A model generated the notes under the pieces. It made no database searches. It saw only the letters and a list, made by a program, of their open reading frames with translations, and was not told where the DNA came from. A program made the position numbers and the translations under genes. From contig NZ_JACHWM010000006.1 in assembly GCF_014191355.1 (NCBI RefSeq), positions 186,001 through 250,000 on the forward strand: 64,000 nucleotides of DNA, given 5' to 3'. Source of the DNA: Methylobacterium sp. R2-1 (GTDB lineage: Bacteria; Pseudomonadota; Alphaproteobacteria; Rhizobiales; Beijerinckiaceae). This document shows, piece by piece, positions 1-64,000 of the stretch. How positions within the stretch are numbered: the first letter of the stretch is position 1; each line of letters starts with the position of its first letter.

Positions 1-206
1 GTCCGATGTGCGCGGGCGCGATTTCCTTCGCCCGCATCCGCCGGCTCTACTACGCCGCCTCCGACCCCAAGGGCGGGGGCGTCGAGCACGGCCCCCGCGT
101 GTTCAATCAGCCGACCTGCCACCACGCGCCGGAGGTCTATTCGGGGTTTCGCGAGGGCGAGGCGGCAGGCCTCCTCAGGGACTTTTTCGCCGAGCGGCGG
201 GGGTGA
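1..206 (+). CDS. tadA: tRNA-specific adenosine deaminase, C-terminal part
   Basis: The window opens inside this gene. The visible 67 residues start at the second half of the zinc-binding motif (CPMC, then AGAI) and run through RIRRLYYAASDPKGGG to the stop. That arrangement is typical of TadA, the enzyme that converts the wobble adenosine of tRNA-Arg(ACG) to inosine in the cytosol. The catalytic HAE motif lies upstream, outside the window. The end, after the FNQPTCHHAPEVYSG stretch, is of normal length, so nothing suggests a broken 3' end. A guanine- or cytosine-deaminase relative is possible because only one third of the protein is visible, but the spacing after CxxC favours TadA. Confidence 0.8.
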   Translation, partial: PMCAGAISFARIRRLYYAASDPKGGGVEHGPRVFNQPTCHHAPEVYSGFREGEAAGLLRDFFAERRG

Positions 207-314
207 GCCGGGAAAGCCGCCCGTCGTGACGGTGGAGGACTTCGGAGCGTCGAACCAGGGCTGCGCGCGGCGCGTTCGACCCTTCGTCCTCCCACCTCAC
301 CGGAGCCCCCTCCC

Positions 315-1016
315 ATGGTCCCGACCTACCAGCGCGCCCTGATCGTCGGTGCCGGTCCCGGCCTGAGCGCCTCGCTGGCGCGCCTGTTCGCGGCCGAGGG
401 GCTGAAGGTCGGGCTCGCTGCACGCAACACCGAAAAGCTCAACGACCTCGCCGCAGAGACGGGGGCTGTGGTCCATGCCTGCGATGCCACCGATCCGAGC
501 GCGGTCGAGGCCCTGTTCCCCCGGCTCGAACCGGCGCTGGGCGGTCCGCCGGACGTGGTGGTCTACAACGCCAGCGGCCGGCTGCGTGGCGCCACAATCG
601 ATCTCGATCCGGAGGCCGTGGCCCGCGCGCTCTCGGTCTCGGCCTATGGCGGCTTTCTCGTGGCACAGGCGGCCGCCCGGCGGATGCTGCCGCATCGCCA
701 CGGGGCGATCCTGTTCACCGGCGCTTCGGCGAGCGTGAAGGGATTTGCGGGCTCGGCCCCCTTCGCCATGGGCAAGTTCGCCCTGCGGGGCCTCGCGCAG
801 AGCCTCGCCCGCGAGTGGCAGCCCAAGGGCATCCATGTGGCCCATGTCGTGATCGACGGCGCCATCCGCTCCGCCGCGCGGCCCGATCCGGAGGGGCGCC
901 CCGACGCGACCCTCGACCCGGACGCCATCGCGAAAAACTACCTCGCCCTCCTGCACCAGGACCGAAGCGCCTGGACCGACGAGATCGCCCTGCGGCCGTG
1001 GGTGGAAACGTTTTGA
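315..1016 (+). CDS. Short-chain dehydrogenase/reductase family protein
   Basis: A 233-aa single-domain Rossmann protein of classical SDR length. The N-terminal GAGPGLS (residues 12-18) is the nucleotide-binding glycine motif, and NASG near residue 85 corresponds to the NNAG motif. A TGAS segment near 135-138 supplies the serine of the active site. The catalytic YxxxK appears here as FAMGK (F150, K154), so the usual tyrosine is phenylalanine; either the chemistry differs or the protein is not a standard oxidoreductase. The ATG follows CCTCCC with no obvious strong ribosome-binding site. The facing hydrolase gene ends 5 bp past its stop, so the two genes converge. The substrate cannot be told. 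Confidence 0.85.
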   Translation: MVPTYQRALIVGAGPGLSASLARLFAAEGLKVGLAARNTEKLNDLAAETGAVVHACDATDPSAVEALFPRLEPALGGPPDVVVYNASGRLRGATIDLDPEAVARALSVSAYGGFLVAQAAARRMLPHRHGAILFTGASASVKGFAGSAPFAMGKFALRGLAQSLAREWQPKGIHVAHVVIDGAIRSAARPDPEGRPDATLDPDAIAKNYLALLHQDRSAWTDEIALRPWVETF

Positions 1017-1020
1017 GGTT

Positions 1021-1938
1021 TCACTCCGTCAGAAACCCCTCCAACGCCCGTAGCGTCGGCTCCGGCGCCTCCTCGGCCATGAAGTGACCGGAGGCGATTG
1101 TTGCGCCCTGCGCCTTCGGTGCAAAGGTCCGCTGCCAGGCCGCCAGCGCGGTCTCGGGTTTGTCCTTGTCGAGATAGGCCTCGCTCGCGAGCACGAGCAC
1201 CGGCATCGCTAAGGTCCGGCCCGCGGCGAGGTCGTTGCGGTCGGCGGCACGGTCGGACCCGTCGGCGCCGCCCGCCCGATAATCCTCGCACATCGCGTGA
1301 ATGCGCTCGGGCACGTTCCAGGCCTGACGGTAGAGGGTGAGCGCGTGGCGGTCGAAGGCGGCGAGGTCGTGCCCCGCGGTCCAGTCGCGCAGCAGCCCCC
1401 CGAAATAGCGGTCCGGGTCGCGGCGGATCGCCTCCTCCGGCTCCGGGGCGGGGCGCGAAAGGAACGACCAGTGCGGGTTCGCGGCGGGGTTCGCCTCGAT
1501 GCGGGCCCACTGCACGTCGGTCGGAACGATGTCGAGCAGCGCGAGGCGCTCGATCCGGCCCGGTTCGTCGAGGGCGAGCCGGTAGCCGACGCGGGCGCCG
1601 CGATCGTGGCCGGCCAGCGCGAAGCGGACATGGCCGAGCCGCTCCATTACCGCGACGATCTCCGCCCCGAGCCGCCGCTTGGTGTAGGCGTTCTCTCCAC
1701 TGCTCGAGTCGGGAGCGGCCGACCAGCCGTAGCCCTTCAGGTCGAGGGCGATGACACGGTGCGTCTCGGCGAGCGCGGGCGCCAGCCGGTGCCACATCGC
1801 GTGGCTCTGCGGGAAGCCGTGCAGCAGAAGGAGCGGCGGCGCCGTTTCCAGACCGCCGGCTCGGCCGAACCAGCGGCCCGCCGGCCCCTCGATCCAGAGC
1901 GCCTCGAAGCCGGGAAACAGGTCGTCGCCCTCCGCCAT
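1021..1938 (-). CDS. Alpha/beta hydrolase, haloacetate dehalogenase-like
   Basis: A 305-aa alpha/beta-hydrolase. LLLLHGFPQS (about 36-45) is the oxyanion-hole segment. GHDRGARVG carries an aspartate nucleophile (D112) rather than serine, which points to the dehalogenase/epoxide-hydrolase branch, where the nucleophile forms an ester with the substrate. The histidine is in SGHFMAEE near the C-terminus. DLKGYGWS is a common signature of fluoroacetate/haloacetate dehalogenase-like proteins. No signal peptide is visible, so it should be cytosolic. It converges on the SDR gene with a 4-bp gap. Whether it removes halides or opens epoxides is unknown. Confidence 0.85.
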   Translation of the reverse strand: MAEGDDLFPGFEALWIEGPAGRWFGRAGGLETAPPLLLLHGFPQSHAMWHRLAPALAETHRVIALDLKGYGWSAAPDSSSGENAYTKRRLGAEIVAVMERLGHVRFALAGHDRGARVGYRLALDEPGRIERLALLDIVPTDVQWARIEANPAANPHWSFLSRPAPEPEEAIRRDPDRYFGGLLRDWTAGHDLAAFDRHALTLYRQAWNVPERIHAMCEDYRAGGADGSDRAADRNDLAAGRTLAMPVLVLASEAYLDKDKPETALAAWQRTFAPKAQGATIASGHFMAEEAPEPTLRALEGFLTE

Positions 1939-2247
1939 CCGCCGTCCTTCCCACTCCGCCGCTTCCGCTTCCGTGCGCTTTCCGTGCGCTTGCCTGACGC
2001 GGATAACGGTTCGGCGAAGCGGAGGCTCCGGCGGGCCCGACCGGCGGGCCGCTCGGAATCCTCAGGTTGGGTCGTTACAACCTTGTGGAAGTTTTTCGAG
2101 CTTGTGCAATTCAGGCGACAGTCATTGGCTTCTTCTGCACTTAGGCCGACTGCGATCAGGCAGGAATTTGGGCAGAATGACCAAGTCGTGATCATGAGGA
2201 AATATTTACATTTAGGCTTGAAAGTCCGGCTCGCTTACGGTGGTGCC

Positions 2248-4347
2248 ATGCCCCTGAACGACCTCGAAGAACTCGCACGAATCGCTTTCGACTGGCTCTG
2301 GGCCACCGATGCCAAGGACCGCTTCAGTTACCTCTCCCCGGGTGCCGAGCGCCTGCTGGGCCGCACGCCGGAGAGCCTGATCGGCTGCGCGCGCGAGACC
2401 TTGGCCTGCGAGGGGGAGGAGGCCAACTTTGCGCACTATCGCGAGACGATCGCTGCCCGACGTCCCTTCCGTGACCTGACCTACGTCTACCGCCATCCCG
2501 ACGGCACGCCGCGCTGGTTCGAGATCAGCGGCCGCCCTCATTTCTCGCCCGAGGGCGACTTCCTCGGCTATCGGGGCGTCGGCAGCGACGTCACCGAGCA
2601 GCACCGGACCCGACGCGCCCTGGTCGAGACTCATGCCCAGCTCAGTGAGCAGAACCGGCGCTTCGATGCGGCCCTGGAGAACATGACGCACGGCCTGTGC
2701 ATGTTCGATGCGGAGCAGCGGCTCCTGGTGTGGAACCGGCGCTACCTGGAGATCTTCGGCCTGCCCGACGACGCAGTCCATGTCGGCATGGGCCAGCGCG
2801 CCATCATCGAGACGCTGGTGGCGCTCGGGCGCTACAAGCGCGGCGCCACCGTCGATGCGATCAGCGAGGGCACCCGCACCTCGCTCACCGGGGACGGGTC
2901 GAAAGCGGTGCTGCGCGAACTCGCCGACGGGCGGGTCATCGCCGTGACCCACCGGCCCATGGTCGGCGGCGGCTGGGTGGCGACCTTCGAGGACGTCACC
3001 GAGCGGCGGCGCAACGAGGCCCGCATCATCCACATGGCCCGCCACGACGGCCTCACCGATCTGCCCAACCGCACCCGCCTGCGGGAGATCGGCGCCGAAT
3101 TGATCGCGGCTTTGCGCACCGACGCGGAAGCGCCGCTCGCGGTGCTGATGCTCGACCTCGACCGGTTCAAGCCGGTCAATGATAGCTTCGGCCACGCGGT
3201 GGGTGATGCCCTGCTGCGGGCGGTGGCCGAGCGGCTGCGGGGACATGTGCGCGGCCGCGACGTGGTGGCCCGGCTCGGGGGCGACGAGTTCGCGGTGCTC
3301 TCCCGCGTCGAGGATGCGGCCGGGGCCGCGGTACTGGCCGAGCGCCTGATCGAGACCGTCGCTGCGCCCTACGCCCTCGACGGGATCACCGTCGAGATCG
3401 GAATGAGCGTTGGCATTGCCCTGGCCGAGGGCGACGTTCCGCACGACATCGAGCGCCTCCTCAAGGAGGCCGATCTCGCTCTCTACGAGGCGAAGACCGA
3501 GGGGCGCGGCACCGTCCGCCTGTTCGAGCCGCAGATGGACGAGACCCTGCGCGAGCGGCTCGGTCTCGAACGCGAGTTGCGGGAGGCGCTCGCGCAGAAC
3601 CGCTTCGAGCTGCATTATCAGCCGCTCGTGGACCTGTCCGGCAACCGCATCACCGGGATGGAGGCGCTGGTCCGCTGGCGTCATCCCGAGCGCGGGCTCG
3701 TGAGCCCGGCGCTGTTCATCCCGCTCGCCGAGGAGACCGGCCTGATCGTGCCGATCGGCGAGTGGGTGCTGCACCAAGCCTGTCGGGATGCCGCCGCTTG
3801 GCCCGATACGATCAGCGTGGCGGTCAACGTCTCGCCGCTGCAACTGCGCCACCGCGGCTTCGTCCAGAGCGTGCTCGGCGCGCTCGCGGCCAGCGGCCTC
3901 AAGGCGAGCCGGCTCGAACTGGAGATCACCGAAAGCGTGCTGCTCGACGACACCGAGGCGAACCTCGAGACGCTCCATACCCTGCGCAAGCTCGGCGTGC
4001 GCATCTCCATGGATGATTTCGGCACCGGCTACTCCTCGATCAGCTACCTGCGCCGCTTCCCCTTCGACAAGATCAAGATCGACCGCTCCTTCGTACGCGA
4101 CTGTGCCGCTCAGTCGGAGGCCGGCGCGATCATCCGCGCCATCGTGAGCCTGGGAGCGAGCCTCGGCATCACGACGCTGGTCGAGGGCGTCGAGACCGAA
4201 CCGCAACTCGCAACCATCCGAGCGGAGGGCGCACAGGAGGTGCAGGGCTATCTGTTCAGCCCGCCCCGGCCGGTCCATGAGATCGCCGTCCTGCTCGAAG
4301 CCGGACTGGGATCCGAGGAGCGGTCGGCACCGACGCTGGCGGCCTGA
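2248..4347 (+). CDS. PAS-PAS-GGDEF-EAL cyclic-di-GMP signalling protein
   Basis: A 699-aa cytosolic signalling protein. An N-terminal PAS domain (about residues 5-125, with the PAC-like end GYRGVGSDVTEQ) is followed by a second PAS-like segment (ENMTHGLCMFD onward). A GGDEF domain with an intact GGDEF motif (VARLGGDEFAVLS) comes next, and a C-terminal EAL domain with MEALVRWRHP, DDFGTGYSS and KIDRSFV. Both catalytic motifs look intact, so it could make and break c-di-GMP, with the balance set by the PAS sensors. No membrane segment is seen. The ATG at 2248 directly precedes the first PAS domain; an in-frame ATG at 2194 would add 18 residues, and neither has a strong ribosome-binding site. It stands alone, with a divergent hydrolase upstream. 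Confidence 0.9.
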   Translation: MPLNDLEELARIAFDWLWATDAKDRFSYLSPGAERLLGRTPESLIGCARETLACEGEEANFAHYRETIAARRPFRDLTYVYRHPDGTPRWFEISGRPHFSPEGDFLGYRGVGSDVTEQHRTRRALVETHAQLSEQNRRFDAALENMTHGLCMFDAEQRLLVWNRRYLEIFGLPDDAVHVGMGQRAIIETLVALGRYKRGATVDAISEGTRTSLTGDGSKAVLRELADGRVIAVTHRPMVGGGWVATFEDVTERRRNEARIIHMARHDGLTDLPNRTRLREIGAELIAALRTDAEAPLAVLMLDLDRFKPVNDSFGHAVGDALLRAVAERLRGHVRGRDVVARLGGDEFAVLSRVEDAAGAAVLAERLIETVAAPYALDGITVEIGMSVGIALAEGDVPHDIERLLKEADLALYEAKTEGRGTVRLFEPQMDETLRERLGLERELREALAQNRFELHYQPLVDLSGNRITGMEALVRWRHPERGLVSPALFIPLAEETGLIVPIGEWVLHQACRDAAAWPDTISVAVNVSPLQLRHRGFVQSVLGALAASGLKASRLELEITESVLLDDTEANLETLHTLRKLGVRISMDDFGTGYSSISYLRRFPFDKIKIDRSFVRDCAAQSEAGAIIRAIVSLGASLGITTLVEGVETEPQLATIRAEGAQEVQGYLFSPPRPVHEIAVLLEAGLGSEERSAPTLAA

Positions 4348-4421
4348 CGCATTCCCGGCAGACGTTTCTTCGATTGTCTCGCGCGGCCCGGAGATGTCTC
4401 CGGGTGCGCCCGCGCGTCCGG

Positions 4422-4451
4422 TCCATTCCCCTCCATTCCGCTCCATTCCTC
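4422..4451. repeat. Three tandem copies of a 10-bp unit
   Basis: Three back-to-back copies of TCCATTCC plus two variable bases (4422-4431, 4432-4441, 4442-4451) lie in the roughly 300-bp gap between the EAL protein and the DUF1328 gene. The rest of that gap holds no gene I can support. Confidence 0.7.
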
Positions 4452-4646
4452 CTGGCGGAACAGGGCCTCCGCAGCCGCCGTTGCTCCTCCGTGAGGGATG
4501 TATGCGAGGTCCGAACGCTTTCCGGAACGCTTCGCTGAGGCAACCGTTTTCAGCGCCATCGACGGAACGAATCCGGCAGCTTGGCAATTTTCAAGGCCAG
4601 GACAGACTTTCAAGACACCGTCCAAGACGGACGTCAGGAGGATACC

Positions 4647-4823
4647 ATGATCGGTTGGGCTGTTACCTTTCTCGTCGTCGCTCTGATCGCCGCTCTGCTC
4701 GGCTTCGGCGGCATCGCCGGCACCGCCATGGAGGCGGCCAAGATCGTGTTCTTCGTCGCGATCGCGCTGTTCCTGATCTCGGCGGTGCTGGGCGCAGTGC
4801 GCGGTCGCTCCCCGCGGTTGTGA
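4647..4823 (+). CDS. DUF1328 (UPF0391) small membrane protein
   Basis: A 58-aa protein that is almost wholly hydrophobic, with two predicted membrane helices (about 4-22 and 29-50) and a short basic tail. The pattern [20 protein letters not shown] with a GIAGTA loop is characteristic of the widespread YtjA/DUF1328 family of tiny inner-membrane proteins. Its function is not established, though members are often stress-induced. The ATG is set by a very good ribosome-binding site (AGGAGGATACC), so the longer upstream frame is not used. It is followed by a GC-rich hairpin region (about 4852-4872) and then the rluB-like gene. Confidence 0.9.
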
Positions 4824-4849
4824 CGACCGCAGAACCTTCGCGGTTCGAT

Positions 4850-4878
4850 GAAAGGGCGGCCCTCGCGGGCCGCCTTTT
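4850..4878 (+). terminator. Probable rho-independent terminator after the DUF1328 gene
   Basis: GGGCGGCC and GGCCGCC around a short CTCGCG loop form a GC stem followed by TTTTCCTTTT. It sits 27 bp after the DUF1328 stop and before the next gene, as expected for an intrinsic terminator. Confidence 0.6.
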
Positions 4879-4915
4879 CCTTTTGCGCGAACCGCCGCTC
4901 TGGTAAGGGGCGCGG

Positions 4916-6925
4916 ATGACCGACATTCCAGACCCCTCCCCGGCCGCGCCCGCGGACCAGCCCGCGGACCAGCCTGCTGCGCCCGAGGGCGAGCGCATCG
5001 CCAAGGCCATCGCCCGCGCCGGCATCGCCTCCCGCCGCGACGCGGAGGCGATGATCGAGGCCGGCCGCGTCAGCCTCAATGGCAAGATCCTGACCTCGCC
5101 GGCGATCAACGTCACTGAATCCGACCGCATCGCGATCGACGGCGAGCCCCTGCCTGCCCGCGAGCGCACCCGGCTGTGGCTGCTGCACAAGCCGCGGGGC
5201 GTCGTGACCACCGCCCGCGACCCGGAAGGGCGTCAGACCGTGTTCGACGGCCTGCCCGACGATCTGCCCCGGGTCGTCGCCATCGGCCGGCTCGACATCA
5301 ACACGGAGGGGCTCCTGCTCCTCACCAACGACGGCGGCCTCGCCAAGGTGATCGCCCACCCCGACACCGGCTGGCTGCGCCGCTACAGGGTGCGCGCCTT
5401 CGGCGACATCACCCAGGCGGATCTCGACCGGCTCAAGAAGGGCGTCACCGTCGACGGCATGGAGTACGGGCCGGTCGAGGCGACCCTCGACCGGGTCCAG
5501 GGCGACAACCTCTGGCTCACGCTCGGCCTGCGCGAGGGCAAGAACCGCGAGGTCAAGCGCATCCTCGAACATCTCGGCCTGTCGGTGAACCGGCTGATCC
5601 GGCTCTCGTTCGGGCCGTTCCAACTCGGCGACCTCGAAGTCGGTCTTGTCGAAGAGATCCGCACCAAGGTTCTGAAAGAGCAGCTCGGAAAAAACCTCGC
5701 CGAGCAGGCGGGCGTCGATTTCGAGAGCCCGGTGCGCGAGACCATCGCCCCGTTCGGCAGCCCGAAGAAGGAGACGCGTGCCACGCAGGCCGCGGCGCCC
5801 GCGGGGCGGGGCCGTCAAGGGGGGCGCGACGAGGGCGCCTCGGAAGCCCGCTCCGGGTCTCGCGGCGGGTCGGCCGGCCGTCCCCCGCGCGATCCCGCCC
5901 GCCCTGCCGCTCCCCGCGCCGGTGCACGCCCGGCGCAGCGGCCCCCCTCGCCCACCGTGTGGCGCGCCGACGAGGAGACGCGGCCCCGCGCCTCCAAGGT
6001 GCCGCGCCGGGGCCTGGACCCCAAGACCGCCCGCGCGGCGTCGGCCGAGCGCGGCCGCGAGCGGGTCGGCGCGATCCAGGCGGCCGGCGAGCGCCGGGTG
6101 CTGGTCGAGCGGCTTCAGCCTTCGCCGGAGACGCCCGCGCCCGAGCCGCACCGCCGGGTCCGCTTTCGCAACGAGGAGGAGCGCTCCGCGCCCCGGGACA
6201 GGCCGCGCGAGGACAGAGCGCGCGAGGACCGGCCGCGTGACGAGCGACCGCGCGAGAGCCGCTCCCGCGACGACCGGCCGGGCCGGGACGAGTTCCGCCG
6301 CGCCGTGCCGGGGGGCGATGCCCGTCCCCGCCGCCGCGAATCCGGGGAGGCCGCGCCCGCCGAGCGGCGCGGCCCGCCGCGCGAGCGCTCGTCCGATTTC
6401 GAGGCCCGTCCCCCGCGCGAGCGGAGCGAGGGGCGGCCTCAGCGTGAATCGTACGACCGCGGCGAGGGTGCACCCCGCCGCGAGCGCCCGGCCGAGGGGC
6501 GCCCGCCCGAGCGTCGCGGCCCGCCGCGCGACCGGCCCCGTACCGCCGAGGGCGAGCGTCCGGCCCGTCCCCCGCGGGGCGCGGATGCCTCCGATCGTCC
6601 GAGCTTCCGCAGCGGGCCGAGCCAAGGGCCCAGCAAGGGGCCGAGCAAAGGACCCGGCGGCGCTCCGGGCAGGGGATTCGGCGGCAAGCCCGGCTTCAAG
6701 GGCGGTGACCGCGACGGCGCCCGAGGCGATTTCAAGGGTGGCGGCAAGGGCGGCGGGAAGGGAGCCCCGCGGGGCGACTTCAAGCCCGGCGGCGGCGGTC
6801 GGCCCGGCGGCCGCCCGGGCGGCCGTCCCGGTGGAAAGCCCGGCGGTGCCCCCGGTGGTCGTCCCGGCGGCGGCAAGCCGGGGCCCCGCAGCGGCGGGGG
6901 CGGGCGCCCGCCGCGCGGCGCCTGA
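4916..6925 (+). CDS. rluB: Large-subunit rRNA pseudouridine synthase (RluB family) with a long disordered tail
   Basis: The first roughly 265 residues form a normal RluB/RsuA-type enzyme: an S4 RNA-binding domain (about 26-75, IAKAIARAGIASRRDAE), then the catalytic domain with the GRLDINTEGLLLLTNDG motif, whose aspartate (D127) is the expected nucleophile. Such enzymes isomerise a uridine in helix 80 of 23S rRNA. Residues from about 280 to 669 are low-complexity: first Arg/Glu/Asp-rich (many RPRE, RARED, RDRP units), then Gly/Lys/Pro-rich repeats such as GGRPGGRPGG. This tail is more than half the protein, and positive charge suggests RNA contact. rsmD starts 9 bp after the stop, so the two rRNA-modification genes are probably co-transcribed. 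Confidence 0.9.
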   Translation: MTDIPDPSPAAPADQPADQPAAPEGERIAKAIARAGIASRRDAEAMIEAGRVSLNGKILTSPAINVTESDRIAIDGEPLPARERTRLWLLHKPRGVVTTARDPEGRQTVFDGLPDDLPRVVAIGRLDINTEGLLLLTNDGGLAKVIAHPDTGWLRRYRVRAFGDITQADLDRLKKGVTVDGMEYGPVEATLDRVQGDNLWLTLGLREGKNREVKRILEHLGLSVNRLIRLSFGPFQLGDLEVGLVEEIRTKVLKEQLGKNLAEQAGVDFESPVRETIAPFGSPKKETRATQAAAPAGRGRQGGRDEGASEARSGSRGGSAGRPPRDPARPAAPRAGARPAQRPPSPTVWRADEETRPRASKVPRRGLDPKTARAASAERGRERVGAIQAAGERRVLVERLQPSPETPAPEPHRRVRFRNEEERSAPRDRPREDRAREDRPRDERPRESRSRDDRPGRDEFRRAVPGGDARPRRRESGEAAPAERRGPPRERSSDFEARPPRERSEGRPQRESYDRGEGAPRRERPAEGRPPERRGPPRDRPRTAEGERPARPPRGADASDRPSFRSGPSQGPSKGPSKGPGGAPGRGFGGKPGFKGGDRDGARGDFKGGGKGGGKGAPRGDFKPGGGGRPGGRPGGRPGGKPGGAPGGRPGGGKPGPRSGGGGRPPRGA

Positions 6926-6934
6926 GGCGCACGC

Positions 6935-7486
6935 GTGCGGATCGTCGGCGGTGAGTGGCGCGGGCGCAGGCTGATCGGACCGAAGGCGGAGGGCATCCGC
7001 CCGACCTCCGACCGCCTGCGCGAAGCCCTGTTCAACGTGCTGGCCCACGCCTACGACGATGCGGTCGAGGACGCGGTGGTGCTCGACCTGTTCGCGGGCA
7101 CCGGTGCACTCGGCTTCGAGGCGCTCTCCCGCGGCGCGGCCCGGGCCATCTTCGTGGACGAGGGGCGCCAAGCCGGCGCGCTGATCCGCGAGGGCATCGC
7201 CGCGCTCGGCTGCGGGAGCCGCGCCCGGCTGATCCAGCGCGACGCGACCCGGCTCGGGCCCGCCTCTGACGTCGCATCGCTCGTCTTCTGCGACCCGCCC
7301 TACCGGAAGAATCTCGCGCCCGCGGCACTCACCGCCGCGGCAGCCGGCGGCTGGCTGAGCGCCGGCGCGCTGGTCCTGGTCGAGGAGGCCGCCGAGGCTG
7401 GTCCGGTCCTGCCGCCCGGCTTCTTGGAGCTGGAACGGCGCAGCTACGGCGAGACGGCGGTGACGTTCGGTCGCTTCAACGGCTGA
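6935..7486 (+). CDS. rsmD: 16S rRNA (guanine(966)-N2)-methyltransferase
   Basis: A 183-aa methyltransferase with the full RsmD signature: N-terminal MRIVGGEWRGRRL, the SAM-binding loop LDLFAGTGALGFEALSRGA (about 50-68) and the catalytic CDPPY (about 114-118). It methylates G966 of 16S rRNA on the assembling 30S subunit. The start is GTG, fixed by the conserved N-terminus. It lies 9 bp after the rluB-like gene in the order commonly seen in Alphaproteobacteria, so both likely share a transcript. Confidence 0.95.
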   Translation: MRIVGGEWRGRRLIGPKAEGIRPTSDRLREALFNVLAHAYDDAVEDAVVLDLFAGTGALGFEALSRGAARAIFVDEGRQAGALIREGIAALGCGSRARLIQRDATRLGPASDVASLVFCDPPYRKNLAPAALTAAAAGGWLSAGALVLVEEAAEAGPVLPPGFLELERRSYGETAVTFGRFNG

Positions 7487-7558
7487 TCTCTTCGCCGTTG
7501 CGGTGAGGTTGCCCTATCTCGCTCGGGCCATGCCCGTCCGCGAAGGAGGCCCGCGCCC

Positions 7559-8512
7559 ATGCCGCCTGTCTTGCCGCCTGTCCTGTTGCCCTTGCCGCCG
7601 CTCTCCCGCCGAACCCTGTTGCAGGGAACCGCCGCCCTCGCCGGACTCGGCCTCGCCCCAGCGCCGCTGCGCCCGGCCCGCGCCGCGGATACTCTGATCA
7701 CGAGGCCGATCCCCTCCTCCGGCGAGAGGCTTCCGGCCATGGGCATCGGCACCTCGCGCCGCTACGAGGTGGCGGCGACGTCCGAGGCCACGGCTCCTTT
7801 GCGCGAGGCGGTGGAGCGCTTCGTGGCGCTCGGCGGGCGGGTGATCGACACCGCCCCGAGCTACGGCACGGCGGAGGAGGTCCTCGGCATCGTCCTTCAG
7901 GGCCTGCGCGAAAAGATCTTTCTCGCCACCAAGGTCGCGGCTCGCGGGCGCGAGGCGTCGGAGGCCGAGACCGAGCGCTCGTTCCAGCGTCTGCGCACGG
8001 ACAGGATCGACCTGATCGCCGTACACAACCTGATCGATACGGAAACCAACCTCGCCGTCCTGCGCGCGCTCAAGGAGAAGGGCCGCATCCGCTATGTCGG
8101 CGTCACCGTCTGGCGCGACGAGCAGTTCCCCGATCTCGAAGCGGTGATGAAGCGGGACAAACTCGACTTCGTGCAGGTGAACTACGCCCTCGACAGCCGG
8201 CTCGCGGCGGAGCGCATCCTGCCGCTCGCCGCCGAGCGCGGCGTGGCGGTGATGGTCAACGTGCCCTTCGGCCGTGACCGCCTGTTCAAGGCCGTGAAGG
8301 ACAAGCCCCTGCCCGACTTTGCCGCCGACTTCGGCTGCAAGAGCTGGGCGCAGTTCTTCCTCAAATACGTGCTCGCCAACGAAGCCGTCACCTGCCCGAT
8401 CCCGGGCATGGCGAAGGCGGCTTACGTCGAGGACAACCTCGCCGCCGCGACCGGCCGGCTGCCGGATGCCGCCGAGCGGCGCAAGATGGAGGCCTTCATC
8501 GATGCGGTCTGA
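7559..8512 (+). CDS. Exported aldo/keto reductase with a Tat signal
   Basis: A 317-aa protein. The N-terminus carries a twin-arginine signal: SRRTLLQGTAALAGLGL, then a small-residue cleavage region near ARA (about residue 42), so it should be folded in the cytosol and moved to the periplasm. The rest is an aldo/keto reductase TIM barrel with VIDTAPSYG (the Asp and Tyr region), FLATKV (Lys) and DRIDLIAVHN (His). The cofactor should be NADPH. The downstream gene overlaps this stop by 11 bp, so they form an operon. The physiological substrate is unknown. Confidence 0.88.
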   Translation: MPPVLPPVLLPLPPLSRRTLLQGTAALAGLGLAPAPLRPARAADTLITRPIPSSGERLPAMGIGTSRRYEVAATSEATAPLREAVERFVALGGRVIDTAPSYGTAEEVLGIVLQGLREKIFLATKVAARGREASEAETERSFQRLRTDRIDLIAVHNLIDTETNLAVLRALKEKGRIRYVGVTVWRDEQFPDLEAVMKRDKLDFVQVNYALDSRLAAERILPLAAERGVAVMVNVPFGRDRLFKAVKDKPLPDFAADFGCKSWAQFFLKYVLANEAVTCPIPGMAKAAYVEDNLAAATGRLPDAAERRKMEAFIDAV

Positions 8513-9239
8513 TGTTTTTGGAATTTCTCTGGGTCGGCGCGCGGCGCTGGCGCTCCTGGCCGGCTCGTTCCTGCTCCCCGCGCTGCCCGCCCTCGCACAG
8601 TCCGAAACGACCAAAAGAATCGGGATCATCGGGGCGGGCAATATCGGCGGCACGCTCGGCCGGCTCTGGATCAAGGCGGGCTACGAGGTCTTCTTCTCCT
8701 CCCGCCACCCGGAGGAACTGAAGGCCCTGGTGGAGGAACTCGGGCCCAAGGCGCGAGCCGGCACCCCGGCGGAGGCGATTGCCTTCGGCAATGCCGTGCT
8801 GATCGCGGTGCCCTACAAGGCCTATCCGGAACTCGGGCGTGAGAACGCCGCGGCGCTCAAGAACAAGGTGGTGATCGATGCCGGCAACGCGGTGAAGGCC
8901 CGCGACGGGGCGGTCGCCGACGAGGTCGAGCGCGACGGCATCGGTGCGGTCTCGGCCAAGTATCTGGCCGGCGCTCGCGTGGTGCGCGCCTTCAATGCAG
9001 CCAACTACAAGATCTTCCAGAAGAACGCCGGCCGGCCCGAGCCGCGCATGGCGGTGCCGATCGCCGGCAACGACCCGAAGGCGCTGGAGACCGCCCGCAC
9101 CCTGGTCTCGGATGCGGGCTTCGACCCCGTGGTGGTCGGCGAATTGAAGGCGGCGGACACCTTCGCCATGGGCTCGCCCGGTTTCGGGCACGACCTCTCG
9201 GCGCCGGAGCTGAAGCAGAAGCTCGGAGTGAAGCCTTGA
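8502..9239 (+). CDS. NADP-dependent oxidoreductase, F420-dependent NADP reductase-like, exported
   Basis: A 245-aa protein. It starts with a hydrophobic signal-like stretch (LGRRAALALLAGSFLLPALPALAQS), then a Rossmann fold with GIIGAGNIGGTLG (about 38-50). The YKAYPEL region and the AFNAANYKIF segment are typical of the coenzyme F420-dependent NADP oxidoreductase/prephenate dehydrogenase-like group (pyrroline-5-carboxylate reductase-like N-domain). The ATG lies inside the 3' end of the reductase gene in another frame, so translation is probably coupled. GRR near the start makes a Tat signal possible, which would put both redox proteins in the periplasm. The start of the next gene overlaps this stop. 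Confidence 0.78.
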   Translation: MRSDVFGISLGRRAALALLAGSFLLPALPALAQSETTKRIGIIGAGNIGGTLGRLWIKAGYEVFFSSRHPEELKALVEELGPKARAGTPAEAIAFGNAVLIAVPYKAYPELGRENAAALKNKVVIDAGNAVKARDGAVADEVERDGIGAVSAKYLAGARVVRAFNAANYKIFQKNAGRPEPRMAVPIAGNDPKALETARTLVSDAGFDPVVVGELKAADTFAMGSPGFGHDLSAPELKQKLGVKP

Positions 9240-10603
9240 GCGAGGCTCGAGGCTCTTCGTCGGGCTCCTCGCTCTCCGACCGCCTCGCCCGCCTCATCGA
9301 TGTGCGGTCGGGCGAGGGCCCGGCGCTCGCGTGGTCCTGGGCCTATATCTTCGCCCTGCTCGCGAGCTACTACGTGCTGCGCCCGATCCGCGACCAGATG
9401 GGCGTGGCGGGCGGTCTTGAGAACCTGCCCTGGCTGTTCCTGGCGACCCTCGTCGGCATGCTGGCGCTGAACCTGCCCTTCGCGTGGCTGGTCAAGCGCC
9501 TGCCGCGGGCGCGGTTCGTGCCCCTCACCTACCGCTTCTTCATCCTCAACATCCTGATCTTTGCCGGCCTCATCGCGGTGGCCGAGGGCGAGACCGCGGT
9601 CTGGGTCGGGCGAGCCTTCTTCGTCTGGCTCTCGATCTTCAACCTGTTCGTGGTCTCGATCTTCTGGGCCACGGTGGTGGACGTGTTCTCGACCGAGCAG
9701 GGCAAGCGCCTGTTCGGCTTCATCGCCGCGGGCGCGACGCTGGGCGCCATCTGCGGCTCGTCGGTGACCGCGACGCTGGCCCGCGACGTGCCGACCTGGG
9801 CGCTGCTCATCGCCGCCGCCGTACTCCTGGAGGCGGCGGTCTTCGCCATGCGGGGCCTCGCCCGCCTGATCGGGCGCCTCCACGAGGTGCCGGAAGAATC
9901 GCGGGCGGGCGAAGTCATCGGCGGCGATGTGTGGGCCGGCATCCGGCGCACCGTCGCCTCGCCCTACCTCCTCAACATCGCAGGGTTCCTGGCGCTGTTC
10001 TCGATCACCGCGACCTTCCTGTATTTCGAGCAGGCCGGGATCGCCAAGCGCAGCTTCCCCGATCGGGGCGCGCAGACCGCCTTCTTCGCCAGCGTCGACC
10101 TCGCCGTGAACGTCCTGACGCTCGGCGTGCAGCTCTTCCTGACCGGCCGCATCACGCGCTGGCTCGGCGTTGGCGTGACGTTGGCGCTGCTGCCGGCGGC
10201 GAGCATCGTCGGTTTCGCGGCGCTGGCGCTCTCGCCGAGCGTCGCCTCGGTGGTGGTGATCTACGTGCTGCGCCGGGCCGGCAACTTCGCCATTGCCCGG
10301 CCGGTGCGCGAGGTGCTGTTCACGGTGGTGCCGCGCGAGGATCGCTACAAGGCCAAGAGCTTCATCGACACGGTGGTCTACCGCCTCGGCGATCAGGTCG
10401 GCGCGTGGTCCTATACCGGCCTCGCCGCGCTCGGCTTCGGCGGCCACGCTGCGGCCGTGGTGGCCGTGCCGCTCTCGGCCGCTTGGCTCCTCAACGCGCT
10501 CTGGCTCGGTCGGGCGCAGGTGCGGCGGCAAGAAGCGGCACAAGCGCAAGAAGCGGCACAAGCGGACGACAATTCGGCGCCGGTGCCGACAAGCGCGGGC
10601 TGA
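9236..10603 (+). CDS. ATP/ADP-translocase-like or MFS membrane transporter
   Basis: A 455-aa integral membrane protein with about 12 hydrophobic helices. The opening (RLIDVRSGEGPALAWSWAYIF then SYYVLRPIRDQMG) matches proteobacterial relatives of the nucleotide transporters (NTT/TlcC) that are annotated as MFS. The C-terminus is soluble and Ala/Gln-rich, with two imperfect copies of QEAAQA. The start is TTG overlapping the previous TGA, which implies coupling to the upstream redox genes. The transported compound is unknown; free-living bacteria keep members whose role is unclear. Confidence 0.8.
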   Translation: MSEARGSSSGSSLSDRLARLIDVRSGEGPALAWSWAYIFALLASYYVLRPIRDQMGVAGGLENLPWLFLATLVGMLALNLPFAWLVKRLPRARFVPLTYRFFILNILIFAGLIAVAEGETAVWVGRAFFVWLSIFNLFVVSIFWATVVDVFSTEQGKRLFGFIAAGATLGAICGSSVTATLARDVPTWALLIAAAVLLEAAVFAMRGLARLIGRLHEVPEESRAGEVIGGDVWAGIRRTVASPYLLNIAGFLALFSITATFLYFEQAGIAKRSFPDRGAQTAFFASVDLAVNVLTLGVQLFLTGRITRWLGVGVTLALLPAASIVGFAALALSPSVASVVVIYVLRRAGNFAIARPVREVLFTVVPREDRYKAKSFIDTVVYRLGDQVGAWSYTGLAALGFGGHAAAVVAVPLSAAWLLNALWLGRAQVRRQEAAQAQEAAQADDNSAPVPTSAG

Positions 10604-10822
10604 GGCACCGTGTTGCAGAGGTTGATTCCAGGCTAGCCTTATTTTTCGTCGGGCGGACCGAGTACCCTCGACGGCCGGGGACAGGCGGCGATGCGGCATC
10701 GCAGCACGCGTGTGTTTCCGGGGGTAATCGGACATAGAACAGAAACAGTGATCGTGCGGTATCCGTAAGGAAACGCCCGTGCCGTTCTCCGGAAGGCTCG
10801 CCGGAAAGAACCCCGGAGACCC

Positions 10823-13800
10823 ATGGGACTCGTCCAGTACGCCCTCAAGTTCCGCATCACGACCTACGTCCTCGCCGTGCTGATGATGCTCGGTGGGGCC
10901 GGCGCCATCGTCGTGACCCCGAAGGACGTGCTGCCCGCCGTCGACATCCCCGTCGTCGTCGTGGTCTGGACCTATACGGGCCTGTCCGCGCCGGAGATGG
11001 AAAAGCGGATCACGACCTATTCCGAGTTCGGAATCTCCAACAACGTTAACAACATCGCCCGGATGGAATCGACGAGCCTGCAGGGCACGTCGGTGATGAA
11101 GATCTATTTCGACCAGAGCGTCAGCATCGATCTGGCCATCGCCCAGGTCGTCTCCTCCACGAACTCGATCCGCGCGCTGATGCCGCCGGGCGTGCAGCCG
11201 CCGGTCATCGTGCGCTTCTCGGCCTCCTCGGTGCCGGTGATCCAGCTCGCGCTGACCTCGGCCAAGGACAGCCTCAACAAGGTCTACGACTACGCCCAGT
11301 ACCGCATCCGCCAGCGCCTGACCCAGGTGCCGGGCTCGACGCTCCCCTCCCCCTTCGGCGGCGCTCCGCGCCAGGTCATGGTCGATCTCGACCTGCACGC
11401 GCTCCAGGCGCTCGGGATGACACCGCTGGAGGTCACCAACGCGGTCACCTCGCAGAACCTGACGATTCCCTCGGGGCTGACCAAGATCGGCGAGCAGCAA
11501 TACCCGGTGCAGATGAACGCGACGCCGGACGCGATTGCGGCCTTGAACGAGATCCCGATCAAGGTGGTCAACGGCCAGCCGGTGCTGGTGCGCGATGTCG
11601 CCTATGTCCGCGACGGCGGCCCGCCGCAGGTCAACGTGGTGAGGGCCGACGGACAGGCCTCAGTGCTGATGCGGGTTCTGAAGAACGGCACCGCCTCGAC
11701 GCTGGATGTGGTCAACAACGTCAAGGCGGCGCTCCCCGACATCCGCGCGGCGGCGCCCGAGGGCATGGAGATCAAGCCGCTCTTCGACCAGTCGGTCTTC
11801 GTCTCGAACGCGATCGAGGGGGTGTGGCACGAGGCCGTCATCGCCGCCGCACTGACGGGCCTCACGATCCTGCTGTTCCTCGGCTCGTGGCGCTCGACCC
11901 TGATCGTGCTCGTCTCGATCCCGCTCTGCCTCATGACCTCGTTGGCGCTGCTCGCCGCGCTCGGCCACACCATCAACGTGATGACGCTGGGCGGGCTGGC
12001 GCTCGCGGTCGGCATCCTCGTCGACGACGTGACGGTGGCGATCGAGAACACCTATCGCCTGTTCGAGGAGGGCAAACCGTTCCGCAACGCCGTGGTCGAG
12101 GGCGCGGCGGGCATCGCCAAGCCGGCGCTGATCTCGACGCTCTCGATCTGCGCCGCCTTCGTCTCGGTCTTCGCGCTCACGGACACCCCGAAATTCCTGT
12201 TCACGCCGCAGGCGCTCGCGGTCGTGTTCGCGATGCTGACCTCATACCTCCTCACCCGCACCCTGGTGCCGGTGCTGATCGACGTGCTGGTGGCCCGCGA
12301 ATACCTCCAGCACCACGGCGGTGAGGGCGAGGCCCCGCGCCGGGGCCGGATCGAGCGGGCCCTGGCTTGGCCGCTTTCCCCCGTCTTCCGGCTGGCCGGC
12401 GCCTTCCGCCGGGGCTTCGAGGCGCGGTTCGAGCGCTTCCACCGCGGCTATGTCGGGCTGCTGCACGCGGTTCTGCGCCACCCGATCGCGACGGTCAGCG
12501 TGGTCGCCCTGCTGTTTGCCGGCACCGGCGGGCTCTTCGTCTTCACGGGCCAGGACTACTTCCCGCAGGTCGAATCGAGCCAGATGACCCTGCATCTGCG
12601 CACCCGCCCCGGCATGCGCATCGAGACCGCCGAGCAGGTCTTCGCCGAGGCCGAGACCGTGGTGCGCGAGGTGATCCCCGAGGGCGAGATCGACCAGATC
12701 CTCGACAACATCGGCATCCCGTCGAACAACTACAACTTCGCCTTCTCCGACGGCTCCTTCGTTTCCTACAACGACGGGCAGATGCTGATCGATCTGAAGG
12801 ACGAGCACGGTCCGGTCGCCGAGTATCAGCGGCGCCTGCGCGAACGCCTGCGCGAGCGCTTTCCCGACATGATCGTTTATTTCCAGCCCTCCGACATCAT
12901 CACGCAGATCCTCAATTTCGGCGTCATCGCCCAGATCGACGTGCAGGTCTCGGGGCGCAACACGGTGAAGGATCTCGAGGTCGCCCGGCGCATCGAGGCA
13001 CGGCTGAAGGAGACGCCGGGTCTCGTCGACGTGCACCTGCACCAGATCGTCGACACGCCGCAATTCTTCGTCGATGTCGACCGGCGGCTGGCCTCCGAAC
13101 TCGGCCTGACGCAGCAGCAGGTGGCGCAGAGCCTCAACGTGTCCCTGTCGGGCTCCTTCCAAGTGAACCCGAACTTCTGGACCGACCCGAAGACCGGCAT
13201 TCCCTATCAGCTCTGGGTCCAGACGCCGGAATACCGCAACGCCTCGCTCACCGCGCTGCAGAACACCCCGCTCTTCGCTCGCGCCAGCGCCACCGGCAAC
13301 GGCCCCGGCGCGCTGACGCTGCTGTCGAGCGTCGCGACGATCACCCGCCAGCCGACGCAGACGGTGATCAACCACGTCAACACGCAGCCGACCTTCAACG
13401 TCTACGCCGCCGTGCAGGATCGCGACCTGGGCTCGATCGCCCGCGACATCGACCGGATCGTCCAGGAGGAGCAGCAGGCCCTGCCGGCACCCGACAAGAT
13501 CAGCGTGCGCGGGCAGATCGAGAACATGCGGGCCGCCTTCTTCCGGCTGGAGGTGGGTCTCGGCATCGCGCTGATCGCGGTCTACCTCCTGATGGCGGTG
13601 AACTATCAGAGCTGGGGCGATCCCTTCGTGGTGCTGGCAGCCCTCCCCGTCGCCTTCTGCGGCATCGTCGCGAGCCTGTTCATCACGAACACCGCCTTCT
13701 CGATTCCCTCTCTGTTCGGGGCCATCATGTCGGTGGGCATCGCGAGCGCCAACTCGATCCTGCTCGTCACCTTTGCCAAGGAGCACCGGGAGGCCACCGG

Positions 13801-14056
13801 CTGCTCGGCGCGTGAGGCGGCGATCGCCGCGGGCGAGACGCGTTTGCGGCCGGTGCTGATGACCGCGAGCGCGATGTTCCTCGGCCTCGTGCCGATGGCG
13901 CTCGGCACCGGCGAGGGCGGCGAGCAGAATGCGGCGCTCGCCCGCGCGGTGATGGGCGGCATCGCACTCGGCACGCCCTCGACGCTGCTGTTCGTACCGT
14001 TCCTCTACAGCCTGCTGCGGCGGGGCGAGGCCAAGCCGCTCGAGGATTACGTCTGA
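10823..14056 (+). CDS. RND-family efflux pump inner-membrane permease
   Basis: A 1077-aa AcrB/HAE1-type permease. An N-terminal helix (KFRITTYVLAVLMMLGGAGAIV) is followed by the first large periplasmic loop, helices 2-6 with the proton-relay segment containing LAVGILVDDVTVAIENT (paired aspartates), the second periplasmic loop, and the last six helices ending LLFVPFLYSLLRRGEA. It would use proton flux to expel compounds through a tripartite channel. The membrane-fusion partner starts 31 bp downstream, whereas in many RND operons the adaptor comes first. No outer-membrane channel gene follows, so a channel encoded elsewhere would be needed. Substrates unknown. Confidence 0.92.
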   Translation: MGLVQYALKFRITTYVLAVLMMLGGAGAIVVTPKDVLPAVDIPVVVVVWTYTGLSAPEMEKRITTYSEFGISNNVNNIARMESTSLQGTSVMKIYFDQSVSIDLAIAQVVSSTNSIRALMPPGVQPPVIVRFSASSVPVIQLALTSAKDSLNKVYDYAQYRIRQRLTQVPGSTLPSPFGGAPRQVMVDLDLHALQALGMTPLEVTNAVTSQNLTIPSGLTKIGEQQYPVQMNATPDAIAALNEIPIKVVNGQPVLVRDVAYVRDGGPPQVNVVRADGQASVLMRVLKNGTASTLDVVNNVKAALPDIRAAAPEGMEIKPLFDQSVFVSNAIEGVWHEAVIAAALTGLTILLFLGSWRSTLIVLVSIPLCLMTSLALLAALGHTINVMTLGGLALAVGILVDDVTVAIENTYRLFEEGKPFRNAVVEGAAGIAKPALISTLSICAAFVSVFALTDTPKFLFTPQALAVVFAMLTSYLLTRTLVPVLIDVLVAREYLQHHGGEGEAPRRGRIERALAWPLSPVFRLAGAFRRGFEARFERFHRGYVGLLHAVLRHPIATVSVVALLFAGTGGLFVFTGQDYFPQVESSQMTLHLRTRPGMRIETAEQVFAEAETVVREVIPEGEIDQILDNIGIPSNNYNFAFSDGSFVSYNDGQMLIDLKDEHGPVAEYQRRLRERLRERFPDMIVYFQPSDIITQILNFGVIAQIDVQVSGRNTVKDLEVARRIEARLKETPGLVDVHLHQIVDTPQFFVDVDRRLASELGLTQQQVAQSLNVSLSGSFQVNPNFWTDPKTGIPYQLWVQTPEYRNASLTALQNTPLFARASATGNGPGALTLLSSVATITRQPTQTVINHVNTQPTFNVYAAVQDRDLGSIARDIDRIVQEEQQALPAPDKISVRGQIENMRAAFFRLEVGLGIALIAVYLLMAVNYQSWGDPFVVLAALPVAFCGIVASLFITNTAFSIPSLFGAIMSVGIASANSILLVTFAKEHREATGCSAREAAIAAGETRLRPVLMTASAMFLGLVPMALGTGEGGEQNAALARAVMGGIALGTPSTLLFVPFLYSLLRRGEAKPLEDYV

Positions 14057-14087
14057 TGCCAGTCCGCAATGTGCGAAGGATTGTCCC

Positions 14088-15371
14088 GTGAGCCAGCCCA
14101 ACCGGACAGGGGACGATCGGGAAATCCCGCCGCCGGGCAAGGGCGGCTTCGTGCTGGCCGGGCTGATCGCACTGGGCCTCCTGGCTTACGGCGGCTACGG
14201 CCACTGGCAGCGGGCAGCCCGGGCCGAGGCGGTGCGCGCCCGGCAGATCGAGTTCGTGCCCAAGGTCCGCACCGAGGAGGCCAAACGCCTCGACGGTCCG
14301 ATCGAGCTGACCCTGCCGGGCCAGACCGAACCCTTCGCCACCGCACGGATCTACGCCCGCGCTACCGGCTACATCGCCGAGCGGCACGTCGATCTCGGCT
14401 CGCGGGTGAAGAAGGGCGACGTGCTCCTGCGCATCGCCGCCCCCGATCTCGACCAGCAGCTCGTCCAGGCCGAGGCGCAGCTCGGTCAGCTCGAGGCGCA
14501 GCTCCTGCGGGCCAAGGCCATGGTCGATCAGGCCAAAGCCAATGTGAGCCTCGCCCAGGTCACGAACTCGCGCACCTCGACGCTGGCCGGCCAGGGCTGG
14601 GCCTCGAAGCAGACTGCCGACAACACCCAGGCCGGCGTGCTCTCGCAAGCCGCCAATCTTGCCTCGGCGGAGGCCGACGTGAAGGTGGCGCAGGCCAATA
14701 TCAAGGCGCAGCAGGCGACCGTAGGCCGCCTCAAGGCGCTGACCGGCTTCGAGATCGTCACCGCGCCCTTCGACGGAGTCGTGACGACCCGCAACGTCGA
14801 TGTCGGCGACCTCGTCCAGGCCGATGCGGGCTCGGGCACGCCGCTCCTGTCGATGGACCGGGACGACGTGCTGCGCATCTCGGTCAACGTGCCGCAGAAC
14901 GCGGCGGTCGGTGTGCGGCCGGGCATCTCCGCCCAGATCAAGGTGCCGCAGATGCCCGACCGCAGCTTCTCCGGCGAGGTCGAGCGCAGTTCGGTCGCGC
15001 TCCTCGCCTCCTCGCGCACGCTCACGACGCAGGTCGATGTGCCCAATCCCGACCGTACCCTGCGGCCCGGCCTTTACGTCTACGTGACGCTGGCGATCCC
15101 GCGCACCGGCGGAACCACGGTGGCGGTGCCGGCCGAAGCCCTGGTGTTCAACCAATCCGGCACCCGCGTCGCGGTCGCCCGCGAGGACGACCGCGTCACC
15201 TGGACGGATGTCCATATCGCCCGCGACAAGGGCACGGTGGTCGAGGTCGACAAGGGTCTCTCGGGCGGCGAGCGCCTCGTGCTGAGCCCCCCGGCGGATC
15301 TCAAGGATGGTGGACGCATCGCCCCCCAGCAGCCGAAATCCGACAAGCCGATGCAGGCCGCGCAGCGATAG
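14088..15371 (+). CDS. RND efflux periplasmic adaptor (membrane fusion protein)
   Basis: A 427-aa HlyD/AcrA-type adaptor. A single N-terminal membrane anchor (FVLAGLIALGLLAYGGYGHW) is followed by a lipoyl half-motif (ATGYIAERHVDLGSRVKKGDVLL), a long Gln/Ala-rich coiled-coil hairpin (about 120-215), the second lipoyl half, and beta-barrel and membrane-proximal domains ending in GERLVLSPPADLKDGGRI. It should link the permease to an outer-membrane channel. The start is GTG, 31 bp after the permease stop. A strong hairpin 31 bp past its stop (15403-15446) probably ends the transcript. Confidence 0.92.
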   Translation: MSQPNRTGDDREIPPPGKGGFVLAGLIALGLLAYGGYGHWQRAARAEAVRARQIEFVPKVRTEEAKRLDGPIELTLPGQTEPFATARIYARATGYIAERHVDLGSRVKKGDVLLRIAAPDLDQQLVQAEAQLGQLEAQLLRAKAMVDQAKANVSLAQVTNSRTSTLAGQGWASKQTADNTQAGVLSQAANLASAEADVKVAQANIKAQQATVGRLKALTGFEIVTAPFDGVVTTRNVDVGDLVQADAGSGTPLLSMDRDDVLRISVNVPQNAAVGVRPGISAQIKVPQMPDRSFSGEVERSSVALLASSRTLTTQVDVPNPDRTLRPGLYVYVTLAIPRTGGTTVAVPAEALVFNQSGTRVAVAREDDRVTWTDVHIARDKGTVVEVDKGLSGGERLVLSPPADLKDGGRIAPQQPKSDKPMQAAQR

Positions 15372-15402
15372 GGCTTTCGCGCAGCGCTGATCCCATCCCC
15401 GT

Positions 15403-15446
15403 CCTCATCCTTCGAGGCCCGCTGGCGCGGGCACCTCAGGATGAGG
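15403..15446. repeat. Palindromic intergenic repeat / probable terminator
   Basis: CCTCATCC...GAGGCCCGC and GCGGGC...GGATGAGG form a near-perfect inverted repeat around TGGC. Similar GATGAGG palindromes are common dispersed intergenic repeats in Hyphomicrobiales. Its place after the efflux operon suggests it also works as a transcription end. Confidence 0.75.
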
Positions 15447-15551
15447 GGGATCGGTGGCTTCACGTCCGTTGGCCTTATCGACAGGTTGCGCGGACGGCCC
15501 CGCCCGGCTCACATCCCGTCCGGAAACGCGTCCCACGAGAAGGCTTCAGCC

Positions 15552-16163
15552 ATGAGCGACCTCAAGACCGATCTCAAAACGCTTCGCAGCCTGTCCGGCC
15601 TGCCGCCGGAGCCCGCCGCCCTCTCGGGCTCGGCGCTGGTGATGATCGACCTGCAGAACACCTACCGCGAGGGCGTGATGCGACTGGAGGGCGTCGAGCC
15701 GGCGATCCGCGAGGCGCAGGCGCTTCTGGAGCGGGCGCGCAAAGCCGGGATCCCGGTCTTCCACGTGCGCCACGATGCCGGGCCGGGCTCGCCCTACGAC
15801 GTCACCGCCGCCATCGGCCAGATCAGCGACGAGGTCGCTCCGCGCGACGGCGAGGCGGTCATCACCAAGGCCTATCCGAGTTCCTTCGTCGGCACCGACC
15901 TGCAGGCGCAGCTAGAGGCGGCGGGCGTCAAGGACGTGATCCTGGCCGGCTTCATGACGCATATGTGCGTGAATTCGACCGCGCGGAGCGCCTTCAACCT
16001 CGGTTTCCGCCCGACCGTGGTGGCCTCGGCCACCGCCACCCGCGCCTTGCCGGGGCCGGACGGCGCGACCGTTCCGGCGGCCGCCGTCCAGGCCGCGAGC
16101 CTCGCCGCCTTGGGCGATCTGTTCGCGGTGGTGGCGCCGGATGCGGCGGCGATCCGGGAGTAG
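15552..16163 (+). CDS. Isochorismatase-family cysteine hydrolase
   Basis: A 203-aa cytosolic protein of the isochorismatase-like fold. The triad is visible as D33 in VMIDLQN, K106 in VITKAYPS and C139 in THMCVNST, with the cis-peptide region just before the cysteine. Members hydrolyse amides or vinyl ethers (nicotinamide, N-carbamoyl compounds, isochorismate); nothing here picks one. GAGAAGG upstream supports the ATG at 15552. It is bounded by a palindromic repeat on the left and by a 46-bp repeat plus a long hairpin on the right, so it is likely a single-gene unit. Confidence 0.88.
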   Translation: MSDLKTDLKTLRSLSGLPPEPAALSGSALVMIDLQNTYREGVMRLEGVEPAIREAQALLERARKAGIPVFHVRHDAGPGSPYDVTAAIGQISDEVAPRDGEAVITKAYPSSFVGTDLQAQLEAAGVKDVILAGFMTHMCVNSTARSAFNLGFRPTVVASATATRALPGPDGATVPAAAVQAASLAALGDLFAVVAPDAAAIRE

Positions 16164-16164
16164 A

Positions 16165-16210
16165 GCATCATCCCGAAAGGTGGATCGCGGCTTTCGGAAA
16201 AAGATGATGC
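16165..16210. repeat. 46-bp dispersed repeat, copy 1
   Basis: Runs from GCATCATCCCGAAAGG to CTTTCGGAAAAAGATGATGC. It has dyad ends (GCATCATC / GATGATGC) and an inner CCGAAAG/CTTTCGG pair. A second copy, about 85 percent identical, lies at 22301-22346. Both are intergenic. Confidence 0.85.
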
Positions 16211-16220
16211 AAGAACAAGA

Positions 16221-16267
16221 GCCGAGCGCATGGTCCTGGATTCGGCTTCCAGGACCATGCGCTCGGC
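16221..16267. terminator. Long perfect hairpin, probably a bidirectional terminator
   Basis: Two 20-bp arms (16221-16240 and 16248-16267) pair without a mismatch around a 7-nt loop TTCGGCT. The hairpin lies between two convergent genes, an isochorismatase on the plus strand and a small gene on the minus strand, and could end both transcripts. Confidence 0.75.
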
Positions 16268-16270
16268 GGT

Positions 16271-16498
16271 TCAGGCCGCGCGGGCGCGAGGCTGTGCGGC
16301 CTCGTCGGTCGGCTGCTGCCCGAACATCCGCTGGTAGAGAGCGGCGGGGCTGTGGCTGCGGCCTTCCGAGTCCACGATGCGGACATCGTTCATGCCGGAG
16401 GTGGTCAGCGACAGACCCTGCTCCAGGGCGCTCAGCAGTGAGCCGTGCTGCCAGGAATAGACGCGCGAAGCGGTGCCGGCGCTGACGGTGAAGCTCAC
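16271..16498 (-). CDS. Small hypothetical protein
   Basis: A 75-aa frame with ATG start and balanced composition, ending 3 bp before the hairpin at 16221-16267. Residues include YSWQHGSLLSALEQGL and SHSPAALYQRMFG; no known domain is recognised and there is no signal or membrane segment. A good start, the hairpin after its stop and the absence of a better frame on either strand support it as a gene. Confidence 0.5.
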   Translation of the reverse strand: MSFTVSAGTASRVYSWQHGSLLSALEQGLSLTTSGMNDVRIVDSEGRSHSPAALYQRMFGQQPTDEAAQPRARAA

Positions 16499-16813
16499 GA
16501 GGCGACATTCCCAATGTTGAGGCCGGCTGGCAACGGAGCCGCCGGATGCGATGAAAGAAGAGGCAGCCCGGATCCGGGTTCCTAAAACTTGAGCTTTAAT
16601 AGTGGCTCTTGGTTGACGAAGTCTTTGCGGAACCAGCCCCTTTCAGTGGCGGAACCGCGGGCGCCCGGTGGCGGTATGATGGCAGCGGCGCCATTCGCGC
16701 CTCGCAGGGTGCCCGGCCGGTCCGCCGCATTGCCGGGGAGCGCCGGGCTCCTCAAGACGGGGACGAGCGGTCTCTCAGGGCCGTTTCCCGACAGCCACAG
16801 CGGAGTGACGGAA

Positions 16814-17848
16814 ATGGAATACCGGCAGTTCGGACGCTCGGGCCTCAAGGTGCCGGTGCTCAGCCTCGGCACCGCCACCTTCGGCGGCACGGACGCGTTC
16901 TTCCAGAATTGGGGCAGCACCGGCGTGGCCGAGGCGAGCCGCCTGATCGATCTCTGCCTGGATGCGGGCGTCAACTTCCTCGACACCGCCGACCTCTATT
17001 CGAGCGGCGACTCGGAAAAGATCCTCGGCGAGGCCATCAAGGGCCGCCGCGACAGGCTCCTGATCTCCACCAAGGCGTCTTTCCGGGTCGGCGAGGACGT
17101 GAACGCGGTGGGCTCGTCGCGCCACCATCTGATCCGCGCCTGCGAGGCCAGCCTGAAGCGGCTCCAGACCGACCACATCGACGTCTACTTCATGCACGGC
17201 TTCGACGCGCTGACGCCCGTCGAGGAGACCCTGCGGGCCCTCGACGATCTCACCCGTTCGGGCAAGATCGGCTATATCGGCGCCTCGAACTTTTCCGGCT
17301 GGCAGTTGATGAAGGCGCTGGCGACCTCGGAGAAGTACGGGCTCGCCCGCTACGTCGTCTATCAGGGCTACTACTCGCTGATCGGCCGCCACTACGAGTG
17401 GGAGCTGATGCCGCTCGGACTCGACCAGGGCGTCGGCCTGATGGTGTGGAGCCCGCTCGGCTGGGGCCGGCTCACCGGCAAGATCCGGCGGGGGCAGGCG
17501 GCCTCGGGCGGGCGCCTCGCCACGTCGGGCGGCGCGGAGGGCGGTCCCACGGTCTCCGACGATTACCTCTACGACGTGGTGGACGCCCTCGACGCGGTCG
17601 CCGCCGAGACCGGCAAGACCGTGCCGCAGGTGGCGCTGAACTGGCTGCTCAGCCGCCCGCCCGTGTGCAACATCGTCATCGGCGCCCGCAACGAGGAGCA
17701 GTTGAAGCAGAACCTCGGCGCTGTCGGGTGGTCGCTGACGTCCGACCAGATCGCCCGCCTCGACGCGGCGAGCCGGGAAAACCCGATCTATCCCTACTGG
17801 CACCAGATCGGCTTCGATGAGCGCAACCCGAAGCCGACAGCTTGGTGA
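16814..17848 (+). CDS. Aldo/keto reductase
   Basis: A 344-aa cytosolic aldo/keto reductase. EYRQFGRSGLKVPVLSLGTATFGG opens the barrel, NFLDTADLYSSG holds the catalytic Asp and Tyr, LLISTKASF the Lys, and DHIDVYFMHGFD the His. The pattern GLMVWSPLGWGRLTGK and the cofactor segment NIVIGARNEEQL (about 305-320) fit the NADPH-dependent AKR11/12-like subgroup. The ATG at 16814 matches the usual start of the family; the open frame reaches back to 16589, but that part is low quality. A hairpin of the GGGGAGAGGGG type follows at 17868-17896. Confidence 0.9.
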   Translation: MEYRQFGRSGLKVPVLSLGTATFGGTDAFFQNWGSTGVAEASRLIDLCLDAGVNFLDTADLYSSGDSEKILGEAIKGRRDRLLISTKASFRVGEDVNAVGSSRHHLIRACEASLKRLQTDHIDVYFMHGFDALTPVEETLRALDDLTRSGKIGYIGASNFSGWQLMKALATSEKYGLARYVVYQGYYSLIGRHYEWELMPLGLDQGVGLMVWSPLGWGRLTGKIRRGQAASGGRLATSGGAEGGPTVSDDYLYDVVDALDAVAAETGKTVPQVALNWLLSRPPVCNIVIGARNEEQLKQNLGAVGWSLTSDQIARLDAASRENPIYPYWHQIGFDERNPKPTAW

Positions 17849-17867
17849 GGCGGGACGGCCCTGCAGG

Positions 17868-17896
17868 TCCCTCTCTCCGCCTGTGGGGAGAGGGGA
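17868..17896. terminator. Hairpin after the aldo/keto reductase, repeat family with 19346-19373
   Basis: CCCTCTC and GTGGGGAGAGGGG form an imperfect stem. The second half, TGGGGAGAGGGGA, recurs at 19361-19373 beyond the ABC importer. It probably marks transcript ends and is also a small dispersed repeat. Confidence 0.55.
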
Positions 17897-17932
17897 TGCA
17901 GGCTCGACCGAGGGGCTCCTTCGGCGACCGTT

Positions 17933-18151
17933 CTACATGCTGATCTCGGGGCCGTGCTTGTCGCCGTCGTCCGGCACGGGTCCGGCCTCGCCCTCCCAGG
18001 GCAGGCTCTGCCAGGGCGGCTGGCCGGCGCGGGCCTCGTACTCCTCCAGGGACAAGGTCGTCTCGCCGCCCTCCCCGTCCTGAACCCGGACATGGCTCGG
18101 GCGCGGCCGCTTCGGCGGGCAGAGACAGAGGCCCTTGAACGAGGTCGCCAT
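17933..18151 (-). CDS. Small hypothetical protein of a three-gene set
   Basis: A 72-aa frame starting at the ATG at 18151 (MATSFKGLCLCPPKRPRP). The CLCPP segment could bind metal, and the middle (HVRVQDGEGGETTLSLEEYEAR) looks like a short beta/alpha unit. The start lies 2 bp past the stop of the next upstream gene on the same strand, which argues for a shared transcript. No known domain is recognised. Confidence 0.55.
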   Translation of the reverse strand: MATSFKGLCLCPPKRPRPSHVRVQDGEGGETTLSLEEYEARAGQPPWQSLPWEGEAGPVPDDGDKHGPEISM

Positions 18152-18153
18152 CG

Positions 18154-18390
18154 TCAAAGGCCCTCCGGCTTCTCGGCCTGGGGCGAGCTTTGCGCGTAGG
18201 CGGGTCGCGCCCGCAGGTACCCCTTGAAGCGCAGATACTCGGCGACGATCTCGCAGATCGCCCGGTCCCGCGGAAGGCGCTCGACCGCGCAATGCTCGTC
18301 CAGCGCTGCCACGACCTCCGGCGGGAAGGTCAGGATCCCGGCGAGCTTCGGTTCTGCGGGTGAATCGGTCTCGTGTTCGGTGTCGCTCAC
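18154..18390 (-). CDS. Small hypothetical protein, possible ribbon-helix-helix type
   Basis: A 78-aa protein with an acidic N-terminus (MSDTEHETDSPAEPK), then AGILTFPPEVVAALDEHCAVERLPRDRAICEIVAEYLRFKGYL. The strand-then-two-helices layout and the RxxAIxEIVxEYL pattern resemble CopG/Arc-type DNA-binding units, but this is only a shape match. It sits between two other small genes with tight spacing. No toxin-like partner is recognised. Confidence 0.55.
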   Translation of the reverse strand: MSDTEHETDSPAEPKLAGILTFPPEVVAALDEHCAVERLPRDRAICEIVAEYLRFKGYLRARPAYAQSSPQAEKPEGL

Positions 18391-18409
18391 GCTGTCTGCC
18401 CTCCGCCGC

Positions 18410-18697
18410 TTACACGCCCGATCCGACCGGCGGCACGCCCTGTTCCGGCGTCGGCACGACGCCGAGCCCGTCCGCGTCGCCGGGGCTGGTGGCGCCGAGA
18501 CGCCGCAGCAGCGCCTCGTAGGTCTGCACCGCCGGGGAGTCCGACTGAAGCTCGCGGGTGTCGGCCAAGAGCCGCCGCACGTCCTCCACGAACAGGTCGC
18601 GCGCCTGCCCTCCCCCCGGGCTCGCCTCGAACAGGCGGCTGAGCGCCAGCTCGAACACGCCCAAGAGGAGGCCGAGCCGCTCGGTGTCGTCCGCCAT
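18410..18697 (-). CDS. Small hypothetical helical protein
   Basis: A 95-aa frame beginning MADDTERLGLLLGVFELALSRLFEASPG, mostly helical by eye, with a Pro/Gly-rich tail. The start at 18697 is preferred because the longer frame above it is compositionally poor; GGAG is present upstream. It heads the set of three same-strand small genes. I do not recognise the family. Confidence 0.5.
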   Translation of the reverse strand: MADDTERLGLLLGVFELALSRLFEASPGGGQARDLFVEDVRRLLADTRELQSDSPAVQTYEALLRRLGATSPGDADGLGVVPTPEQGVPPVGSGV

Positions 18698-19079
18698 TGT
18701 CTTCTCCGGGGCCTCTCCGGGTGTCGTCCCGATCACGTCCATGATCCGGCTGAAGGCTTGAACGCTGGGGATGCGCCCCGCGGTTCCGCCGCCCGCGCTC
18801 GCTGACGAATCCAATCTGCCAGAACCGCGCCGCATCGGAGGTCGCAGTCCGGCGCTCTAATCCATGTTGCAGCGCCCCTCTCGCGAGTAGGCAGCCCCGC
18901 CCGCGGACCGACGCGCCCCGCCAGGGCGCCGGTGCCGCCGGACGGAGTCTTTCGATCCGTCTCGAACCCTGAGCCGCTCTTGCTGCCCCACTCGCTCCTC
19001 CCCCTCGCGCGGTCTCGTACGGCACCCGGGGACGGGCTGTGCCACGGGGCGGAGGATGCGCATGGCGGCTTTCCCACCC

Positions 19080-19315
19080 GGGCGATTGCCCGGCCGCGCC
19101 GGACCGGGCTGCTGGCCGCCCTACGGCATGAACGGCGGCGACCTGCCCCCTTGGCCCGCGGCGCGCCGTTGCGCCTGCGGGTGGAGCGCCGGCTCGGCTA
19201 CAAGTCGCTGGAATACCTCGCCAGCATCGAGGCCACCGACCGGGTGGACGGGCTCGGCCAGGGCCGGGGCAGCATGGTCTCGGAGATGGGATTTTCTTGG
19301 TACGCAGGGATCTGA
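19080..19315 (+). pseudogene. Remnant of a molybdopterin-dependent (YedY/sulfite-oxidase-like) oxidoreductase, C-terminal
   Basis: The end reads APLRLRVERRLGYKSLEYLASIE...GFSWYAGI, which matches the C-terminus of bacterial oxidoreductases with a Moco-binding domain (usual text GAPLRLRVERQLGYK...YEWYAGI). Just upstream the expected YGMNGGDLP is found, but in another frame. So the frame shifts out and back within about 45 bp (about 19110-19155), and no N-terminal two thirds is present. I read it as a decayed gene fragment rather than a gene. The family call rests on motif memory only. Confidence 0.55.
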
Positions 19316-19392
19316 GCCGGTCTTCAGGTGATCCGCCTGGAAATGCCCTTTCCCCGTACGTGGGGAGAGGGGACGCGCGACAGAAAAGCCTC

Positions 19393-20166
19393 TCACCCGA
19401 TCAGCGGCGTGCAGACCGCCCGGCCCTGCCCCGGCAGCGGCACCACCGCGACCTCGACCCCGTAGAGCAGTTGCAGAGTCTCCGGCGTCACCGTCTCCGC
19501 CGGACGGCCCAGCGCGACGAGGCGCCCGCCGTGCAGCAGCGCGACCCGATCGGCGCAGAGGAAGGCGTGGCCGGGATCGTGGGTGGAGAGAACCACGGCG
19601 ATACCGCTCCGTGAGAGGCGCCGCACCTGGGTCAGCACCCGGGCCTGATTGCCGAAATCGAGGCTCGCGGTCGGCTCGTCCATCACCAGGAGCCGCGGCT
19701 CGCCGGCCAAGGCGCGGGCGATCAGCGCGAGCTGGCGCTCGCCGCCGCTGATCTCGGTGTAGACCCGCTCCGCCAGATGGCCGATGCCCAGCGTGGCCAG
19801 CGCCTGCTCGGCCGCCGCGCGGTCGGCCGGGCCGGGGCTCGCGAAGGCGGGAAGCCGGCTGGCGCGGCCCATCAGCACCACCTCGCGGACGGTGAAGGGG
19901 AAGAAGGCGGCGTGCGCCTGCGGCACGTAGGCGATTGCTTTCGCGACTTCGCGGCGTGGCAGCTCCGACAGGTCGACACCGTCCAAGAGGACGCGACCGG
20001 CGAGCGGGCGCAGCAGGCCGAGCAGAGTCTTGAACAGGGTGGTCTTGCCGCCGCCATTCGGCCCCAGCAGGCAGAGCGCCTCGCTGTCCCGAAGCGTCAG
20101 GCTGACGCCGGCGCCGACCGTGCGGGCGCCGTAGCCGAAGGCGAGATCCTGGACCTCCAGGATCAT
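19393..20166 (-). CDS. ABC importer ATPase, iron-complex/cobalamin (FecE/BtuD) type
   Basis: A 257-aa nucleotide-binding subunit. Walker A is GPNGGGKTTL (about 34-43), the Q-loop is YVPQAHA, the signature motif is SGGERQLALIARAL, Walker B is LLVMDEPTASLD, and the H-loop is VLSTHDPGHA. The order of genes (binding protein, permease, ATPase) and the sequence style place it with importers for siderophores, haem or corrinoids. Its ATG overlaps the permease stop by 4 bp (ATGA). A hairpin at 19346-19373 follows the stop and probably ends the operon. Confidence 0.92.
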   Translation of the reverse strand: MILEVQDLAFGYGARTVGAGVSLTLRDSEALCLLGPNGGGKTTLFKTLLGLLRPLAGRVLLDGVDLSELPRREVAKAIAYVPQAHAAFFPFTVREVVLMGRASRLPAFASPGPADRAAAEQALATLGIGHLAERVYTEISGGERQLALIARALAGEPRLLVMDEPTASLDFGNQARVLTQVRRLSRSGIAVVLSTHDPGHAFLCADRVALLHGGRLVALGRPAETVTPETLQLLYGVEVAVVPLPGQGRAVCTPLIG

Positions 20167-21215
20167 GCCCAGCCCCGCTTTCCGGCGGCCAGCAGCCAGA
20201 GGAAGAACGGCACGCCGACGAGCGCCGTCAGGATGCCGAGCGGCACCTCGATCGTGGCCATGGTGCGGGCCATCAGATCGACCGCGGTGAGGTAGGCCGC
20301 CCCGAGCAGCATCGAGGCCGGCAGCAGACGGCGGAAATCCGGCCCGACCAGCAGGCGGGCGACGTGCGGCACGATCAGCCCGATCCAGCCGATCACCCCC
20401 GTCACCGAGACCGCGGCGGCGGTCACCAGCGTCGCGCCCGCCACCAGAACCGGGCGCAGCCGGCGCGTCTCCAGCCCGAGCGCCCTCGCCTCCTCGTCGC
20501 CGAGGCTCATCAGGTTCACGCGCCAGCGCAGCAGCACCAGGGGAATGAGCCCGAGCGCCATCGCCGGCAGGATCGCGGCGATGTCGCTCGCCGTGACGGA
20601 GGCGAGGCTGCCGAGCAGCCAGAAGGTGATGGCGGGCAATTGGTTGTAGGGGTCGGCGAGCACCTTGAGGAGCGAGATCCCGGCCCCGAGCAGCGCCCCC
20701 ACGGCGACGCCCGCGAGCACCAGCGTCAGCACCGGATCGTGCCGGCGCACCGCGAGGCCGACGGCGTAGACGGCGCCGACCGCGGCGAGCCCTCCGGCGA
20801 AGGCGAGCCCCTGGATCGCCGCCACCGGCAGGGCGAGTACGATGCCGAGCACCGCGCCGAGGCTCGCCCCCGCCGAAACCCCGAGGATGTCCGGCGAGAC
20901 GAGGGGATTGCGGAGCAGTCCCTGATAGGTTGCCCCCGCCGCCGCGAGCCCCGCCCCGACCACGAGCGCTCCGAACACTCGCGGCAGGCGCACCTGCAGC
21001 ACGACGGTCTGCGCGGCGGGATCGAGCGAGGGGACCTGGCCGAAGAGCTTGGCGGTGAGCACCCAGAAAACGTCGGCGAGCGGCACGGGGTAGCGGCCGA
21101 TGCCGAGCGAAACCAGCACGAGGAGGATCAGCGCGATCGGGGCCAGGGCCGCCAGCGGGAGGAGGCGCCGCCTTGCGGACGGCGTGGATGCGACGGGGCT
21201 CGCGACCTCGCTCAC
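20163..21215 (-). CDS. ABC importer permease, FecCD/BtuC family
   Basis: A 350-aa integral membrane protein with about 10 helices. Family marks include GIGRYPVPLADVFWVL near the start, RLPRVFGALVVGAGLAAAGATYQGLLRNPLVSPDILGVSAGASLG (the coupling-helix region), and TGVIGWIGLIVPHVARLLVG near the end. It would work as a homodimer moving an iron complex or vitamin B12 into the cytosol. It overlaps the binding-protein gene and the ATPase gene by 4 bp each, so translation of all three is coupled. Confidence 0.93.
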   Translation of the reverse strand: MSEVASPVASTPSARRRLLPLAALAPIALILLVLVSLGIGRYPVPLADVFWVLTAKLFGQVPSLDPAAQTVVLQVRLPRVFGALVVGAGLAAAGATYQGLLRNPLVSPDILGVSAGASLGAVLGIVLALPVAAIQGLAFAGGLAAVGAVYAVGLAVRRHDPVLTLVLAGVAVGALLGAGISLLKVLADPYNQLPAITFWLLGSLASVTASDIAAILPAMALGLIPLVLLRWRVNLMSLGDEEARALGLETRRLRPVLVAGATLVTAAAVSVTGVIGWIGLIVPHVARLLVGPDFRRLLPASMLLGAAYLTAVDLMARTMATIEVPLGILTALVGVPFFLWLLAAGKRGWA

Positions 21216-22261
21216 CGGGTCGGCCCCGGTCCGGCGGCGTCGCGCAGGAGGCGGTCGAGCTGCGCGGGCGTGAGCTCGACCCGGTAGAAGCGCCGGTAGA
21301 AGTCGCGCACGGCGTCACCGAGCGTCTGCGAGAACTGTTCGGGGAAGAACAGCCCGGCGAGCCAGCGCAGGCCGATCAGGCGGTTGACCCCCGGCGGCGC
21401 ATCGACCCAGCCGAAGGGCAGCGTCGGCACCGCGTGGACGCGGCCCTCGCGCACCGCCTTCAGCCCGTTCCAGAGCGGGTCGGCGGCGGCGAGCTTCGGG
21501 AAATCGGGATCGAGGGCGATGATCACGTCCGGGTTCCAGACCAGCACCTGCTCGGGCGAGACCGCGGCGAGACCGCCCGCGCCGGCCCCGGCCACGTTGC
21601 GCCCGCCCGCCGCCTCGATGATCTCGGTGTTGATCGAACCGGACAGACCCGTCTCCAGCCCGCGGGGGCCGCGACCGTAATAAACGCGTGGGCGCTTCTC
21701 CTCCGGCACCGCGGCCACCGCCTCGGCCACCGACTTCAGGATCGTCTCCGACGCCGCGGCGAGCGCTTCGCCCTCCTCCGGCAGGCCGACCAGCGCGCCG
21801 AGGGTGCGGTAGGTTTCGGGCGTCGCCTTGAAGCGCCCGTCGAGCAGCAGGTAGGGAATACCGGTCTGCGCCTGAACCCGGTCGGCGAGGGAGGCGTAGG
21901 TCGCCGCCGTGCTGCCGACATCGACGATGAGGTCGGGCTTGAGCGCCAGCACTGACTCGACATTGGCGCTGCCGCCCCGCCCCGTCAGCCGCCCGGTGGC
22001 GGGCAGGTCGCGGATGGCGGGCGCCAGGAAGTCCCGCTCCTCCGGGCTCGGCGTGCGCGGCCAGCCGATCATCTTGTCGGGTGCCAGGGTGGAGAGCAGG
22101 ACCGCCGCGGGCGGGCCGGCGGCGAGCACCCGGAGCACCCGATCCGGCACCTCGACCCGGCGCCCGGCGGCGTCGGTGAAGGGCCGGGCCGCCGCGAGAG
22201 AGGACCACAGGAGGGCGGGCCACAGGCAGGCGAGCGCGAGAAGGCAGCGGAGCAGCGGCAT
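21212..22261 (-). CDS. ABC importer periplasmic binding protein (FecB/BtuF type)
   Basis: A 349-aa protein with a signal peptide (MPLLRCLLALACLWPALLW... cleaved near AAA-RP) and the helical-backbone binding-protein fold: FTDAAGRRVEVPDRVLRVLAAG, VESVLALKPDLIVDVG, GIPYLLLDG and SPEQVLVWNPDVIIALD. It should capture the ligand in the periplasm for the permease. The ATG at 22261 gives a proper signal peptide; the frame stays open upstream but that part is unlikely to be used. No Fur box or cobalamin riboswitch is evident in the short upstream region, which contains a 46-bp repeat, so the ligand stays open. Confidence 0.9.
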   Translation of the reverse strand: MPLLRCLLALACLWPALLWSSLAAARPFTDAAGRRVEVPDRVLRVLAAGPPAAVLLSTLAPDKMIGWPRTPSPEERDFLAPAIRDLPATGRLTGRGGSANVESVLALKPDLIVDVGSTAATYASLADRVQAQTGIPYLLLDGRFKATPETYRTLGALVGLPEEGEALAAASETILKSVAEAVAAVPEEKRPRVYYGRGPRGLETGLSGSINTEIIEAAGGRNVAGAGAGGLAAVSPEQVLVWNPDVIIALDPDFPKLAAADPLWNGLKAVREGRVHAVPTLPFGWVDAPPGVNRLIGLRWLAGLFFPEQFSQTLGDAVRDFYRRFYRVELTPAQLDRLLRDAAGPGPTR

Positions 22262-22300
22262 CGGGGAAGGCGTCTCCCGTGATCGGACGCTACCTATAGA

Positions 22301-22346
22301 GCATCGTCCCGAAAGGTGGCCGCCGGCTTTCGGAGAAAGACGATGC
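22301..22346. repeat. 46-bp dispersed repeat, copy 2
   Basis: GCATCGTCCCGAAAGG...CTTTCGGAGAAAGACGATGC, homologous to 16165-16210. The end arms change together (ATC to GTC on one side, GAT to GAC on the other), so the dyad is kept. It lies between the binding-protein start and the divergent hydrolase. Confidence 0.85.
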
Positions 22347-22456
22347 AGACAGGGAGTATCGTCCGCCCCTGAACCGCGCCGGCCCTCTCGGGTTGGCCAA
22401 GCGCCCATATCCGCCCGGCCATCCCCTATCGACCTCACGCGAGCTTGCCCCGAACG

Positions 22457-23323
22457 ATGCCCGATCCGGCCGTCAGCCATCGCCATATCGACCTCCGCGG
22501 ACTGCGCCTGCACGTCGCCGAGGCGGGGCCGGCGGACGGGCCGCCGACCATCCTGCTGCACGGCTTTCCCGAATTCTGGTTCGGCTGGCGGCATCAGATC
22601 GAGCCGCTCGCGCGGAGCGGCCTGCGCCTCTTCATCCCCGATCAGCGCGGCTACGGCCTGAGCGACCGCCCCAACGGCGTCGCCGCCTACCATCTCGACC
22701 GACTCGCCCAAGACGTGATCGCGCTCGCCGATGCCTGCGGGCTAGCGCGCTTCAACCTCGTCGGGCACGATTGGGGCGGGCTCGTCGCGTTCTGGGTGGC
22801 GAGTTTCCACCCCGAGCGGGTCGAGCGGCTCGCGGCGCTGAACGCCTGCCATCCGGGCGTGTTCGGCCCCTATCTCCGGCGCCATCCGGGGCAGGCCCTG
22901 CGCAGCGCCTATGCCGGCTTCTTCCAGCTTCCCCTGCTGCCCGAACGGGTGCTGACAGCGCGGGAGGGTCGCCTCCTGCGGGCACTGATGCGCCGGTCGA
23001 GCGCGCCCGGAACCTTCACCGAGGCCGACCTCGACATCTACGCGCGGGAATGGCTGCGCCCCGGCGCGATCACCGCGATGCTGAACTGGTATCGGGCGCT
23101 TGCCCGCCTGACCCGCGAGCGGCACCCGCCGAAGGTCACGGCGCCGACGCTGATCCTGTGGGGCGAGCGCGATCAGGCACTCCAGACGGGCCTTGCCGAG
23201 GCGAGTCTGGACCTGTGCGAGCGGGGTCGCCTGCAGCGTTTTCCGCAGGCGACCCATTGGGTGCAGCACGACGCACCGGAGGCGGTCAACGCGGCGCTGA
23301 TCGACTTCCTGCGGCAGCCGTAA
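22457..23323 (+). CDS. Alpha/beta hydrolase, epoxide hydrolase-like
   Basis: A 288-aa alpha/beta-hydrolase. The HGFPEFWFGWRHQI segment is the HGxP oxyanion motif of epoxide hydrolases, GHDWGG holds an aspartate nucleophile, and THWVQHDAPEAVN holds the catalytic histidine. RGYGLSDRP is typical of the EH/dehalogenase branch. The protein should open epoxides to diols, or dehalogenate small alkyl halides. The ATG at 22457 is preferred; a TTG 12 bp earlier is in frame. No signal peptide. It is divergent from the ABC importer genes. Confidence 0.88.
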   Translation: MPDPAVSHRHIDLRGLRLHVAEAGPADGPPTILLHGFPEFWFGWRHQIEPLARSGLRLFIPDQRGYGLSDRPNGVAAYHLDRLAQDVIALADACGLARFNLVGHDWGGLVAFWVASFHPERVERLAALNACHPGVFGPYLRRHPGQALRSAYAGFFQLPLLPERVLTAREGRLLRALMRRSSAPGTFTEADLDIYAREWLRPGAITAMLNWYRALARLTRERHPPKVTAPTLILWGERDQALQTGLAEASLDLCERGRLQRFPQATHWVQHDAPEAVNAALIDFLRQP

Positions 23324-23344
23324 GACGGGTTACCTCAGAGGAAT

Positions 23345-23390
23345 GCCGGGGCTCTGCCCCGGCACCCCGCCAAAGGGATGATCCCTTTGG
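23345..23390. repeat. Double-hairpin intergenic repeat
   Basis: Two adjacent perfect hairpins: GCCGGGGC-TCT-GCCCCGGC (23345-23363) and CCAAAGGGA-TGA-TCCCTTTGG (23370-23390). It lies between convergent genes, so it may end both transcripts. This double stem looks like a dispersed repeat of methylobacterial genomes, from memory. Confidence 0.75.
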
Positions 23391-23413
23391 AATCCCGCGA
23401 TGGCGAGAGCCGA

Positions 23414-24514
23414 TCAGCGGCCGCTCATGCCGGCGCCGCCCTCGGTGCCGCCGCGCGAACCGGACTGCATCCCGCCGCGCTGCTCGCTGCCGCGGTTGCC
23501 GCCCGTGTTGCCCATGCCGCCGCCCTGCTCGGAGGCGTTGCGGACGCCGCCGCGCTCGTTGCCCTCACCGCGCATGCCGACATTGCGCGTGCCCTCGCCG
23601 CCGCGGCCCTGCTCCATCGAGCGTCCGCCGCGCTCGGCCCCGCGGGCCTGGTCGGAGGCGCGCATCTCGTTGCGCTCGCTGCCACGGGTCTCGCTGCTGC
23701 GGCTGCGCAGATCGGTACGGGTCTCCGACCCACGGACTTCGTTGCGCTCGCGGAAGCCCGCATTGACCGTGCCGCCACGCCGCTCGGTGGTCGAGACGGT
23801 GGTGGAGAGGCGGCGGTACTCGGGCGAGCCGTACACGACGCGCTGGCCGCGGATCGTCACGGTGCGGCGCGACTCGCCGACGCTGACGAGGCGGCGATAT
23901 TCCGGCGAGCCGTAGATCACCCGCTGGCCGCGGATGGTGACGTAGCGGCGCGGACCGGTGCTGCGGCGCTCGGTAACGATCAGGCGGCGGTACTCGGGCG
24001 AGCCATACACGACGCGTTGGCCGCCGATGAAGACGTAGCGGCCCTCGCGGCGGTAGCCGCCGTCGACGGTGGTGGACCGCACATCGGTGCGGCTGCTGAT
24101 ATGCGTGCGATCATGGCTCCGATCGTGGACCCGGTCGGTCCGCTCGGCGCGCGCGCTGTTGCGGACCGTGTCGCCCCGCTCACCGCGCTCGGCGCTGTCA
24201 CGGCCGACCTGGCCTTCCATGCCGCGATCCGAACCGCGCTCGCCGCGTGCCATGCCGCCGCGGTTCGCCTCGCCCTGGTCCCGATCGCCCCGAGCGGCGC
24301 TGCGCTCGGCGCCCGTGGCGCTTCCGCCCCCGCGGGCCTCGCTCCCCCTGGCCTCCATGCCGCCGCGCGCACCGCCCGACATCCCGGATTGTCCGCCGGA
24401 CTGCTCGGTGCCGCCCCGCAGACCGCCGCGCTCGGACCCACCGGTTGCCGCGGTCTGAGCGTAGACCGACGTGCTCATCAGCAGCGCGGCAAGACCCATC
24501 GCAATCGTCTTCAT
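23414..24514 (-). CDS. Secreted low-complexity protein with three YGSPEYRRL repeats
   Basis: A 366-aa protein with a clear signal peptide (MKTIAMGLAALLMSTSVYAQ). The mature part is Gly/Arg/Ser/Glu-rich and probably disordered at both ends. In the middle (about 155-235) three near-identical units read GQRVVYGSPEYRRL, spaced about 35 residues apart and each preceded by a V-x-I strand. The unit resembles those of DUF1236-type periplasmic proteins of Hyphomicrobiales, but I do not claim that family. It faces the hydrolase gene across the double-hairpin repeat. The gap on its 5' side (24515-25010) holds no gene I can support. Confidence 0.75.
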   Translation of the reverse strand: MKTIAMGLAALLMSTSVYAQTAATGGSERGGLRGGTEQSGGQSGMSGGARGGMEARGSEARGGGSATGAERSAARGDRDQGEANRGGMARGERGSDRGMEGQVGRDSAERGERGDTVRNSARAERTDRVHDRSHDRTHISSRTDVRSTTVDGGYRREGRYVFIGGQRVVYGSPEYRRLIVTERRSTGPRRYVTIRGQRVIYGSPEYRRLVSVGESRRTVTIRGQRVVYGSPEYRRLSTTVSTTERRGGTVNAGFRERNEVRGSETRTDLRSRSSETRGSERNEMRASDQARGAERGGRSMEQGRGGEGTRNVGMRGEGNERGGVRNASEQGGGMGNTGGNRGSEQRGGMQSGSRGGTEGGAGMSGR

Positions 24515-25010
24515 AGCGTTACCTCCGAAACTTGAGACGCCTCAAAACGTCACAAGTGTCGAAAGGGTTCTGCGGAAAACGCACGAATGGAAAAACTCCA
24601 ATCCAGCGCATAATCTTTTGACTTATGTAAATAAGCTTGGCTGTGGCAGACCGACTATGGCTAAGCTTACGCTGCTTCGTCTTGCGTCGCAGGCGCTGCC
24701 TCGAGAGTGGCTCGCTCCGTCGTTGCGGAGGAACTGCCAAGGTTGACTGACACTTCGGTCCCGCCGCCACCGAGAGACGATCGGATCTGAGATCGCATAG
24801 ACCGTTCTGCTAGGCTCATCCCCGATACGCGTCTGCGAAGGCTCAAGCCTTGACCGCTGCGGAAAGGTCAGATTGCCAGGCGCAGGCGATATTCGCCTTC
24901 AGAACGGGTGTAGCCCGAAGGCTGGTTCATGATATGCTGAACGTATGAAATACCGGCCGGCTGATGCGCCAAGCCTCTGCCACCATTTGGCTTTCCGCGC
25001 CGGGAAAACC

Positions 25011-25040
25011 TGGTGGAGCTGAGGGGATTCGAACTCCCCG
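25011..25040 (-). tRNA. 3' end of a tRNA or tmRNA gene (attL-like fragment)
   Basis: On the minus strand this reads a T-arm (GAGTTCGAATCCCC) followed by CAGCTCCACCA, a good acceptor 3' strand plus discriminator and CCA. No matching 5' acceptor strand (GGAGCTG or GGGGCTG) or anticodon arm is found within 100 bp on the side where it should be. Instead, a tyrosine recombinase gene starts 95 bp away. It looks like the short identity segment left at the chromosome-island junction, with the restored full gene expected at the other end of the island, outside the window. The CAGCTCCACCA end would suit tRNA-Ala or tmRNA. Confidence 0.6.
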
Positions 25041-25135
25041 TCAGATAAGCCATTGGCAATCAACAATCTCCTTGCCTGATCTGGGTTTAAGGGTATCGTA
25101 CTGGGGTACGCGGACGGGTACGCAGGAGTGGGGCG

Positions 25136-26548
25136 ATGCCGAAGGGTTCCCGGAACGACACGCGGTGGCTGGAGGCCCATCACGGCAGCTGGCGGGTGAC
25201 GGTCGCCGTCCCGCGCGAGCTCCAGAAGACCTTGGGCACGCGACTGAAGAGGCCCCTGAACACGGACTCGCTCAGCTTGGCGAACCGTCTGAAGTTCAAG
25301 GTCGTCGCCGAGCTGAAGGAGCGGATCGAGCTCGCGCGAGAGGCGGCCCTTGGCAGTCCGCGCGGCGTTATGCGCGAGGCCGCGGGAATCGCCGAGCTTT
25401 CCAGGCGGGTGACCTGCGATGAGGAGCGGGACGAGCTCCAGGCCGCGATCCGCGAGCGGGCCGCGGAGATCGTCGGTCCTGAGGCTCGGGAGATCGTCGA
25501 CCCGCGCACAGGCGAGGTTTTTCCGCTTCCCGACCCCGGACGCGCTGCCTTGGCAGCCGACTTCGTGGCCGTCGCGAACGGTCGCGCCACCCCGCTTGCC
25601 ACGCACCATGCCGAGTTCATCGAGCAGGGCGGCAACACGATGCGCACCCGTGCGGACGACGTCCGGGCGCTCCAGTATCTCAGCGATTGGTGCCGGCGCG
25701 AGCGCCTGCCAGTCACTTTGGAGGCCATCACCCCGACAGTCGCCCTGCGGTTCAAGCGCGCCTTGGGCGAGCTTGCCGGTGGCATCGAGCCCGCGACCCA
25801 GAAGAAGTACCTCGGGCGCCTGTCGGTCTACTGGGACTACATGGCAGAGAACGAATACGTCGGGGCGAACGTCTGGGCGGGCCTGAAGGTCAAGCGGAAG
25901 AAGGTCGACTCTCGGGAGGAGGAGCGTGCCTTCACGGACGACGAGGTGCGGCGCCTCCTAGAGGGCCCCGCCCCGGCGAAGCTGAAGGACGTGATGATGA
26001 TCGGCGCGCTCACCGGGGCCCGGCTCGACGCCGTCGTCGACCTGAAGGTCAAGCACTGCATCGATGGGGCCTTCACCTTCAAGCCACAGAAGAAGGAGCG
26101 CTCCGAGCGCGATGTGCCGATCCACCCGGCCCTTGTCGAGATCGTCGCAAAGCGGTCGGCGGGCAAGGGGCCGGAAGAGGACCTGTTCCCGGAGTGGCCG
26201 AAGCCGCGCAAGGCCGGCTCGCTGCGCGAGCGCTCGTTCAAGACCTCGAACGCGTTCACGGCCTACCGACGAGAGGTCGGGGTCGACCACGTGCTGCCGG
26301 GTAAGAGGCGCTCGCTGGTCAATTTCCACAGCTTCCGCCGCTGGTTCATCACCAAGTCGGAGCAGGCCGACGTCCCGGAGCCGCTGATCGCGGCCATCGT
26401 CGGCCACAAGCGCACCGGTATCACCCTCGGACGGTACTCCCAGGGACCAGCGATGAGGCAGGCACGCCGGGCGGTCGCGAAGGTCAAGCTCCCGCCGCTC
26501 GACGGCGGCCCCGTGCGCGAGATCAGGGGCCTACGGCCGGCGGCCTGA
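25136..26548 (+). CDS. Tyrosine recombinase, island integrase
   Basis: A 470-aa integrase. The N-terminal third (to about 165) is an arm/core-binding region rich in charged helices (ARE..ELSRRVTCDEERDELQ). The core-binding SAM-like part is around 170-260. The catalytic domain has Arg in GALTGARLDAV, the H-x-x-R box in FHSFRRWFITKSEQ, and His...Tyr in GHKRTGITLGRYSQG. All catalytic residues seem present, so it may still be active. AGGAG lies 8 bp before the ATG. Its position beside the tRNA 3' fragment, reading away from it, is the usual layout of an integrated island or prophage. Confidence 0.9.
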   Translation: MPKGSRNDTRWLEAHHGSWRVTVAVPRELQKTLGTRLKRPLNTDSLSLANRLKFKVVAELKERIELAREAALGSPRGVMREAAGIAELSRRVTCDEERDELQAAIRERAAEIVGPEAREIVDPRTGEVFPLPDPGRAALAADFVAVANGRATPLATHHAEFIEQGGNTMRTRADDVRALQYLSDWCRRERLPVTLEAITPTVALRFKRALGELAGGIEPATQKKYLGRLSVYWDYMAENEYVGANVWAGLKVKRKKVDSREEERAFTDDEVRRLLEGPAPAKLKDVMMIGALTGARLDAVVDLKVKHCIDGAFTFKPQKKERSERDVPIHPALVEIVAKRSAGKGPEEDLFPEWPKPRKAGSLRERSFKTSNAFTAYRREVGVDHVLPGKRRSLVNFHSFRRWFITKSEQADVPEPLIAAIVGHKRTGITLGRYSQGPAMRQARRAVAKVKLPPLDGGPVREIRGLRPAA

Positions 26549-26939
26549 TAATGGCCTTCGCCGTGCCCGGTTGGCATGGGCTGGCTTGACCCGCAAGATC
26601 GATCCCGGCGGCCTTCGTCGGAGGTAACTTGCCGGCCTTGCCGTTTGGCAAACCCGGGTTGAGCCGGGTGCAACAGATGTCCTCATATGCTGTGGTCCGT
26701 CGTCTCCACCTCCTGCCCACCTCATCCCATCACACGGCGAAAGATGCCCGACCGGCGCAGGCATTGTATGGACGCGACCATCCCTGAGATTGTCGAACAG
26801 GAAGGCATGGCGCGGGAGATCGTCGAATTGGCGCCCGGTCTCGCGCAGGACGGCCGTCATGCGACCGCAGCGATGCTTGGGACGACGGGTTGCCGCCGGG
26901 TCAGAGGCATGGACTTGCGTGGCAAGCCGGTCGACCTAA

Positions 26940-27480
26940 GACCGAGAGGACGCTGGCGTTGAAGAACGGCAGTGCGCCGGACGAGCGCTGGAACCTGCGC
27001 AAGGGTGGGGAGCGGTTCCGGGCCAGTGGCGAGCACATGCCCCTGAGGGCTGATGATGGCTCCGTGCAGAGTGTCGTGAAGATCCTGCGCGACCGCACCC
27101 AGCAGCGCACCGAAGCCGCCGAACGCAACGCCAGTGAGCTGCGCTTCCGCTCGCTCGTCGAGGTCAGTCTACAAGTGGTCTGGTTCGGCGATGCCGCCAG
27201 CAACATCACCTACTGTAATCCGATCTGGTACGAGTTCCCAGGCTGACGCCGGGCGACACCAGCGGTGCGGGATGGGCCAGCGTGATCCATCCAGGCCACC
27301 ATAGCGCATGCTAAAGGTTTGGTGGCATGCGGTCGAAACCCGGGGCCCTACGAGGCCGAGATCCCGATCCGCCGCGCCAGCGATGGCCATTTCCGCTGGT
27401 TCCTCGCGCGGGGTCGGCCCGTACGCGACACCGCTGGCACAATAGAATGTTGGATCGGCATCACCCTTGACATCTGCGAT
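26940..27480 (+). pseudogene. Frameshifted PAS-domain sensor kinase remnant
   Basis: In one frame: DERWNLRKGGERFRASGEHMPLR, KILRDRTQQRTEAAERNASELRFRSL and WYEFPG, then a stop. In another frame follows LTPGDTSGAGWASVIHPGHH, then MLKVWWHAVET, then back in the first frame YEAEIPIRRASDGHFRWFLARGRPVRD. Joined, these are the end of one PAS/PAC unit and most of a second one, as in PAS-containing histidine kinases. At least two frame changes and an in-frame stop make it non-functional. No kinase domain follows. Confidence 0.75.
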
Positions 27481-27760
27481 CGCACCCCGCCTCGCTCAGG
27501 TGTTCCGGCAAGTGCTGCTCGACAGCCGAGAGGCGGACGGCGTCCGAGCTTGGCCGCATGGCGCGGAGAACGCCGAGGTGCAGGCCGTGGCGCTCGCCAG
27601 CGTGCGCGTCCGCTTCGTAGACCTCTACCCGGCTGAGGGCGACGACGAAGAGAGGCGCACCGACGCCAAGCGCAAGGCTTTCAAGCGCGCCCTCGACAGC
27701 GCTACGCGGCACGACCTAATCGGCAGCGTGAGCTTCGCGGCCTCGGCACATCTGGCTCCA
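27480..27760 (+). pseudogene. Fragment like the C-terminus of a RepA-type AAA protein
   Basis: In one frame: VALASVRVRFVDLYPAEGDDEERRTDAKRKAFKRALD and HDLIGSVSF. The pattern (Arg/Phe/Tyr-Pro-rich helix, DARRxAFxRAL, LIG) resembles the winged C-terminal end of replicative RepA/AAA helicases of plasmids and prophages. It has no start or ATPase core, so it is at most a remnant. The call is by shape only. Confidence 0.4.
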
Positions 27761-27801
27761 GACAGCAGCAGAATAGTGGTTCGCGAGAATGCAAGCCTCG
27801 C

Positions 27802-28788
27802 TCAAGATCTTTCGTCGTCTTCGCCGCCGGCTTCGGCACTTGTCCGATAAGCATCGCGGATGTTTTTAAGTTCTTTGACTATGTCATCTGCGCTCATCGT
27901 GCTTGTATTCAATGCAAGTACCTGTCCGAGCGATGGTGCGTGCTTTGAAAGCTCATCTTTTGTTGGTTTGTGCCAGATCGGCAATAGGCGACCATTCCCG
28001 CTTGCTACCTTGTCCAGCAATCCATCTAATTCATATTGTGTTCACGGCTTTGAGAAGAACGAGGGTGATAGGACCGCAATGCCGAAATAAGAACTTGCCA
28101 AGCCAGCATCGATCTTCTGCCGGATGCTGTCGCCCCATTGCAGAGAAAACTTGTCGTACCAAACCTTGATGCCGGCATCGCGTGCCTTTGTAGCCAAATC
28201 TTTGACGAAGTCCTCTTTGTCCTCCCAAGCGTGAGAGATGAACACGTCATATGCCTCTTCCTCGCCGGGTGGGGCAGTAGGCTTGAAGGCCGGTGTGCTT
28301 GAGGCTTGCACTTCCAACTGCTCGGCTACCTGCGTTTCGAGGTCGCGAATCCTCTGCTGAAGGTTACTATTGACCCTTGCGGCAGCGGCTTCCCGCCGTT
28401 GCTGTTGCTGGTTTTCGGTCTTGCGCCGCGTTTCGTCATCAAGCCGCCGCCTGTCATCAGCCGCAGCGGTCTTCTTGCGCTCAGTCTCTTCGTCCTTGGC
28501 GATCTTCGCCTGCAACCGCGCAGCATCCTGTGTTTTCGACGCCGCTTGTGTCGCGTGCTTGGCTTGGTTTGCCTGAACTATCGTAAGGTTTCGCTCCTCG
28601 CGCTCTGCCGTGCTGTAGTATGATTTGGCAGAACTTGGCGAGCTCGCTTTTCGGGCAGACGCATTTGCGCTTGCTATTTTCTTCTGCGCATCGGCGGCGT
28701 TCTTCGCCTCCTTGGCTTCTTTGGTCCGAAGCTCGGATATCTCTTTGTTCAATCGCGCAAGGTTCGAGCGATCGGCCGCCAGTGACAT
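27802..28788 (-). pseudogene. TIR-domain protein with an N-terminal coiled coil, interrupted by one TGA
   Basis: The start at 28788 has a strong GGAGGG site. Residues 1-160 are a Lys/Glu/Ala/Gln-rich coiled coil. A TIR domain begins at YDVFISHAWEDKEDF (about 180-195) and continues through VWYDKFSL, GDSIRQKIDAGL and GIAVLSPSFFSKP. Codon 249 is TGA (28042-28044); past it the same frame goes on as TQYELDGLLDKV...LLPIWH to 27802. In this family SKP is followed by Trp, so TGG to TGA is the simplest change. The lost part includes the expected catalytic Glu (E253) of NAD-cleaving TIRs. Such proteins are often defence effectors. The result is either a dead gene, a truncated product or a read-through product; a sequencing error is possible. 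Confidence 0.85.
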
Positions 28789-28965
28789 GCATGCCCTCCG
28801 TAGTTCTGGCACATGCTGCGACAGGGATTGCGGTCGGCGCAAGACCCAACCCGCGCGGGAAGCTGGACGCGGATAGACCGGACATCCTTGGGCGGATGGA
28901 CAGGCCTCTTGTTAGTGTCCGGTCCGTCCGGTGTCCGGTCGGGCTGAGACAGGCGGATCGGGAGG

Positions 28966-29202
28966 TTAACCCTTCGGCGGGTTCGGGTCGTCGCCGTAGG
29001 TGCGCTCGTCCCGTACCTTGCCTTCGCGGTTCTTGATCAAGACCTGAGCTTTTCCGCCGCCGTTCTCGACCTTCTTTGCGGCAGTAACGGCGCGGTCAAT
29101 GCCGTCCTCCTGCGTCGCAGTGTTAGCTATCACTGCGCCGCCTTTCTTGACGGTCCAGCCCTTGTCTCCGTTCGGATTGACGGTGAAACGCTCGCGAGCC
29201 AT
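28966..29202 (-). CDS. DUF2188-type small protein
   Basis: A 78-aa protein. The pattern FTVNPNGDKGWTVKKGGAV...ATQEDGIDRAVTAAKKVENGGGKAQVLIKNREGKVRDERTYG matches the DUF2188 fold: two strands, a helix starting with a D/E-rich turn, then KxGxIxxExTYG-like strands. The function of the family is unknown; members occur widely in islands. CAGGAGG lies 5 bp before the ATG, a strong site. It is upstream of, and on the same strand as, the TIR gene, 177 bp away. That gap holds GTCCGGT direct repeats and no gene. Confidence 0.85.
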   Translation of the reverse strand: MARERFTVNPNGDKGWTVKKGGAVIANTATQEDGIDRAVTAAKKVENGGGKAQVLIKNREGKVRDERTYGDDPNPPKG

Positions 29203-29882
29203 GCGTGCCTCCTGAGTGCTGCCGAATATTGGAAGCGAAGCTCATCGTTGTCGAGAGCTGTTCGACAGCTTCCTCCTGCTGTTCGACCTGCCCCCACCCC
29301 TTCGGGTCATCCACGGAGGGGGACAGGCCGAGGGTAATTCGAACCCCCTCGGTTCTTCCTCCGAGAATTTTCAAAACCCAAGACACCGGCAGCTCCCCGG
29401 TCCGCCGCAAGGATTTCGCATCAAGACGGGTAGCCGTAGCGAAGCGGCGGCCCTCATGGGGGGCGGGGCTGGCGCCTTCAACGGCCGGGCCGGACGACGC
29501 CGATGCAAAACAGGCTGGCGTTTCCGGTCCGTCGGCCGCGAACGGCCCGGTAGCAAAACCTGATGAAGCGAGTGCACCAAGTGCAGACCGACTGTCCGTC
29601 GACAGATGACTTGCGACAGTTTTGGGCGCTCAGGAACGGAGTCCCTGGTCCATCAGGTGTGAGAGGCTAAGGCGGTCTGCACGTGGCTGCCAGCCGGAGG
29701 GCCACGGAAAAGCAGGATGTCGTCCGAGGCCCGTGGATCCGAAAGTGGGTCCAGATTACCGACGAGGGTGCCGAGACCTCGCCGGTGCCGTGACGCGCCT
29801 GCGTCGTTGACCGACGCCACGATCTCATGCGAACCGCGGATGCCCGGAAGCCGTAGCCGGTCGACGCCTGCATGCGTGCACG
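29203..29882. other. Gap without a supported gene
   Basis: About 680 bp. Open frames here are short and of poor composition. A TTCGAA-centred GAGGG/CCCTC palindrome occurs near 29330-29350. Otherwise I see nothing I can name. Confidence 0.5.
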
Positions 29883-30866
29883 ATGTCCAACGTCCTGACC
29901 TGCATCAACTTCCCGCCCGCCCGCTTCCCGGCCTTGCGCGGCTCCGTGGACATCACGGCCAACCATCTCGATATCACACGAGCGCTGATGATGGTTGGAT
30001 ATCCGAGCCATCGCGCGGCCGTCGCGCGTGTTGGCCGCTGGCGCGCGCGGATGCTGCACGCGCTCGCCCACGGCTATCTCGACGCCAGCCTCAGGACCAC
30101 GCCCTATTTCAGGAACCTTGAGCAGTCCGAGCGCGCCGCGACCTGCTTCTTGCTCGGGCAGGCCCTGACGCTGTGGTTCGCACAGGAGCACATGCACCTC
30201 GACCGCCTCATCCACGTCGACGGGTGCGGGGCCCACTGGAAGCTTACGGGTAAAGGCGCGGTCGGCAAGAGCGGGGCCGGTCCACTCAAGCCCGGTGGCC
30301 GGCCAGACTTCCTGGGGATCGGGCTCGGCGAGCACCATGTGTTCGAGACCAAGGGGCGCACACGGCGTGTCTACGGCAAGCTGATGGCGACAGCCCTGGC
30401 GCAGGCTTCGATGCTGGCCACGATCAACGGACGTCCGCCTGACACACGCGTCGCAGCATGCTTCGTCTTCCGCGCGGATGGGGTGGAGGGGCAGGTCCAG
30501 GACCCTCCGGCCGCACCCGATGCGCTCGACCTGACCTTCGACGAGGCGGCCGCGCTCAGGAAGGCCTATGCCTTCTTCCTGCATCCGGGCTTCAGGAAGG
30601 TGGCCACCCTGGACGTCCCCGGCTTCCTGACCACGGACCTCGGCGACGGCATCCGCTTCGGGATCGACGAGGCCTTGTACCAGAAACTGGCCGACGGCCC
30701 GGGGGGCGCGGAAAAGGGCGAGGGCATCGAGCCGATCCTCGCGACCTTGGCCGAACGACGAGCGTTCTACCGGCAGCGCCGCACGGAGGATACCTCGGTT
30801 GGCAACGACGGGACGCTCCTGCAAGACCCGGCCACTCCTCGTCGGCGTCGCAGGCGACTATTTTGA
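29883..30866 (+). CDS. Hypothetical protein with a PD-(D/E)XK-like motif
   Basis: A 327-aa protein with no recognised family. Residues 140-157 read GRPDFLGIGLGEHHVFETKG, giving D142, E155 and K157 with the spacing of a PD-(D/E)XK nuclease core, preceded by a helical N-terminal half and followed by a long helix (KLMATALAQASMLATI). The C-terminus is Arg-rich (RRRRRRLF). The fold call is inference from the motif. The N-terminus MSNVLTCINFPPARFPALRG lacks a strong ribosome-binding site, so an internal start is possible. It converges with the GHKL-nuclease gene 142 bp away. Confidence 0.65.
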   Translation: MSNVLTCINFPPARFPALRGSVDITANHLDITRALMMVGYPSHRAAVARVGRWRARMLHALAHGYLDASLRTTPYFRNLEQSERAATCFLLGQALTLWFAQEHMHLDRLIHVDGCGAHWKLTGKGAVGKSGAGPLKPGGRPDFLGIGLGEHHVFETKGRTRRVYGKLMATALAQASMLATINGRPPDTRVAACFVFRADGVEGQVQDPPAAPDALDLTFDEAAALRKAYAFFLHPGFRKVATLDVPGFLTTDLGDGIRFGIDEALYQKLADGPGGAEKGEGIEPILATLAERRAFYRQRRTEDTSVGNDGTLLQDPATPRRRRRRLF

Positions 30867-31008
30867 CCGCCAGTCCTCGGTGTCGAGAGCCAAGCCCGTG
30901 GGCTCCATCGCGGTGAAGCAGCGCCTTCCGGGCGGCCTGCGTCGGGTTTCATCGCTCGGCAGGAGATCCCGGGCGGTGAGGCAGCCGGGAACATGGGTCC
31001 GAGAAAAA

Positions 31009-33024
31009 TCACTCCGGAGCGAAGATGCTAGTTCCGGGGATCCCCACGCGGTCAAAGAATGCTTTGTTGCGGTCGCGCGCATCCTTGATCAGCGAATCCC
31101 ATTCGATGAGCTCGATCGATCCACGGAAGCTCGCCTGTGGCTGGTAGATGCGCCCGCGGCCGTCCGCGGTGCGGGCCCAGGATTCGGTCCACTCATCGAG
31201 GCGACCGACGCAGTCGGCGATGATGAAGCAATGGAAGACAGTTTCCTGCGAGAGCCTGACAGGGCGACCGCGCACGTCCCGTTCACCCTGTGACAGGAGC
31301 CGTTTCACGTATCTCTGGACCTGGAGCTGCGGGTTCTCGTCGTCCCGGTATTGCGACCGCCCGGGACGCTTGAACTCGACGAGGAGCACCTTCGACGCCT
31401 CGTCGGACTGCTTCAGGCCATGGACGCGATCGAAGATCAGGAGGTCCGGCCGTTCGTCGCTCCGATAGGACTTCGCCATCTCGTCGAACGAGACGTCCGA
31501 GCTGAAGTACTGGGCAAACGTCAGGCGCTCGTCGATGACCCAGAGCTCGTGGCTCGCCGCCTCAACCGTCATCGGTCCCTCCCCGAGGGCGTTCACCTTC
31601 ATGGGGCAAATGAAGGAATGAAGCACGTCCTCGCGCTGGTAGGCGCTGTCGCTGGCGTCGGCGCGCACCTTCTCGACCAACACCTCAAGGAAATCCAGGA
31701 CCACCTTCCTACGGACCACGTACTCGGCGAGGCTGCGCCGCTCGGTCTCCTCGAGCGCGAGCGAGGCCTCCCGGACTGCCCCGGTAAACGACGCCCCGTC
31801 GAGCTTGCCCGCCTTCAGGCGGGCGAGCACGCTCCTCACCTTCTCGGCCTGTTTCTGATCGCGGCGATACCGTTGCTGCGACAGGTGGCCGAAGATGGCG
31901 TCGTCTCTGGTCTCCCCAGGGGGCACGTAATCCTGGAGCTCGGGGACTGGGCCAAACGCGACCGAGGGATACGTGTCGACGATCCTCTGAACGATCGCGC
32001 CCTGCTCGGAGCGGTGCCGGGCCAGGGGCTGGTCGAGGAAGGCGGAGACGTGCGGCATGCACACCTCGTTGACGATCCTCTCGATGGTGGCGTCCTCGAA
32101 GGTGAACGCGGTCCGCTCCTGATTGACGTTCCGATCGAGGAACCTGCCGAAGACGCAAGCGTGGAAGACCCGGTCGTTGCCGTCGCCGAAGAAGCGCAGG
32201 CCGAGGCGACCGTCGATCGCCTGCGAGCGGACCGTGCGGTCGTGCGCGATGAAGTGGATGAAGTGCCGTCCTTGAAGGTCGGCGCTGGCGATCTTGTCGC
32301 ATTCCATGAGGACCAGCCGCAGATCGCCGAAATCCTGCGACGGCACGGCTGGGATGTCCGACTTACGGAAGATGTGCGAGTCGATCTCGGCCGGGTAGGT
32401 GCGGGTCTCGTCCTCGCACGTCACCACGATGGTTGGCGCGCGGTTGCCGATGAATGTGGGCAGGAAGTGCGACGTCACGTGCCGGAAGATATGGCCGAGC
32501 CGTGTCGGGAACCTCTCGGCGTACCCGTTGTCCCGCAAGCCGCTAAAGGTGATCGTCGCCCCGGTCTCCGTCGCGTCCGCGATCCGGACGTCGTTGTAGC
32601 CGCTGATCTGCTCGTCGTTGCCGAGGGTGAAGTCGAACGTGCGACGCCGCCGCTGCTGTCCGCTGTCGTAGACGCTGTCGACATGGATCGACGTGAAGCA
32701 GTCGAGCCAGAGCAACCGTCCGACGCCCTTGCCGCCGATCTGGATCTTGTGGGCGGTGTCTGTGGTCGAGAACGCCTCGAAGTTGTCCCGGTCCAGGCCG
32801 ACCCCGTTGTCAGACACCACGATACGCAGCGGCTGGCGGCCCCTCGCCTTCGTGATCCGGACCTCCACGTGGCCCCGTGCCGTCACCTGTCCGCGGTATC
32901 GAGCCTGGACGGAGTGGATAGCGTTGCTGATCGCCTCGAAGAGCGGCAGCAACGCCTCGCTGGTGCGAGACGGCTTCGGGAGGCGATCTATCCGCCGCAC
33001 AAGGTCCGATTTCAGTGACGGCAT
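31009..33024 (-). CDS. GHKL-ATPase fused to a C-terminal PD-(D/E)XK-like nuclease
   Basis: A 671-aa protein. The N-terminal ATPase of Hsp90/MutL type shows the N-box EAISNAI (E30, N34), the G1 box DNGVG (72-76) and the G2 box GGKGVG (97-102). The middle 400 residues have charged helices and no known domain. The C-terminal 150 residues start with RPDLLIFD (D527), then VLLVEFKR (E550, K552) and QLQVQRYV, a good PD-(D/E)XK core. An ATP-driven dimer that positions a nuclease is the natural inference, as for MutL-, MORC- or topoisomerase-like proteins; similar layouts occur in phage-defence genes. The start has AGGAC upstream. It is transcribed alone and converges on the 327-aa nuclease-like gene. 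Confidence 0.85.
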   Translation of the reverse strand: MPSLKSDLVRRIDRLPKPSRTSEALLPLFEAISNAIHSVQARYRGQVTARGHVEVRITKARGRQPLRIVVSDNGVGLDRDNFEAFSTTDTAHKIQIGGKGVGRLLWLDCFTSIHVDSVYDSGQQRRRRTFDFTLGNDEQISGYNDVRIADATETGATITFSGLRDNGYAERFPTRLGHIFRHVTSHFLPTFIGNRAPTIVVTCEDETRTYPAEIDSHIFRKSDIPAVPSQDFGDLRLVLMECDKIASADLQGRHFIHFIAHDRTVRSQAIDGRLGLRFFGDGNDRVFHACVFGRFLDRNVNQERTAFTFEDATIERIVNEVCMPHVSAFLDQPLARHRSEQGAIVQRIVDTYPSVAFGPVPELQDYVPPGETRDDAIFGHLSQQRYRRDQKQAEKVRSVLARLKAGKLDGASFTGAVREASLALEETERRSLAEYVVRRKVVLDFLEVLVEKVRADASDSAYQREDVLHSFICPMKVNALGEGPMTVEAASHELWVIDERLTFAQYFSSDVSFDEMAKSYRSDERPDLLIFDRVHGLKQSDEASKVLLVEFKRPGRSQYRDDENPQLQVQRYVKRLLSQGERDVRGRPVRLSQETVFHCFIIADCVGRLDEWTESWARTADGRGRIYQPQASFRGSIELIEWDSLIKDARDRNKAFFDRVGIPGTSIFAPE

Positions 33025-33782
33025 AGGCTGTCCTACGCAGGGCCTCGAAGGAGGGAAGGCCGCCGCACCGGGCTGCCCTCTGTGGTTGGATGCCTGGCCC
33101 TGGACCGGCCCGTTGACGTTCGGGCCTGCCCGTTCCAGCCTCCGGGGTGGCCTTCTGTCAGGCTGGTCATGGACCGGCTAGCCTGGCGGCCTCTACGCCT
33201 GGCCATTCCGGATGGATGAAGCCCACCGCCGCTCTCCCCTGAGAATCCTGGGGCTGGCCCAGACTTGCGCCATGACGGGACGGGTCTGCTATCGCGCCGC
33301 CAACTGGCAGGCGCTTGGCAGGCCGCCATGGAGCGGAACGGGGGCCGGTGCGCTACAGGTCGGCCCCGTCCCCGGGCACGTGGCTGATGCAGGCCCGCGC
33401 CTCCCGGTCCCATATGCGCGCGAACGCGTCCAGTTGCCCGGTCGGAAAACCTCTGCAGCACGTCCTCAACCGGACCGGGCGCTCCACCGGCTTGGGGTCG
33501 GCCGTTTCGGGCCAAACGCGCCTCGTTGGCGAACCGTCGACAAACAGAAGCGCCGCGACGGAGGATGAAAGGTTCTATCGCGGAGGTGGCAGCCGTCCTT
33601 GTCGGACGCACGGGTTGTGCCACACGCCCGGCCGTTCTGTCAGTGAGGACGGCGCGGGCATCGCGAGAGGGTCCGAATCGGGTTTCGGCCGCTGGCAGTT
33701 TGGCTGCCCGTCGAGATGCCGTCGGCGGCCATCCTAGCCTGAGCAGCCGTCGCGGCGCGCTTGCCGGTGCCCGCACGGCCGC
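33025..33782. other. Gap without a supported gene
   Basis: About 750 bp between the GHKL-nuclease gene and the amylase-family gene. Frames are open on both strands because of high GC, but none has convincing composition, start and ribosome-binding site together. No repeat or RNA is recognised. Confidence 0.5.
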
Positions 33783-35588
33783 TCACCGCACGGGCCGGAC
33801 GATCCGCGCCTCGCCGGGTGTGAGCGACATGCGCAGCGATCTCACCGGACCCGCCGGCAGTCCGCTGCCGACCACCGTGGCGAGCGTCTCCTCAACGGCG
33901 TGGGTTCCGGCGTGTCCGACGTTGGAGAAGGCCGTCTCGTAGATTGACCCGGCCTCGTTCAAGGTGGCATCGACGAGGATCGAGATATCGGCTGCGCTCG
34001 ACACGTCGGCGTTCAGGACGAGAACCACCTCCGTCTCGTTCAGGATCCGCGAAACTGCCAGGATGCCGGGGGCCCAGGCCGACAGACCGAACGTCACACG
34101 GTCGCCCGAGACCGGCCGGAAGTACTGGCGCCCATAGCGCAGCGCCGGATTCGCGGCGTGCACCAAGGCCAGCTCGCGCACCTTCCGATACAGGGCTGCG
34201 TCCTCGTCGAACGCCCCGGGCTTTCCCCAGAGCGCCTCGCGCACCGCTTGGTCGGAACTGCCGGCCCCGCAAAGCCCCTGCTCGGTACCATAATAGAGGC
34301 ATGGGATGCCTTGAAGGGCGAAAAGGCATGCCAGCCCGGCGACCAACTGGTCGTGGTAACGGTCGGGATTGGCGGGATCGGCGGGGAGGAAGCGGGCGGT
34401 CTGGTCATGATTGTCGAGGAAGGTCACGAAGTATCGGCTCGCCTCCCCATGCGAACTGATGATCCCTGCCTCGATCTTTTTTCGCAGCTCGTAGACCGCG
34501 GCTATGTCGGTCGGGGGCGCGAACCCCTTGACCACCCAGGGGAGCCGGAAGAAGAGCGGGAAGTCGAGGGCGGCGTCGACGCCCATCATGTCCCCGTCAT
34601 CGTTCGTCCGCCGGCCGACGAAACCCGCGATCTTCTCTTCGCCGTCATAGACCTCACCGAAGGTGAAGAAGTTGCGCTTGCCGATCTCGAGGGCGAACTC
34701 TCGCATCGCGTTCCCGAACGTGAGGGCAAAGTTGGGCTCGACGTACTTCAGGGTGTCGATGCGGAACCCGTCGATGTCCCATTTCGCGACCGCGTGCTGG
34801 TAACAGCGGATCAGCGCGGCTCGCACGTCGTGTCGGTCGCTGACGAACTCCTTGAGCGATTCGAAGTCGCCTCCCCCCTCGCCTCCCTTGCCCTTCCGGC
34901 GGAAAGCGGCGTTCGCGCGAAGCTCCGAGGGCCATACCGCGGCCTTCTCGCTGAGCCCGGCCTCGCCCGGGGCATCCGACCAGGCGGCCACCGGGCTGTT
35001 GTCCGCCCCGCGCCAGCGGATCGCGTAACTGGCGTCCCGCCAAGGCATCGTACTTCTCTCGACACCGTCGTCGCCCACGTAGGCGAAGACGTCGCCGGCG
35101 TGGTTCAGTACGATGTCCATGATCACGTGCATGCCACGGGCGTGGGCCTCGTCCACGAAACGGCGCAACTCGCCATCCGGATCTGCCTTGTCGGACGCGA
35201 ACCGGGGATCGACCTTGAGAAAGTGCTGGATGCCGTAGCCGTGATAGGTCCCGTCCTGGCCCTGGCAGTTCTGCAGGACGGGGCTGATCCAAATCGCGCC
35301 AACGCCTAGCCGCTGCAGGTAGCCCAGCCGCGTGCGCAGCCCCTCCAGGGTCCCGCCCTGGAAACGACTACAGGGACTGTTCCAGGGAAGTGCCGTCGGC
35401 GGCGAATCCGGATTGCTGAAGCGGTCGACCAGCGCGAAGTAGATCCAGCGGTCCCGCCAGTCTCCGGGCGACGGAAAGGGGCTTGGTACCGGCGTATCAA
35501 TATCGTCGACCCGGACCATGCGACTTGATGGGTTGTGTGCCGAGTCAAGGGCGGCCCGGACCGATTCAGAGTGGATGGAGGCGGCCAT
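33783..35588 (-). CDS. Glycoside hydrolase family 13 (alpha-amylase family) protein
   Basis: A 601-aa GH13 enzyme with all four conserved regions: DIVLNH (158-163), GFRIDTLKYV with nucleophile D278, GEVY with acid/base E312, and FLDNHDQ with D395. DRWIYFALVDRFSNPD and RTRLGYLQRLGVGAIWISPV mark the barrel start, and the last 90 residues are the beta-sandwich domain C. No signal peptide is present, so it should act on internal alpha-glucans or maltodextrins; exact bond specificity is not readable. CGGAGGGTTCG before the ATG is a strong ribosome-binding site. It has no metabolic neighbours, which is unusual for GH13 and fits acquisition with the island. Confidence 0.93.
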   Translation of the reverse strand: MAASIHSESVRAALDSAHNPSSRMVRVDDIDTPVPSPFPSPGDWRDRWIYFALVDRFSNPDSPPTALPWNSPCSRFQGGTLEGLRTRLGYLQRLGVGAIWISPVLQNCQGQDGTYHGYGIQHFLKVDPRFASDKADPDGELRRFVDEAHARGMHVIMDIVLNHAGDVFAYVGDDGVERSTMPWRDASYAIRWRGADNSPVAAWSDAPGEAGLSEKAAVWPSELRANAAFRRKGKGGEGGGDFESLKEFVSDRHDVRAALIRCYQHAVAKWDIDGFRIDTLKYVEPNFALTFGNAMREFALEIGKRNFFTFGEVYDGEEKIAGFVGRRTNDDGDMMGVDAALDFPLFFRLPWVVKGFAPPTDIAAVYELRKKIEAGIISSHGEASRYFVTFLDNHDQTARFLPADPANPDRYHDQLVAGLACLFALQGIPCLYYGTEQGLCGAGSSDQAVREALWGKPGAFDEDAALYRKVRELALVHAANPALRYGRQYFRPVSGDRVTFGLSAWAPGILAVSRILNETEVVLVLNADVSSAADISILVDATLNEAGSIYETAFSNVGHAGTHAVEETLATVVGSGLPAGPVRSLRMSLTPGEARIVRPVR

Positions 35589-36021
35589 CGAACCCTCCGT
35601 TGCCTAGGTAGGCACGTGCGAACATCCGTCGGCTCGCGAAAGCCAGCGAAGCCGACTTTGCTGGCGCCCGCAAGGAGGTTTCGCACCGGAACCGACGTTG
35701 TGCGATGTTTCGGCCAGGATTCGTGCTTGGTCCTGGTTGCGGGGTTCCGGACGGGGGACCCCGGCAGGGCGCCGGTCACTTAAGTCGGAGGCGCGGTCCG
35801 GACGGGACTGCGCAGATCGGCAATCGGGCCGTCGCCAACCGTCCCCGCGTCGCGGATCCTGGCAAGCTGCCCGAGGTACCATCCAGTCACCCATCCTTTC
35901 CGATTGCACGACCGCGCCAGCGCCGTGCCATCCACGGCGCTTCGTCGTTCCCAAAGCAGGAGAGAACCTTGAGCGGCCTTGCCTTGCCCCTCTATGTCGG
36001 CCGCCTCAAAGGTCGGCCACT
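35589..36021. other. Gap without a supported gene
   Basis: About 430 bp upstream of the amylase gene; any promoter for it must be here, but I see no clear -35/-10 pair and no gene. Confidence 0.45.
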
Positions 36022-36462
36022 GTGACCCTTCCGGGCGCCGCTAGCTGGCACGCACCTGCCGTGCCGTGGCACGTCTGGGACGATCTTCAGGCATGCCTCG
36101 ACCTGTCAGACGATCTGCGCACCGCTCTGAAACGCGACCTGATGGCGGATTGGGGCCTGAACGTTCGCACCGGCGCGACAGCGGACGGCATCGTCGCCAT
36201 CGCCCCGCACTGGATGGCCGCCGGCCTCGTCGGTGCGGCCGCCGCGCCTGGGATGACGACCTCGACCTCACGCTCGCCTATTAGCAGGCGCTGTTCTCGG
36301 CCTGGGCCGCGCTGACCGGCGACATGCCCGCGGCCGACTCCCCGGCTCTGCTTTATGCAGCGCTCTGCAACCTGCTCGCCGATCATGGCAGCCGCAGCTC
36401 TAAGACCTTAACACCGCGCGAGCCGTCACCGGCGGTCCAGTTCCAGCGCCATAGTCTCTAAG
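36022..36462 (+). pseudogene. Decayed small gene, family unknown
   Basis: From GTG at 36022 one frame reads WHAPAVPWHVWDDLQACLDLSDDLRTALKRDL...IAPHWMAAGLVGAA. It then loses sense at about 36240, and the neighbouring frame continues WDDDLDLTLAY, a TAG, and QALFSAWAALTGDMPAADSPALLYAALCNLLADHG to a TAA/TGA region near 36462. The two halves join well if one base is added or lost. So I read a protein of about 145 aa with one frameshift and one stop. I do not recognise it. Confidence 0.45.
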
Positions 36463-36468
36463 ATTGAG

Positions 36469-37245
36469 CTACCGCGCCTTGATCTTGGCCATATCGACAA
36501 CAGTATTATAAACTTCTTGCGGGTAGTTGGTAATGAGGGTGACCGGCGGCTGCAAATAATCGGAGCGATGAGAGGCTGACCAGCTTCCTGCATAAATGAT
36601 TATTTTAACGCTCGGATGGCTTAAGCGAATCTTTTCGACGGTTTTCATGCCGGCCTCAGCATCCGTTTGGCGTGAGCCATTTGCAAGCCCGTCCCTATAC
36701 ATGTCAGTTATAACCACATCGAAGTTCGACGCATCTTCAAAAGCTTGTTCAATTCCGTTATTGCTATCTATGCAGATTACGATAATGCCTAGTGCTTGGA
36801 ATGCGAACTGCAAATCAATGTTGTTTTCAGGATGGTCATCGACCCATAAGACACTCAGCCGTTTCTGTGGATCGAAAACGTTCGGCGTCAGTGATATTGC
36901 GGCTGATGTAGCGCTGGCGGATACCTCTGAGACCTGTGTTTCGCTAAGGGCTCCTGTTGACGATTTCTTGGCTGACTCAATCACTGCATTGGCGGAAGCG
37001 CTTGCTATATGCTGAACAACTTCTAGAGTAAACCCGCCACTCGGCGAAACGCCAATTTTTGCAGACTCTTTTCCCCTCATGAACTTTTCGAATTTTTCAG
37101 TTATCGTATCAAAGCCGCTGTACATTGCATAAAAAATTATGCCGACAAGTACAGGCCAAGCCAATGCTGATACTAGAGATGCGACGGCGGTTATGATTCC
37201 GGCAGTAGTATTGCCTTCGGGTGTCGCCACGACCGGCCTCTTCAA
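36469..37245 (-). CDS. Membrane-anchored protein with a receiver-like domain
   Basis: A 258-aa protein in clearly AT-richer DNA. One N-terminal membrane helix (about 14-43, IITAVASLVSALAWPVLVGIIFYAMY) is followed by a charged linker with a Ser/Ala-rich helical stalk. Residues about 130-255 form a receiver-like domain: LSVLWVDDHPENN (acidic pocket), FDVVITDM (phospho-acceptor-like Asp), then KIIIYAGS and a Pro-Gln end. It lacks an output domain, so it may act through partner proteins at the membrane. The start is TTG at 37245; no good ribosome-binding site is seen, so the true start may be internal. The base composition suggests a separate transfer event. Similar stand-alone anchored receivers occur near defence genes, but its role is unknown. 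Confidence 0.7.
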   Translation of the reverse strand: MKRPVVATPEGNTTAGIITAVASLVSALAWPVLVGIIFYAMYSGFDTITEKFEKFMRGKESAKIGVSPSGGFTLEVVQHIASASANAVIESAKKSSTGALSETQVSEVSASATSAAISLTPNVFDPQKRLSVLWVDDHPENNIDLQFAFQALGIIVICIDSNNGIEQAFEDASNFDVVITDMYRDGLANGSRQTDAEAGMKTVEKIRLSHPSVKIIIYAGSWSASHRSDYLQPPVTLITNYPQEVYNTVVDMAKIKAR

Positions 37246-37364
37246 TCTAATCTGATGACGTTTCTACCATTCTCAATATGTGGCCCGGCAGTCCAAGTCC
37301 AGCGCTACCTCTGTGTGAGAGGTAGAAGGTTGCGCTGGGAGCCACGCAACGGCGGAATCGTCTT

Positions 37365-37979
37365 ATGACTGAAATCGAATGCGAACCGATGCCCGCCATC
37401 CTCGACCATGGCGAGGGGCCCGTGCCGGGGCCGTGCCTCGACCGGATGCCGGCGGCGCTCTACCATGCTGATCTCTGCCCGGAGCCGAGCCTGTCGTCGT
37501 CGGTCGGCAAGCTCATCGTCGGCCGCAGCCCCAAGCACGCCCGCGCCGCCCATCCCTGGCTCGGCGCCCTGCCCGACGAGGGCGACTCGACCCGGCCGAA
37601 GGAGGTCGGCGATGCCGAGGCGCTTCATCGCGACCGGGCCGATCTGTTCGCGGAGGCAGTCCACCTTTACCGGCAGGGCACGCGATGGTGGCCCGATGCC
37701 GCGTTTGAGGCCAAGCACATCAAGCCCGAGCAGGAAGCCCGCTTCAAGGTGGACGCCTGGGAAAAGACGATCGCGAACTGGTTCGCGGGCGAGAAGCGGA
37801 CGACCGTCAGCCGCATAGTGCGGGGCGCACTCGGGCTCGACGATGCGCGCATCGGCACCGCCTACGAACGCCGGATCGCGGACGCGACGGAACGGCTGCG
37901 CTGGACCCGCCTGAAGAAGGATTGGCGTGGCGACCTCTGGTGGATCGCGCCCGGCACGGCTGCGAACGAGCCGATCTGA
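37365..37979 (+). CDS. Chimera of a phage exonuclease-like N-terminus and a VapE-like C-terminus
   Basis: A 204-aa frame. Residues about 25-66 (ALYHADLCPEPSLSSSVGKLIVGRSPKHARAAHPWLG) are like the start of prophage PD-(D/E)XK exonuclease-like proteins (DUF3799 type), which normally run on for over 200 residues. From about residue 85 the text changes to ADLFAEAVHLYRQGTRWWPDAAFEAKHIKPEQEARFKVDAWEKTIANWF...TTVSRIVRGALGLDD, like the C-terminal tail of VapE/primase-like prophage proteins. A deletion fusing two prophage genes in frame is the simplest reading. The product lacks the nuclease core and the helicase core, so it is probably inert. There is no clear ribosome-binding site. Confidence 0.6.
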   Translation: MTEIECEPMPAILDHGEGPVPGPCLDRMPAALYHADLCPEPSLSSSVGKLIVGRSPKHARAAHPWLGALPDEGDSTRPKEVGDAEALHRDRADLFAEAVHLYRQGTRWWPDAAFEAKHIKPEQEARFKVDAWEKTIANWFAGEKRTTVSRIVRGALGLDDARIGTAYERRIADATERLRWTRLKKDWRGDLWWIAPGTAANEPI

Positions 37980-38062
37980 CCACCACGGCGCAGATTCCCA
38001 ACGTGGCAGCATGGGCGCGCGCGCATAGGGCCTCCCTAGGAAATGCGCCGTGGTCTGCCATG

Positions 38063-38381
38063 ATTCGCCAGTCCCTCACCGAAGCAGACGCGGAGCGGAA
38101 AAGCCAAGAGCGCGATCGATCGATGGGGTCCGTTCGCGGACAGGATCGAGGCCGGGGAACGGACGGCGCGGCTTCGATGCCTGCAGGCCATGGCGCACAT
38201 GACCACTGGGCGGCGGGGCGATGTGTTGGCCGAACTGCTTCGGAGAGCGGAGCGTAATCCGATTGGGTTGCCGCCCGCTCTCGACGCACTCAATGCGATG
38301 GTCGCGAATGATCGGCGGCACGTTTGGGCGTCGTACGCCGCACTAAATGCACCAACGCTTAAGCAAAATTCTATAGTCTGA
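38063..38381 (+). pseudogene. Small prophage-type gene fragment, unknown
   Basis: In one frame after a TGA: KSAIDRWGPFADRIEAGERTARLRCLQAMAHMTTGRRGDVLAELLRRAERNPIGLPPALDALNAMVANDRRHVWASYAALNAP. It reads as a good helical protein, but the frame has no start codon before the internal ATG at 38190, which would give only 63 residues. It is either a small gene starting at 38190 or the end of a longer lost one. Family not recognised. Confidence 0.4.
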
Positions 38382-38408
38382 GACGATCGAAGTCGTATTT
38401 AACAAGAA

Positions 38409-38428
38409 CGCCCCCTATATAGGGGGCG
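38409..38428. terminator. Perfect 20-bp palindrome
   Basis: CGCCCCCTAT is followed directly by its reverse complement. It lies in AT-rich DNA between the stop of the preceding fragment and the tiny minus-strand gene at 38460-38558, where it could serve as a terminator, or as a site for a dimeric DNA-binding protein. Confidence 0.6.
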
Positions 38429-38459
38429 AAGAATTTACAATAGTGTTATCATATTGTAT

Positions 38460-38558
38460 CTACTTGCCGGGGCGGCCGCTTCCGCCTGAAGTGTTGCCGC
38501 CAGGAATAGTTCCATTGCCGCTGGTGCCGGGCTGAGTGGTGGTTGTCGGATTACCCAT
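38460..38558 (-). CDS. Tiny 32-aa Thr/Gly-rich protein
   Basis: On the minus strand an ATG at 38558 is preceded by CTGGAGATCTCGGC (GGAG at 9-10 bp) and opens a 33-codon frame: MGNPTTTTQPGTSGNGT, then IPGGNTSGGSGRPGK and TAG. The composition (Thr, Gly, Asn, Pro, Ser) is linker-like and lacks any hydrophobic core, so it cannot fold alone. The good ribosome-binding site and the palindrome 31 bp past its stop support expression. The function is unknown. Confidence 0.5.
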   Translation of the reverse strand: MGNPTTTTQPGTSGNGTIPGGNTSGGSGRPGK

Positions 38559-38941
38559 GCCGAGATCTCCAGTTCACACACAAAAAACCCTGGCATTCAG
38601 AACGCGTTCCGCGGTTCGCAGTCATATTATTTTTCGGGGCATTCAACATATTTTTAGGTCAGGATGGTAGATATATATATTCCTAAATCCTAATCCAGGT
38701 CCTGCGAGCGAACTGTAGACTGAGCGGCTCTTTGAGTTGGCGGAACAATGGCGAAGCTGGATTCTATAAAATCCCGCCTCGCCATGCTCGACAGCCGCAC
38801 GGCCAAGCCCCCGGCCCGCACCTGGGAGGGGCGGAAGGCCAGCGAGCTCTTCCAAGGGTTCTGCCAGACGCCGGAGTAGCGAGCCCTCCGAGGCCGCGTG
38901 ACCCGATAGCGAGGGCTACCCTGCGAGGACTGCGGGCGCAC

Positions 38942-38945
38942 GGGG
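38942..38945 (+). repeat. Target-site duplication, left copy (GGGG)
   Basis: GGGG directly before the left inverted repeat; the right copy is 40146-40149. Removing one copy with the element restores the HNH reading frame, which confirms the 4-bp duplication. Confidence 0.85.
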
Positions 38946-39007
38946 TGACCTTGCCCCCTGGTCTGCCCTCATTCTGAAGCTAGGGTCCGTCGAGCAGGAG
39001 ACGGACG

Positions 39008-39274
39008 ATGAAGAAGAGCCGGTTCAGCGAAGAGCAGATCATCGGCATCTTGAAGGAGCAGCAAGCCGGGCTGCCGGTGGCTGAGATCTGCCGCCGCCAT
39101 GGCATCAGCGACGCGACGTTCTACACGTGGCGCTCGCGCTTCGGCGGCATGGAGATCTCGGACGCGCGGCGTCTGAAGGCGCTCGACGAGGAGAACCGCA
39201 AGCTCAAGAAACTCCTGGCCGAAGCGATGCTCGACGTGGCGACGCTGCGTGAGGCGCTGGGAAAAAACTTCTGA
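39008..39274 (+). CDS. IS3-family transposase OrfA
   Basis: An 88-aa protein. [46 protein letters not shown] is a helix-turn-helix that binds the element ends. A leucine-zipper helix ([29 protein letters not shown]) then mediates multimer formation. The ATG is preceded by GGAGACGGACG. The last codons contain a run of six A (39262-39267), where a -1 slip would join it to OrfB. Unslipped, OrfA stops at 39274 and acts as a regulator of transposition in this family. Confidence 0.93.
39262..39268 (+). other. Probable -1 programmed ribosomal frameshift site
   Basis: AAAAAAC in the last codons of orfA. A -1 slip takes the ribosome into the frame [13 protein letters not shown] and then directly into OrfB (GTG at 39298), giving the fused OrfAB transposase. 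This is the usual control in IS3-family elements. Confidence 0.75.
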
Positions 39275-39297
39275 CGCCCGGCGCACGGAGAACGGCC

Positions 39298-40119
39298 GTG
39301 AGCTGGGCCATCGAGGAGAAGGGCTACTCGCAGCGTCGCGCCTGCGGGCTGATCGGGGTGGCCCCGAAGACGTACCGTTACGCCTCGACGCGGGGTGACG
39401 ATGCGGCCGTGCGGGTACGCCTGCGCAGCCTGGCCGGCGAGCGCCGCCGGTTCGGCTACCGGCGCCTGCTCATTCTGCTGCGGCGGGAGGGCCTCACGCT
39501 CAACCACAAGAAGCTGTTCCGGCTCTACCGAGAGGAACGGCTGTCAGTGCGCAGGCGGGGTGGGCGCAAGCGAGCCCTCAGCACGCGAGCGCCGGCCGCC
39601 GTGCCCCAGGAGCCGAACCAGCGCTGGAGCCTGGATTTCGTCTCCGACACGCTCGACGACGGACGCCGCTTCCGCATCCTCGTCGTGGTCGATGACTGCA
39701 CGCGGGAGTGCCTGGCGCTGGTGGTCGACACCTCGCTGTCCGGTCGGCGCGTCGCGCGCGAACTCGACCGGATCATCGTGGGCCGGGGCAAGCCGCTGAT
39801 GATCGTCTCGGACAACGGCACCGAGCTGACCTCGCACGCCATCCTGCACTGGCAGGAAGAGCGTGCGGTCGAGTGGCACTACATCGCGCCCGGCAAGCCG
39901 CAGCAGAACGGTTTTGTCGAGAGCTTGAACGGGCGCTTGCGCGACGAGTGCCTGAACGAGCATCTCTTCCGGAGCCTGCCGGCGGCCCGGACCCTCATCG
40001 AGGCGTGGCGGGTCGACTACAACACCTGCCGCCCTCACACGAGCCTCGGCGGGCTCACCCCGAACGCGTTTGCAACCCGGTCCAAACAGGACCAGAACCA
40101 GAACAGACTCTGGTTATGA
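39298..40119 (+). CDS. IS3-family transposase OrfB (DDE integrase core)
   Basis: A 273-aa frame annotated from GTG; in vivo probably made as an OrfAB fusion. An HTH_21 segment ([17 protein letters not shown]) leads to the DDE core: WSLDFVSD (first Asp), [10 protein letters not shown] (second Asp), and [20 protein letters not shown] (Glu). The spacing fits rve integrase folds. It ends [14 protein letters not shown], the usual family tail. No stop or frameshift is seen, so the catalytic core is intact. Confidence 0.93.
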
Positions 40120-40145
40120 ACGGGGGCAAACAGGGGGCAAGGTCA

Positions 40146-40149
40146 GGGG
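40146..40149 (+). repeat. Target-site duplication, right copy (GGGG)
   Basis: Directly follows the right inverted repeat; pairs with 38942-38945. Confidence 0.85.
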
Positions 40150-40321
40150 ACATGCATCTACTGCGACCACGTCGTGAAGCTTCGGGATGATGGTGTCGGG
40201 CTGGATGAGGCGAACATCCGCCTCCGGTGCGGCTCGTGCCACACCCTAAAGACGGTGGATGCCAGAGCGCGGCGGCTTGGACTGCGGTGAGGTCAGCCTC
40301 AGCTGACTGGATCGATATGAC

Positions 40322-40621
40322 TCAACCGCCGTGGAACATCTGCTCGAAGCGAGCGGGATCGCCAGCCAGCAGAACTGGTGCTGTTGGCAGGTCACGACGC
40401 GGGCAGGACACGTCACGACGCGGGCAGGACACAAAGCCGTAATAGGGTGTCAGCAGTGCCGGATCAGGAAGGGCAACCCATAAGCGGATCATCGGCCATT
40501 CCTCATCGACGCTGATGAGCATCATCTGTCGGCCTGGGTCGAACGAAGCAATTTGTTCGCGGAAGAGGAACGTGACGGAAGGGACATTGGCCCGGTCAAT
40601 CAACCTCGTTGCCCAAATCAT
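40322..40621 (-). CDS. Hypothetical protein, weakly supported
   Basis: A 99-aa frame starting MIWATRLIDRANVPSVTFLFREQIASFDPGRQ. The first 70 residues have natural composition. Two exact in-frame 21-bp tandem copies encode the repeated CPRRD units. No clear ribosome-binding site is present and no family is recognised. It sits among prophage remains and may be a decayed gene. The rest of the gap 40291-40868 holds nothing I can support. Confidence 0.35.
   Translation of the reverse strand: MIWATRLIDRANVPSVTFLFREQIASFDPGRQMMLISVDEEWPMIRLWVALPDPALLTPYYGFVSCPRRDVSCPRRDLPTAPVLLAGDPARFEQMFHGG
40391..40432. repeat. Two perfect tandem 21-bp repeats
   Basis: 40391-40411 and 40412-40432 are identical (each starts GTCACGACGCGGGC). 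Being 21 bp they preserve any reading frame across them. Confidence 0.9.
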
Positions 40622-40868
40622 AAGCGTCCGCCCGCTCCGCTGGCGTTCGCTGATTCAGCGACGATAGAACAATCGCACGGTGCGCATCCCTGCCACGAAG
40701 CCGCTTCGGAGTCAGTGCTGTTCGGACGCTGCGGCCGACGATGTCGGAACCAACCATCGAAGTAGGGGCCTCCGAACTCTACGAGGCTAGGGGGCCTGCA
40801 TCGCACAGGGTCCCATTCGCCGATTTTCTCTCGTTTTTTCAAAGGTGGGATTTTGGAGGCGGTTACGC

Positions 40869-41210
40869 ATGATCGAGAGAGCGATCCCGAAGGCCCCGCG
40901 GCACCTCGATAAGGCAACCCGTGCATGGTTCGATCACTTCGCCGGGCGCTTCGAGAAGTAGGAGCACCACGTCCGACTGCTCACTCTTGCGGGCGAAGCA
41001 TGGGATCGGAGAGTGCAGGCGCTCCAGGTACTTAGCGAGTAAGGCCTGACCTTCGTCGACAAGTACGATTGCTCCCGGCCGCGGCCTGAAGTGGCGATCG
41101 AGAGCGACAGCCGCATGGCCTTTGCCAAGTTGCTCAAGGAACTCGCCCTTGATGCCGCTCTGACTGTACGAGGCACAGGCCGCCTAGCTCAACCGGCACG
41201 GCCTGCTCAC
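40869..41210 (+). pseudogene. P27-family phage terminase small subunit, broken
   Basis: From ATG at 40869 one frame reads IPKAPRHLDKATRAWFDHFAGRFEK, TAG (40959), EHHVRLLTLAGEAWDRRVQALQVLSE, TAA (41040), GLTFVDKYDCSRPRPEVAIE, SDSRMAFAKLLKELALD. This is the complete core of P27-type terminase small subunits (HLD..TRAWW, LLTLAAEAWDR, RPRPEVAIERDSR.AFARLLRELDL). Such proteins recognise phage DNA for packaging. Two in-frame stops kill it. Together with the broken HNH gene 0.6 kb upstream it marks a lost prophage packaging module; no large terminase follows. Confidence 0.85.
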
Positions 41211-42056
41211 GCCCGGAGAGCGGCGGCACCTGTCCCCGAGCGCTTTTGCCCCAGAGCGGGCGCCTTCGAGTGCGGCAAAGGCTTAACTGCAAGCCGAGCA
41301 TCAGCGCTGTCGGCTCCAGTGGTCGAGATGTCTCTCCTTCCACCGCTCTCCACGCGGTAGCTCAGCTACCGGAGCGGACTTCGTTCGGCACGGCGATCGA
41401 ACCGATGCCTGCTAAGGCTCCTCAGGCGTCGCGGGCGGCACGAGCAGGCGCCGCGATGCCTGCCATCGAGGCCACGGACATCAGTCGGCGGGGCAAGCGG
41501 GCCTACAAGCTCCCGGCGCCGACGCGACAAGAACACGACATTGTCGCGTAAGTGTTTGTAATCGTTGGTTGTTCAACTAACTTGAATTGGCGGCATCCAG
41601 GCGTATGTGGCGACCTTGCCCGGGAGCGAGGTTGCCTCAGCGCGAAGGCAAGCTCGGCGAGGTCGCGCTGACCAAGTCCAGGCATCTGATCCCGGGGTCA
41701 GGAACCAGGGGCGGCGGCACCTGTCCGAAGCCGTGGATGTCCAGCGCTGAACCTGAGGAGGAAGGTCACGGAGAGCCTTGAGCGCCCCGGCGACCACCGA
41801 CGTAAGACGTTTTGTCCGGATCGTGGCGCGACTCGCTCTGACGCGTCGGTAACCATGGCGCCGCTTCACCCTGGCACCGATGGCACAATTCGGCCTCTGC
41901 CGCCGCCATTCCCCTTGTTCGATGAATATAAATCACTATCTGAATGAATCATTGACTCAATGACTGTGGCGATGCCCGCCGCTGAGCGAGGGGCGGCCGA
42001 AGCACTGTGACGTTCGGCTATCGCTCCGCGAGCATGTCCGAGGACGAGGAGGGACC
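41211..42056. other. Gap without a supported gene
   Basis: About 850 bp. Contains a perfect 9-bp stem (ACGCGACAA at 41522-41530 and TTGTCGCGT at 41541-41549). The stretch 41880-41960 is AT-richer (ATGAATATAAATCAC) and may hold the promoter of the helicase-nuclease operon. No gene is supported on either strand. Confidence 0.5.
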
Positions 42057-44738
42057 ATGCACTTGGTCTTCGGGATGGCGGCAGACCGTCGGTCTTACCC
42101 CGAGGCCCCGGGCACCGGCAGTGCCGTCGGCGCGGCGGTGGTCGGGCCAACCGGGCTCCTGGATTTGCTGGCGACGCAGATGGGCCTCACAAGGTCTGGC
42201 GTTCCGTCACTGCTCCGGGTCGCCGCATGGCAGTCCAAGATGGAGCATGCCGGCGTCGGCGCGCCACGTTTCTGGTCCGCGTCGTCGGCTGTCGATCCGT
42301 GGTCGACCGCCCGGCACCTGCTCGAATGGCGAGACTGCCTCGTCGAGGCCGGTTGGACACCGACCCGCGCTGGGATGGCCGCTTGGCCTTCACGAATGAA
42401 GGACCTTGCAGACGCCGAGCTGTCCGGGCCCGACCTTCCGCCTGGGCGAGCGGACCGCCTCAGGGAGATCATATGGGCGATAACCCGGGGTGAGCGCGTC
42501 GAGATCACGCTCGTCGAGTTGATCGAGGAGGAGATCTCGCTGCCGCCGGGATGGAGGCATCTGATGTCCGCCCTGCGTTCCGCGGGTGTCCCGGTGCATC
42601 CCGTCGAGGCGGTGCCGTGTCCCGCGGCCGGAACCGATCTCGCCATTCTCCAGCGGTTCCTGTCGGACGGACACCGGGAGTGCCTACGGGGGGACGGAAC
42701 GGTCGTGGAGATCGAAGCCGGGACAGCGCTACTGGCTGCAGAGTGCGTGGCCGAGTGGGTCGCCAGCGATCCGGACGCAGGACGCGGAACGGTCGTCGTG
42801 TCGGATGGCGACACCGCCCTGCTCGACCAAGCCTTGGCACGCCGCGGGCTGCCGGTTCTCGGCCTCTCGGCGCCCTCCCCCCTCCGAAGTGGGTTCCAGG
42901 TGATCGCACTGTGCTTCGCCGTGGTTTGGAAGCCCCTCGACCCCGAAAAGTTGCTCGAGTTCCTCACGCTGCCCCTTTCGCCGATCGCGCCTTGGGCGGC
43001 AGGCCACCTGGCAGCTGCGTTGCGTGAAGAGCCGGGAACCGGCGGCGCAGCTTGGCCCCGGGCCTGGGCCCTTATCGAGGCCGGGCTGCGTGAGAGAATG
43101 GAGGCCGATGAAGGCAGGGAACTGCTTGAGGAGTGGCAGTCTTGGGTGCAGGTCGGCCGCTTCGAGCGTGTGTCCGGCGTGCCAACGGACATCGCCCTCG
43201 CGATCTGCCGTCGGCTCGCCGGATGGGCGGCCGCGGCCAGCGAAGTAGAACATGGCCCTCTCCGACGCAGTCTCGTCGAAGTGACACGGAGCCTTGAAGC
43301 GGCGCTCGCCATGCTCGGTCAAGCAACCGTCGCGGGCCGCCAGATGGACCAGATGCTGTTCCAAGCCATTGAGGACCTGTCGGATTCCGCACGATGCGCC
43401 GAGGTGGGAGGCATCCGAGCGGTCGCCGACCCGGGAGCATTGTGGAGGCCTGCCAGCCGCGTGGTCTGGTGGCGGTTCGCGCGAGGGGGCAGCCGGCCAG
43501 CACCATGCCATTGGGACGAGGCCGAACTGGCGGCGCTCGCCGCGTCCGGCTGCCGTCCCGAGTCGCCAGTCGAGGCGGCCCGTCGTGACGAGATGCACTG
43601 GCGCTCGGTCGCTCTGCATGCCCGCCAAGCGCTGCTGTTCGTCAGGCCGGAAACCGAGTGTGGGGACGAGACGGCTCGCCACCCCTTCGCGCACCAGCTC
43701 GCCCCCCTCCTCACGACGCAGGTCGGGCAGCAGGCGATCCGTGTTCCCGCGGAGCGACTCCTCGCTCGCAGGCACGTGCGGATCGCTGGTCGCATGATCA
43801 CGCGAGCGGCCGCCGACGTGGTGGCGCTGCCGAAGGCCCAGGCGGTCTGGGAGCTGCCGCGGGCGCTCGTGGCCCGGACCCGGGGGCGATGCGAGAGCGC
43901 GACCTCGCTTGAGGACATGATAGGCTGCCAGTTCCGCTGGTTGTTGCGGCATGTCGTCGGCCTTCGGGGCAGCAGGGCCGGTCTTCCCGACGGCGAACGC
44001 CTGCTCGGCAACCTCGCGCATGAGCTGGCCCGTGCGGTCCTCGATCCCGGGACGATTCCGGATCCAGATTCGGTTCGAGCCCGTGCACGGGCGGAGTTCG
44101 ATGGATTAGTCGAGCGGACCGCCGCGCCTCTCCTGCTGCCCGGTCGAGCGGCGGAACTCGCCCACGCCCGGCAGCGCATGCCGGAGGCCCTGGCCGCCCT
44201 CGCCGCTCACCTCCAGTCCCGGGGTATGGCCATCGAGGGCACCGAGGTCGACTGCGCCGGTGACGCCGGGGGGTTTCGCCTGGTCGGCCGGGTCGACGTG
44301 GTCGTGCGTGATCCCGCTGGTGGCCGTGCAGCCGTGGATCTCAAGTGGTCGCGCAGCGCGGCGCGACGGCGGATCGAGCTTGCCGAGGGGCGCGCCATCC
44401 AGCTCGCGACCTACGGCCGTCTCCTGGGTTCCGCGGGGCGCGGGGCCCCGTCCGCGTATTTCCTGCTCCGGCAGCGCATCGCCCTGTCCACAAGCGGGTC
44501 GCCGCTCGCGACGGAGGAGGTGGCCGCACTCCGAGACCTTGACGGAACCTGGGAGGCGGTGGCCGCGGACTGGCGTGCGCTGATCGGCTTGGCCCGACAC
44601 GGGATCGGCCTCGCCAGCGGTCTCGGTGGCGGGGCGGACCTCGCCCTGGATCGGGTACTCGCCGGTGATCGGGACGCCTGCGTGTCCTGTGATCTGAGCA
44701 GGCTGTGCCGCATCCCCTCGAAAAGGACAGCCGCATGA
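42057..44738 (+). CDS. AddB-like nuclease with an iron-sulfur cysteine set
   Basis: An 893-aa protein. The first 600 residues are helical and helicase-like but lack a Walker A lysine motif, as in AddB/RexB. The C-terminal domain has a PD-(D/E)XK core (GRVDVVV D747, AVDLK D761 and K763, then IQLATY Q782). Four cysteines, C624 in MIGCQFRW and C875, C878, C884 in CVSCDLSRLC, have the spacing of the AddB 4Fe-4S cluster that staples this domain. GGAGGGACC precedes the ATG. The next gene starts inside its stop (ATGA). It should form one subunit of a two-gene helicase-nuclease that processes DNA ends. It is too divergent, and in the wrong context, to be the housekeeping addB. Confidence 0.85.
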   Translation: MHLVFGMAADRRSYPEAPGTGSAVGAAVVGPTGLLDLLATQMGLTRSGVPSLLRVAAWQSKMEHAGVGAPRFWSASSAVDPWSTARHLLEWRDCLVEAGWTPTRAGMAAWPSRMKDLADAELSGPDLPPGRADRLREIIWAITRGERVEITLVELIEEEISLPPGWRHLMSALRSAGVPVHPVEAVPCPAAGTDLAILQRFLSDGHRECLRGDGTVVEIEAGTALLAAECVAEWVASDPDAGRGTVVVSDGDTALLDQALARRGLPVLGLSAPSPLRSGFQVIALCFAVVWKPLDPEKLLEFLTLPLSPIAPWAAGHLAAALREEPGTGGAAWPRAWALIEAGLRERMEADEGRELLEEWQSWVQVGRFERVSGVPTDIALAICRRLAGWAAAASEVEHGPLRRSLVEVTRSLEAALAMLGQATVAGRQMDQMLFQAIEDLSDSARCAEVGGIRAVADPGALWRPASRVVWWRFARGGSRPAPCHWDEAELAALAASGCRPESPVEAARRDEMHWRSVALHARQALLFVRPETECGDETARHPFAHQLAPLLTTQVGQQAIRVPAERLLARRHVRIAGRMITRAAADVVALPKAQAVWELPRALVARTRGRCESATSLEDMIGCQFRWLLRHVVGLRGSRAGLPDGERLLGNLAHELARAVLDPGTIPDPDSVRARARAEFDGLVERTAAPLLLPGRAAELAHARQRMPEALAALAAHLQSRGMAIEGTEVDCAGDAGGFRLVGRVDVVVRDPAGGRAAVDLKWSRSAARRRIELAEGRAIQLATYGRLLGSAGRGAPSAYFLLRQRIALSTSGSPLATEEVAALRDLDGTWEAVAADWRALIGLARHGIGLASGLGGGADLALDRVLAGDRDACVSCDLSRLCRIPSKRTAA

Positions 44739-47700
44739 CCCAGTCGAGACCCCTCAACCGCGTCGACACCACGCTCGCGTCCGCCGGCACGGGCAAGACC
44801 ACGGCCCTTGTCCGCCAAATCACGGAGGCCATTGCCAGCGGCGTGGCGCCGGAACGGATCGTGGCCACCACGTTCACCCTCAAGTCCGCCGAGGAGCTCA
44901 TGGAGCGCGCCCGGGGCAGGTTGGTGGCGGACGGCATGGCCGAGCAAGCGGGCCGCCTGCTCGGCGCGCGGGTCGGAACGGTCAACGCGATCTGCGGGCA
45001 GCTGGTCTCCGAGTTCGCCTTCGAGGTTGGGCGGTCACCGGCTGGCGAGATCATCCCGGAGGAGTCCGTCCGCGCCACGTTCGCCATGGCCGCGGACCGG
45101 ACGATCGCCGTGCATGCCCCACGTCTAAACGCGCTGGCGGAGGCGTTCGGCCTGGCCGGAGGAAGGGTCGATTGGCGCAACGAGGTGCTGCGGATCGTCG
45201 AGCTCGCCCGCGCCTACGGGATCGACACCGATCATCTGAATGCCTCGGCCGAACGGTCCGCCGTTACCTTTATGGAGCTCCTTCCTCCGGCCTCGAACCG
45301 AAGCGAGGCGGAACTCGACGCCGCCCTCGGCGCGGCCGCGCGAGAGGCCGTTGCCTCCATCGCGGCGACGCCCCTACGCGCCGCCAGCCTTGATGCGGCG
45401 GAGGCGGCCAGGGAGGCCGTCCGGCGAAGCGACCGCGGCGAAATCATGCCATGGCCTCTGTGGGCGAAGCTCGCCGACCCGCGCGCGGCGCGCGAGGATG
45501 CACGGCTGTTCGACGGGTTGGCCTCCATCGCGTCGGCGCACTCCAGCCATCCCCGCCTTCGCCGTCAGGCCGCGGAGCTCATCGAAGGGACCTTCGCCTG
45601 CGCGGCGCAGGCGCTTACGGCGTACCAAGCCTACAAGGCCAGCCACGGGCTCATGGATTTCACCGACCAGGAGGCGCTGGCCCTGGAGATTCTCAGGCGA
45701 CCTGACACGCAGGCGCGGCTGCGAGAGCGAATCGAGATGGTGCTGGTCGACGAAGTCCAGGACTCGAGCCCGCTTCAGGTCGCCATATTCACCGAGTTGG
45801 CGCGGATCGCCTGCAGGAGCGTCTGGGTCGGGGACCCGAAGCAGGCGATCTACGGGTTTCGTGACACGGACGCGGCCCTGACCCTCGCGGCCTGCCGGGA
45901 GGCCGCCGCTGCGACGGGCGGCAACTGCGGATTCCTGTCGAGGTCGTGGCGTAGCCGCCCGGGTCTGTGCGCGTTCGTGAACGATGCCTTCTCGCCGGCC
46001 TTCGAGGCGATGGGCCTCCCGGCTTCCGGCACGCGCTTCTCCGGATGCACGCGCGACGACATCGGTCTGCCCACCGAGGCCGTCGCCGTGTGGTCGGTCA
46101 TCGGTCGAAACAGGTGCGAGCGAGCGGCAGGGCTGGCGGGGGGCATCGCCGCGGCGTTGGCGGACGCGGGCGCTTGGCGTGTTCGCGGCCGGAACGGGGG
46201 CCGAGACCTTCGGGCCGGGGACGTTGCCGTCCTGTGCCGCGGCAACGCGGAGGTCGAGCTGGTTGCATCGGCCTTAGCCGCGCTGCAGGTGCCTGTCGCC
46301 GTCGAACGCGGTGACCTCCTCGCGACACCGGAGGTGGAACTCTCGATGGCGGCGCTTCGCTGGGTCGCGGATGCCGATGACCATCTCGCCCTGGCCGAGA
46401 TGGCCCGGCTGCTTGGCGGCGCCGCGGCGACCTCGGACTGGCTCGCGGCGGTCGCGGAGGACGATCCCACCGCCCTGCGCGCGCTCGTGCCCTTCGCATC
46501 CGTCCTGGAGGATCTTCGTGCCGGGCACGCAACCATGACGCCCTGCGAGGTCGTGGACGCGCTCATCATGGCGACAGGCATCGTGGACATCGTTTGTCGC
46601 TGGGGCGACGCGCGAGCGCGTCTCCGTCATCTCGAGGCTTTTCGGGAGGTCCCGCGATCCTATGAGCGGGAGTGTTCGCGCCTCAGTTCCGCCGCGACCG
46701 TCGCAGGGTTGATCACCTGGGTGGCTGGTCGGACCCTCATGTGCCCGCGGAGCTTGGACCCGGACGCGGTTCAGGTGATGACATATCATCGGGCCAAGGG
46801 CCTGGAATGGCCGATGGTCATCATGACCGAACTGGAGCGAAGGGCGTCGCCGCGAACCTTCGGTGTGTGTGTAGAGTCCGAGCCACCGGTCGACTGGCGG
46901 GATCCACTCGCGAGCAGGTGGCTGCGCTTCTGGCCGTGGCCGTACGGCAGGCAGACGCGAGGCCTCCTGCTCGATGCGGCCGCTCGGGCCAGCGAGCCCG
47001 GGCGCCGGGCCGCCGCCACGGCCCGGGAGGAAGCCCTGCGCCTGCTCTACGTCGGGGCGACACGGGCACGGGATCACCTCGTCTTCGTCCGGCAAGGCTC
47101 CCGGCCCGCCAACTGGCTATCGGTGCTGGATACGACCGACCGACCTCATCTCTCGCTTCCTGACCGGGACGGCGATCCCATCCGTGCCGGCTTCCGCCGG
47201 CACCCCGCGCGGCGGCTGACGGTCCGGGCGGTCGCACGTCCCGCGGCATCGGCGCCGGAGGTGCCGTTCCTGGCGCCGGAACGTGCGCGCAGACGGTTGC
47301 GACCGTTGCGCGTGAGACCCAGCGCGGCGACGTCGGCGGCCCACTACACCGTCGTGGCCACGCATGAGCTGGGCGGGCGCGTTAAGGCAGGCGGGGAAGC
47401 TTCCCCGGACCTCCTTGGGCAGGCGGTCCACGCCTTCCTGGCAGCCGATCTCATCGGGGCCAACCCCGCCGCGAGGCGCCAGCGGGCGCGCATGGTCGTC
47501 GAACGCTGGAGCGTCGCCGGCTCGTTGTGTCCGGACGGCTTGGTGTCGGCTGCCGACCGTCTGTGGACCTTCCTCGCGGATCGCTTCCCGCAGGCCAACA
47601 TCCGGCGCGAGGTGCCGGTTCACGCGGAGCTTGGCGGACGGGTCATCGCCGGACGCGTCGACGTCCTGGTCGACGATGGCAGGCGTTTCGCTGTCATCGA

Positions 47701-47941
47701 CCACAAGAGCCTTCCCGACCTGCAAGGCCTCTGGGAGAGGAAGGCGGCGGGTTACGGCTCGCAGCTGCGTCTGTATTCCTGTGCCGTGACCCGGACGACA
47801 GGCATGGAATGCATCGGGCTGTTCGTGCACCTGCCCTTCGCCGGCGCGATCCTGGAACTTCGTTGCGGGACTGCGGCCCGCACGGCAGGGCTTCATCGCG
47901 GAGCGTCCGCGTACGGCCGGCGCCGAGGAGCGGTACCGTAA
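44735..47941 (+). CDS. AddA-like UvrD-type helicase-nuclease
   Basis: A 1068-aa protein. Superfamily 1 motifs in order: ASAGTGKTTALV (K21), ATTFTLKSAEEL, LVDEVQDSSPLQ, VWVGDPKQAIYGFRDTD, VMTYHRAKGLEWP and EEALRLLYVGATRARDHLVF, so the motor looks active. The last 110 residues carry a second PD-(D/E)XK core (GRVDVLV D976, VIDHK D989 and K991, then GSQLRLY Q1010). This is the layout of AddA. The ATG overlaps the stop of the AddB-like gene by 4 bp, so the subunits are translationally coupled. The pair could act in recombination, plasmid or ICE processing, or degradation of foreign DNA. The TAA is followed in frame by an acetyltransferase fragment. Confidence 0.9.
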   Translation: MTQSRPLNRVDTTLASAGTGKTTALVRQITEAIASGVAPERIVATTFTLKSAEELMERARGRLVADGMAEQAGRLLGARVGTVNAICGQLVSEFAFEVGRSPAGEIIPEESVRATFAMAADRTIAVHAPRLNALAEAFGLAGGRVDWRNEVLRIVELARAYGIDTDHLNASAERSAVTFMELLPPASNRSEAELDAALGAAAREAVASIAATPLRAASLDAAEAAREAVRRSDRGEIMPWPLWAKLADPRAAREDARLFDGLASIASAHSSHPRLRRQAAELIEGTFACAAQALTAYQAYKASHGLMDFTDQEALALEILRRPDTQARLRERIEMVLVDEVQDSSPLQVAIFTELARIACRSVWVGDPKQAIYGFRDTDAALTLAACREAAAATGGNCGFLSRSWRSRPGLCAFVNDAFSPAFEAMGLPASGTRFSGCTRDDIGLPTEAVAVWSVIGRNRCERAAGLAGGIAAALADAGAWRVRGRNGGRDLRAGDVAVLCRGNAEVELVASALAALQVPVAVERGDLLATPEVELSMAALRWVADADDHLALAEMARLLGGAAATSDWLAAVAEDDPTALRALVPFASVLEDLRAGHATMTPCEVVDALIMATGIVDIVCRWGDARARLRHLEAFREVPRSYERECSRLSSAATVAGLITWVAGRTLMCPRSLDPDAVQVMTYHRAKGLEWPMVIMTELERRASPRTFGVCVESEPPVDWRDPLASRWLRFWPWPYGRQTRGLLLDAAARASEPGRRAAATAREEALRLLYVGATRARDHLVFVRQGSRPANWLSVLDTTDRPHLSLPDRDGDPIRAGFRRHPARRLTVRAVARPAASAPEVPFLAPERARRRLRPLRVRPSAATSAAHYTVVATHELGGRVKAGGEASPDLLGQAVHAFLAADLIGANPAARRQRARMVVERWSVAGSLCPDGLVSAADRLWTFLADRFPQANIRREVPVHAELGGRVIAGRVDVLVDDGRRFAVIDHKSLPDLQGLWERKAAGYGSQLRLYSCAVTRTTGMECIGLFVHLPFAGAILELRCGTAARTAGLHRGASAYGRRRGAVP

Positions 47942-48241
47942 GGGCGCACGGTTCACATCCTGCCCGCTTGTCACCGGCAGGGAGGCGGGCGGGCACTCGT
48001 CGGATGTGCCCGGAAATGGGCCTCCGAGCGCAGCATCCAATTACTCTCGGTAAAGACGGTCGCGGACAGCCTGTCGCATCCGGCCTATGCTGGAACTCGG
48101 GCGTTCTATCGCCGGATCGGCTTCGAACTGTTCGAGGAGCTTCGCGGACACTGGAGAGCCCGGACGTCGTGCGCGCTTCTGGTGCTCCCCGTCGGCGGGA
48201 AGGTCCAAGGCGTTCTAGCTCGTGCCACTCTCGCAATCTAG
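47942..48241 (+). pseudogene. GNAT acetyltransferase, C-terminal fragment
   Basis: In frame with the preceding helicase and directly after its TAA: VHILPACHRQGGGRALVGCARKWASE, SIQLLSVKTVADS, PAYAGTRAFYRRIGFELFEEL and RTSCALLVLPV. The RxGxGRAL loop is the acetyl-CoA pyrophosphate-binding motif (one Gly shifted), and ATRAFYxRxGF is the usual GNAT end. The N-terminal half and start codon are missing, so it is a fragment. It could only be made by read-through of the helicase stop. Confidence 0.8.
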
Positions 48242-48508
48242 GACGGCGAGGTGACGCCTGAAGCGGCCGGCGCGAGGTCTGCGCCGCGACAATCCGGACC
48301 ATGGTCGGCAGCGGATCAAACGTCTGCTTGGAGTTGATCGGAGATCCGGAGAGGGGCATCACAAATGGCGTGCCGTGATCACTTCGACCTCACCGCTCGA
48401 CTTAGATCTTGAATTGCTCTGTCAGGATCGGGGCGGCGGAGACAGGAGAACGAGAAGCTGCCTGTAAAGATTGGCAGTACGTGTAAAGAAATATTGAATT
48501 ATTGGAAG
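48242..48508. other. Gap without a supported gene
   Basis: About 270 bp. The part 48470-48530 is AT-rich (AAATATTGAATTATTGG), otherwise nothing is recognised. Confidence 0.45.
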
Positions 48509-48883
48509 CTAATATTGGAATTTAGAAGAACCGCGGTCTGCGGTCCTTGAGGCAAGGCTCTCTCTCGCTAGCAGGTTTGTCCAACGTTCTAGCCGTTTGA
48601 CGAGGCGTTTTTCTTGTCTTGTCCTCTGATGACGGTGGCGCGGTCGATCATGAGAGGGCACAGCCGGGTTGTAGATGAAGCCGTCGGCAGCCGAGATCTG
48701 GAAGCCGTACTTCGTAAGATCAGCAAAGGGTTGGAAGGTGCCGTTGAATCCGAGATCTCCCAGGCTGAACCCCTGATCTGCACTGTCGCGATGGTAGGCC
48801 CAGTCGGCAAGGCCTGTATATTGGGAAGGTTGCTCGGCTGGAATGCTCGCGCCTGATGCAGACGTATCGGTGACGTTGCTCAT
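48509..48883 (-). CDS. Hypothetical protein, downstream of a small partner gene
   Basis: A 124-aa frame with ATG at 48883. The first 75 residues (YTGLADWAYHRDSADQGFSLGDLGFNGTFQPFADLTKYGFQISAADGFIYN) have good globular composition. The last 45 are basic (RPRHRHQRTRQEKRLVKRL) and may come from a frameshift near 48660. It starts 7 bp after the stop of the same-strand upstream gene, so they are probably one operon. Family not recognised. Confidence 0.55.
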   Translation of the reverse strand: MSNVTDTSASGASIPAEQPSQYTGLADWAYHRDSADQGFSLGDLGFNGTFQPFADLTKYGFQISAADGFIYNPAVPSHDRPRHRHQRTRQEKRLVKRLERWTNLLARESLASRTADRGSSKFQY

Positions 48884-48889
48884 TCGATT

Positions 48890-49198
48890 TCATGCCCCAG
48901 TCTGAGGATAGAAGAAGAAGGCGTATTCATCGCGTTCGAAGACGATCCAAGAGGCGTCGCTGCAGCCGGAGATCCGGACCCGAACCTCCATCCCGCCAAG
49001 GCGACATTTCCGGTGCCCTTCACTGCCGAACCGCTCCGGAGGGCGCTTCAGGAGGGCTTGGACGAGTTCGCTCGGCGCATCGCTGTCACAAAAAACGAAG
49101 CCTCGCAGCGAAGCCGTCTCGTCGACGAGAGCCTCATGTGCATAGGCTTCGGCGCGGCTCGGATCGCGCTCCAGCCCCTGCAGTGCTTCGTTCGACAC
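48890..49198 (-). CDS. Hypothetical protein
   Basis: A 102-aa frame with GTG start (SNEALQGLERDPSRAEAYAHEALVDETASLRGFVFCDSDAPSELVQALL). It ends with strands MEVRVRISGCSDASWIVFERDEYAFFFYPQ. A mix of helices then beta strands suggests a small folded protein. It shares a short spacing with the downstream gene. Not recognised; the start could also be internal. Confidence 0.55.
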   Translation of the reverse strand: MSNEALQGLERDPSRAEAYAHEALVDETASLRGFVFCDSDAPSELVQALLKRPPERFGSEGHRKCRLGGMEVRVRISGCSDASWIVFERDEYAFFFYPQTGA

Positions 49199-49630
49199 GA
49201 CAGGGAATACATCTTCGGGGTTGCTCCGCTGACGGCGTCCACTGGGGCTTGAAGCTCTCGAGTTCGATCTGCAGCGCTCCTCCGCGCATACGACCCAAAT
49301 CCCGGACGATCTGCGTTCTCAAACGGCCTCGGTCGAAAGCGGCGGTTCAGGTTCCACGAGCCTAAGGTCGGCTGTCGGCGCGATCAGTCTCTCCGGATTT
49401 CCGCTTCTAAGCCGGTCCGGTCTGACAACGACCCCGCGCCTGGGCTCGCTCGGAAAATCCGCCGCGCATCCATGCAGTAGCGTGGGACGCCGATCACCAT
49501 CCTTCCAGGGTGCTACGGCTTCTACGGCTTCTGCTGAGTGCCCGTGCGACAACGGGCGAGGGTAGGTAGCCGGAACTGCCTCCGTCTGGCTTTTGTTGGA
49601 CTGGAGTATCGCATTTGCGAAGGGGACTTC

Positions 49631-50029
49631 ATGCGTAAAGGTCATCTCGTTCTCACCGCCGCCGCGATGCTCGGCCTCGGCTCCATGGCTGCTTCCGTGA
49701 CTCCGGCGGAAGCTGGATGGCGCGGTGGCTACGGCGGCTATCACGGCGGCTACGGCTACCGTGGCGGCTTCGGTGGGTATCGCGGCGTCGGCTTCCGTCG
49801 CGGCTACGGCGGCTACGGATATCGCGGCTACGGATATCGTCGGGGCATTGGCCCGGGTGCAGCTATCGGTCTGGGGATCGCTGGTCTCGCGGCCGGTGCG
49901 ATCGCCGCCAACTCGTATGGCTATGGCGGGTACGGTTATGGCCGTCCGGTTGGCTACTACGGCGGTTATGGTTATGCCCCCGCCTACGGCTATGCTCCCG
50001 TCTACGGCGGCTACGGCTACGGCTGGTAA
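49631..50029 (+). CDS. Secreted Gly/Tyr-rich repeat protein
   Basis: A 132-aa protein. A signal peptide (MRKGHLVLTAAAMLGLGSMAASVTPAEA-GW) is followed by many GGYGGYRG/GYGYRG units. A short hydrophobic segment (PGAAIGLGIAGLAAGAIAANS, about 75-95) splits two repeat blocks, the second Tyr/Pro/Ala-rich. This class of small GY-rich exported proteins is common in Hyphomicrobiales and has no settled role; cell-envelope or surface association is inferred. AAGGGGAC lies before the ATG. The reverse strand has a long frame that is only its mirror. Confidence 0.8.
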   Translation: MRKGHLVLTAAAMLGLGSMAASVTPAEAGWRGGYGGYHGGYGYRGGFGGYRGVGFRRGYGGYGYRGYGYRRGIGPGAAIGLGIAGLAAGAIAANSYGYGGYGYGRPVGYYGGYGYAPAYGYAPVYGGYGYGW

Positions 50030-50161
50030 GCGGTGGCATAGCATCAACGATGGGGCCGCCTGCGGGTGGCCCTTTTTCTTTGCGCATGCTCGTCCAACTC
50101 TTGACATCGTTCTTGACGGCTGAACCCGGCACTTTCGGTTTGCTCGCGAGGTCGACATCGA

Positions 50162-50440
50162 GTGGAACCTGCCGTTCGCGCCTTTGCGGTCGAGCCATTC
50201 GATGATGTGCTCCACCGGATCATCGCCACGATGCCATCGGAGACCGGCTTTTCCGAGCGCCGCTGGCAGGTCTATGCCACACAGGCAAAGGTCGAGATTG
50301 TGCCCGCCCTTCCCCTGCGGCCAGCGCACGAAAGGGTTCTGGCTCTGCCAGATAAGCTTGTCGTCGCCCCCGACAAGCTCCGCGAGCTGACGTGGAGTGT
50401 CATACTCACGTCCGTGCGCGAGGACCGAGTTGCACATTGA
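50162..50440 (+). CDS. Weakly supported small frame, strand uncertain
   Basis: A 92-aa plus-strand frame (FAVEPFDDVLHRIIATMPSETGFSERRWQVYATQ...) and a minus-strand frame over the same DNA (PRQLAELVGGDDKLIWQSQNPFVRWPQGKGG) both look protein-like. Only one, or neither, is real. No ribosome-binding site decides. Listed so the stretch is not taken as empty. Confidence 0.25.
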   Translation: MEPAVRAFAVEPFDDVLHRIIATMPSETGFSERRWQVYATQAKVEIVPALPLRPAHERVLALPDKLVVAPDKLRELTWSVILTSVREDRVAH

Positions 50441-50566
50441 GCATCCTCTATGAGGTGCCGCATCCACCACCCACTTTCGGGGTCCGCAACGGGTCGAAAC
50501 CGGAAGCGACCGGCCGCCGATCCTCAAACGTACATCGTGCGCCTGAAGGAGCTGGCTGGACCCCCA

Positions 50567-52313
50567 TCACAGCCGGAACAAGATCAGGATGGCTTGCGGC
50601 GCGGCATTGGCGATGTTGAGCGCGTGTGTGGCCAGATCCCGTTGGGCCTGTAGCGCCCTCAGCGTGCTCGACTCCGCCTCGATGTCCGCGTCGACCAGGG
50701 CGCCGATGGCACGTTCGTTGGTCTTGACGAGCGCGTTGAGGAACATCCTCTGTCCCTCGACGAGGATCCTGCCGGCGCCGAGCCGCGCACCGCTGTCGGT
50801 CGCGCGCCCGATAACCGCCTCGACGTCCCGGATCACCGCTTGGAGCGTCACGTCGCCCGACGCGCCGCTCAGGCCGGACACGTCGAGCTTGGCGACCGCG
50901 TAGCCGGAGGCGCCGGGAGTGTCGAGCAGCCCGCGCGACGAAGCCGCCTGCGTGCCGTCGCGGCCGGAGGCGGCCCTTGGCATCCCGTCCTGTACATACT
51001 CGTTTCCCACCGCGGATTACCCTAGGGTGAAGCCGAAGGCCGCGACGTCGGGGCCGCTCACCGTGACGACGGCCGATGGGCCCGCTGCCCTACCGGTCGC
51101 GACGAAGACGTTCCCACCCATCCCACCCCCGATGTTCATCCAGAAGTCGGCGTCCACCCGGCGCCGTTCATGCCGGAACTTGGAAGACATCTCGTCGAAC
51201 GTGACGGAGGTCAGGTCGGCCGGCGGCGGTTGGCTGCTCGCGTCGAAGGTGTAGGTGACCGACGCGCTGCCGTCGCCCAGCCTGATGGACTTCGTGTTCG
51301 AGCCCGATAGATCGACATTTCGATAGAGATCCGTCGCGAAGGCCAAGGGGCTGAACGACTGCCTTCTATCGACCGAGACGATGGTGAGGTCGGCTGCCGT
51401 TTAGCCCGGAGACGGTACGAGGTGATGCAGGGGAGCGACGCGGAGGCCCCTGTCGCCGTCGTTGCGAAGCTCAGGCATCCGTCCGCCGTCAGAAACGCGG
51501 TAACGTCACCGGACAGCGTCGGCGACTGGGCGATCTCGGCGTTGATGGCGTCCGTCAGCTCGGCCGGCGTGACCGCGGACACGTCACCGGCCCGGGAGGC
51601 GAGGTTCGTCGCGTTCAGCCTGATGACGTCCGAGCCGTTTCCCGTCGATAGGCTCAAGCCGACTTCCATGGCGGTTGCGAAGTCGGCGCGTCCGTTGGCA
51701 GCGAAGGCGCTCGTCATCGCCATGGGGATGTCACCGGACAGCGTTGCCGGCGTCGGTGCGGTGCGGATGACCGTTGGGCTGGCATCGTAGAACTTTAGCG
51801 CCTCGATTTCGACCGGAAAGGTCGAAAAGGTTGCTGCGTCCGAGGGGCCGCGGGAGAGCCCCGCGACGATGTCGTCTCTCGACCGGTAGGTGGCGGACGC
51901 GCAATCGACCGAGAGACAGTTCCGGATGGCCGGCACGGAGCGTGGGCGGTCGCTCACATCCGGTTCTGGATCGCGGCGACCTCGGTCAGAATCTTCGCCC
52001 GGCCGATGCCGGGCGCAAAGGCGTTCTGGAGCGTCGCGCGCAGTGCCCGGAGATCGGAGAGCACGCTGTCGAGGCCGGCATAGGCCACATCGAACGCCGC
52101 GGCACCCAAGCCAAGCGTATCGCCCGCCGCGCGCAGCGAGGCATTGTCGGCCCGGACCGCGGTCGCGATCGACCAGTAGGCCGCGCCGTCCGAGGCAGCC
52201 GAGATCCTCTGGCCCATCGCCAGGCGCCTGCCGGTCGTGGCGAGTTGCGCCTTGATGCCCCTGAGCGTCCCGAGAGCCGTCAGAGCAGCGGTGTTCGTCG
52301 AGAGGCTCGTCAC
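50567..52313 (-). pseudogene. Flagellin gene with two frameshifts and one stop
   Basis: Start GTG at 52313. Segment 1 (52313-51954) is a typical flagellin D0/D1 N-terminus: SLSTNTAALTALGTLRGIK, RISAASDGAAYWSIAT, LGLGAAAFDVAYAGL. Segment 2, another frame, covers about 51945-51400 (LSVDCASATYRSRDDIVAGLSRG...). Segment 3, a third frame, covers 51405-51017 (LAFATDLYRNVDLSGSNTKSIRLGDG) and hits TAA (51017). Segment 4, the same frame, ends in the flagellin C-terminus: GAGRILVEGQRMFLNALV, IGALVDADIEAESSTLRALQ, HALNIANAAPQAILILF. The rebuilt protein is about 580 aa, larger than the intact flagellin at 54405. Confidence 0.85.
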
Positions 52314-52389
52314 AGGTCTGCTTTTGTTGCCTCATGCAGCAGGCGTTAGAGATAGGCATCCTACGGCGTCCGCACGTCATCGCTTGACG

Positions 52390-52899
52390 TCATGTCGCGG
52401 GGCTTGGCTGCTCCTGCGCGATCACGCGTCCCGAGCCGGTGCAAGGGAATGATGTGCCCCGCTCGCCTAGGGCATCGAAAAATCTGCGGGACGGCGGATC
52501 CCAACGCTTGAAGTGCCACCTGCACCAGAGAGCGGCGCCCACCATCGGGATCCCGATCAGGAACAGGCACCAGAACAGCAGGACCGGGAGGCTGAGCAGG
52601 ATCATGAGCTTGACCATTCGGTAGGGTGTCTCCCCGCGATAGACATCCTCGCCATCGGTCTTCATGCCGTAGAGCAAGGCGGGCTCGCGATCCTTGCGGC
52701 CGGAGAAGTAAAGGCTCACGAACTCGCCTTGCGTCTCGGTGAAGACCGAGTGCACCTCGTTGTGCATCATGACCTTGCCGAGGAAGCGTTTCTCTCCGTT
52801 CGGCATGGCGACCTTCACGCCGTTATAGACGACAAAGTCGCTACCCATCTCGATGACGCCTAGGTCGATGACCTGGGCCCGCATGTTCCACCGCGCCAT
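52390..52899 (-). CDS. Hypothetical protein with C-terminal membrane helices
   Basis: A 169-aa protein starting at ATG 52899. Residues 1-100 are a soluble mixed alpha/beta part (VIDLGVIEMGSDFVVYNGVKVAMPNGEKRFLGKVMMHNEVHSVF). Then a hydrophobic stretch (about 108-135, LMILLSLPVLLFWCLFLIGIPMVGAALW), probably two close helices, and a basic end. It lies 29 bp downstream of the 304-aa exported protein gene on the same strand, so they may be co-transcribed. Not recognised. Confidence 0.6.
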   Translation of the reverse strand: MARWNMRAQVIDLGVIEMGSDFVVYNGVKVAMPNGEKRFLGKVMMHNEVHSVFTETQGEFVSLYFSGRKDREPALLYGMKTDGEDVYRGETPYRMVKLMILLSLPVLLFWCLFLIGIPMVGAALWCRWHFKRWDPPSRRFFDALGERGTSFPCTGSGRVIAQEQPSPAT

Positions 52900-52928
52900 G
52901 TTGCCGTCTCGCTCGACCGTAACGGAAA

Positions 52929-53843
52929 TCAGAAGTCGCCTGGGTGCTCGTCGAACCGCAGGATTGTATGCGCCCCGCTCGCGGTCGTCCCGGTCACGGC
53001 ACAGGAGTTCGGATCGCGACGCGGCGCGATGCCCTTCAGGATGATGGTCGAGCCGTCCGACCTGCCTGAAACGGCGTAGGGGGCCGGCTCGCATCCCGCC
53101 TTGAACACGTAGGCGGTGCCCGTGACCTCCCCGCTCGCGGCGAAGGTCCCGCGGAACAGGACCGTGCCCTTGCTCACAGCAATACGGATCGAGGCCTTTG
53201 GGACTTGGTAGCGGATGATGCCGGCGCGCTCGTCCACTAGGACCTCGCTGCCATTGTGGGTGTAGGTCGCGCCCTCGTAGCCTTCCGGGCGCGGGGCGAA
53301 GCTCCGCTTGCCGGACGACGGCGACACCTGGGACGCCGTCTTCGGACCTGCCGTCACCGCACCCGTCGCGAGGTCGAGCGTGTAACGCTGCTTGCCGGTG
53401 AGGCAGCAGAGGGCATCCCCCGGCATCAAGGCGTTCATCGTGAAGGTCGCCCGGCCGCCCTCGAAGGATAGGCTGTCGGGGCCTTCGCCGTAGACACCCG
53501 TGACAGGCCGAACGACGGTCCAATCCTGTCCGGCACGCCGGAACTGCGCGACCGCCCTGGTGACGGAATTGCCGACAGCCCGAGAGTAGAGCGCGAACAC
53601 CAGCGCGTTCGTGCCGCCGGCATCGTAGAACGTGCGAAAGGCGAGGGCCCGTCCGAGATCGCAGGGGCCCTGGGCCCCCCTCGCATCGGAACAGATCGGC
53701 CCGGAGCCCGCGGTGAACCAGCGCTCGACCGCTCCCTTTGCCGGCCCGGACGGTACGATACCCTTCTCCAGCCGGGCCGGACTCGCCAACGCCAGGACGG
53801 TGCCCGCGACGAGCAGGCATGTGGCGACGCTCACGCGAAGCAT
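52929..53843 (-). CDS. Exported hypothetical protein
   Basis: A 304-aa protein with an N-terminal signal (MLRVSVATCLLVAGTVLALASPA). The mature part is beta-rich with several cysteines, paired as C-x9-C (ICSDARGAQGPC) and CC. Stretches such as DALCCLTGKQRYTLDLATGAV and GSTIILKGIAPRRDPNSCAVTG look like an all-beta periplasmic domain. It is the first of a possible pair with the 169-aa membrane protein. Family not recognised; a periplasmic role is inferred. Confidence 0.65.
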   Translation of the reverse strand: MLRVSVATCLLVAGTVLALASPARLEKGIVPSGPAKGAVERWFTAGSGPICSDARGAQGPCDLGRALAFRTFYDAGGTNALVFALYSRAVGNSVTRAVAQFRRAGQDWTVVRPVTGVYGEGPDSLSFEGGRATFTMNALMPGDALCCLTGKQRYTLDLATGAVTAGPKTASQVSPSSGKRSFAPRPEGYEGATYTHNGSEVLVDERAGIIRYQVPKASIRIAVSKGTVLFRGTFAASGEVTGTAYVFKAGCEPAPYAVSGRSDGSTIILKGIAPRRDPNSCAVTGTTASGAHTILRFDEHPGDF

Positions 53844-53860
53844 GTCGTTCTCCGCACCGT

Positions 53861-54229
53861 TCAGTTGATGGACATTGCCAGGGAGCCGTCGGCTGCCCTG
53901 AAGAAGGGGGCGCGGTCCCGCATCTCTCCCTTGCCGTTATTCATCGTCATTTCGAATTGGCAGTCGTGTCCGGCGGCACCGCCCCGAGCCGGTTCGCAGT
54001 CGAGTTTCCGGAAGTCCGTGATGGTGGCCACCTGAGGCGCGCCGCCGCGCGAAGGCCCCACAACGAAGGCCATCGCGGCCGCCTGCTGCTGGTACAGGTT
54101 GGACGTGAACCGAGAGACGGCCTGCAGCATTTCGGCCTCCGAGGGCTCGCTTGAGCAGGCGGTGAGGGTCAGGCCGAGCGCGGCCATGGGTACGAGGGCG
54201 AGCTTCGAGATCACGGAAGACGGTTCCAA
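53861..54229 (-). CDS. Small lipoprotein
   Basis: A 122-aa frame with TTG at 54229; GTG at 54214 would give a tighter signal peptide (VISKLALVPMAALGLTLTAC). The lipobox LTAC puts the modified Cys near residue 25, followed by SSEPSEAEM, so outer- or inner-membrane anchoring is expected. The mature domain has MLQAVSRFTSNLYQQQAAAMAF and a Cys pair (LDCEPARGGAAGHDC). It is upstream of, and 18 bp from, the 304-aa exported protein gene on the same strand. Function unknown. Confidence 0.65.
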   Translation of the reverse strand: MEPSSVISKLALVPMAALGLTLTACSSEPSEAEMLQAVSRFTSNLYQQQAAAMAFVVGPSRGGAPQVATITDFRKLDCEPARGGAAGHDCQFEMTMNNGKGEMRDRAPFFRAADGSLAMSIN

Positions 54230-54404
54230 TGACGGGCGGGTGCTGTGGAATGGAACTGCGCCCGCGATGGACGCGCCGCAGTTCCAGAACGGTGCTGCCG
54301 GCAGCGTCGGTCGACCACGAGACGAAGGGCGGGGCAGGCGGGCGCGAAGACAGGCGCCGCATCTGGGAACCGACGCGGCAACCGGAATCCCGCCGGGACG
54401 CGGC

Positions 54405-55703
54405 TCAACGCAGCAACTGGAGGACGCCCTGGTTGGCCTGGTTCGCGAGCGAGAGCGCCGACACGCCGAGCGACTGCCGGGTCGACAGCGCCTGCGAGTT
54501 CGCCGCCTCCGCGTTCATGTCCGCGTTGACGAGGTTGGCTGCGCCGGTGTCGAGGATGTTGCCGACCTGCTTCGTGAAGTCCTGACGCACCTGCACGTTC
54601 GAGAGGTTCGATCCGAAGCCCGACTGCAGGTTCTTCAGGCTGGCCAGCGCCGTCTTCAGGGTGTCCTGCATCGCCGCCAGACCCTTGTCAGTCTGGATGT
54701 TGAACTCGCCGGTACCCGCTGTGCCGTTCACCGCCTTGTCGACACCCAGGCTGTCCGCGGTGAGCTTGCGCCCTGCTATCGTCAGCTTCGACTGATCGGA
54801 GCCGGTCTTCTCGTTGAAGATCACACTCAGCGCATCGCCGCCGAGCAGGTTGGTGCCGTTGAAGCCGGAATCCTTGGCGATCTGGTCGATCTGGGTGCGC
54901 AGTTCGTTGAACTGTGTCGCCAGCGCGGTGCGTGCCGCCGAGGTCTTGTCGTTGGTCAGGCCGGTCGTGGCGGCGGCAACCGTCAGGTTGAGTGCAGTGT
55001 TTCCGCCTCCTGCTGTCGCTGCCGTGAGTGCCGCGGCGGCATCCGTACCGCCGCCGACGCCGACCTTGAGCGTGTCGGAGTTGCCGGTCACCGTGAGCTT
55101 GCCAGCATCGTCGACCGCGGCTGTGGCAAGGCCCGAAGCGTTGATGGCGTCGACGAGGTCACCGACCGTCGATGTCGGGGTCAGCCTGCGGGTGAAGCTG
55201 TTCTCCCCGTCCGTGAGGGTAACGGCGAGGGCGGTCCCGGCGATGCCGAGCGAACCGGCCGCCGTCTCGCTCGGGCGTGCGGCAGCGCCCCCGAGCGCCA
55301 TGTTCATCGCGGTGGTGCGCAGGCTGGTACCGGTCGCCTTCGCCTCGGCGGCGGTGGCGAGCGCCGAGCCGGTTACCGTCGGACGGTTGGCGGCGGCATC
55401 CGATTGCGCCTGCGCGATTGTCGATTGCAGCGACTTCACGAGATCGGAAATCTTCGAGGCTCCGGTGTTGGCGGCCTGGATGGTCTGGATGCCGTTGGAG
55501 ATGCCGTCGAGCAGGCTCGACAGGGCGGCGGAACGGTCGGAGAGACCCTGGGCGGTGAAGTAGTTCACCGGGTTGTCGAGGGCGCTGTTGACCTTCTTGC
55601 CGGTGGCGAGCCGGGCTTGGTTGGTCGCCGCGAGGGCGGCGGTGTCCTGCAGGGAGAGCAGGTTCTGCCGCGTGGCGGCGGACAGGGTGATGGGCGAGGA
55701 CAC
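54405..55703 (-). CDS. Flagellin
   Basis: A 432-aa flagellin. The N-terminal D0/D1 region (LSAATRQNLLSLQDTAALAATNQARLATGKKVNSALDNPVNYFTAQGLSDRSAALSSLLDGI) and the C-terminal region (FTKQVGNILDTGAANLVNADMNAEAANSQALSTRQSLGVSALSLANQANQGVLQLLR) form the coiled-coil core of the filament. The middle (about 150-320, Ala/Thr/Gly-rich) is the exposed variable part. It would be exported by the flagellar type III apparatus and polymerise on the cell surface. The start is GTG with GAAGG upstream. A decayed, unlike flagellin gene lies 2 kb away. No other flagellar gene is in the window, so it depends on genes elsewhere. Confidence 0.93.
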   Translation of the reverse strand: MSSPITLSAATRQNLLSLQDTAALAATNQARLATGKKVNSALDNPVNYFTAQGLSDRSAALSSLLDGISNGIQTIQAANTGASKISDLVKSLQSTIAQAQSDAAANRPTVTGSALATAAEAKATGTSLRTTAMNMALGGAAARPSETAAGSLGIAGTALAVTLTDGENSFTRRLTPTSTVGDLVDAINASGLATAAVDDAGKLTVTGNSDTLKVGVGGGTDAAAALTAATAGGGNTALNLTVAAATTGLTNDKTSAARTALATQFNELRTQIDQIAKDSGFNGTNLLGGDALSVIFNEKTGSDQSKLTIAGRKLTADSLGVDKAVNGTAGTGEFNIQTDKGLAAMQDTLKTALASLKNLQSGFGSNLSNVQVRQDFTKQVGNILDTGAANLVNADMNAEAANSQALSTRQSLGVSALSLANQANQGVLQLLR

Positions 55704-55871
55704 CGGCGGAACCTTCGAGGGTCGCGGGGATCGCGACGACCTGCGAAGTCTCGGGTCCGGAGCATTGCTCGCCGGGTGGACGTTTTGCGCCGTCCGGTAC
55801 GATGAGCGGACGAACCGTCTCGGTTTACGGATGTTTCGTCTCGCGCACTCGACCCACGGTTCGTGCCAGGG

Positions 55872-56861
55872 TCACAGGTCGCGCAGCCATGCCATCGGTG
55901 CGACGTCCGGCGTCGAGGGGCCGGCCTTGTCCCGGGACGAAGACACCTCGGCCGGCCAAAGACCGAATCGACGGTGGAAGGCGCGGCTGAAGACGCGGTC
56001 GCTGGCGAAGCCACATTCATGGGCCAGACGCGCCACCATCGGCCTTCGTCCGAACTCGGCGGCACTGAGACGCCGCATCGCCGCCGCAAGGCGCCGGTCA
56101 CGGATGTAGGCGGCGATGCCGCTCTCGCCACCGAACGCCCGATACAACGAGGCTCGCGACAGCCCGAAGCGCGCCGACAGCATCGGCAGGTCGACGGCCG
56201 CGAGATTCGCTTCGATGAACCTGCGGATCGCGATGCCGGTCATGTCCGGCAGCGTATCATCCCGCCGTTCTTGCGTGGCCGTAAGAAGTGTCCGGCACAG
56301 CGCGAGGGTCGGCGGCGTGATATCGGCCGCTCGGACAGGCGAGGATGACACCAGGCACATGGCGAGGTTCTTGAGATGGTCTGACACGAGCCGGGTCAGG
56401 GGATGCCCGTTCGAAACGAGGATCTGCCCATGCGCGGCCGGGATGCCGTCTTCTCGATCCGTCAGCACACGGCGAGGCAGGATGAGGTCGACGCCGACCG
56501 AGGCATCCGCCTCGAATTGGATCGGTCTTCCGAGGCTGAAGACGACGATGTCACCGGGAGCGACCGCTCCAGTCTGCCCCGCAATGGTTATGCGTGCACA
56601 GCCGCGGCTGTGGGTGCGGAGAACGACATGATCGAGCGCCTGACAGACGACCAGCGTCTCCGGTCGCTCCGTGATCTGCGCCGGTGCCTCGTAGGTGACG
56701 AGCACGGCGTCGCCGAGGTGGCGATACCGATGGAATGCGTCGACGGGTACGGTGGCGCTGGGGGCTAGGCGAACCTCTGCCAAAGGGGTGTGGCTCGTCA
56801 CCCAGGCTCGGCCCCTGCGCGCGTCCTGAGGGATGTGCGCGAAGCGGTGCTCGACGATCAC
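55872..56861 (-). CDS. AraC-family transcriptional regulator
   Basis: A 329-aa regulator. The N-terminal two thirds match the AraC-binding-like-2 domain (MSHTPLAEVRLA-like opening, VVLRTHSRGCARITIAGQTGAVAPGDIVVFSLGRPIQF). The C-terminal 110 residues hold two helix-turn-helix motifs: LPMLSARFGLSRASLYRAFGGESGIAAYIRDRRLAAA and VARLAHECGFASDRVFSRAFHRRFG. The start is GTG. It is transcribed toward the flagellin gene, with 168 bp between, so it may regulate that gene or itself. The sensed signal is unknown. Confidence 0.88.
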   Translation of the reverse strand: MIVEHRFAHIPQDARRGRAWVTSHTPLAEVRLAPSATVPVDAFHRYRHLGDAVLVTYEAPAQITERPETLVVCQALDHVVLRTHSRGCARITIAGQTGAVAPGDIVVFSLGRPIQFEADASVGVDLILPRRVLTDREDGIPAAHGQILVSNGHPLTRLVSDHLKNLAMCLVSSSPVRAADITPPTLALCRTLLTATQERRDDTLPDMTGIAIRRFIEANLAAVDLPMLSARFGLSRASLYRAFGGESGIAAYIRDRRLAAAMRRLSAAEFGRRPMVARLAHECGFASDRVFSRAFHRRFGLWPAEVSSSRDKAGPSTPDVAPMAWLRDL

Positions 56862-56919
56862 CAGATCGCCGTGGGCCCGTCATCCCGGCCTTCGAGGGAG
56901 AGTGCCTTGGGAGGGCACG

Positions 56920-57498
56920 CTACCACATGCGGGCGGCGATCTCCTGTTCCTCGGCGCCCATCACGTTCGCATAGATGGCGGTGGTCGCCATGCTGGCATG
57001 CCCGAGCCACCGCTGGAGCAGGTTGAGCGGCACGCCCGACCGGACGGCATGCACCCCGAACGTATGGCGCAGCCCCTTCGGTGAGGCGGCGGCCGATCCC
57101 ACGCCGACGTTCTCCATGACCGTCTTCACATTCCGCCAGGCAGTGCTGCGGGCAATCGGCCAGAGCCGGGCATCCGGCGGACCGTGGCCGTGGATCCGGG
57201 CGAGGGTTGCCAGGAAGTGGGCGGGCACCGGCACCTCGCGGACGATACCTGCCTGGCGTTTCTTTAGGCAGCGAACGGTGACGATCCGGCTCTCGTGGTC
57301 GAGGTCGGCATGGGTCAGGCCGAGCGCCTCGCTGACGCGACAGCCCGTCCAGGCCAGGGTCAGACAGAACGTCTCGATCTCGGCCGGCTCCTGGGCGGCA
57401 GCCTCCAGAAAGCGCAGTCGCTCCCCCGGTGTAAGGTACTTCCGACGGCCGTGAGCCGTGTGGAGAGACAGTCTGGCAATCGGCAGGGGGCGTGTCAT
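56920..57498 (-). CDS. Small XerC/D-like tyrosine recombinase
   Basis: A 192-aa catalytic-domain recombinase starting at ATG 57498 (MTRPLPIARLSLHTAHGRRKYLTPGERLRFLEAA). Motifs: Arg in TGCRVSEALGLT, a KxLRH-type box II in SPKGLRHTFGVHAV, His in QRWLGHASMATT, and the Tyr nucleophile in AIYANVMG. The N-terminal arm domain is missing, as in a group of plasmid and transposon recombinases found in Proteobacteria. The frame stays open to 57618 but the added part is poor. Two 15-bp inverted repeats (57557-57571 and 57688-57702) lie just upstream and could be its site. It adjoins the regulator gene with a 58-bp gap. Confidence 0.82.
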   Translation of the reverse strand: MTRPLPIARLSLHTAHGRRKYLTPGERLRFLEAAAQEPAEIETFCLTLAWTGCRVSEALGLTHADLDHESRIVTVRCLKKRQAGIVREVPVPAHFLATLARIHGHGPPDARLWPIARSTAWRNVKTVMENVGVGSAAASPKGLRHTFGVHAVRSGVPLNLLQRWLGHASMATTAIYANVMGAEEQEIAARMW

Positions 57499-57556
57499 CG
57501 CGGCGTGTCCAGCGACCGTCTGCCGGCTGCCAGCCGAATGCTGTGCCACAGAACGG

Positions 57557-57571
57557 AATTGCCGATTTTGT
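57557..57571 (-). repeat. 15-bp inverted repeat, left copy
   Basis: AATTGCCGATTTTGT. It is the exact reverse complement of 57688-57702, 131 bp apart, just upstream of the recombinase start. It could be a recombination or repressor site. Confidence 0.75.
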
Positions 57572-57685
57572 ACCAGCCTCCCTCGCAAGCGACGCTCGCC
57601 CAGGGAAGCGAGGAGCAATCGACCAATTTTGCGGGAACAAACGCCCTGGATCGAAGGCTAAAAGCGTAGTTGGAATAATGACTTC

Positions 57686-57708
57686 AACAAAATCGGCAAT
57701 TTTGTTGC
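57686..57708. repeat. 15-bp inverted repeat, right copy, inside a 9-bp-stem palindrome
   Basis: CAACAAAAT-CGGCA-ATTTTGTTG forms a 9-bp stem, and bases 57688-57702 are the reverse complement of 57557-57571. The combination of a palindrome with a distant inverted half is typical of binding sites for recombinases or dimeric repressors. Confidence 0.7.
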
Positions 57709-57772
57709 GCGAATCGGTATTCGATAGACTTGGTTCTTGCAATGATGAAGGCACTGCCCGAGGCTACGGCGC

Positions 57773-57928
57773 GTGCCTGTCTACCGTCTCGATATGGCCG
57801 CGGCCAGCGGCTCCTTCCACGCTCGCTGCGGCCTGAACCCGCACGATATCGGCGGTGCGCCCTCGATCCGCATCGCCGCTCACATGGAATGGGGGGCGAC
57901 GAACATGGCCTGGATCAAGGAGCGCTGA
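57773..57928 (+). CDS. Small 51-aa hypothetical protein preceding the PilZ gene
   Basis: From GTG at 57773: VYRLDMAAASGSFHARCGLN, then PHDIGGAPSIRIAAHMEWGATNMAWIKER and TGA at 57926. The AAGGAG of the PilZ gene lies in its last codons, and the PilZ ATG starts 1 bp after its stop, so coupling is very likely. Its reading matches no known domain, but a conserved-looking block (CGLNPHDIGG) and tight coupling suggest a real gene. Upstream ATG codons are in other frames. Confidence 0.5.
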   Translation: MPVYRLDMAAASGSFHARCGLNPHDIGGAPSIRIAAHMEWGATNMAWIKER

Positions 57929-57929
57929 G

Positions 57930-58475
57930 ATGTCGTCGGTCAGCCTGTCAGGGCGTTACCTCGATGGATCCGGTGCGGAGCGCGACTGCACGCTCCGCGG
58001 CGATAGACCCGAGGAGCTTGAGCTCACAGGCAGCCACGCGCTCGTCCCGGGCGAGCGGATCGTCTGTCGGATCCCCGGGCTCGGCCTTCTGAGGGGACGC
58101 GCAGCGGAGCGGGTGAACGGGGCCTTCCGCTTCGAACTCGAAGCGGGCTCTGCCCAGAGGGAGCGCCTTGCCGCGCGTCTCGCGTGGTACGCCGCGCAGG
58201 CGAAAGGAGCGCCCGACCGGCGGGAGGCGGTTCGGGTCGTGCCAATCCGGACCGAGGTGGTCGTTACATGGCAAGGCGCCGAGATCCTTGGGCACCTTCG
58301 TGACGTTTCCACGACTGGCGCTTCGATCGATCTGACGCTGCGGCCTGAGATCGGGACATCGGTCACGGTCGGCTGGCGCCGGGGCCATGTCGCCCGCCAT
58401 ACTGAGAAGGGTATCGGTGTCCGCTTCGCACTACCACTGAGCCCACAGGACGTGACCGAGAGCATCGTTCTATGA
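57930..58475 (+). CDS. PilZ-domain c-di-GMP-binding protein
   Basis: A 181-aa protein. The C-terminal PilZ domain has RREAVRVVPI (the RxxxR-like signature, here beginning DRREAVR) and HLRDVSTTGASIDL (the D/NxSxxG strand), the two motifs that grip c-di-GMP. The N-terminal 90 residues form a second beta barrel with GERIVCRIPGLGLLRGRAAERVNGAFRFEL, PilZ-like but lacking the motifs. AAGGAGCGCTGAG before the ATG is a strong site. A small gene ends 1 bp upstream. It could sense c-di-GMP and affect motility; the nearby flagellin locus fits, but a link is inference. Confidence 0.85.
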   Translation: MSSVSLSGRYLDGSGAERDCTLRGDRPEELELTGSHALVPGERIVCRIPGLGLLRGRAAERVNGAFRFELEAGSAQRERLAARLAWYAAQAKGAPDRREAVRVVPIRTEVVVTWQGAEILGHLRDVSTTGASIDLTLRPEIGTSVTVGWRRGHVARHTEKGIGVRFALPLSPQDVTESIVL

Positions 58476-58654
58476 GTCGCCCTGGCTGCTCGAAGAGATC
58501 GTTTGCCGCTGCCCATTAAGGTCTGAATGGGATGCAGGCTGCGTGAAGACGTAGGCGCGTTCCAAAGTCGTAGAATAATCCTCTACTCCCCGGCAGGATG
58601 AAGTTGCGGGCTCACGGCTGGACGCCGGGTCCATGCATCGAGCGGAGAACAGCC

Positions 58655-58804
58655 ATGGGTGAGTACATCGGTCTCAACCTTTAGTTGAAAGACGCGGTGA
58701 TCTGTTTATGGCGGGACAGCGAGCGGGTTTGGCGCGGCAGGTGCGCTTCCGATCCTGCCATCATTGCTGGTTTTCTGCGCAAGCCTGCGCCCGAAGCTGG
58801 CGAT
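58655..58804 (+). pseudogene. IS110-family transposase, N-terminal fragment
   Basis: ATG at 58655 after AGCGGAGAAC: MGEYIGLNL, TAG (58682), LKDAVICLWRDSERVWRGRCASDPAIIAGFLRKPAPEA. This equals the RuvC-like start of IS110-type transposases (MxxxxGLDVSLKxT). The Asp of the catalytic DEDD set (GLD) is Asn here, a stop follows, and the rest is gone. It is a short relic. The remaining gap 58476-58654 holds nothing else recognised. Confidence 0.75.
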
Positions 58805-58847
58805 TCGATCGGAGACGTGCGGTGCAAGCAGGCTATCGCTTTCGCAC

Positions 58848-59417
58848 TCAACCGACCTGTTGGGCGACGACATCGTACGTGAGGCTGTCCGGAGCGTTGT
58901 CGAGATAGGCACGGATCAGGTCGTCGCTTCGCGCTGTCGCCTTCATGGTCAGGTGCAACTCCTCCATTGCCTCCATGTGCGCGGCCGTCTCCGGGTGAGC
59001 GAGCATGTTACGAACCGCTGCCAACCCAGCCGGCGGACGGGTAGCATGGTAAGACCATGGCCATCCGGAACGGACGACATGCCCCTGGATGAGCAGGGGG
59101 CCGGCTTTCTGCAGATCTGGATGCAATGGACGCGAGAGCCCGAGATCGGTCTTGCTGCCGTTGAATTCGAACCACGCGTGCGAGCTGTAGAGATCGTCGG
59201 TGCCGTCGTTGACGAAGCCGACCACCGCCTGACCGTCGATGCCATGCGCCTTCGACAGGTGATATTTCAGGAAGAGAGACGTGCGGTAGCATGCCCCCTG
59301 CGCCGGGAAGATCGACCACAGACGCTGGGCGACGTTCGCCACCTTCTGCTCGTCCACACTCAAGGTGCTGCGCCAAGCTGCAGCTTGGGCCTTACGCTTC
59401 TTCGCCTCTCCCATCAT
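58848..59417 (-). CDS. Hypothetical protein with a transglutaminase-like Cys-His-Asp pattern
   Basis: A 189-aa protein starting MMGEAKKRKAQ at 59417. The C in GACYRTSLFLKYHL (about residue 43), the H in SSHAWFEFNG (about 80) and the D in KTDLGLSRP (about 91) follow the order and spacing of a transglutaminase/cysteine-protease fold. The N-terminus is basic, and the end is helical and acidic. No signal peptide, so cytosolic. The catalytic reading is inference from the motif order. The IS5 remnant starts 16 bp beyond its 5' end, so its promoter may be disrupted or replaced. Confidence 0.65.
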   Translation of the reverse strand: MMGEAKKRKAQAAAWRSTLSVDEQKVANVAQRLWSIFPAQGACYRTSLFLKYHLSKAHGIDGQAVVGFVNDGTDDLYSSHAWFEFNGSKTDLGLSRPLHPDLQKAGPLLIQGHVVRSGWPWSYHATRPPAGLAAVRNMLAHPETAAHMEAMEELHLTMKATARSDDLIRAYLDNAPDSLTYDVVAQQVG

Positions 59418-59432
59418 CTTCCTCCTCGGCGC

Positions 59433-59642
59433 ATCCGGTTTGGTCTGCGCTCATATGAGCACATCCGCTTCGAGCGCCGCCTGTGCGACGAGGTCCACCT
59501 CGACCTCGCCTACCGCTGGATCTGCCGGCTTGGGCCCGATGACCGGCTGCCGGACCACTCGACCATCTCAAAGAACTGGCACGTCCGCTTCCGCGACCCT
59601 GGCCTGCTGCGAGAGGTGTACGAGACAACCGTTCAGCTCTAA
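59433..59642 (+). pseudogene. IS5-family transposase, N-terminal fragment
   Basis: The frame reads IRFGLRSYEHIRFERRLCDEVHLDLAYRWICRLGPDDRLPDHSTISKNWHVRFRDPGLLREVYETTV to TAA. This matches the N-terminal (DUF772) part of IS5-group transposases (RSERRLCEEVxLNLAYRWFCRL...PDHSTFSKNRHGRFR). It has no start codon and no DDE core. A cut relic. Confidence 0.8.
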
Positions 59643-59689
59643 ATCGGACAAGGGGCTGCGGGTGGCGAGGGCCTTGCCGTCAACGCCCG

Positions 59690-59840
59690 CCTAATACCTA
59701 CAACCGCGTCTGGCCGCGCTCGTCCTTGCGCGACTGCCGCCCGCGCCCGTCACTTTCTCGGGCCTAACCTATGAGCGCTCCCTGGTCACTACCATGCAGT
59801 CGCCTCGATCAGCCCGGTCCAAAATACCGGTCCGGTCAGG
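59690..59840 (+). pseudogene. Right end of an IS3-type element, decayed
   Basis: The segment CTACAACCGCGTCTGGCCGC...TGCCGCCCGCGCCCGTCAC, followed by ATGCAGTCGCCTCGATCAGC and GTCCAAAATACCGG, repeats with many changes the end of the IS3-type transposase fragment at 61577-61725 (NTYNRVWP...CRPPAPVTLS, then CAGTAGCCTC...GTGCAAAATA). Indels break the frame. It shows that two relics of the same element type flank the 60-61 kb genes. Confidence 0.65.
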
Positions 59841-59971
59841 GGCGCTTGCCCGAACCTGACAGCTGCGAAGGTACAGCCCGACCGTCTGTCGCAAACGGCC
59901 TCGTCAGGGAAGCGGATTAACGCGCGGCACCGAATCGGCGACGATGCGCGCAGCCATCGACCGAGGGCGAG

Positions 59972-60319
59972 ATGTCAGAACCGAACGAAAACGACCACTT
60001 CGAGCCCTCCATCAACGAGTTCGAAGCGCTTCGCAGGCAGGTCGCGCAGCTGGAGCGTCGGATCACGACGTGGGACGGCATCGCTCGCCGGGAAATCGAC
60101 TTCAGCGTGGCCAGAGCGGTACAGTCGATCGGGGTCGTGGTCGACTACCTTGCGGCAAAGGGCCTGCTCGACAAGGATGACCTGCGCACCCACGTGGAGC
60201 GGCACTTCGCCTTAACCGATGCAGTGCCGGCAGGTGAAGGCTGGTGCGCCGTCATTGATCTATATGGTTGGCTCACCTGGGCGGAGGACACGCGGCGATT
60301 CCGGATACCCGGCGCTTGA
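59972..60319 (+). CDS. Hypothetical protein
   Basis: A 115-aa protein: MSEPNENDHFEPSINEFEALRRQVAQLERRITTWDGIARREIDF, then VARAVQSIGVVVDYLAAKGLLDKDDLRTHVERHF. A coiled-coil-like N-terminal helix and a second helical block suggest a small all-helical cytosolic protein. GAGGGCGAG is close to the ATG. It converges with the next gene 27 bp away. Not recognised. Confidence 0.6.
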   Translation: MSEPNENDHFEPSINEFEALRRQVAQLERRITTWDGIARREIDFSVARAVQSIGVVVDYLAAKGLLDKDDLRTHVERHFALTDAVPAGEGWCAVIDLYGWLTWAEDTRRFRIPGA

Positions 60320-60346
60320 CGATTCAGCCGCGAAGCCGGTCATGGG

Positions 60347-61093
60347 TCATCGGCCCGGAACCGGAGTCGTGGTCGATGCGGGATCTGTAGGTTCGAGCCT
60401 GATCTCGAACGTGGCTCCCGGTGGGACGTGTAGTTTCACCCCGATACCACGGAGAAGCGAGCCGCAAGCCCTGCTGGCGACCGCCGCGGCCGCAACGGTC
60501 GCCCGATGGCTTTCGACATGGTTGGACGACCATCCGCCCTCCATGCGGGCTGCCTTGAACAGCAGCTCAAGCTGTGCCTGCTCCGTAGCAGAAACCCTGG
60601 CCTGGCACGCCTCCGCGGTCCATTCCTTCCGCATCTGGACCGCACCGAATACCGACACGAGTACGGCCAAGGCGTAGGTCGCGCCGTGCCCAATGAAGCG
60701 CAGATGCGTCGGGTTCTCCCTATAGGCGCCGACAAAATCGAGCCGCATCTCGGAAGGGTGGTTGTCCGATGGGGCGAGCAGCAGTCCAAGGTCAAAGGTG
60801 AACTGCGTTAGCATGAGCTGTCGCCTTGGCTCGTCCGATTCCCGGAGGGCCTTCAACAACAAGGCGGCGGACTCGGCGGCCGCTCCGTACAACAGCATCT
60901 CGCGCGCTGCCCACCGTCCGAACACGGTCGTCGCGATAATGGAAGCCCGACACCTTCTGAGGCTATCCAGCCAGTGGCTTAGTTCGTGAAGGGTGGGTGG
61001 CCTTCCGCCAAGGTCGATACCGAACGATATCCCAACGCCGCGGTCGTCAGGGACTGGGAAGAGTGGTCCGACATCATCCGCTGGTCCAGCCAT
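60347..61093 (-). CDS. Hypothetical protein with one membrane segment
   Basis: A 248-aa protein. AGGAGACTTAAACG precedes the ATG at 61093. Residues 1-130 are helical and charged (LHELSHWLDSLRRCRASIIATTVFG, SDEPRRQLMLTQFTF). A hydrophobic stretch (about 137-153, ATYALAVLVSVFGAVQM) may cross the membrane. The remainder has two Cys and a beta end (GIGVKLHVPPGATFEIRL). Not recognised. Confidence 0.6.
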   Translation of the reverse strand: MAGPADDVGPLFPVPDDRGVGISFGIDLGGRPPTLHELSHWLDSLRRCRASIIATTVFGRWAAREMLLYGAAAESAALLLKALRESDEPRRQLMLTQFTFDLGLLLAPSDNHPSEMRLDFVGAYRENPTHLRFIGHGATYALAVLVSVFGAVQMRKEWTAEACQARVSATEQAQLELLFKAARMEGGWSSNHVESHRATVAAAAVASRACGSLLRGIGVKLHVPPGATFEIRLEPTDPASTTTPVPGR

Positions 61094-61255
61094 CGTTTAA
61101 GTCTCCTGACTGCGTTCGGGGCTCACTACGCGTCCGCGGTTAACATGAAATCGACCGCAAGCAGGTGCTCGCATCGTCGGCAGTCAGCCATCCAAGGGCA
61201 CCCGTTCCAACGGGTGCTCCGTAGCACTGCATCAGCACGTATCGGGACAGGATGA

Positions 61256-61680
61256 CAGTCGGGCCGGCCTGGCGTTGAAGGTGGCACGGCGCATCAAACA
61301 GCTTCGGCGTGATTGATGCACTGGCTGAGGCGATGTGCCTGCACGGCACCCCGGAGCACATCCGACGCGACAATGGTTCCAAAATGATCTCGAAGGCGCT
61401 GCGTAAGTGGGTCGCAAAGACCGGACCGCAGATCCAGTATATCGCCCCGGGCTCGCCGTTGGAGAAAGGGTATCGCGAGAGCGTCAACGGAAAATTGCGC
61501 GACGAGTCCCTGCCACAGGAGATTTTCTGCTCGCTCAAGGAAGCACAGATCGTGATCGGTCTCTGGCAGAACACCTACAATCGCGTCTGGCCGCACGTAT
61601 CCTTGGGCTGCCGGCCGCCTGCGCCCGTCACCCTCTCGGATCTGGCCTATAGGCTACCCATGGCCGCTACCGTGCAGTAG
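61256..61680 (+). pseudogene. IS3-type transposase OrfB, C-terminal fragment
   Basis: The frame holds IDALAEAMCLHGTPEHIRRDNGSKM (second Asp), YIAPGSPLEKGYRESVNGKLRDESL (Glu), FCSLKEAQIVIGLWQNTYNRVWPHVSLGCRPPAPVTL and a stop at 61680. A preceding piece in another frame reads ALKVARRIK. The first catalytic Asp and all of OrfA are absent. The family is the IS3 group with the RPPAPE-type tail, related to the relics at 59690 and 62941. Confidence 0.8.
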
Positions 61681-61740
61681 CCTCTCAATCGGCCCGGTGC
61701 AAAATATCGATCAAGTCAGTCAAAGCGGTTGAAAGAAAGT

Positions 61741-62091
61741 CTAGTAAGCGCGAATCGCACAAAAACTAGTCCTTCCACATAATCCTGATTGCCGTGGTAA
61801 TTGCAGAAAACAAAGAAGCCAAAGAATTATTTCGCCTGATGCGCCCTTGAACTCAAAACCGAAGCCCTTAAACTCCAGAGGGCCGTCTCCCTGACGCAGC
61901 AGGGCAATAACTATAAAGGCAGCTAAAAAGGCGAAAGGAAGTCCGATTATGATTGGAAAATTTTTGAGGACCAATTGAGTGACGACGTTGTCGAATCGGT
62001 TCAGCCAAAGGGCATAAAAAAGAACAACAACCATAAGCAAGCCGGTGACGGCGATACCTACGTTGGTGATTTGGCGCCAGTCCATCGCCAT
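61741..62091 (-). CDS. Small membrane protein, probably frameshifted near the end
   Basis: A 116-aa frame from ATG 62091 in AT-rich DNA. Helices: ITNVGIAVTGLLMVVVLFYALWL and FPIIIGLPFAFLAAFIVIALLRQ, then a loop GPLEFKGFGFEFKGASGEIILWLLCFL. From there the annotated frame turns polar (QLPRQSGLCGRTS), while the neighbouring frame reads SAITTAIRIMWKD and stops at 61766. That gives a natural last helix, as in related small membrane proteins with an EFKGASGxI motif. One base lost in a TTTTCT run explains it. Function unknown. Confidence 0.6.
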   Translation of the reverse strand: MAMDWRQITNVGIAVTGLLMVVVLFYALWLNRFDNVVTQLVLKNFPIIIGLPFAFLAAFIVIALLRQGDGPLEFKGFGFEFKGASGEIILWLLCFLQLPRQSGLCGRTSFCAIRAY

Positions 62092-62234
62092 CTACCCCTG
62101 CCTGGTCGGCAGGATGGCACAGCTGCTCCCGGCTAGCTAGAAATTTTAGACTGACTCGCTGCTCCTTTTCCGGGTGCTGGGTGAAACGACGGCGCGACTG
62201 CAGTGGTAGTTAGCGGGCTGTCGGCTCTGCCGTT

Positions 62235-62861
62235 TTATGGGGCGCCGAGCAGACTTTGACCGGTCGCCAGCTTCAGAGCATGGCGTCTCACGTCCGACGG
62301 CCAAGCCTTCATGCGGTCGGCAAAGTCTTGCGCCTCGCCAGCGAACAAGGACCGGATCGCATCCTCGTAGCCGGGAAGGTCACCGGCTAACGCGTTCAGG
62401 AAGCGGTAGGCGGCTTCTCGCGCAGCCTTGGCTTGGGTCCGGCCGCCATCGGAACGGCGAGCCTCGTCAACAAGACGCCGCAAGGCCTGTGAGGCCCCGC
62501 CGGGCTGCGCGGAGAGCCATTCCCAGTGTCGGGGAAGCAGCGTGACCTCCCGGGCAACGACGCCCAGTTTCGGTCGTCCACGCCCACGAGGCTCCGCATC
62601 GATGTCCGAAGCCGTACGCGACTTTGCTGCCGATGCCTCACGCTTTCCCCGCTCGCCGAGGCGGACCACGATGTCGGCGGTCGTGCCTCGCAGGTCCAGA
62701 TCCACGATGGAGCCTGAAGCATCGTCGAAGACGAGAACGGGCGCTTCTCGCTCTTCGCCCTTAGCGGCCTTGATCGCCAAAGCCACGTCGACCAGCGACC
62801 CAGCTGCAAATTGCTTCGTGCCAGAGAAAGCGGTGCACGGCTTGGACAGGTAATCGGACAT
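62235..62861 (-). CDS. DUF2239-family protein
   Basis: A 208-aa protein starting at ATG 62861 with GGAGGGTTCC upstream. MSDYLSKPCTAFSGTKQFAAGSLVDVALAIKAA, LVFDDASGSIVDLDLRGT, GRGRPKLGVVAREVTLLPRHWEWLSAQPGGASQALRRLVDEAR and RFLNALAGDLPGYEDAIRSLFAGEAQDF are the marks of DUF2239, a proteobacterial family without known function. The GRGRPKLG AT-hook-like turn and the LPRHWEWL block hint at DNA contact, but that is inference. It is complete, with no neighbours on the same strand. Confidence 0.88.
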   Translation of the reverse strand: MSDYLSKPCTAFSGTKQFAAGSLVDVALAIKAAKGEEREAPVLVFDDASGSIVDLDLRGTTADIVVRLGERGKREASAAKSRTASDIDAEPRGRGRPKLGVVAREVTLLPRHWEWLSAQPGGASQALRRLVDEARRSDGGRTQAKAAREAAYRFLNALAGDLPGYEDAIRSLFAGEAQDFADRMKAWPSDVRRHALKLATGQSLLGAP

Positions 62862-62940
62862 GGAACCCTCCACTCCACGTTATTTACCCGGGCAGAAATG
62901 GGAATGTCAATATCGCCCGGAGGTTATTGAGTCTCTGGGC

Positions 62941-63390
62941 TGATCCGCCCCCAGCGGAGTGGTCCGCCCTTCAGTATGGCTTTCGAGCCAGGAGGACGGA
63001 TCGATGTCGAGGAAGCGACCCAAGCCCAAGGAGATTGTCGCGGAGCTGCGCCAAGCCGACGTGCTGATCGGCCAAGGTACGAGCGTGGCGGAGGCAATCC
63101 GGGCGATCGGCGTGAGCGAAGTTACCTACGCGACGAGCTGCTGGACGGAGAGATCTTCTGCAGCTTGCGGGAGGCGCAGATCCTGATCGAGAGCTGGCGG
63201 CGGCACTACAACACCGTCCGCCCGCACGGCACACTCGGCTGTCGACCGCCGGCGCCAGAGGTCTTCCTACCCGCCTTCACCGCTTGGCCGGCTGCGCTCA
63301 CCCCACCGGCTCCGCCGGCCAAGCGACCCGTGGAGCAAAGGCCAACCATGCACTAACTCTATGCCTGGACCACCCGGTGGGGGCAGATCA
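62941..63390 (+). mobile_element. Internally deleted IS3-type element, 450 bp
   Basis: Terminal inverted repeats: the left starts TGATCCGCCCCCAGCGGAGT, and the right, reverse-complemented, starts TGATCTGCCCCCACCGGGTG. Inside, the OrfA start (ATG 63004, SRKRPKPKEIVAELRQADVLIGQGTSVAEAIRAIGVSEVTY) is fused near 63129 to the OrfB end (DELLDGEIFCSLREAQILIESWRRHYNTVRPHGTLGCRPPAPEV) in another frame. About 750 bp of transposase, including the DDE core, is missing. It cannot move by itself but could be mobilised by a full relative. No target duplication is obvious. Confidence 0.85.
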
Positions 63391-63687
63391 CTTGTCGGCA
63401 TCGACCTCCGTTACGGTTCCTGATCTCTGCACTTAGCGGGCTTTCGGCATCTTGAGTGCCATACTATCGGTACCTCGCTCGTGGCCCAGGGCCCAGGCCC
63501 CTGGCTAGGGCCGATTGCCGATGGAGCCCATGCTGATGAAATCGGGCAAGACCAGGGTGTTGTGCTGCATGCAGGGAGAGAACGGCATTTGACAGCGGCG
63601 CCGACGGCGTTCGGTCGAGCATCAATGCGAGGGCCTATCGAGCGACCGTCGACCTGCCCGTTTGGAAGCCGTCATGATCGCGGCACC
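63391..63687. other. Gap without a supported gene
   Basis: About 300 bp between the mini-IS and the last gene; open frames here have poor composition. Nothing recognised. Confidence 0.45.
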
Positions 63688-64000
63688 TCACTCGGCCAGA
63701 GACATCCTCATGATCAGTCGGCCCATCAGCGTGCCGGCCTCTTCCCGGTCTTCCGCAATCAGGGTTTCGCCGGGCGAACGATTCCTGGCCTCCAACTGTC
63801 TGACGAAGAGGCTGCCGGACGGCGATCTCAGGACGAACGTCCCTGCCTCGCTGAGTGAGGAGGCCGCCGTGTTCACCACATATCTCTCGCTTGGAGTGCC
63901 CGAGCTCGACGATGGGTCGGAATCAACGACGACCAAGTCGTGGGCGTCTGCCTTGAGTGTGCTCGTCAGGTAGTCCAACGGAAAGCCCCAGGTCCGAGCG
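63688..64000 (-). CDS. Hypothetical protein, cut by the window end
   Basis: A minus-strand frame open to the window edge: ARTWGFPLDYLTSTLKADAHDLVVVDSDPSSSSGTPSERYVVNTAASSLSEAG, then TFVLRSPSGSLFVRQLEARNRSPGETLIAEDREEAGTLMGRLIMRM. It has natural composition across the last 104 codons. A TTG at 63978 could be a start, but the reading upstream of it still makes sense, so the gene probably begins beyond the window. Not recognised. Confidence 0.5.
   Translation of the reverse strand, partial: ARTWGFPLDYLTSTLKADAHDLVVVDSDPSSSSGTPSERYVVNTAASSLSEAGTFVLRSPSGSLFVRQLEARNRSPGETLIAEDREEAGTLMGRLIMRMSLAE

Follow-up and report, generated by a model that had tools for sequence, protein, structure and literature searches.

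A mobile AddAB-like helicase-nuclease gene pair of Methylobacterium, accessory to the housekeeping enzyme and probably used in defence

Why would a Methylobacterium genome with its own AddAB carry a further gene pair that resembles one, and what might such a pair do? The pair lies in the window, the whole stretch of 64,000 nucleotides from Methylobacterium sp. R2-1 that was analysed. An initial annotation had described two genes joined by an ATGA overlap, and both were indeed intact. Their features, all on the + strand, are as follows.

42057..44738, +, AddB-like gene (gene 1), 893 aa (Pfam, AlphaFold model, motif alignment)
43896..44711, +, PD-(D/E)XK nuclease domain of the AddB-like protein, residues 614-885 (Pfam, alignment)
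43926..43928, +, C624, first Fe-S-type cysteine of the AddB-like protein (alignment)
44679..44708, +, C875, C878 and C884, C-terminal Fe-S-type cysteines of the AddB-like protein (alignment)
44735..44738, +, stop/start ATGA overlap, suggestive of translational coupling (junction comparison)
44735..47941, +, AddA-like gene (gene 2), 1068 aa (Pfam, motif alignment, AlphaFold model)
44774..45886, +, N-terminal core of the UvrD-type helicase, residues 14-384 of the AddA-like protein (Pfam, invariant columns)
47384..47803, +, PD-(D/E)XK nuclease domain of the AddA-like protein, residues 884-1023 (Pfam, alignment)

The product of gene 2 has both elements of an AddA subunit, an SF1A (UvrD-type) helicase and a C-terminal PD-(D/E)XK nuclease. 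Pfam matched it to UvrD-helicase (PF00580, E 8.5e-38), UvrD_C (PF13361) and PDDEXK_1 (PF12705, residues 884-1023, 1.5e-9). The helicase motifs include Walker A K21, DEVQD at 339-343 and GDPKQ at 366-370, and the seven motif residues are identical in 47 of 47 aligned rows, in agreement with the intact motifs first described. The nuclease residues D976, D989, K991, Q1010 and Y1014 are identical in 46 of the 47 rows, the exception being a decayed copy (L020). In a PDB sequence search the top match was AddA (3u44_A, 2.7e-56). The AlphaFold model (pLDDT 85.2) aligned with AddA 4ceh_A in VIA-align at a Z of 31.7 and 16.4 Å over 841 residues, tied with UvrD. Against PHROGs, the AddA-like protein gave a helicase match and a weak exonuclease match, and the AddB-like protein gave none.

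The assignment of gene 1 to AddB is based on predicted structure, not on sequence. Its product combines an N-terminal degenerate, motif-less SF1 helicase-like part with a C-terminal PD-(D/E)XK nuclease (PDDEXK_1, PF12705, residues 614-885, E 1.1e-19) and four Fe-S-type cysteines, so that all the features of an AddB subunit are present; such cysteines are known in AddB. The catalytic D747, D761 and K763, together with the further conserved H655, E730, Q782 and Y786, are identical in all 52 aligned rows (the window counted). C624, C875, C878 and C884 all occur in 46 of the 52 rows and none of them in five; in the remaining row (L041) the sequence enters an assembly gap. The catalytic residues and cysteines that the initial annotation had numbered in the two proteins were all at the positions it gave. 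A Walker A pattern was absent from the first 80 aligned residues in every one of the 52 rows. The AlphaFold model (pLDDT 84.7) had AddB 4cej_B as its top PDB match (Z 16.8, 7.3 Å over 796 residues), tied with AdnA 9np6_A (Z 16.7, 8.3 Å over 562 residues), and the Z for RecC was 15.8. A sequence search with the AddB-like profile did not find AddB, and hhalign joined the profile to the AddB of the same genome over the nuclease part only (167 columns, probability 6.5, E 0.0057). The AddB-like identity first proposed therefore holds at the level of the predicted fold but not of the sequence profile.

Across 42 junctions (the window and 41 loci), an in-frame start lies between a 13-nt overlap and a 2-nt gap off the first stop; at junctions without an annotated start, it was read by eye from the printed sequence. 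The overlapping genes give only indirect support to a physical AddB-like/AddA-like heterodimer, which the two products may form. A single 1986-aa frame in Beijerinckia sp. L45 (L041) was rejected as a gene fusion because the join crosses a 10-N assembly gap.

Is the pair then a second AddAB? The source genome has its own housekeeping addAB on contig C16. In the tree, the 16 housekeeping AddAs stand outside a single clade that holds the 41 AddA-like helicases (SH-aLRT 99 and 100), and the window protein scored 141 bits against TIGR02784 (addA_alphas), far below the equivalog cut-off of 860.75. A housekeeping AddA above the cut-off coexists with the pair in 26 of 29 host genomes, which suggests that the pair has another job. 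The pair resembles housekeeping AddAB in having two subunits, one with an SF1A motor and a C-terminal PD-(D/E)XK nuclease and the other with a dead helicase-like part and a PD-(D/E)XK nuclease, and in its best fold matches, 4cej_B and 4ceh_A (the latter tied with UvrD). It differs in being smaller than the AddAB of its own genome (893 and 1068 aa versus 1046 and 1154 aa) and in being patchy, mobile and often found in defence islands. Of the accessory AddAB copy first proposed, the accessory status is well supported, but the pair is a separate, anciently diverged family and no second AddAB copy. The initial annotation had named three outcomes that would speak against it, namely a place within the housekeeping clade, no second addAB in the genome, and no recurrence in islands; none of them was found.

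The distribution is that of a mobile unit. The pair is present in 2 of 37 genomes of the genus, at full length in 12 of 398 genomes of the phylum, and on 26 of 72,556 plasmid records, 17 of the 26 being conjugative; relatives also occur in Bacillota, Spirochaetota and Bacteroidota. On plasmids and islands the two genes recur together, next to defence genes in most cases. A housekeeping role in a small-genome family (f81) was considered and rejected, as 6 of the 61 genomes in the sample have the pair at full length; two further genomes of that family outside the sample carry the pair. A phage origin was also rejected after three pattern-based scans of viral contigs, which gave no relative (distant ones could escape). 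On the one phage-labelled record, MT835507, genes for type I restriction-modification, PLD and SF2-helicase proteins surround the pair; AAA, WYL and GIY-YIG genes are present too, and among ten of its ORFs no phage structural family was seen. Despite the label, this record is read as a bacterial or mobile-element defence region from its gene content.

A hand count on ten plasmids gave 44 defence-type genes within 10 kb of the pair versus 3 in control stretches taken from those plasmids. The keyword list was drawn up with the surroundings already in view, controls were taken for 10 of the 17 neighbourhoods annotated on plasmids, and these plasmids are not independent of one another. At least one defence-type gene was found at 16 of the 17 annotated plasmid loci. 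The neighbours include restriction, toxin-antitoxin, CBASS, ThiF/multiubiquitin, AbiE and PLD genes. PADLOC gave no match for the AddB-like protein at E up to 1, and generic UvrD-type matches only for the AddA-like protein (for example GajB, 3.4e-27). Among ten neighbours in the window, the only clear defence candidate by PADLOC was a truncated TIR protein about 13 kb off. This and the missing AddB-like match were counted against a defence role.

We infer a defence function, and consider it probable since the pair travels on plasmids and islands where anti-virus genes abound; the proximity to those genes is circumstantial support. The reading we favour, with somewhat better than even confidence, is that the pair encodes a mobile helicase of the AddAB/AdnAB type, equipped with two nucleases, which serves to destroy linear DNA that invades the cell and is carried as accessory defence cargo. 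The two genes would encode the two subunits, with a working SF1A motor in the AddA-like subunit only and the AddB-like subunit as a dead helicase-like scaffold. The complex would load onto free double-stranded DNA ends, the AddA-like motor would unwind the duplex, and the two nucleases would cut both strands. It may attack phage genomes after injection, or DNA that neighbouring restriction systems have cut, on occasions when phage inhibitors block the housekeeping AddAB or Chi calls it off. The Chi sequence given for AddAB is AGCGG (PMC3925955), though it may not apply in Alphaproteobacteria. Conjugative plasmids and chromosomal islands would retain it as accessory defence cargo. Phage inhibitors can be specific, as gp5.9, a blocker of RecBCD, does not block the AddAB of B. 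subtilis (PMC9836394).

The initial annotation had left the choice between defence and element maintenance. Defence is read from the company the pair keeps; under the alternative of maintenance or repair, a plasmid- or island-borne AddAB would process DNA ends in the recombination or repair of its element, or of a stressed host, the defence genes adjoining it merely through shared cargo regions. AddAB-type enzymes are repair enzymes (PMC4824097), the pair is found on 26 plasmid records, and on two Bradyrhizobium plasmids it lies beside a topoisomerase gene, on one of them together with SbcD-like repair genes and with no defence-type gene counted. These Bradyrhizobium loci fit repair or maintenance and were set down against defence. 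We nevertheless regard maintenance as unlikely, though it is the strongest competitor. Most hosts already have a housekeeping AddA above the cut-off, the plasmid neighbours are rich in defence genes, and a stretch of Ku, LigD and ImuA-type repair genes on one pair-carrying plasmid lies far from the pair. The left flank of the window is moreover collinear with a 5.4-Mb contig, so that a chromosomal location also occurs.

Could the pair instead be the effector of a larger, WYL-regulated multi-gene defence system, with a sensor that is variable or unrecognised nearby? A WYL regulator lies directly upstream of the pair in five loci (L012, L013, L017, L025 and L120), joined in L012, L013, L025 and L120 by a 62-aa ORF, and a WYL gene is found about 3 kb upstream in L019. 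However, the other annotated plasmids have no fixed third gene, flanks differ between loci, and the window yielded no relative of either upstream gene, two WYL proteins being among the queries. We consider this arrangement improbable.

As to the setting of the window copy, two features lie to its left.

39298-40119, left of the pair, transposase gene with rve domains
25136-26548, left of the pair, integrase gene

The IS remains first reported on this side are borne out by the transposase gene, and the prophage remains only as far as the integrase. The left flank (20163-24514) keeps its collinearity in four relatives within the genus (G018, G005, G009 and G016), which is not so for what lies right of the integrase, and the proposed genomic island is thus a reasonable reading of the locus; its right end was not found, as the roughly 19 kb that follow the left anchor in three relatives matched the integrase region only. 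Both sides of the pair are gene-poor. The neighbours had been called decayed, but the HATPase and amylase neighbours have long open frames. Nor can completeness among such neighbours be taken to show selection on this copy: its nearest relative, about 50% identical, is a broken gene pair and too distant for dS to be estimated. Close copies on replicons of rhizobia (two groups) and of Bosea (one pair) gave dN/dS of 0.08-0.23; no pair from L033 or L044 fell below the dS limit, and one pair consisted of identical copies. These ratios indicate purifying selection in the family as judged from close copies elsewhere, not from the window copy. Several copies are decayed, which was counted against defence: L020 has one stop in gene 1 and has lost the nuclease end in gene 2, L027 and L124 have gene 2 in two frames, L129 has both genes in pieces, and L043 has gene 1 in two frames.

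It is very improbable that the window copy is a non-functional relic, complete only through recent arrival. The only same-genus relative found (G030) is broken in both genes, with a stop in the first and the nuclease end lost from the second, and the window copy ends in an unconserved C-terminal tail of some 25 residues and has gene-poor flanks; yet neither frame is shortened, no catalytic residue has been lost, and GC at third codon positions (0.78 and 0.82) is high, like that of coding genes. An ordinary duplicate of the housekeeping addAB is hardly credible, for despite domain content alike per subunit and housekeeping genes in the same genome, it is contradicted by the separate clade and the AddA scores, by an own-genome AddB that aligns with the AddB-like profile over the nuclease part only and without confidence, and by the lack of any cysteine in the last 119 residues of that AddB.

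How does the pair compare with known systems? The mycobacterial AdnAB has two nuclease domains per heterodimer and a recognisable helicase core in both subunits. The pair is alike in its two nuclease domains and in the tie of the AddB-like model with AdnA, but its AddB-like subunit has no Walker A pattern. Gabija likewise consists of two genes for a nuclease and a UvrD-type helicase, and the AddA-like protein matches GajB models, but it is paired with an AddB-like protein and has a nuclease domain of its own. An OLD-type GajA next to GajB was not found, the partner being a PDDEXK_1 protein with no PADLOC match; GajA is described as related to OLD nuclease, and Gabija as acting on linear DNA devoid of RecBCD (PMC12407980). 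A 2017 phylogenomic study of Cas4 describes UvrD-Cas4 fusions and linked pairs (pfam12705) with possible repair or defence roles (PMC5704561). These also join or link an SF1 helicase to a RecB-family nuclease, but differ, by that description, in having a Cas4-like nuclease fused to UvrD or linked Cas4-like genes. A deep-clustering survey describes an AddB-like PD-(D/E)XK protein whose helicase part is inactivated and which occurs with CRISPR-like repeats (PMC10910872). Compared with that description, the pair differs in having no repeat array in the stretches searched, namely 39500-49500 of the window and six relatives (mainly upstream stretches). No description of the pair was found in the open-access papers searched.

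A broader proposal, which we hold only tentatively, is that the pair is a so far unrecognised, self-contained two-gene immune system, a plasmid-spread, AddAB-type spare end-degrader of invading DNA that has left recombination, is independent of the host's Chi, escapes phage inhibitors of the host's AddAB, and ranges from Alphaproteobacteria to Bacteroidota. RecBCD has been called a hub of phage immunity that phages inhibit (PMC9836394), and Gabija works where RecBCD has no access to DNA (PMC12407980). Kept beside the housekeeping enzyme in defence islands, a mobile and diverged AddAB-like pair would be well placed to stand in for the hub when it is disabled, and one could then test whether inhibitor-resistant, Chi-free versions are kept purely for immunity. 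The pair also offers a natural comparison for the roles of Chi and, since five of 52 rows are without all four cysteines, of the Fe-S cluster.

The two genes described in the initial annotation are present, intact and where it had placed them, and its residue numbering is correct for both proteins:

42057-44738, plus strand: gene 1, AddB-like, 893 aa, intact open reading frame
44735-47941, plus strand: gene 2, AddA-like, 1068 aa, intact open reading frame

The end of gene 1 and the start of gene 2 share ATGA. At 42 junctions of the family, with unannotated gene 2 starts read by eye, an in-frame start was located between a 13 nt overlap and a 2 nt gap relative to the gene 1 stop. The single Pfam domain over the cut-off in gene 1 is a C-terminal PD-(D/E)XK nuclease; gene 2 encodes a UvrD-type helicase followed by a C-terminal PD-(D/E)XK nuclease. 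Seven checked residues of the AddB-like nuclease are identical in all 52 aligned rows, including that of the window, as are seven of the AddA-like helicase in 47 of 47. The AddA-like nuclease residues are identical in 46 of 47 rows, the exception being the decayed copy L020. The four cysteines of the AddB-like protein behave as one unit: 46 of the 52 rows have the full set and five have none (L017, L019, L049, L112 and L116), while the row of L041 (Beijerinckia sp. L45) stops at an assembly gap and is in neither class. The helicases of four of the five cysteine-less loci form a single group in the tree. None of the 52 AddB-like rows shows a Walker A pattern within its first 80 aligned residues, which is what a dead helicase-like scaffold would be expected to show.

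The pair is not a copy of the housekeeping addAB. The initial annotation had proposed an accessory copy, and the host does have its own addAB elsewhere: in this genome of 5.83 Mb and 52 contigs, a second pair with the same nuclease domains is located on contig C16. The C16 AddA scores 1123 bits with the alphaproteobacterial AddA model, whereas the AddA-like protein of the window reaches 141 bits, far under the cut-off of 861 bits. A tree of 61 helicases was obtained by a quick search without bootstrap and is unsure for its long branches, RecB and L049 among them. In it, 41 accessory AddA-like rows form one group (SH-aLRT 99) and 16 housekeeping AddAs a separate group (SH-aLRT 100), which places the pair outside the housekeeping AddA clade. 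The protein of the window and that of a genus mate branch together (SH-aLRT 100). With the alphaproteobacterial AddA model, a housekeeping AddA over the cut-off was found in 26 of 29 host genomes; the other three are one with a partial gene (761 bits), one whose gene is split over several contigs, and one from Bacteroidota. The own housekeeping AddB (L005:2650-5790) has no cysteine in its last 119 residues. The two AddB-type proteins of this cell therefore differ in their C-terminal Fe-S-type cysteines. Additional long SF1 helicases of 1129-1147 aa occur near three loci (L013:1867-5292, L035:18456-21899 and L051:3929-7318) and have their own group in the tree; that of L013 adjoins multiubiquitin and ThiF genes. 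Gabija is ruled out because the partner gene of the pair differs. No earlier description of the pair was found in the open-access literature searched.

By sequence, the closest solved structure to the AddA-like family is AddA 3u44_A (2.7e-56). At E up to 1, the AddB-like protein matches no NCBIfam model, and its profile, searched against the PDB with the same limit, brings up a weak Cas4 (4ic1) only and no AddB. Against single target sequences, the profile aligned with the own-genome AddB over 167 columns in the nuclease part only (probability 6.5, E 0.0057) and gave no alignment with E. coli RecC. The AddB assignment of the gene 1 product is carried by predicted structure. The best Foldseek match of its AlphaFold model (pLDDT 84.7) is AddB 4cej_B (E 3.5e-18, TM 0.55 by query length). 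In VIA-align the same chain (Z 16.8, 7.3 Å over 796 residues) is tied with AdnA 9np6_A (Z 16.7), with RecC 8b1t_C next (Z 15.8). The AddA-like model (pLDDT 85.2) matches UvrD (Z 31.8) and AddA 4ceh_A (Z 31.7). The latter match covers 841 residues and extends through the nuclease; its rmsd of 16.4 Å indicates that domain placement differs in the model.

The pair is located in a chromosomal variable region, since four genus relatives share the left flank (20163-24514) in collinear order, one of them with 89% identity along the full flank in a contig of 5.4 Mb, and DNA immediately beyond the right edge of the window shows no collinearity in relatives. Past this anchor, a matching integrase piece occurs at about 3 and 9 kb in two of the three relatives examined, and no other shared sequence was found in the three. 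DNA similarity suggests Methylobacterium: in the plasmid collection, an 8.9-kb query matched M. bullatum best, at 80.8% across 48% of its length. Around the pair are:

25136-26548: integrase gene, right of the left flank
28042-28842, minus strand: TIR-domain protein (PADLOC PDC-S66 over 1-216 of 282; TIR_2 over 1-65 of 122)
31009-33024, minus strand: HATPase_c protein, 671 aa, long open gene left of the pair
33783-35588, minus strand: alpha-amylase-family protein, 601 aa, long open gene left of the pair
39516-39617, minus strand: ARAGORN tRNA call, Leu (gag), the only one in the window
50567-51010, minus strand: flagellin C-terminal piece, in the variable region
54405-55703, minus strand: gene with flagellin N- and C-terminal domains, in the variable region

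The TIR-domain protein is a defence candidate that lacks its C-terminal end. The tRNA call falls within a transposase gene (39298-40119) and is likely to be spurious. Decay does not extend to every neighbour, the HATPase_c and alpha-amylase-family genes having long open frames.

The pair is present in 2 of 37 genomes of the genus, and the non-window copy is broken. Matches were found in 3 of 397 genomes of an order sample (one over the nuclease only) and, at E 0.001, in 36 of 398 of a phylum sample (12 full length), both counts being lower bounds with at most two candidates scored per genome. The small-genome family f81 gave 11 of 61 (six full length). The pair is on 26 of 72,556 plasmid records, 17 of them conjugative, in Rhizobium, Sinorhizobium, Agrobacterium, Variovorax, Methylocystis, Bradyrhizobium, Bosea and Lysinibacillus. 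A named-genome scan yielded 28 loci, including a spirochaete and an Alistipes MAG; among the 28 is the plasmid L027, which the plasmid list has as H11. The recurrence as a unit that the initial annotation had made a test of its reading is seen at the 42 junctions and on the plasmids, and we read the spread as horizontal transfer of a two-gene unit. Broken or split copies (L027/L124, L129, L043 and L020) suggest frequent loss. Two rhizobial groups and one Bosea pair provided copies similar enough to estimate dS. Their dN/dS ranges from 0.11 to 0.23 in the AddB-like gene and from 0.08 to 0.18 in the AddA-like gene; no close relative of the window copy was found for this comparison.

Defence genes do accompany the pair on most of the annotated plasmids examined. 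A defence-type gene (restriction-modification, toxin-antitoxin, AbiE, CBASS, ThiF/multiubiquitin/Mov34, PLD, SIR2, WYL or similar) is within about 10 kb at 16 of 17 annotated plasmid loci, with varying flanks; at the sole exception, L129 of Bradyrhizobium septentrionale, the pair is broken too. For ten of the 17 plasmids, a control stretch was taken elsewhere on the same plasmid, nine near the antipode and one a quarter turn off. Defence-type product names within 10 kb, counted by hand, numbered 44 at the pair and 3 at the controls (CP121661, 4 and 0; CP041239, 6 and 0; CP049209, 2 and 0; CP017148, 8 and 0; CP092969, 3 and 2; CP021832, 4 and 0; CP017243, 7 and 0; CP050107, 3 and 0; CP098802, 4 and 0; CP056050, 3 and 1), in a count of plasmid loci only, with keywords chosen after viewing the pair flanks, related plasmids and incomplete annotation. 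At four rhizobial loci (L012, L013, L025 and L120), a conserved 62-aa ORF lies directly upstream of the pair, with a divergent WYL regulator on its far side; L112 has a weaker relative of the ORF. A WYL gene is also beside L017 and near L019; no relative of the WYL protein or the ORF was found in the window. Ten scanned ORFs of L019 (MT835507, labelled Bacteriophage sp.) include type I RM, an SF2 helicase with a PLD protein, AAA, WYL, GIY-YIG and the pair, and the scaffold, despite its 'phage' label, resembles a bacterial defence island.

The pair probably works like AddAB and AdnAB. The AddA-like subunit would be the one working SF1A motor, with the 3'-5' polarity known for this class, and the AddB-like subunit would be a dead motor. 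In AddB and RecC the dead motor is used for Chi reading (PMC4824097). The two nucleases would presumably act one on each strand, and the neighbouring genes suggest invading DNA as the target. The best alternative to defence is that the pair serves repair or maintenance of the element. As an AddAB-type end-degrader, the pair would probably act in defence.
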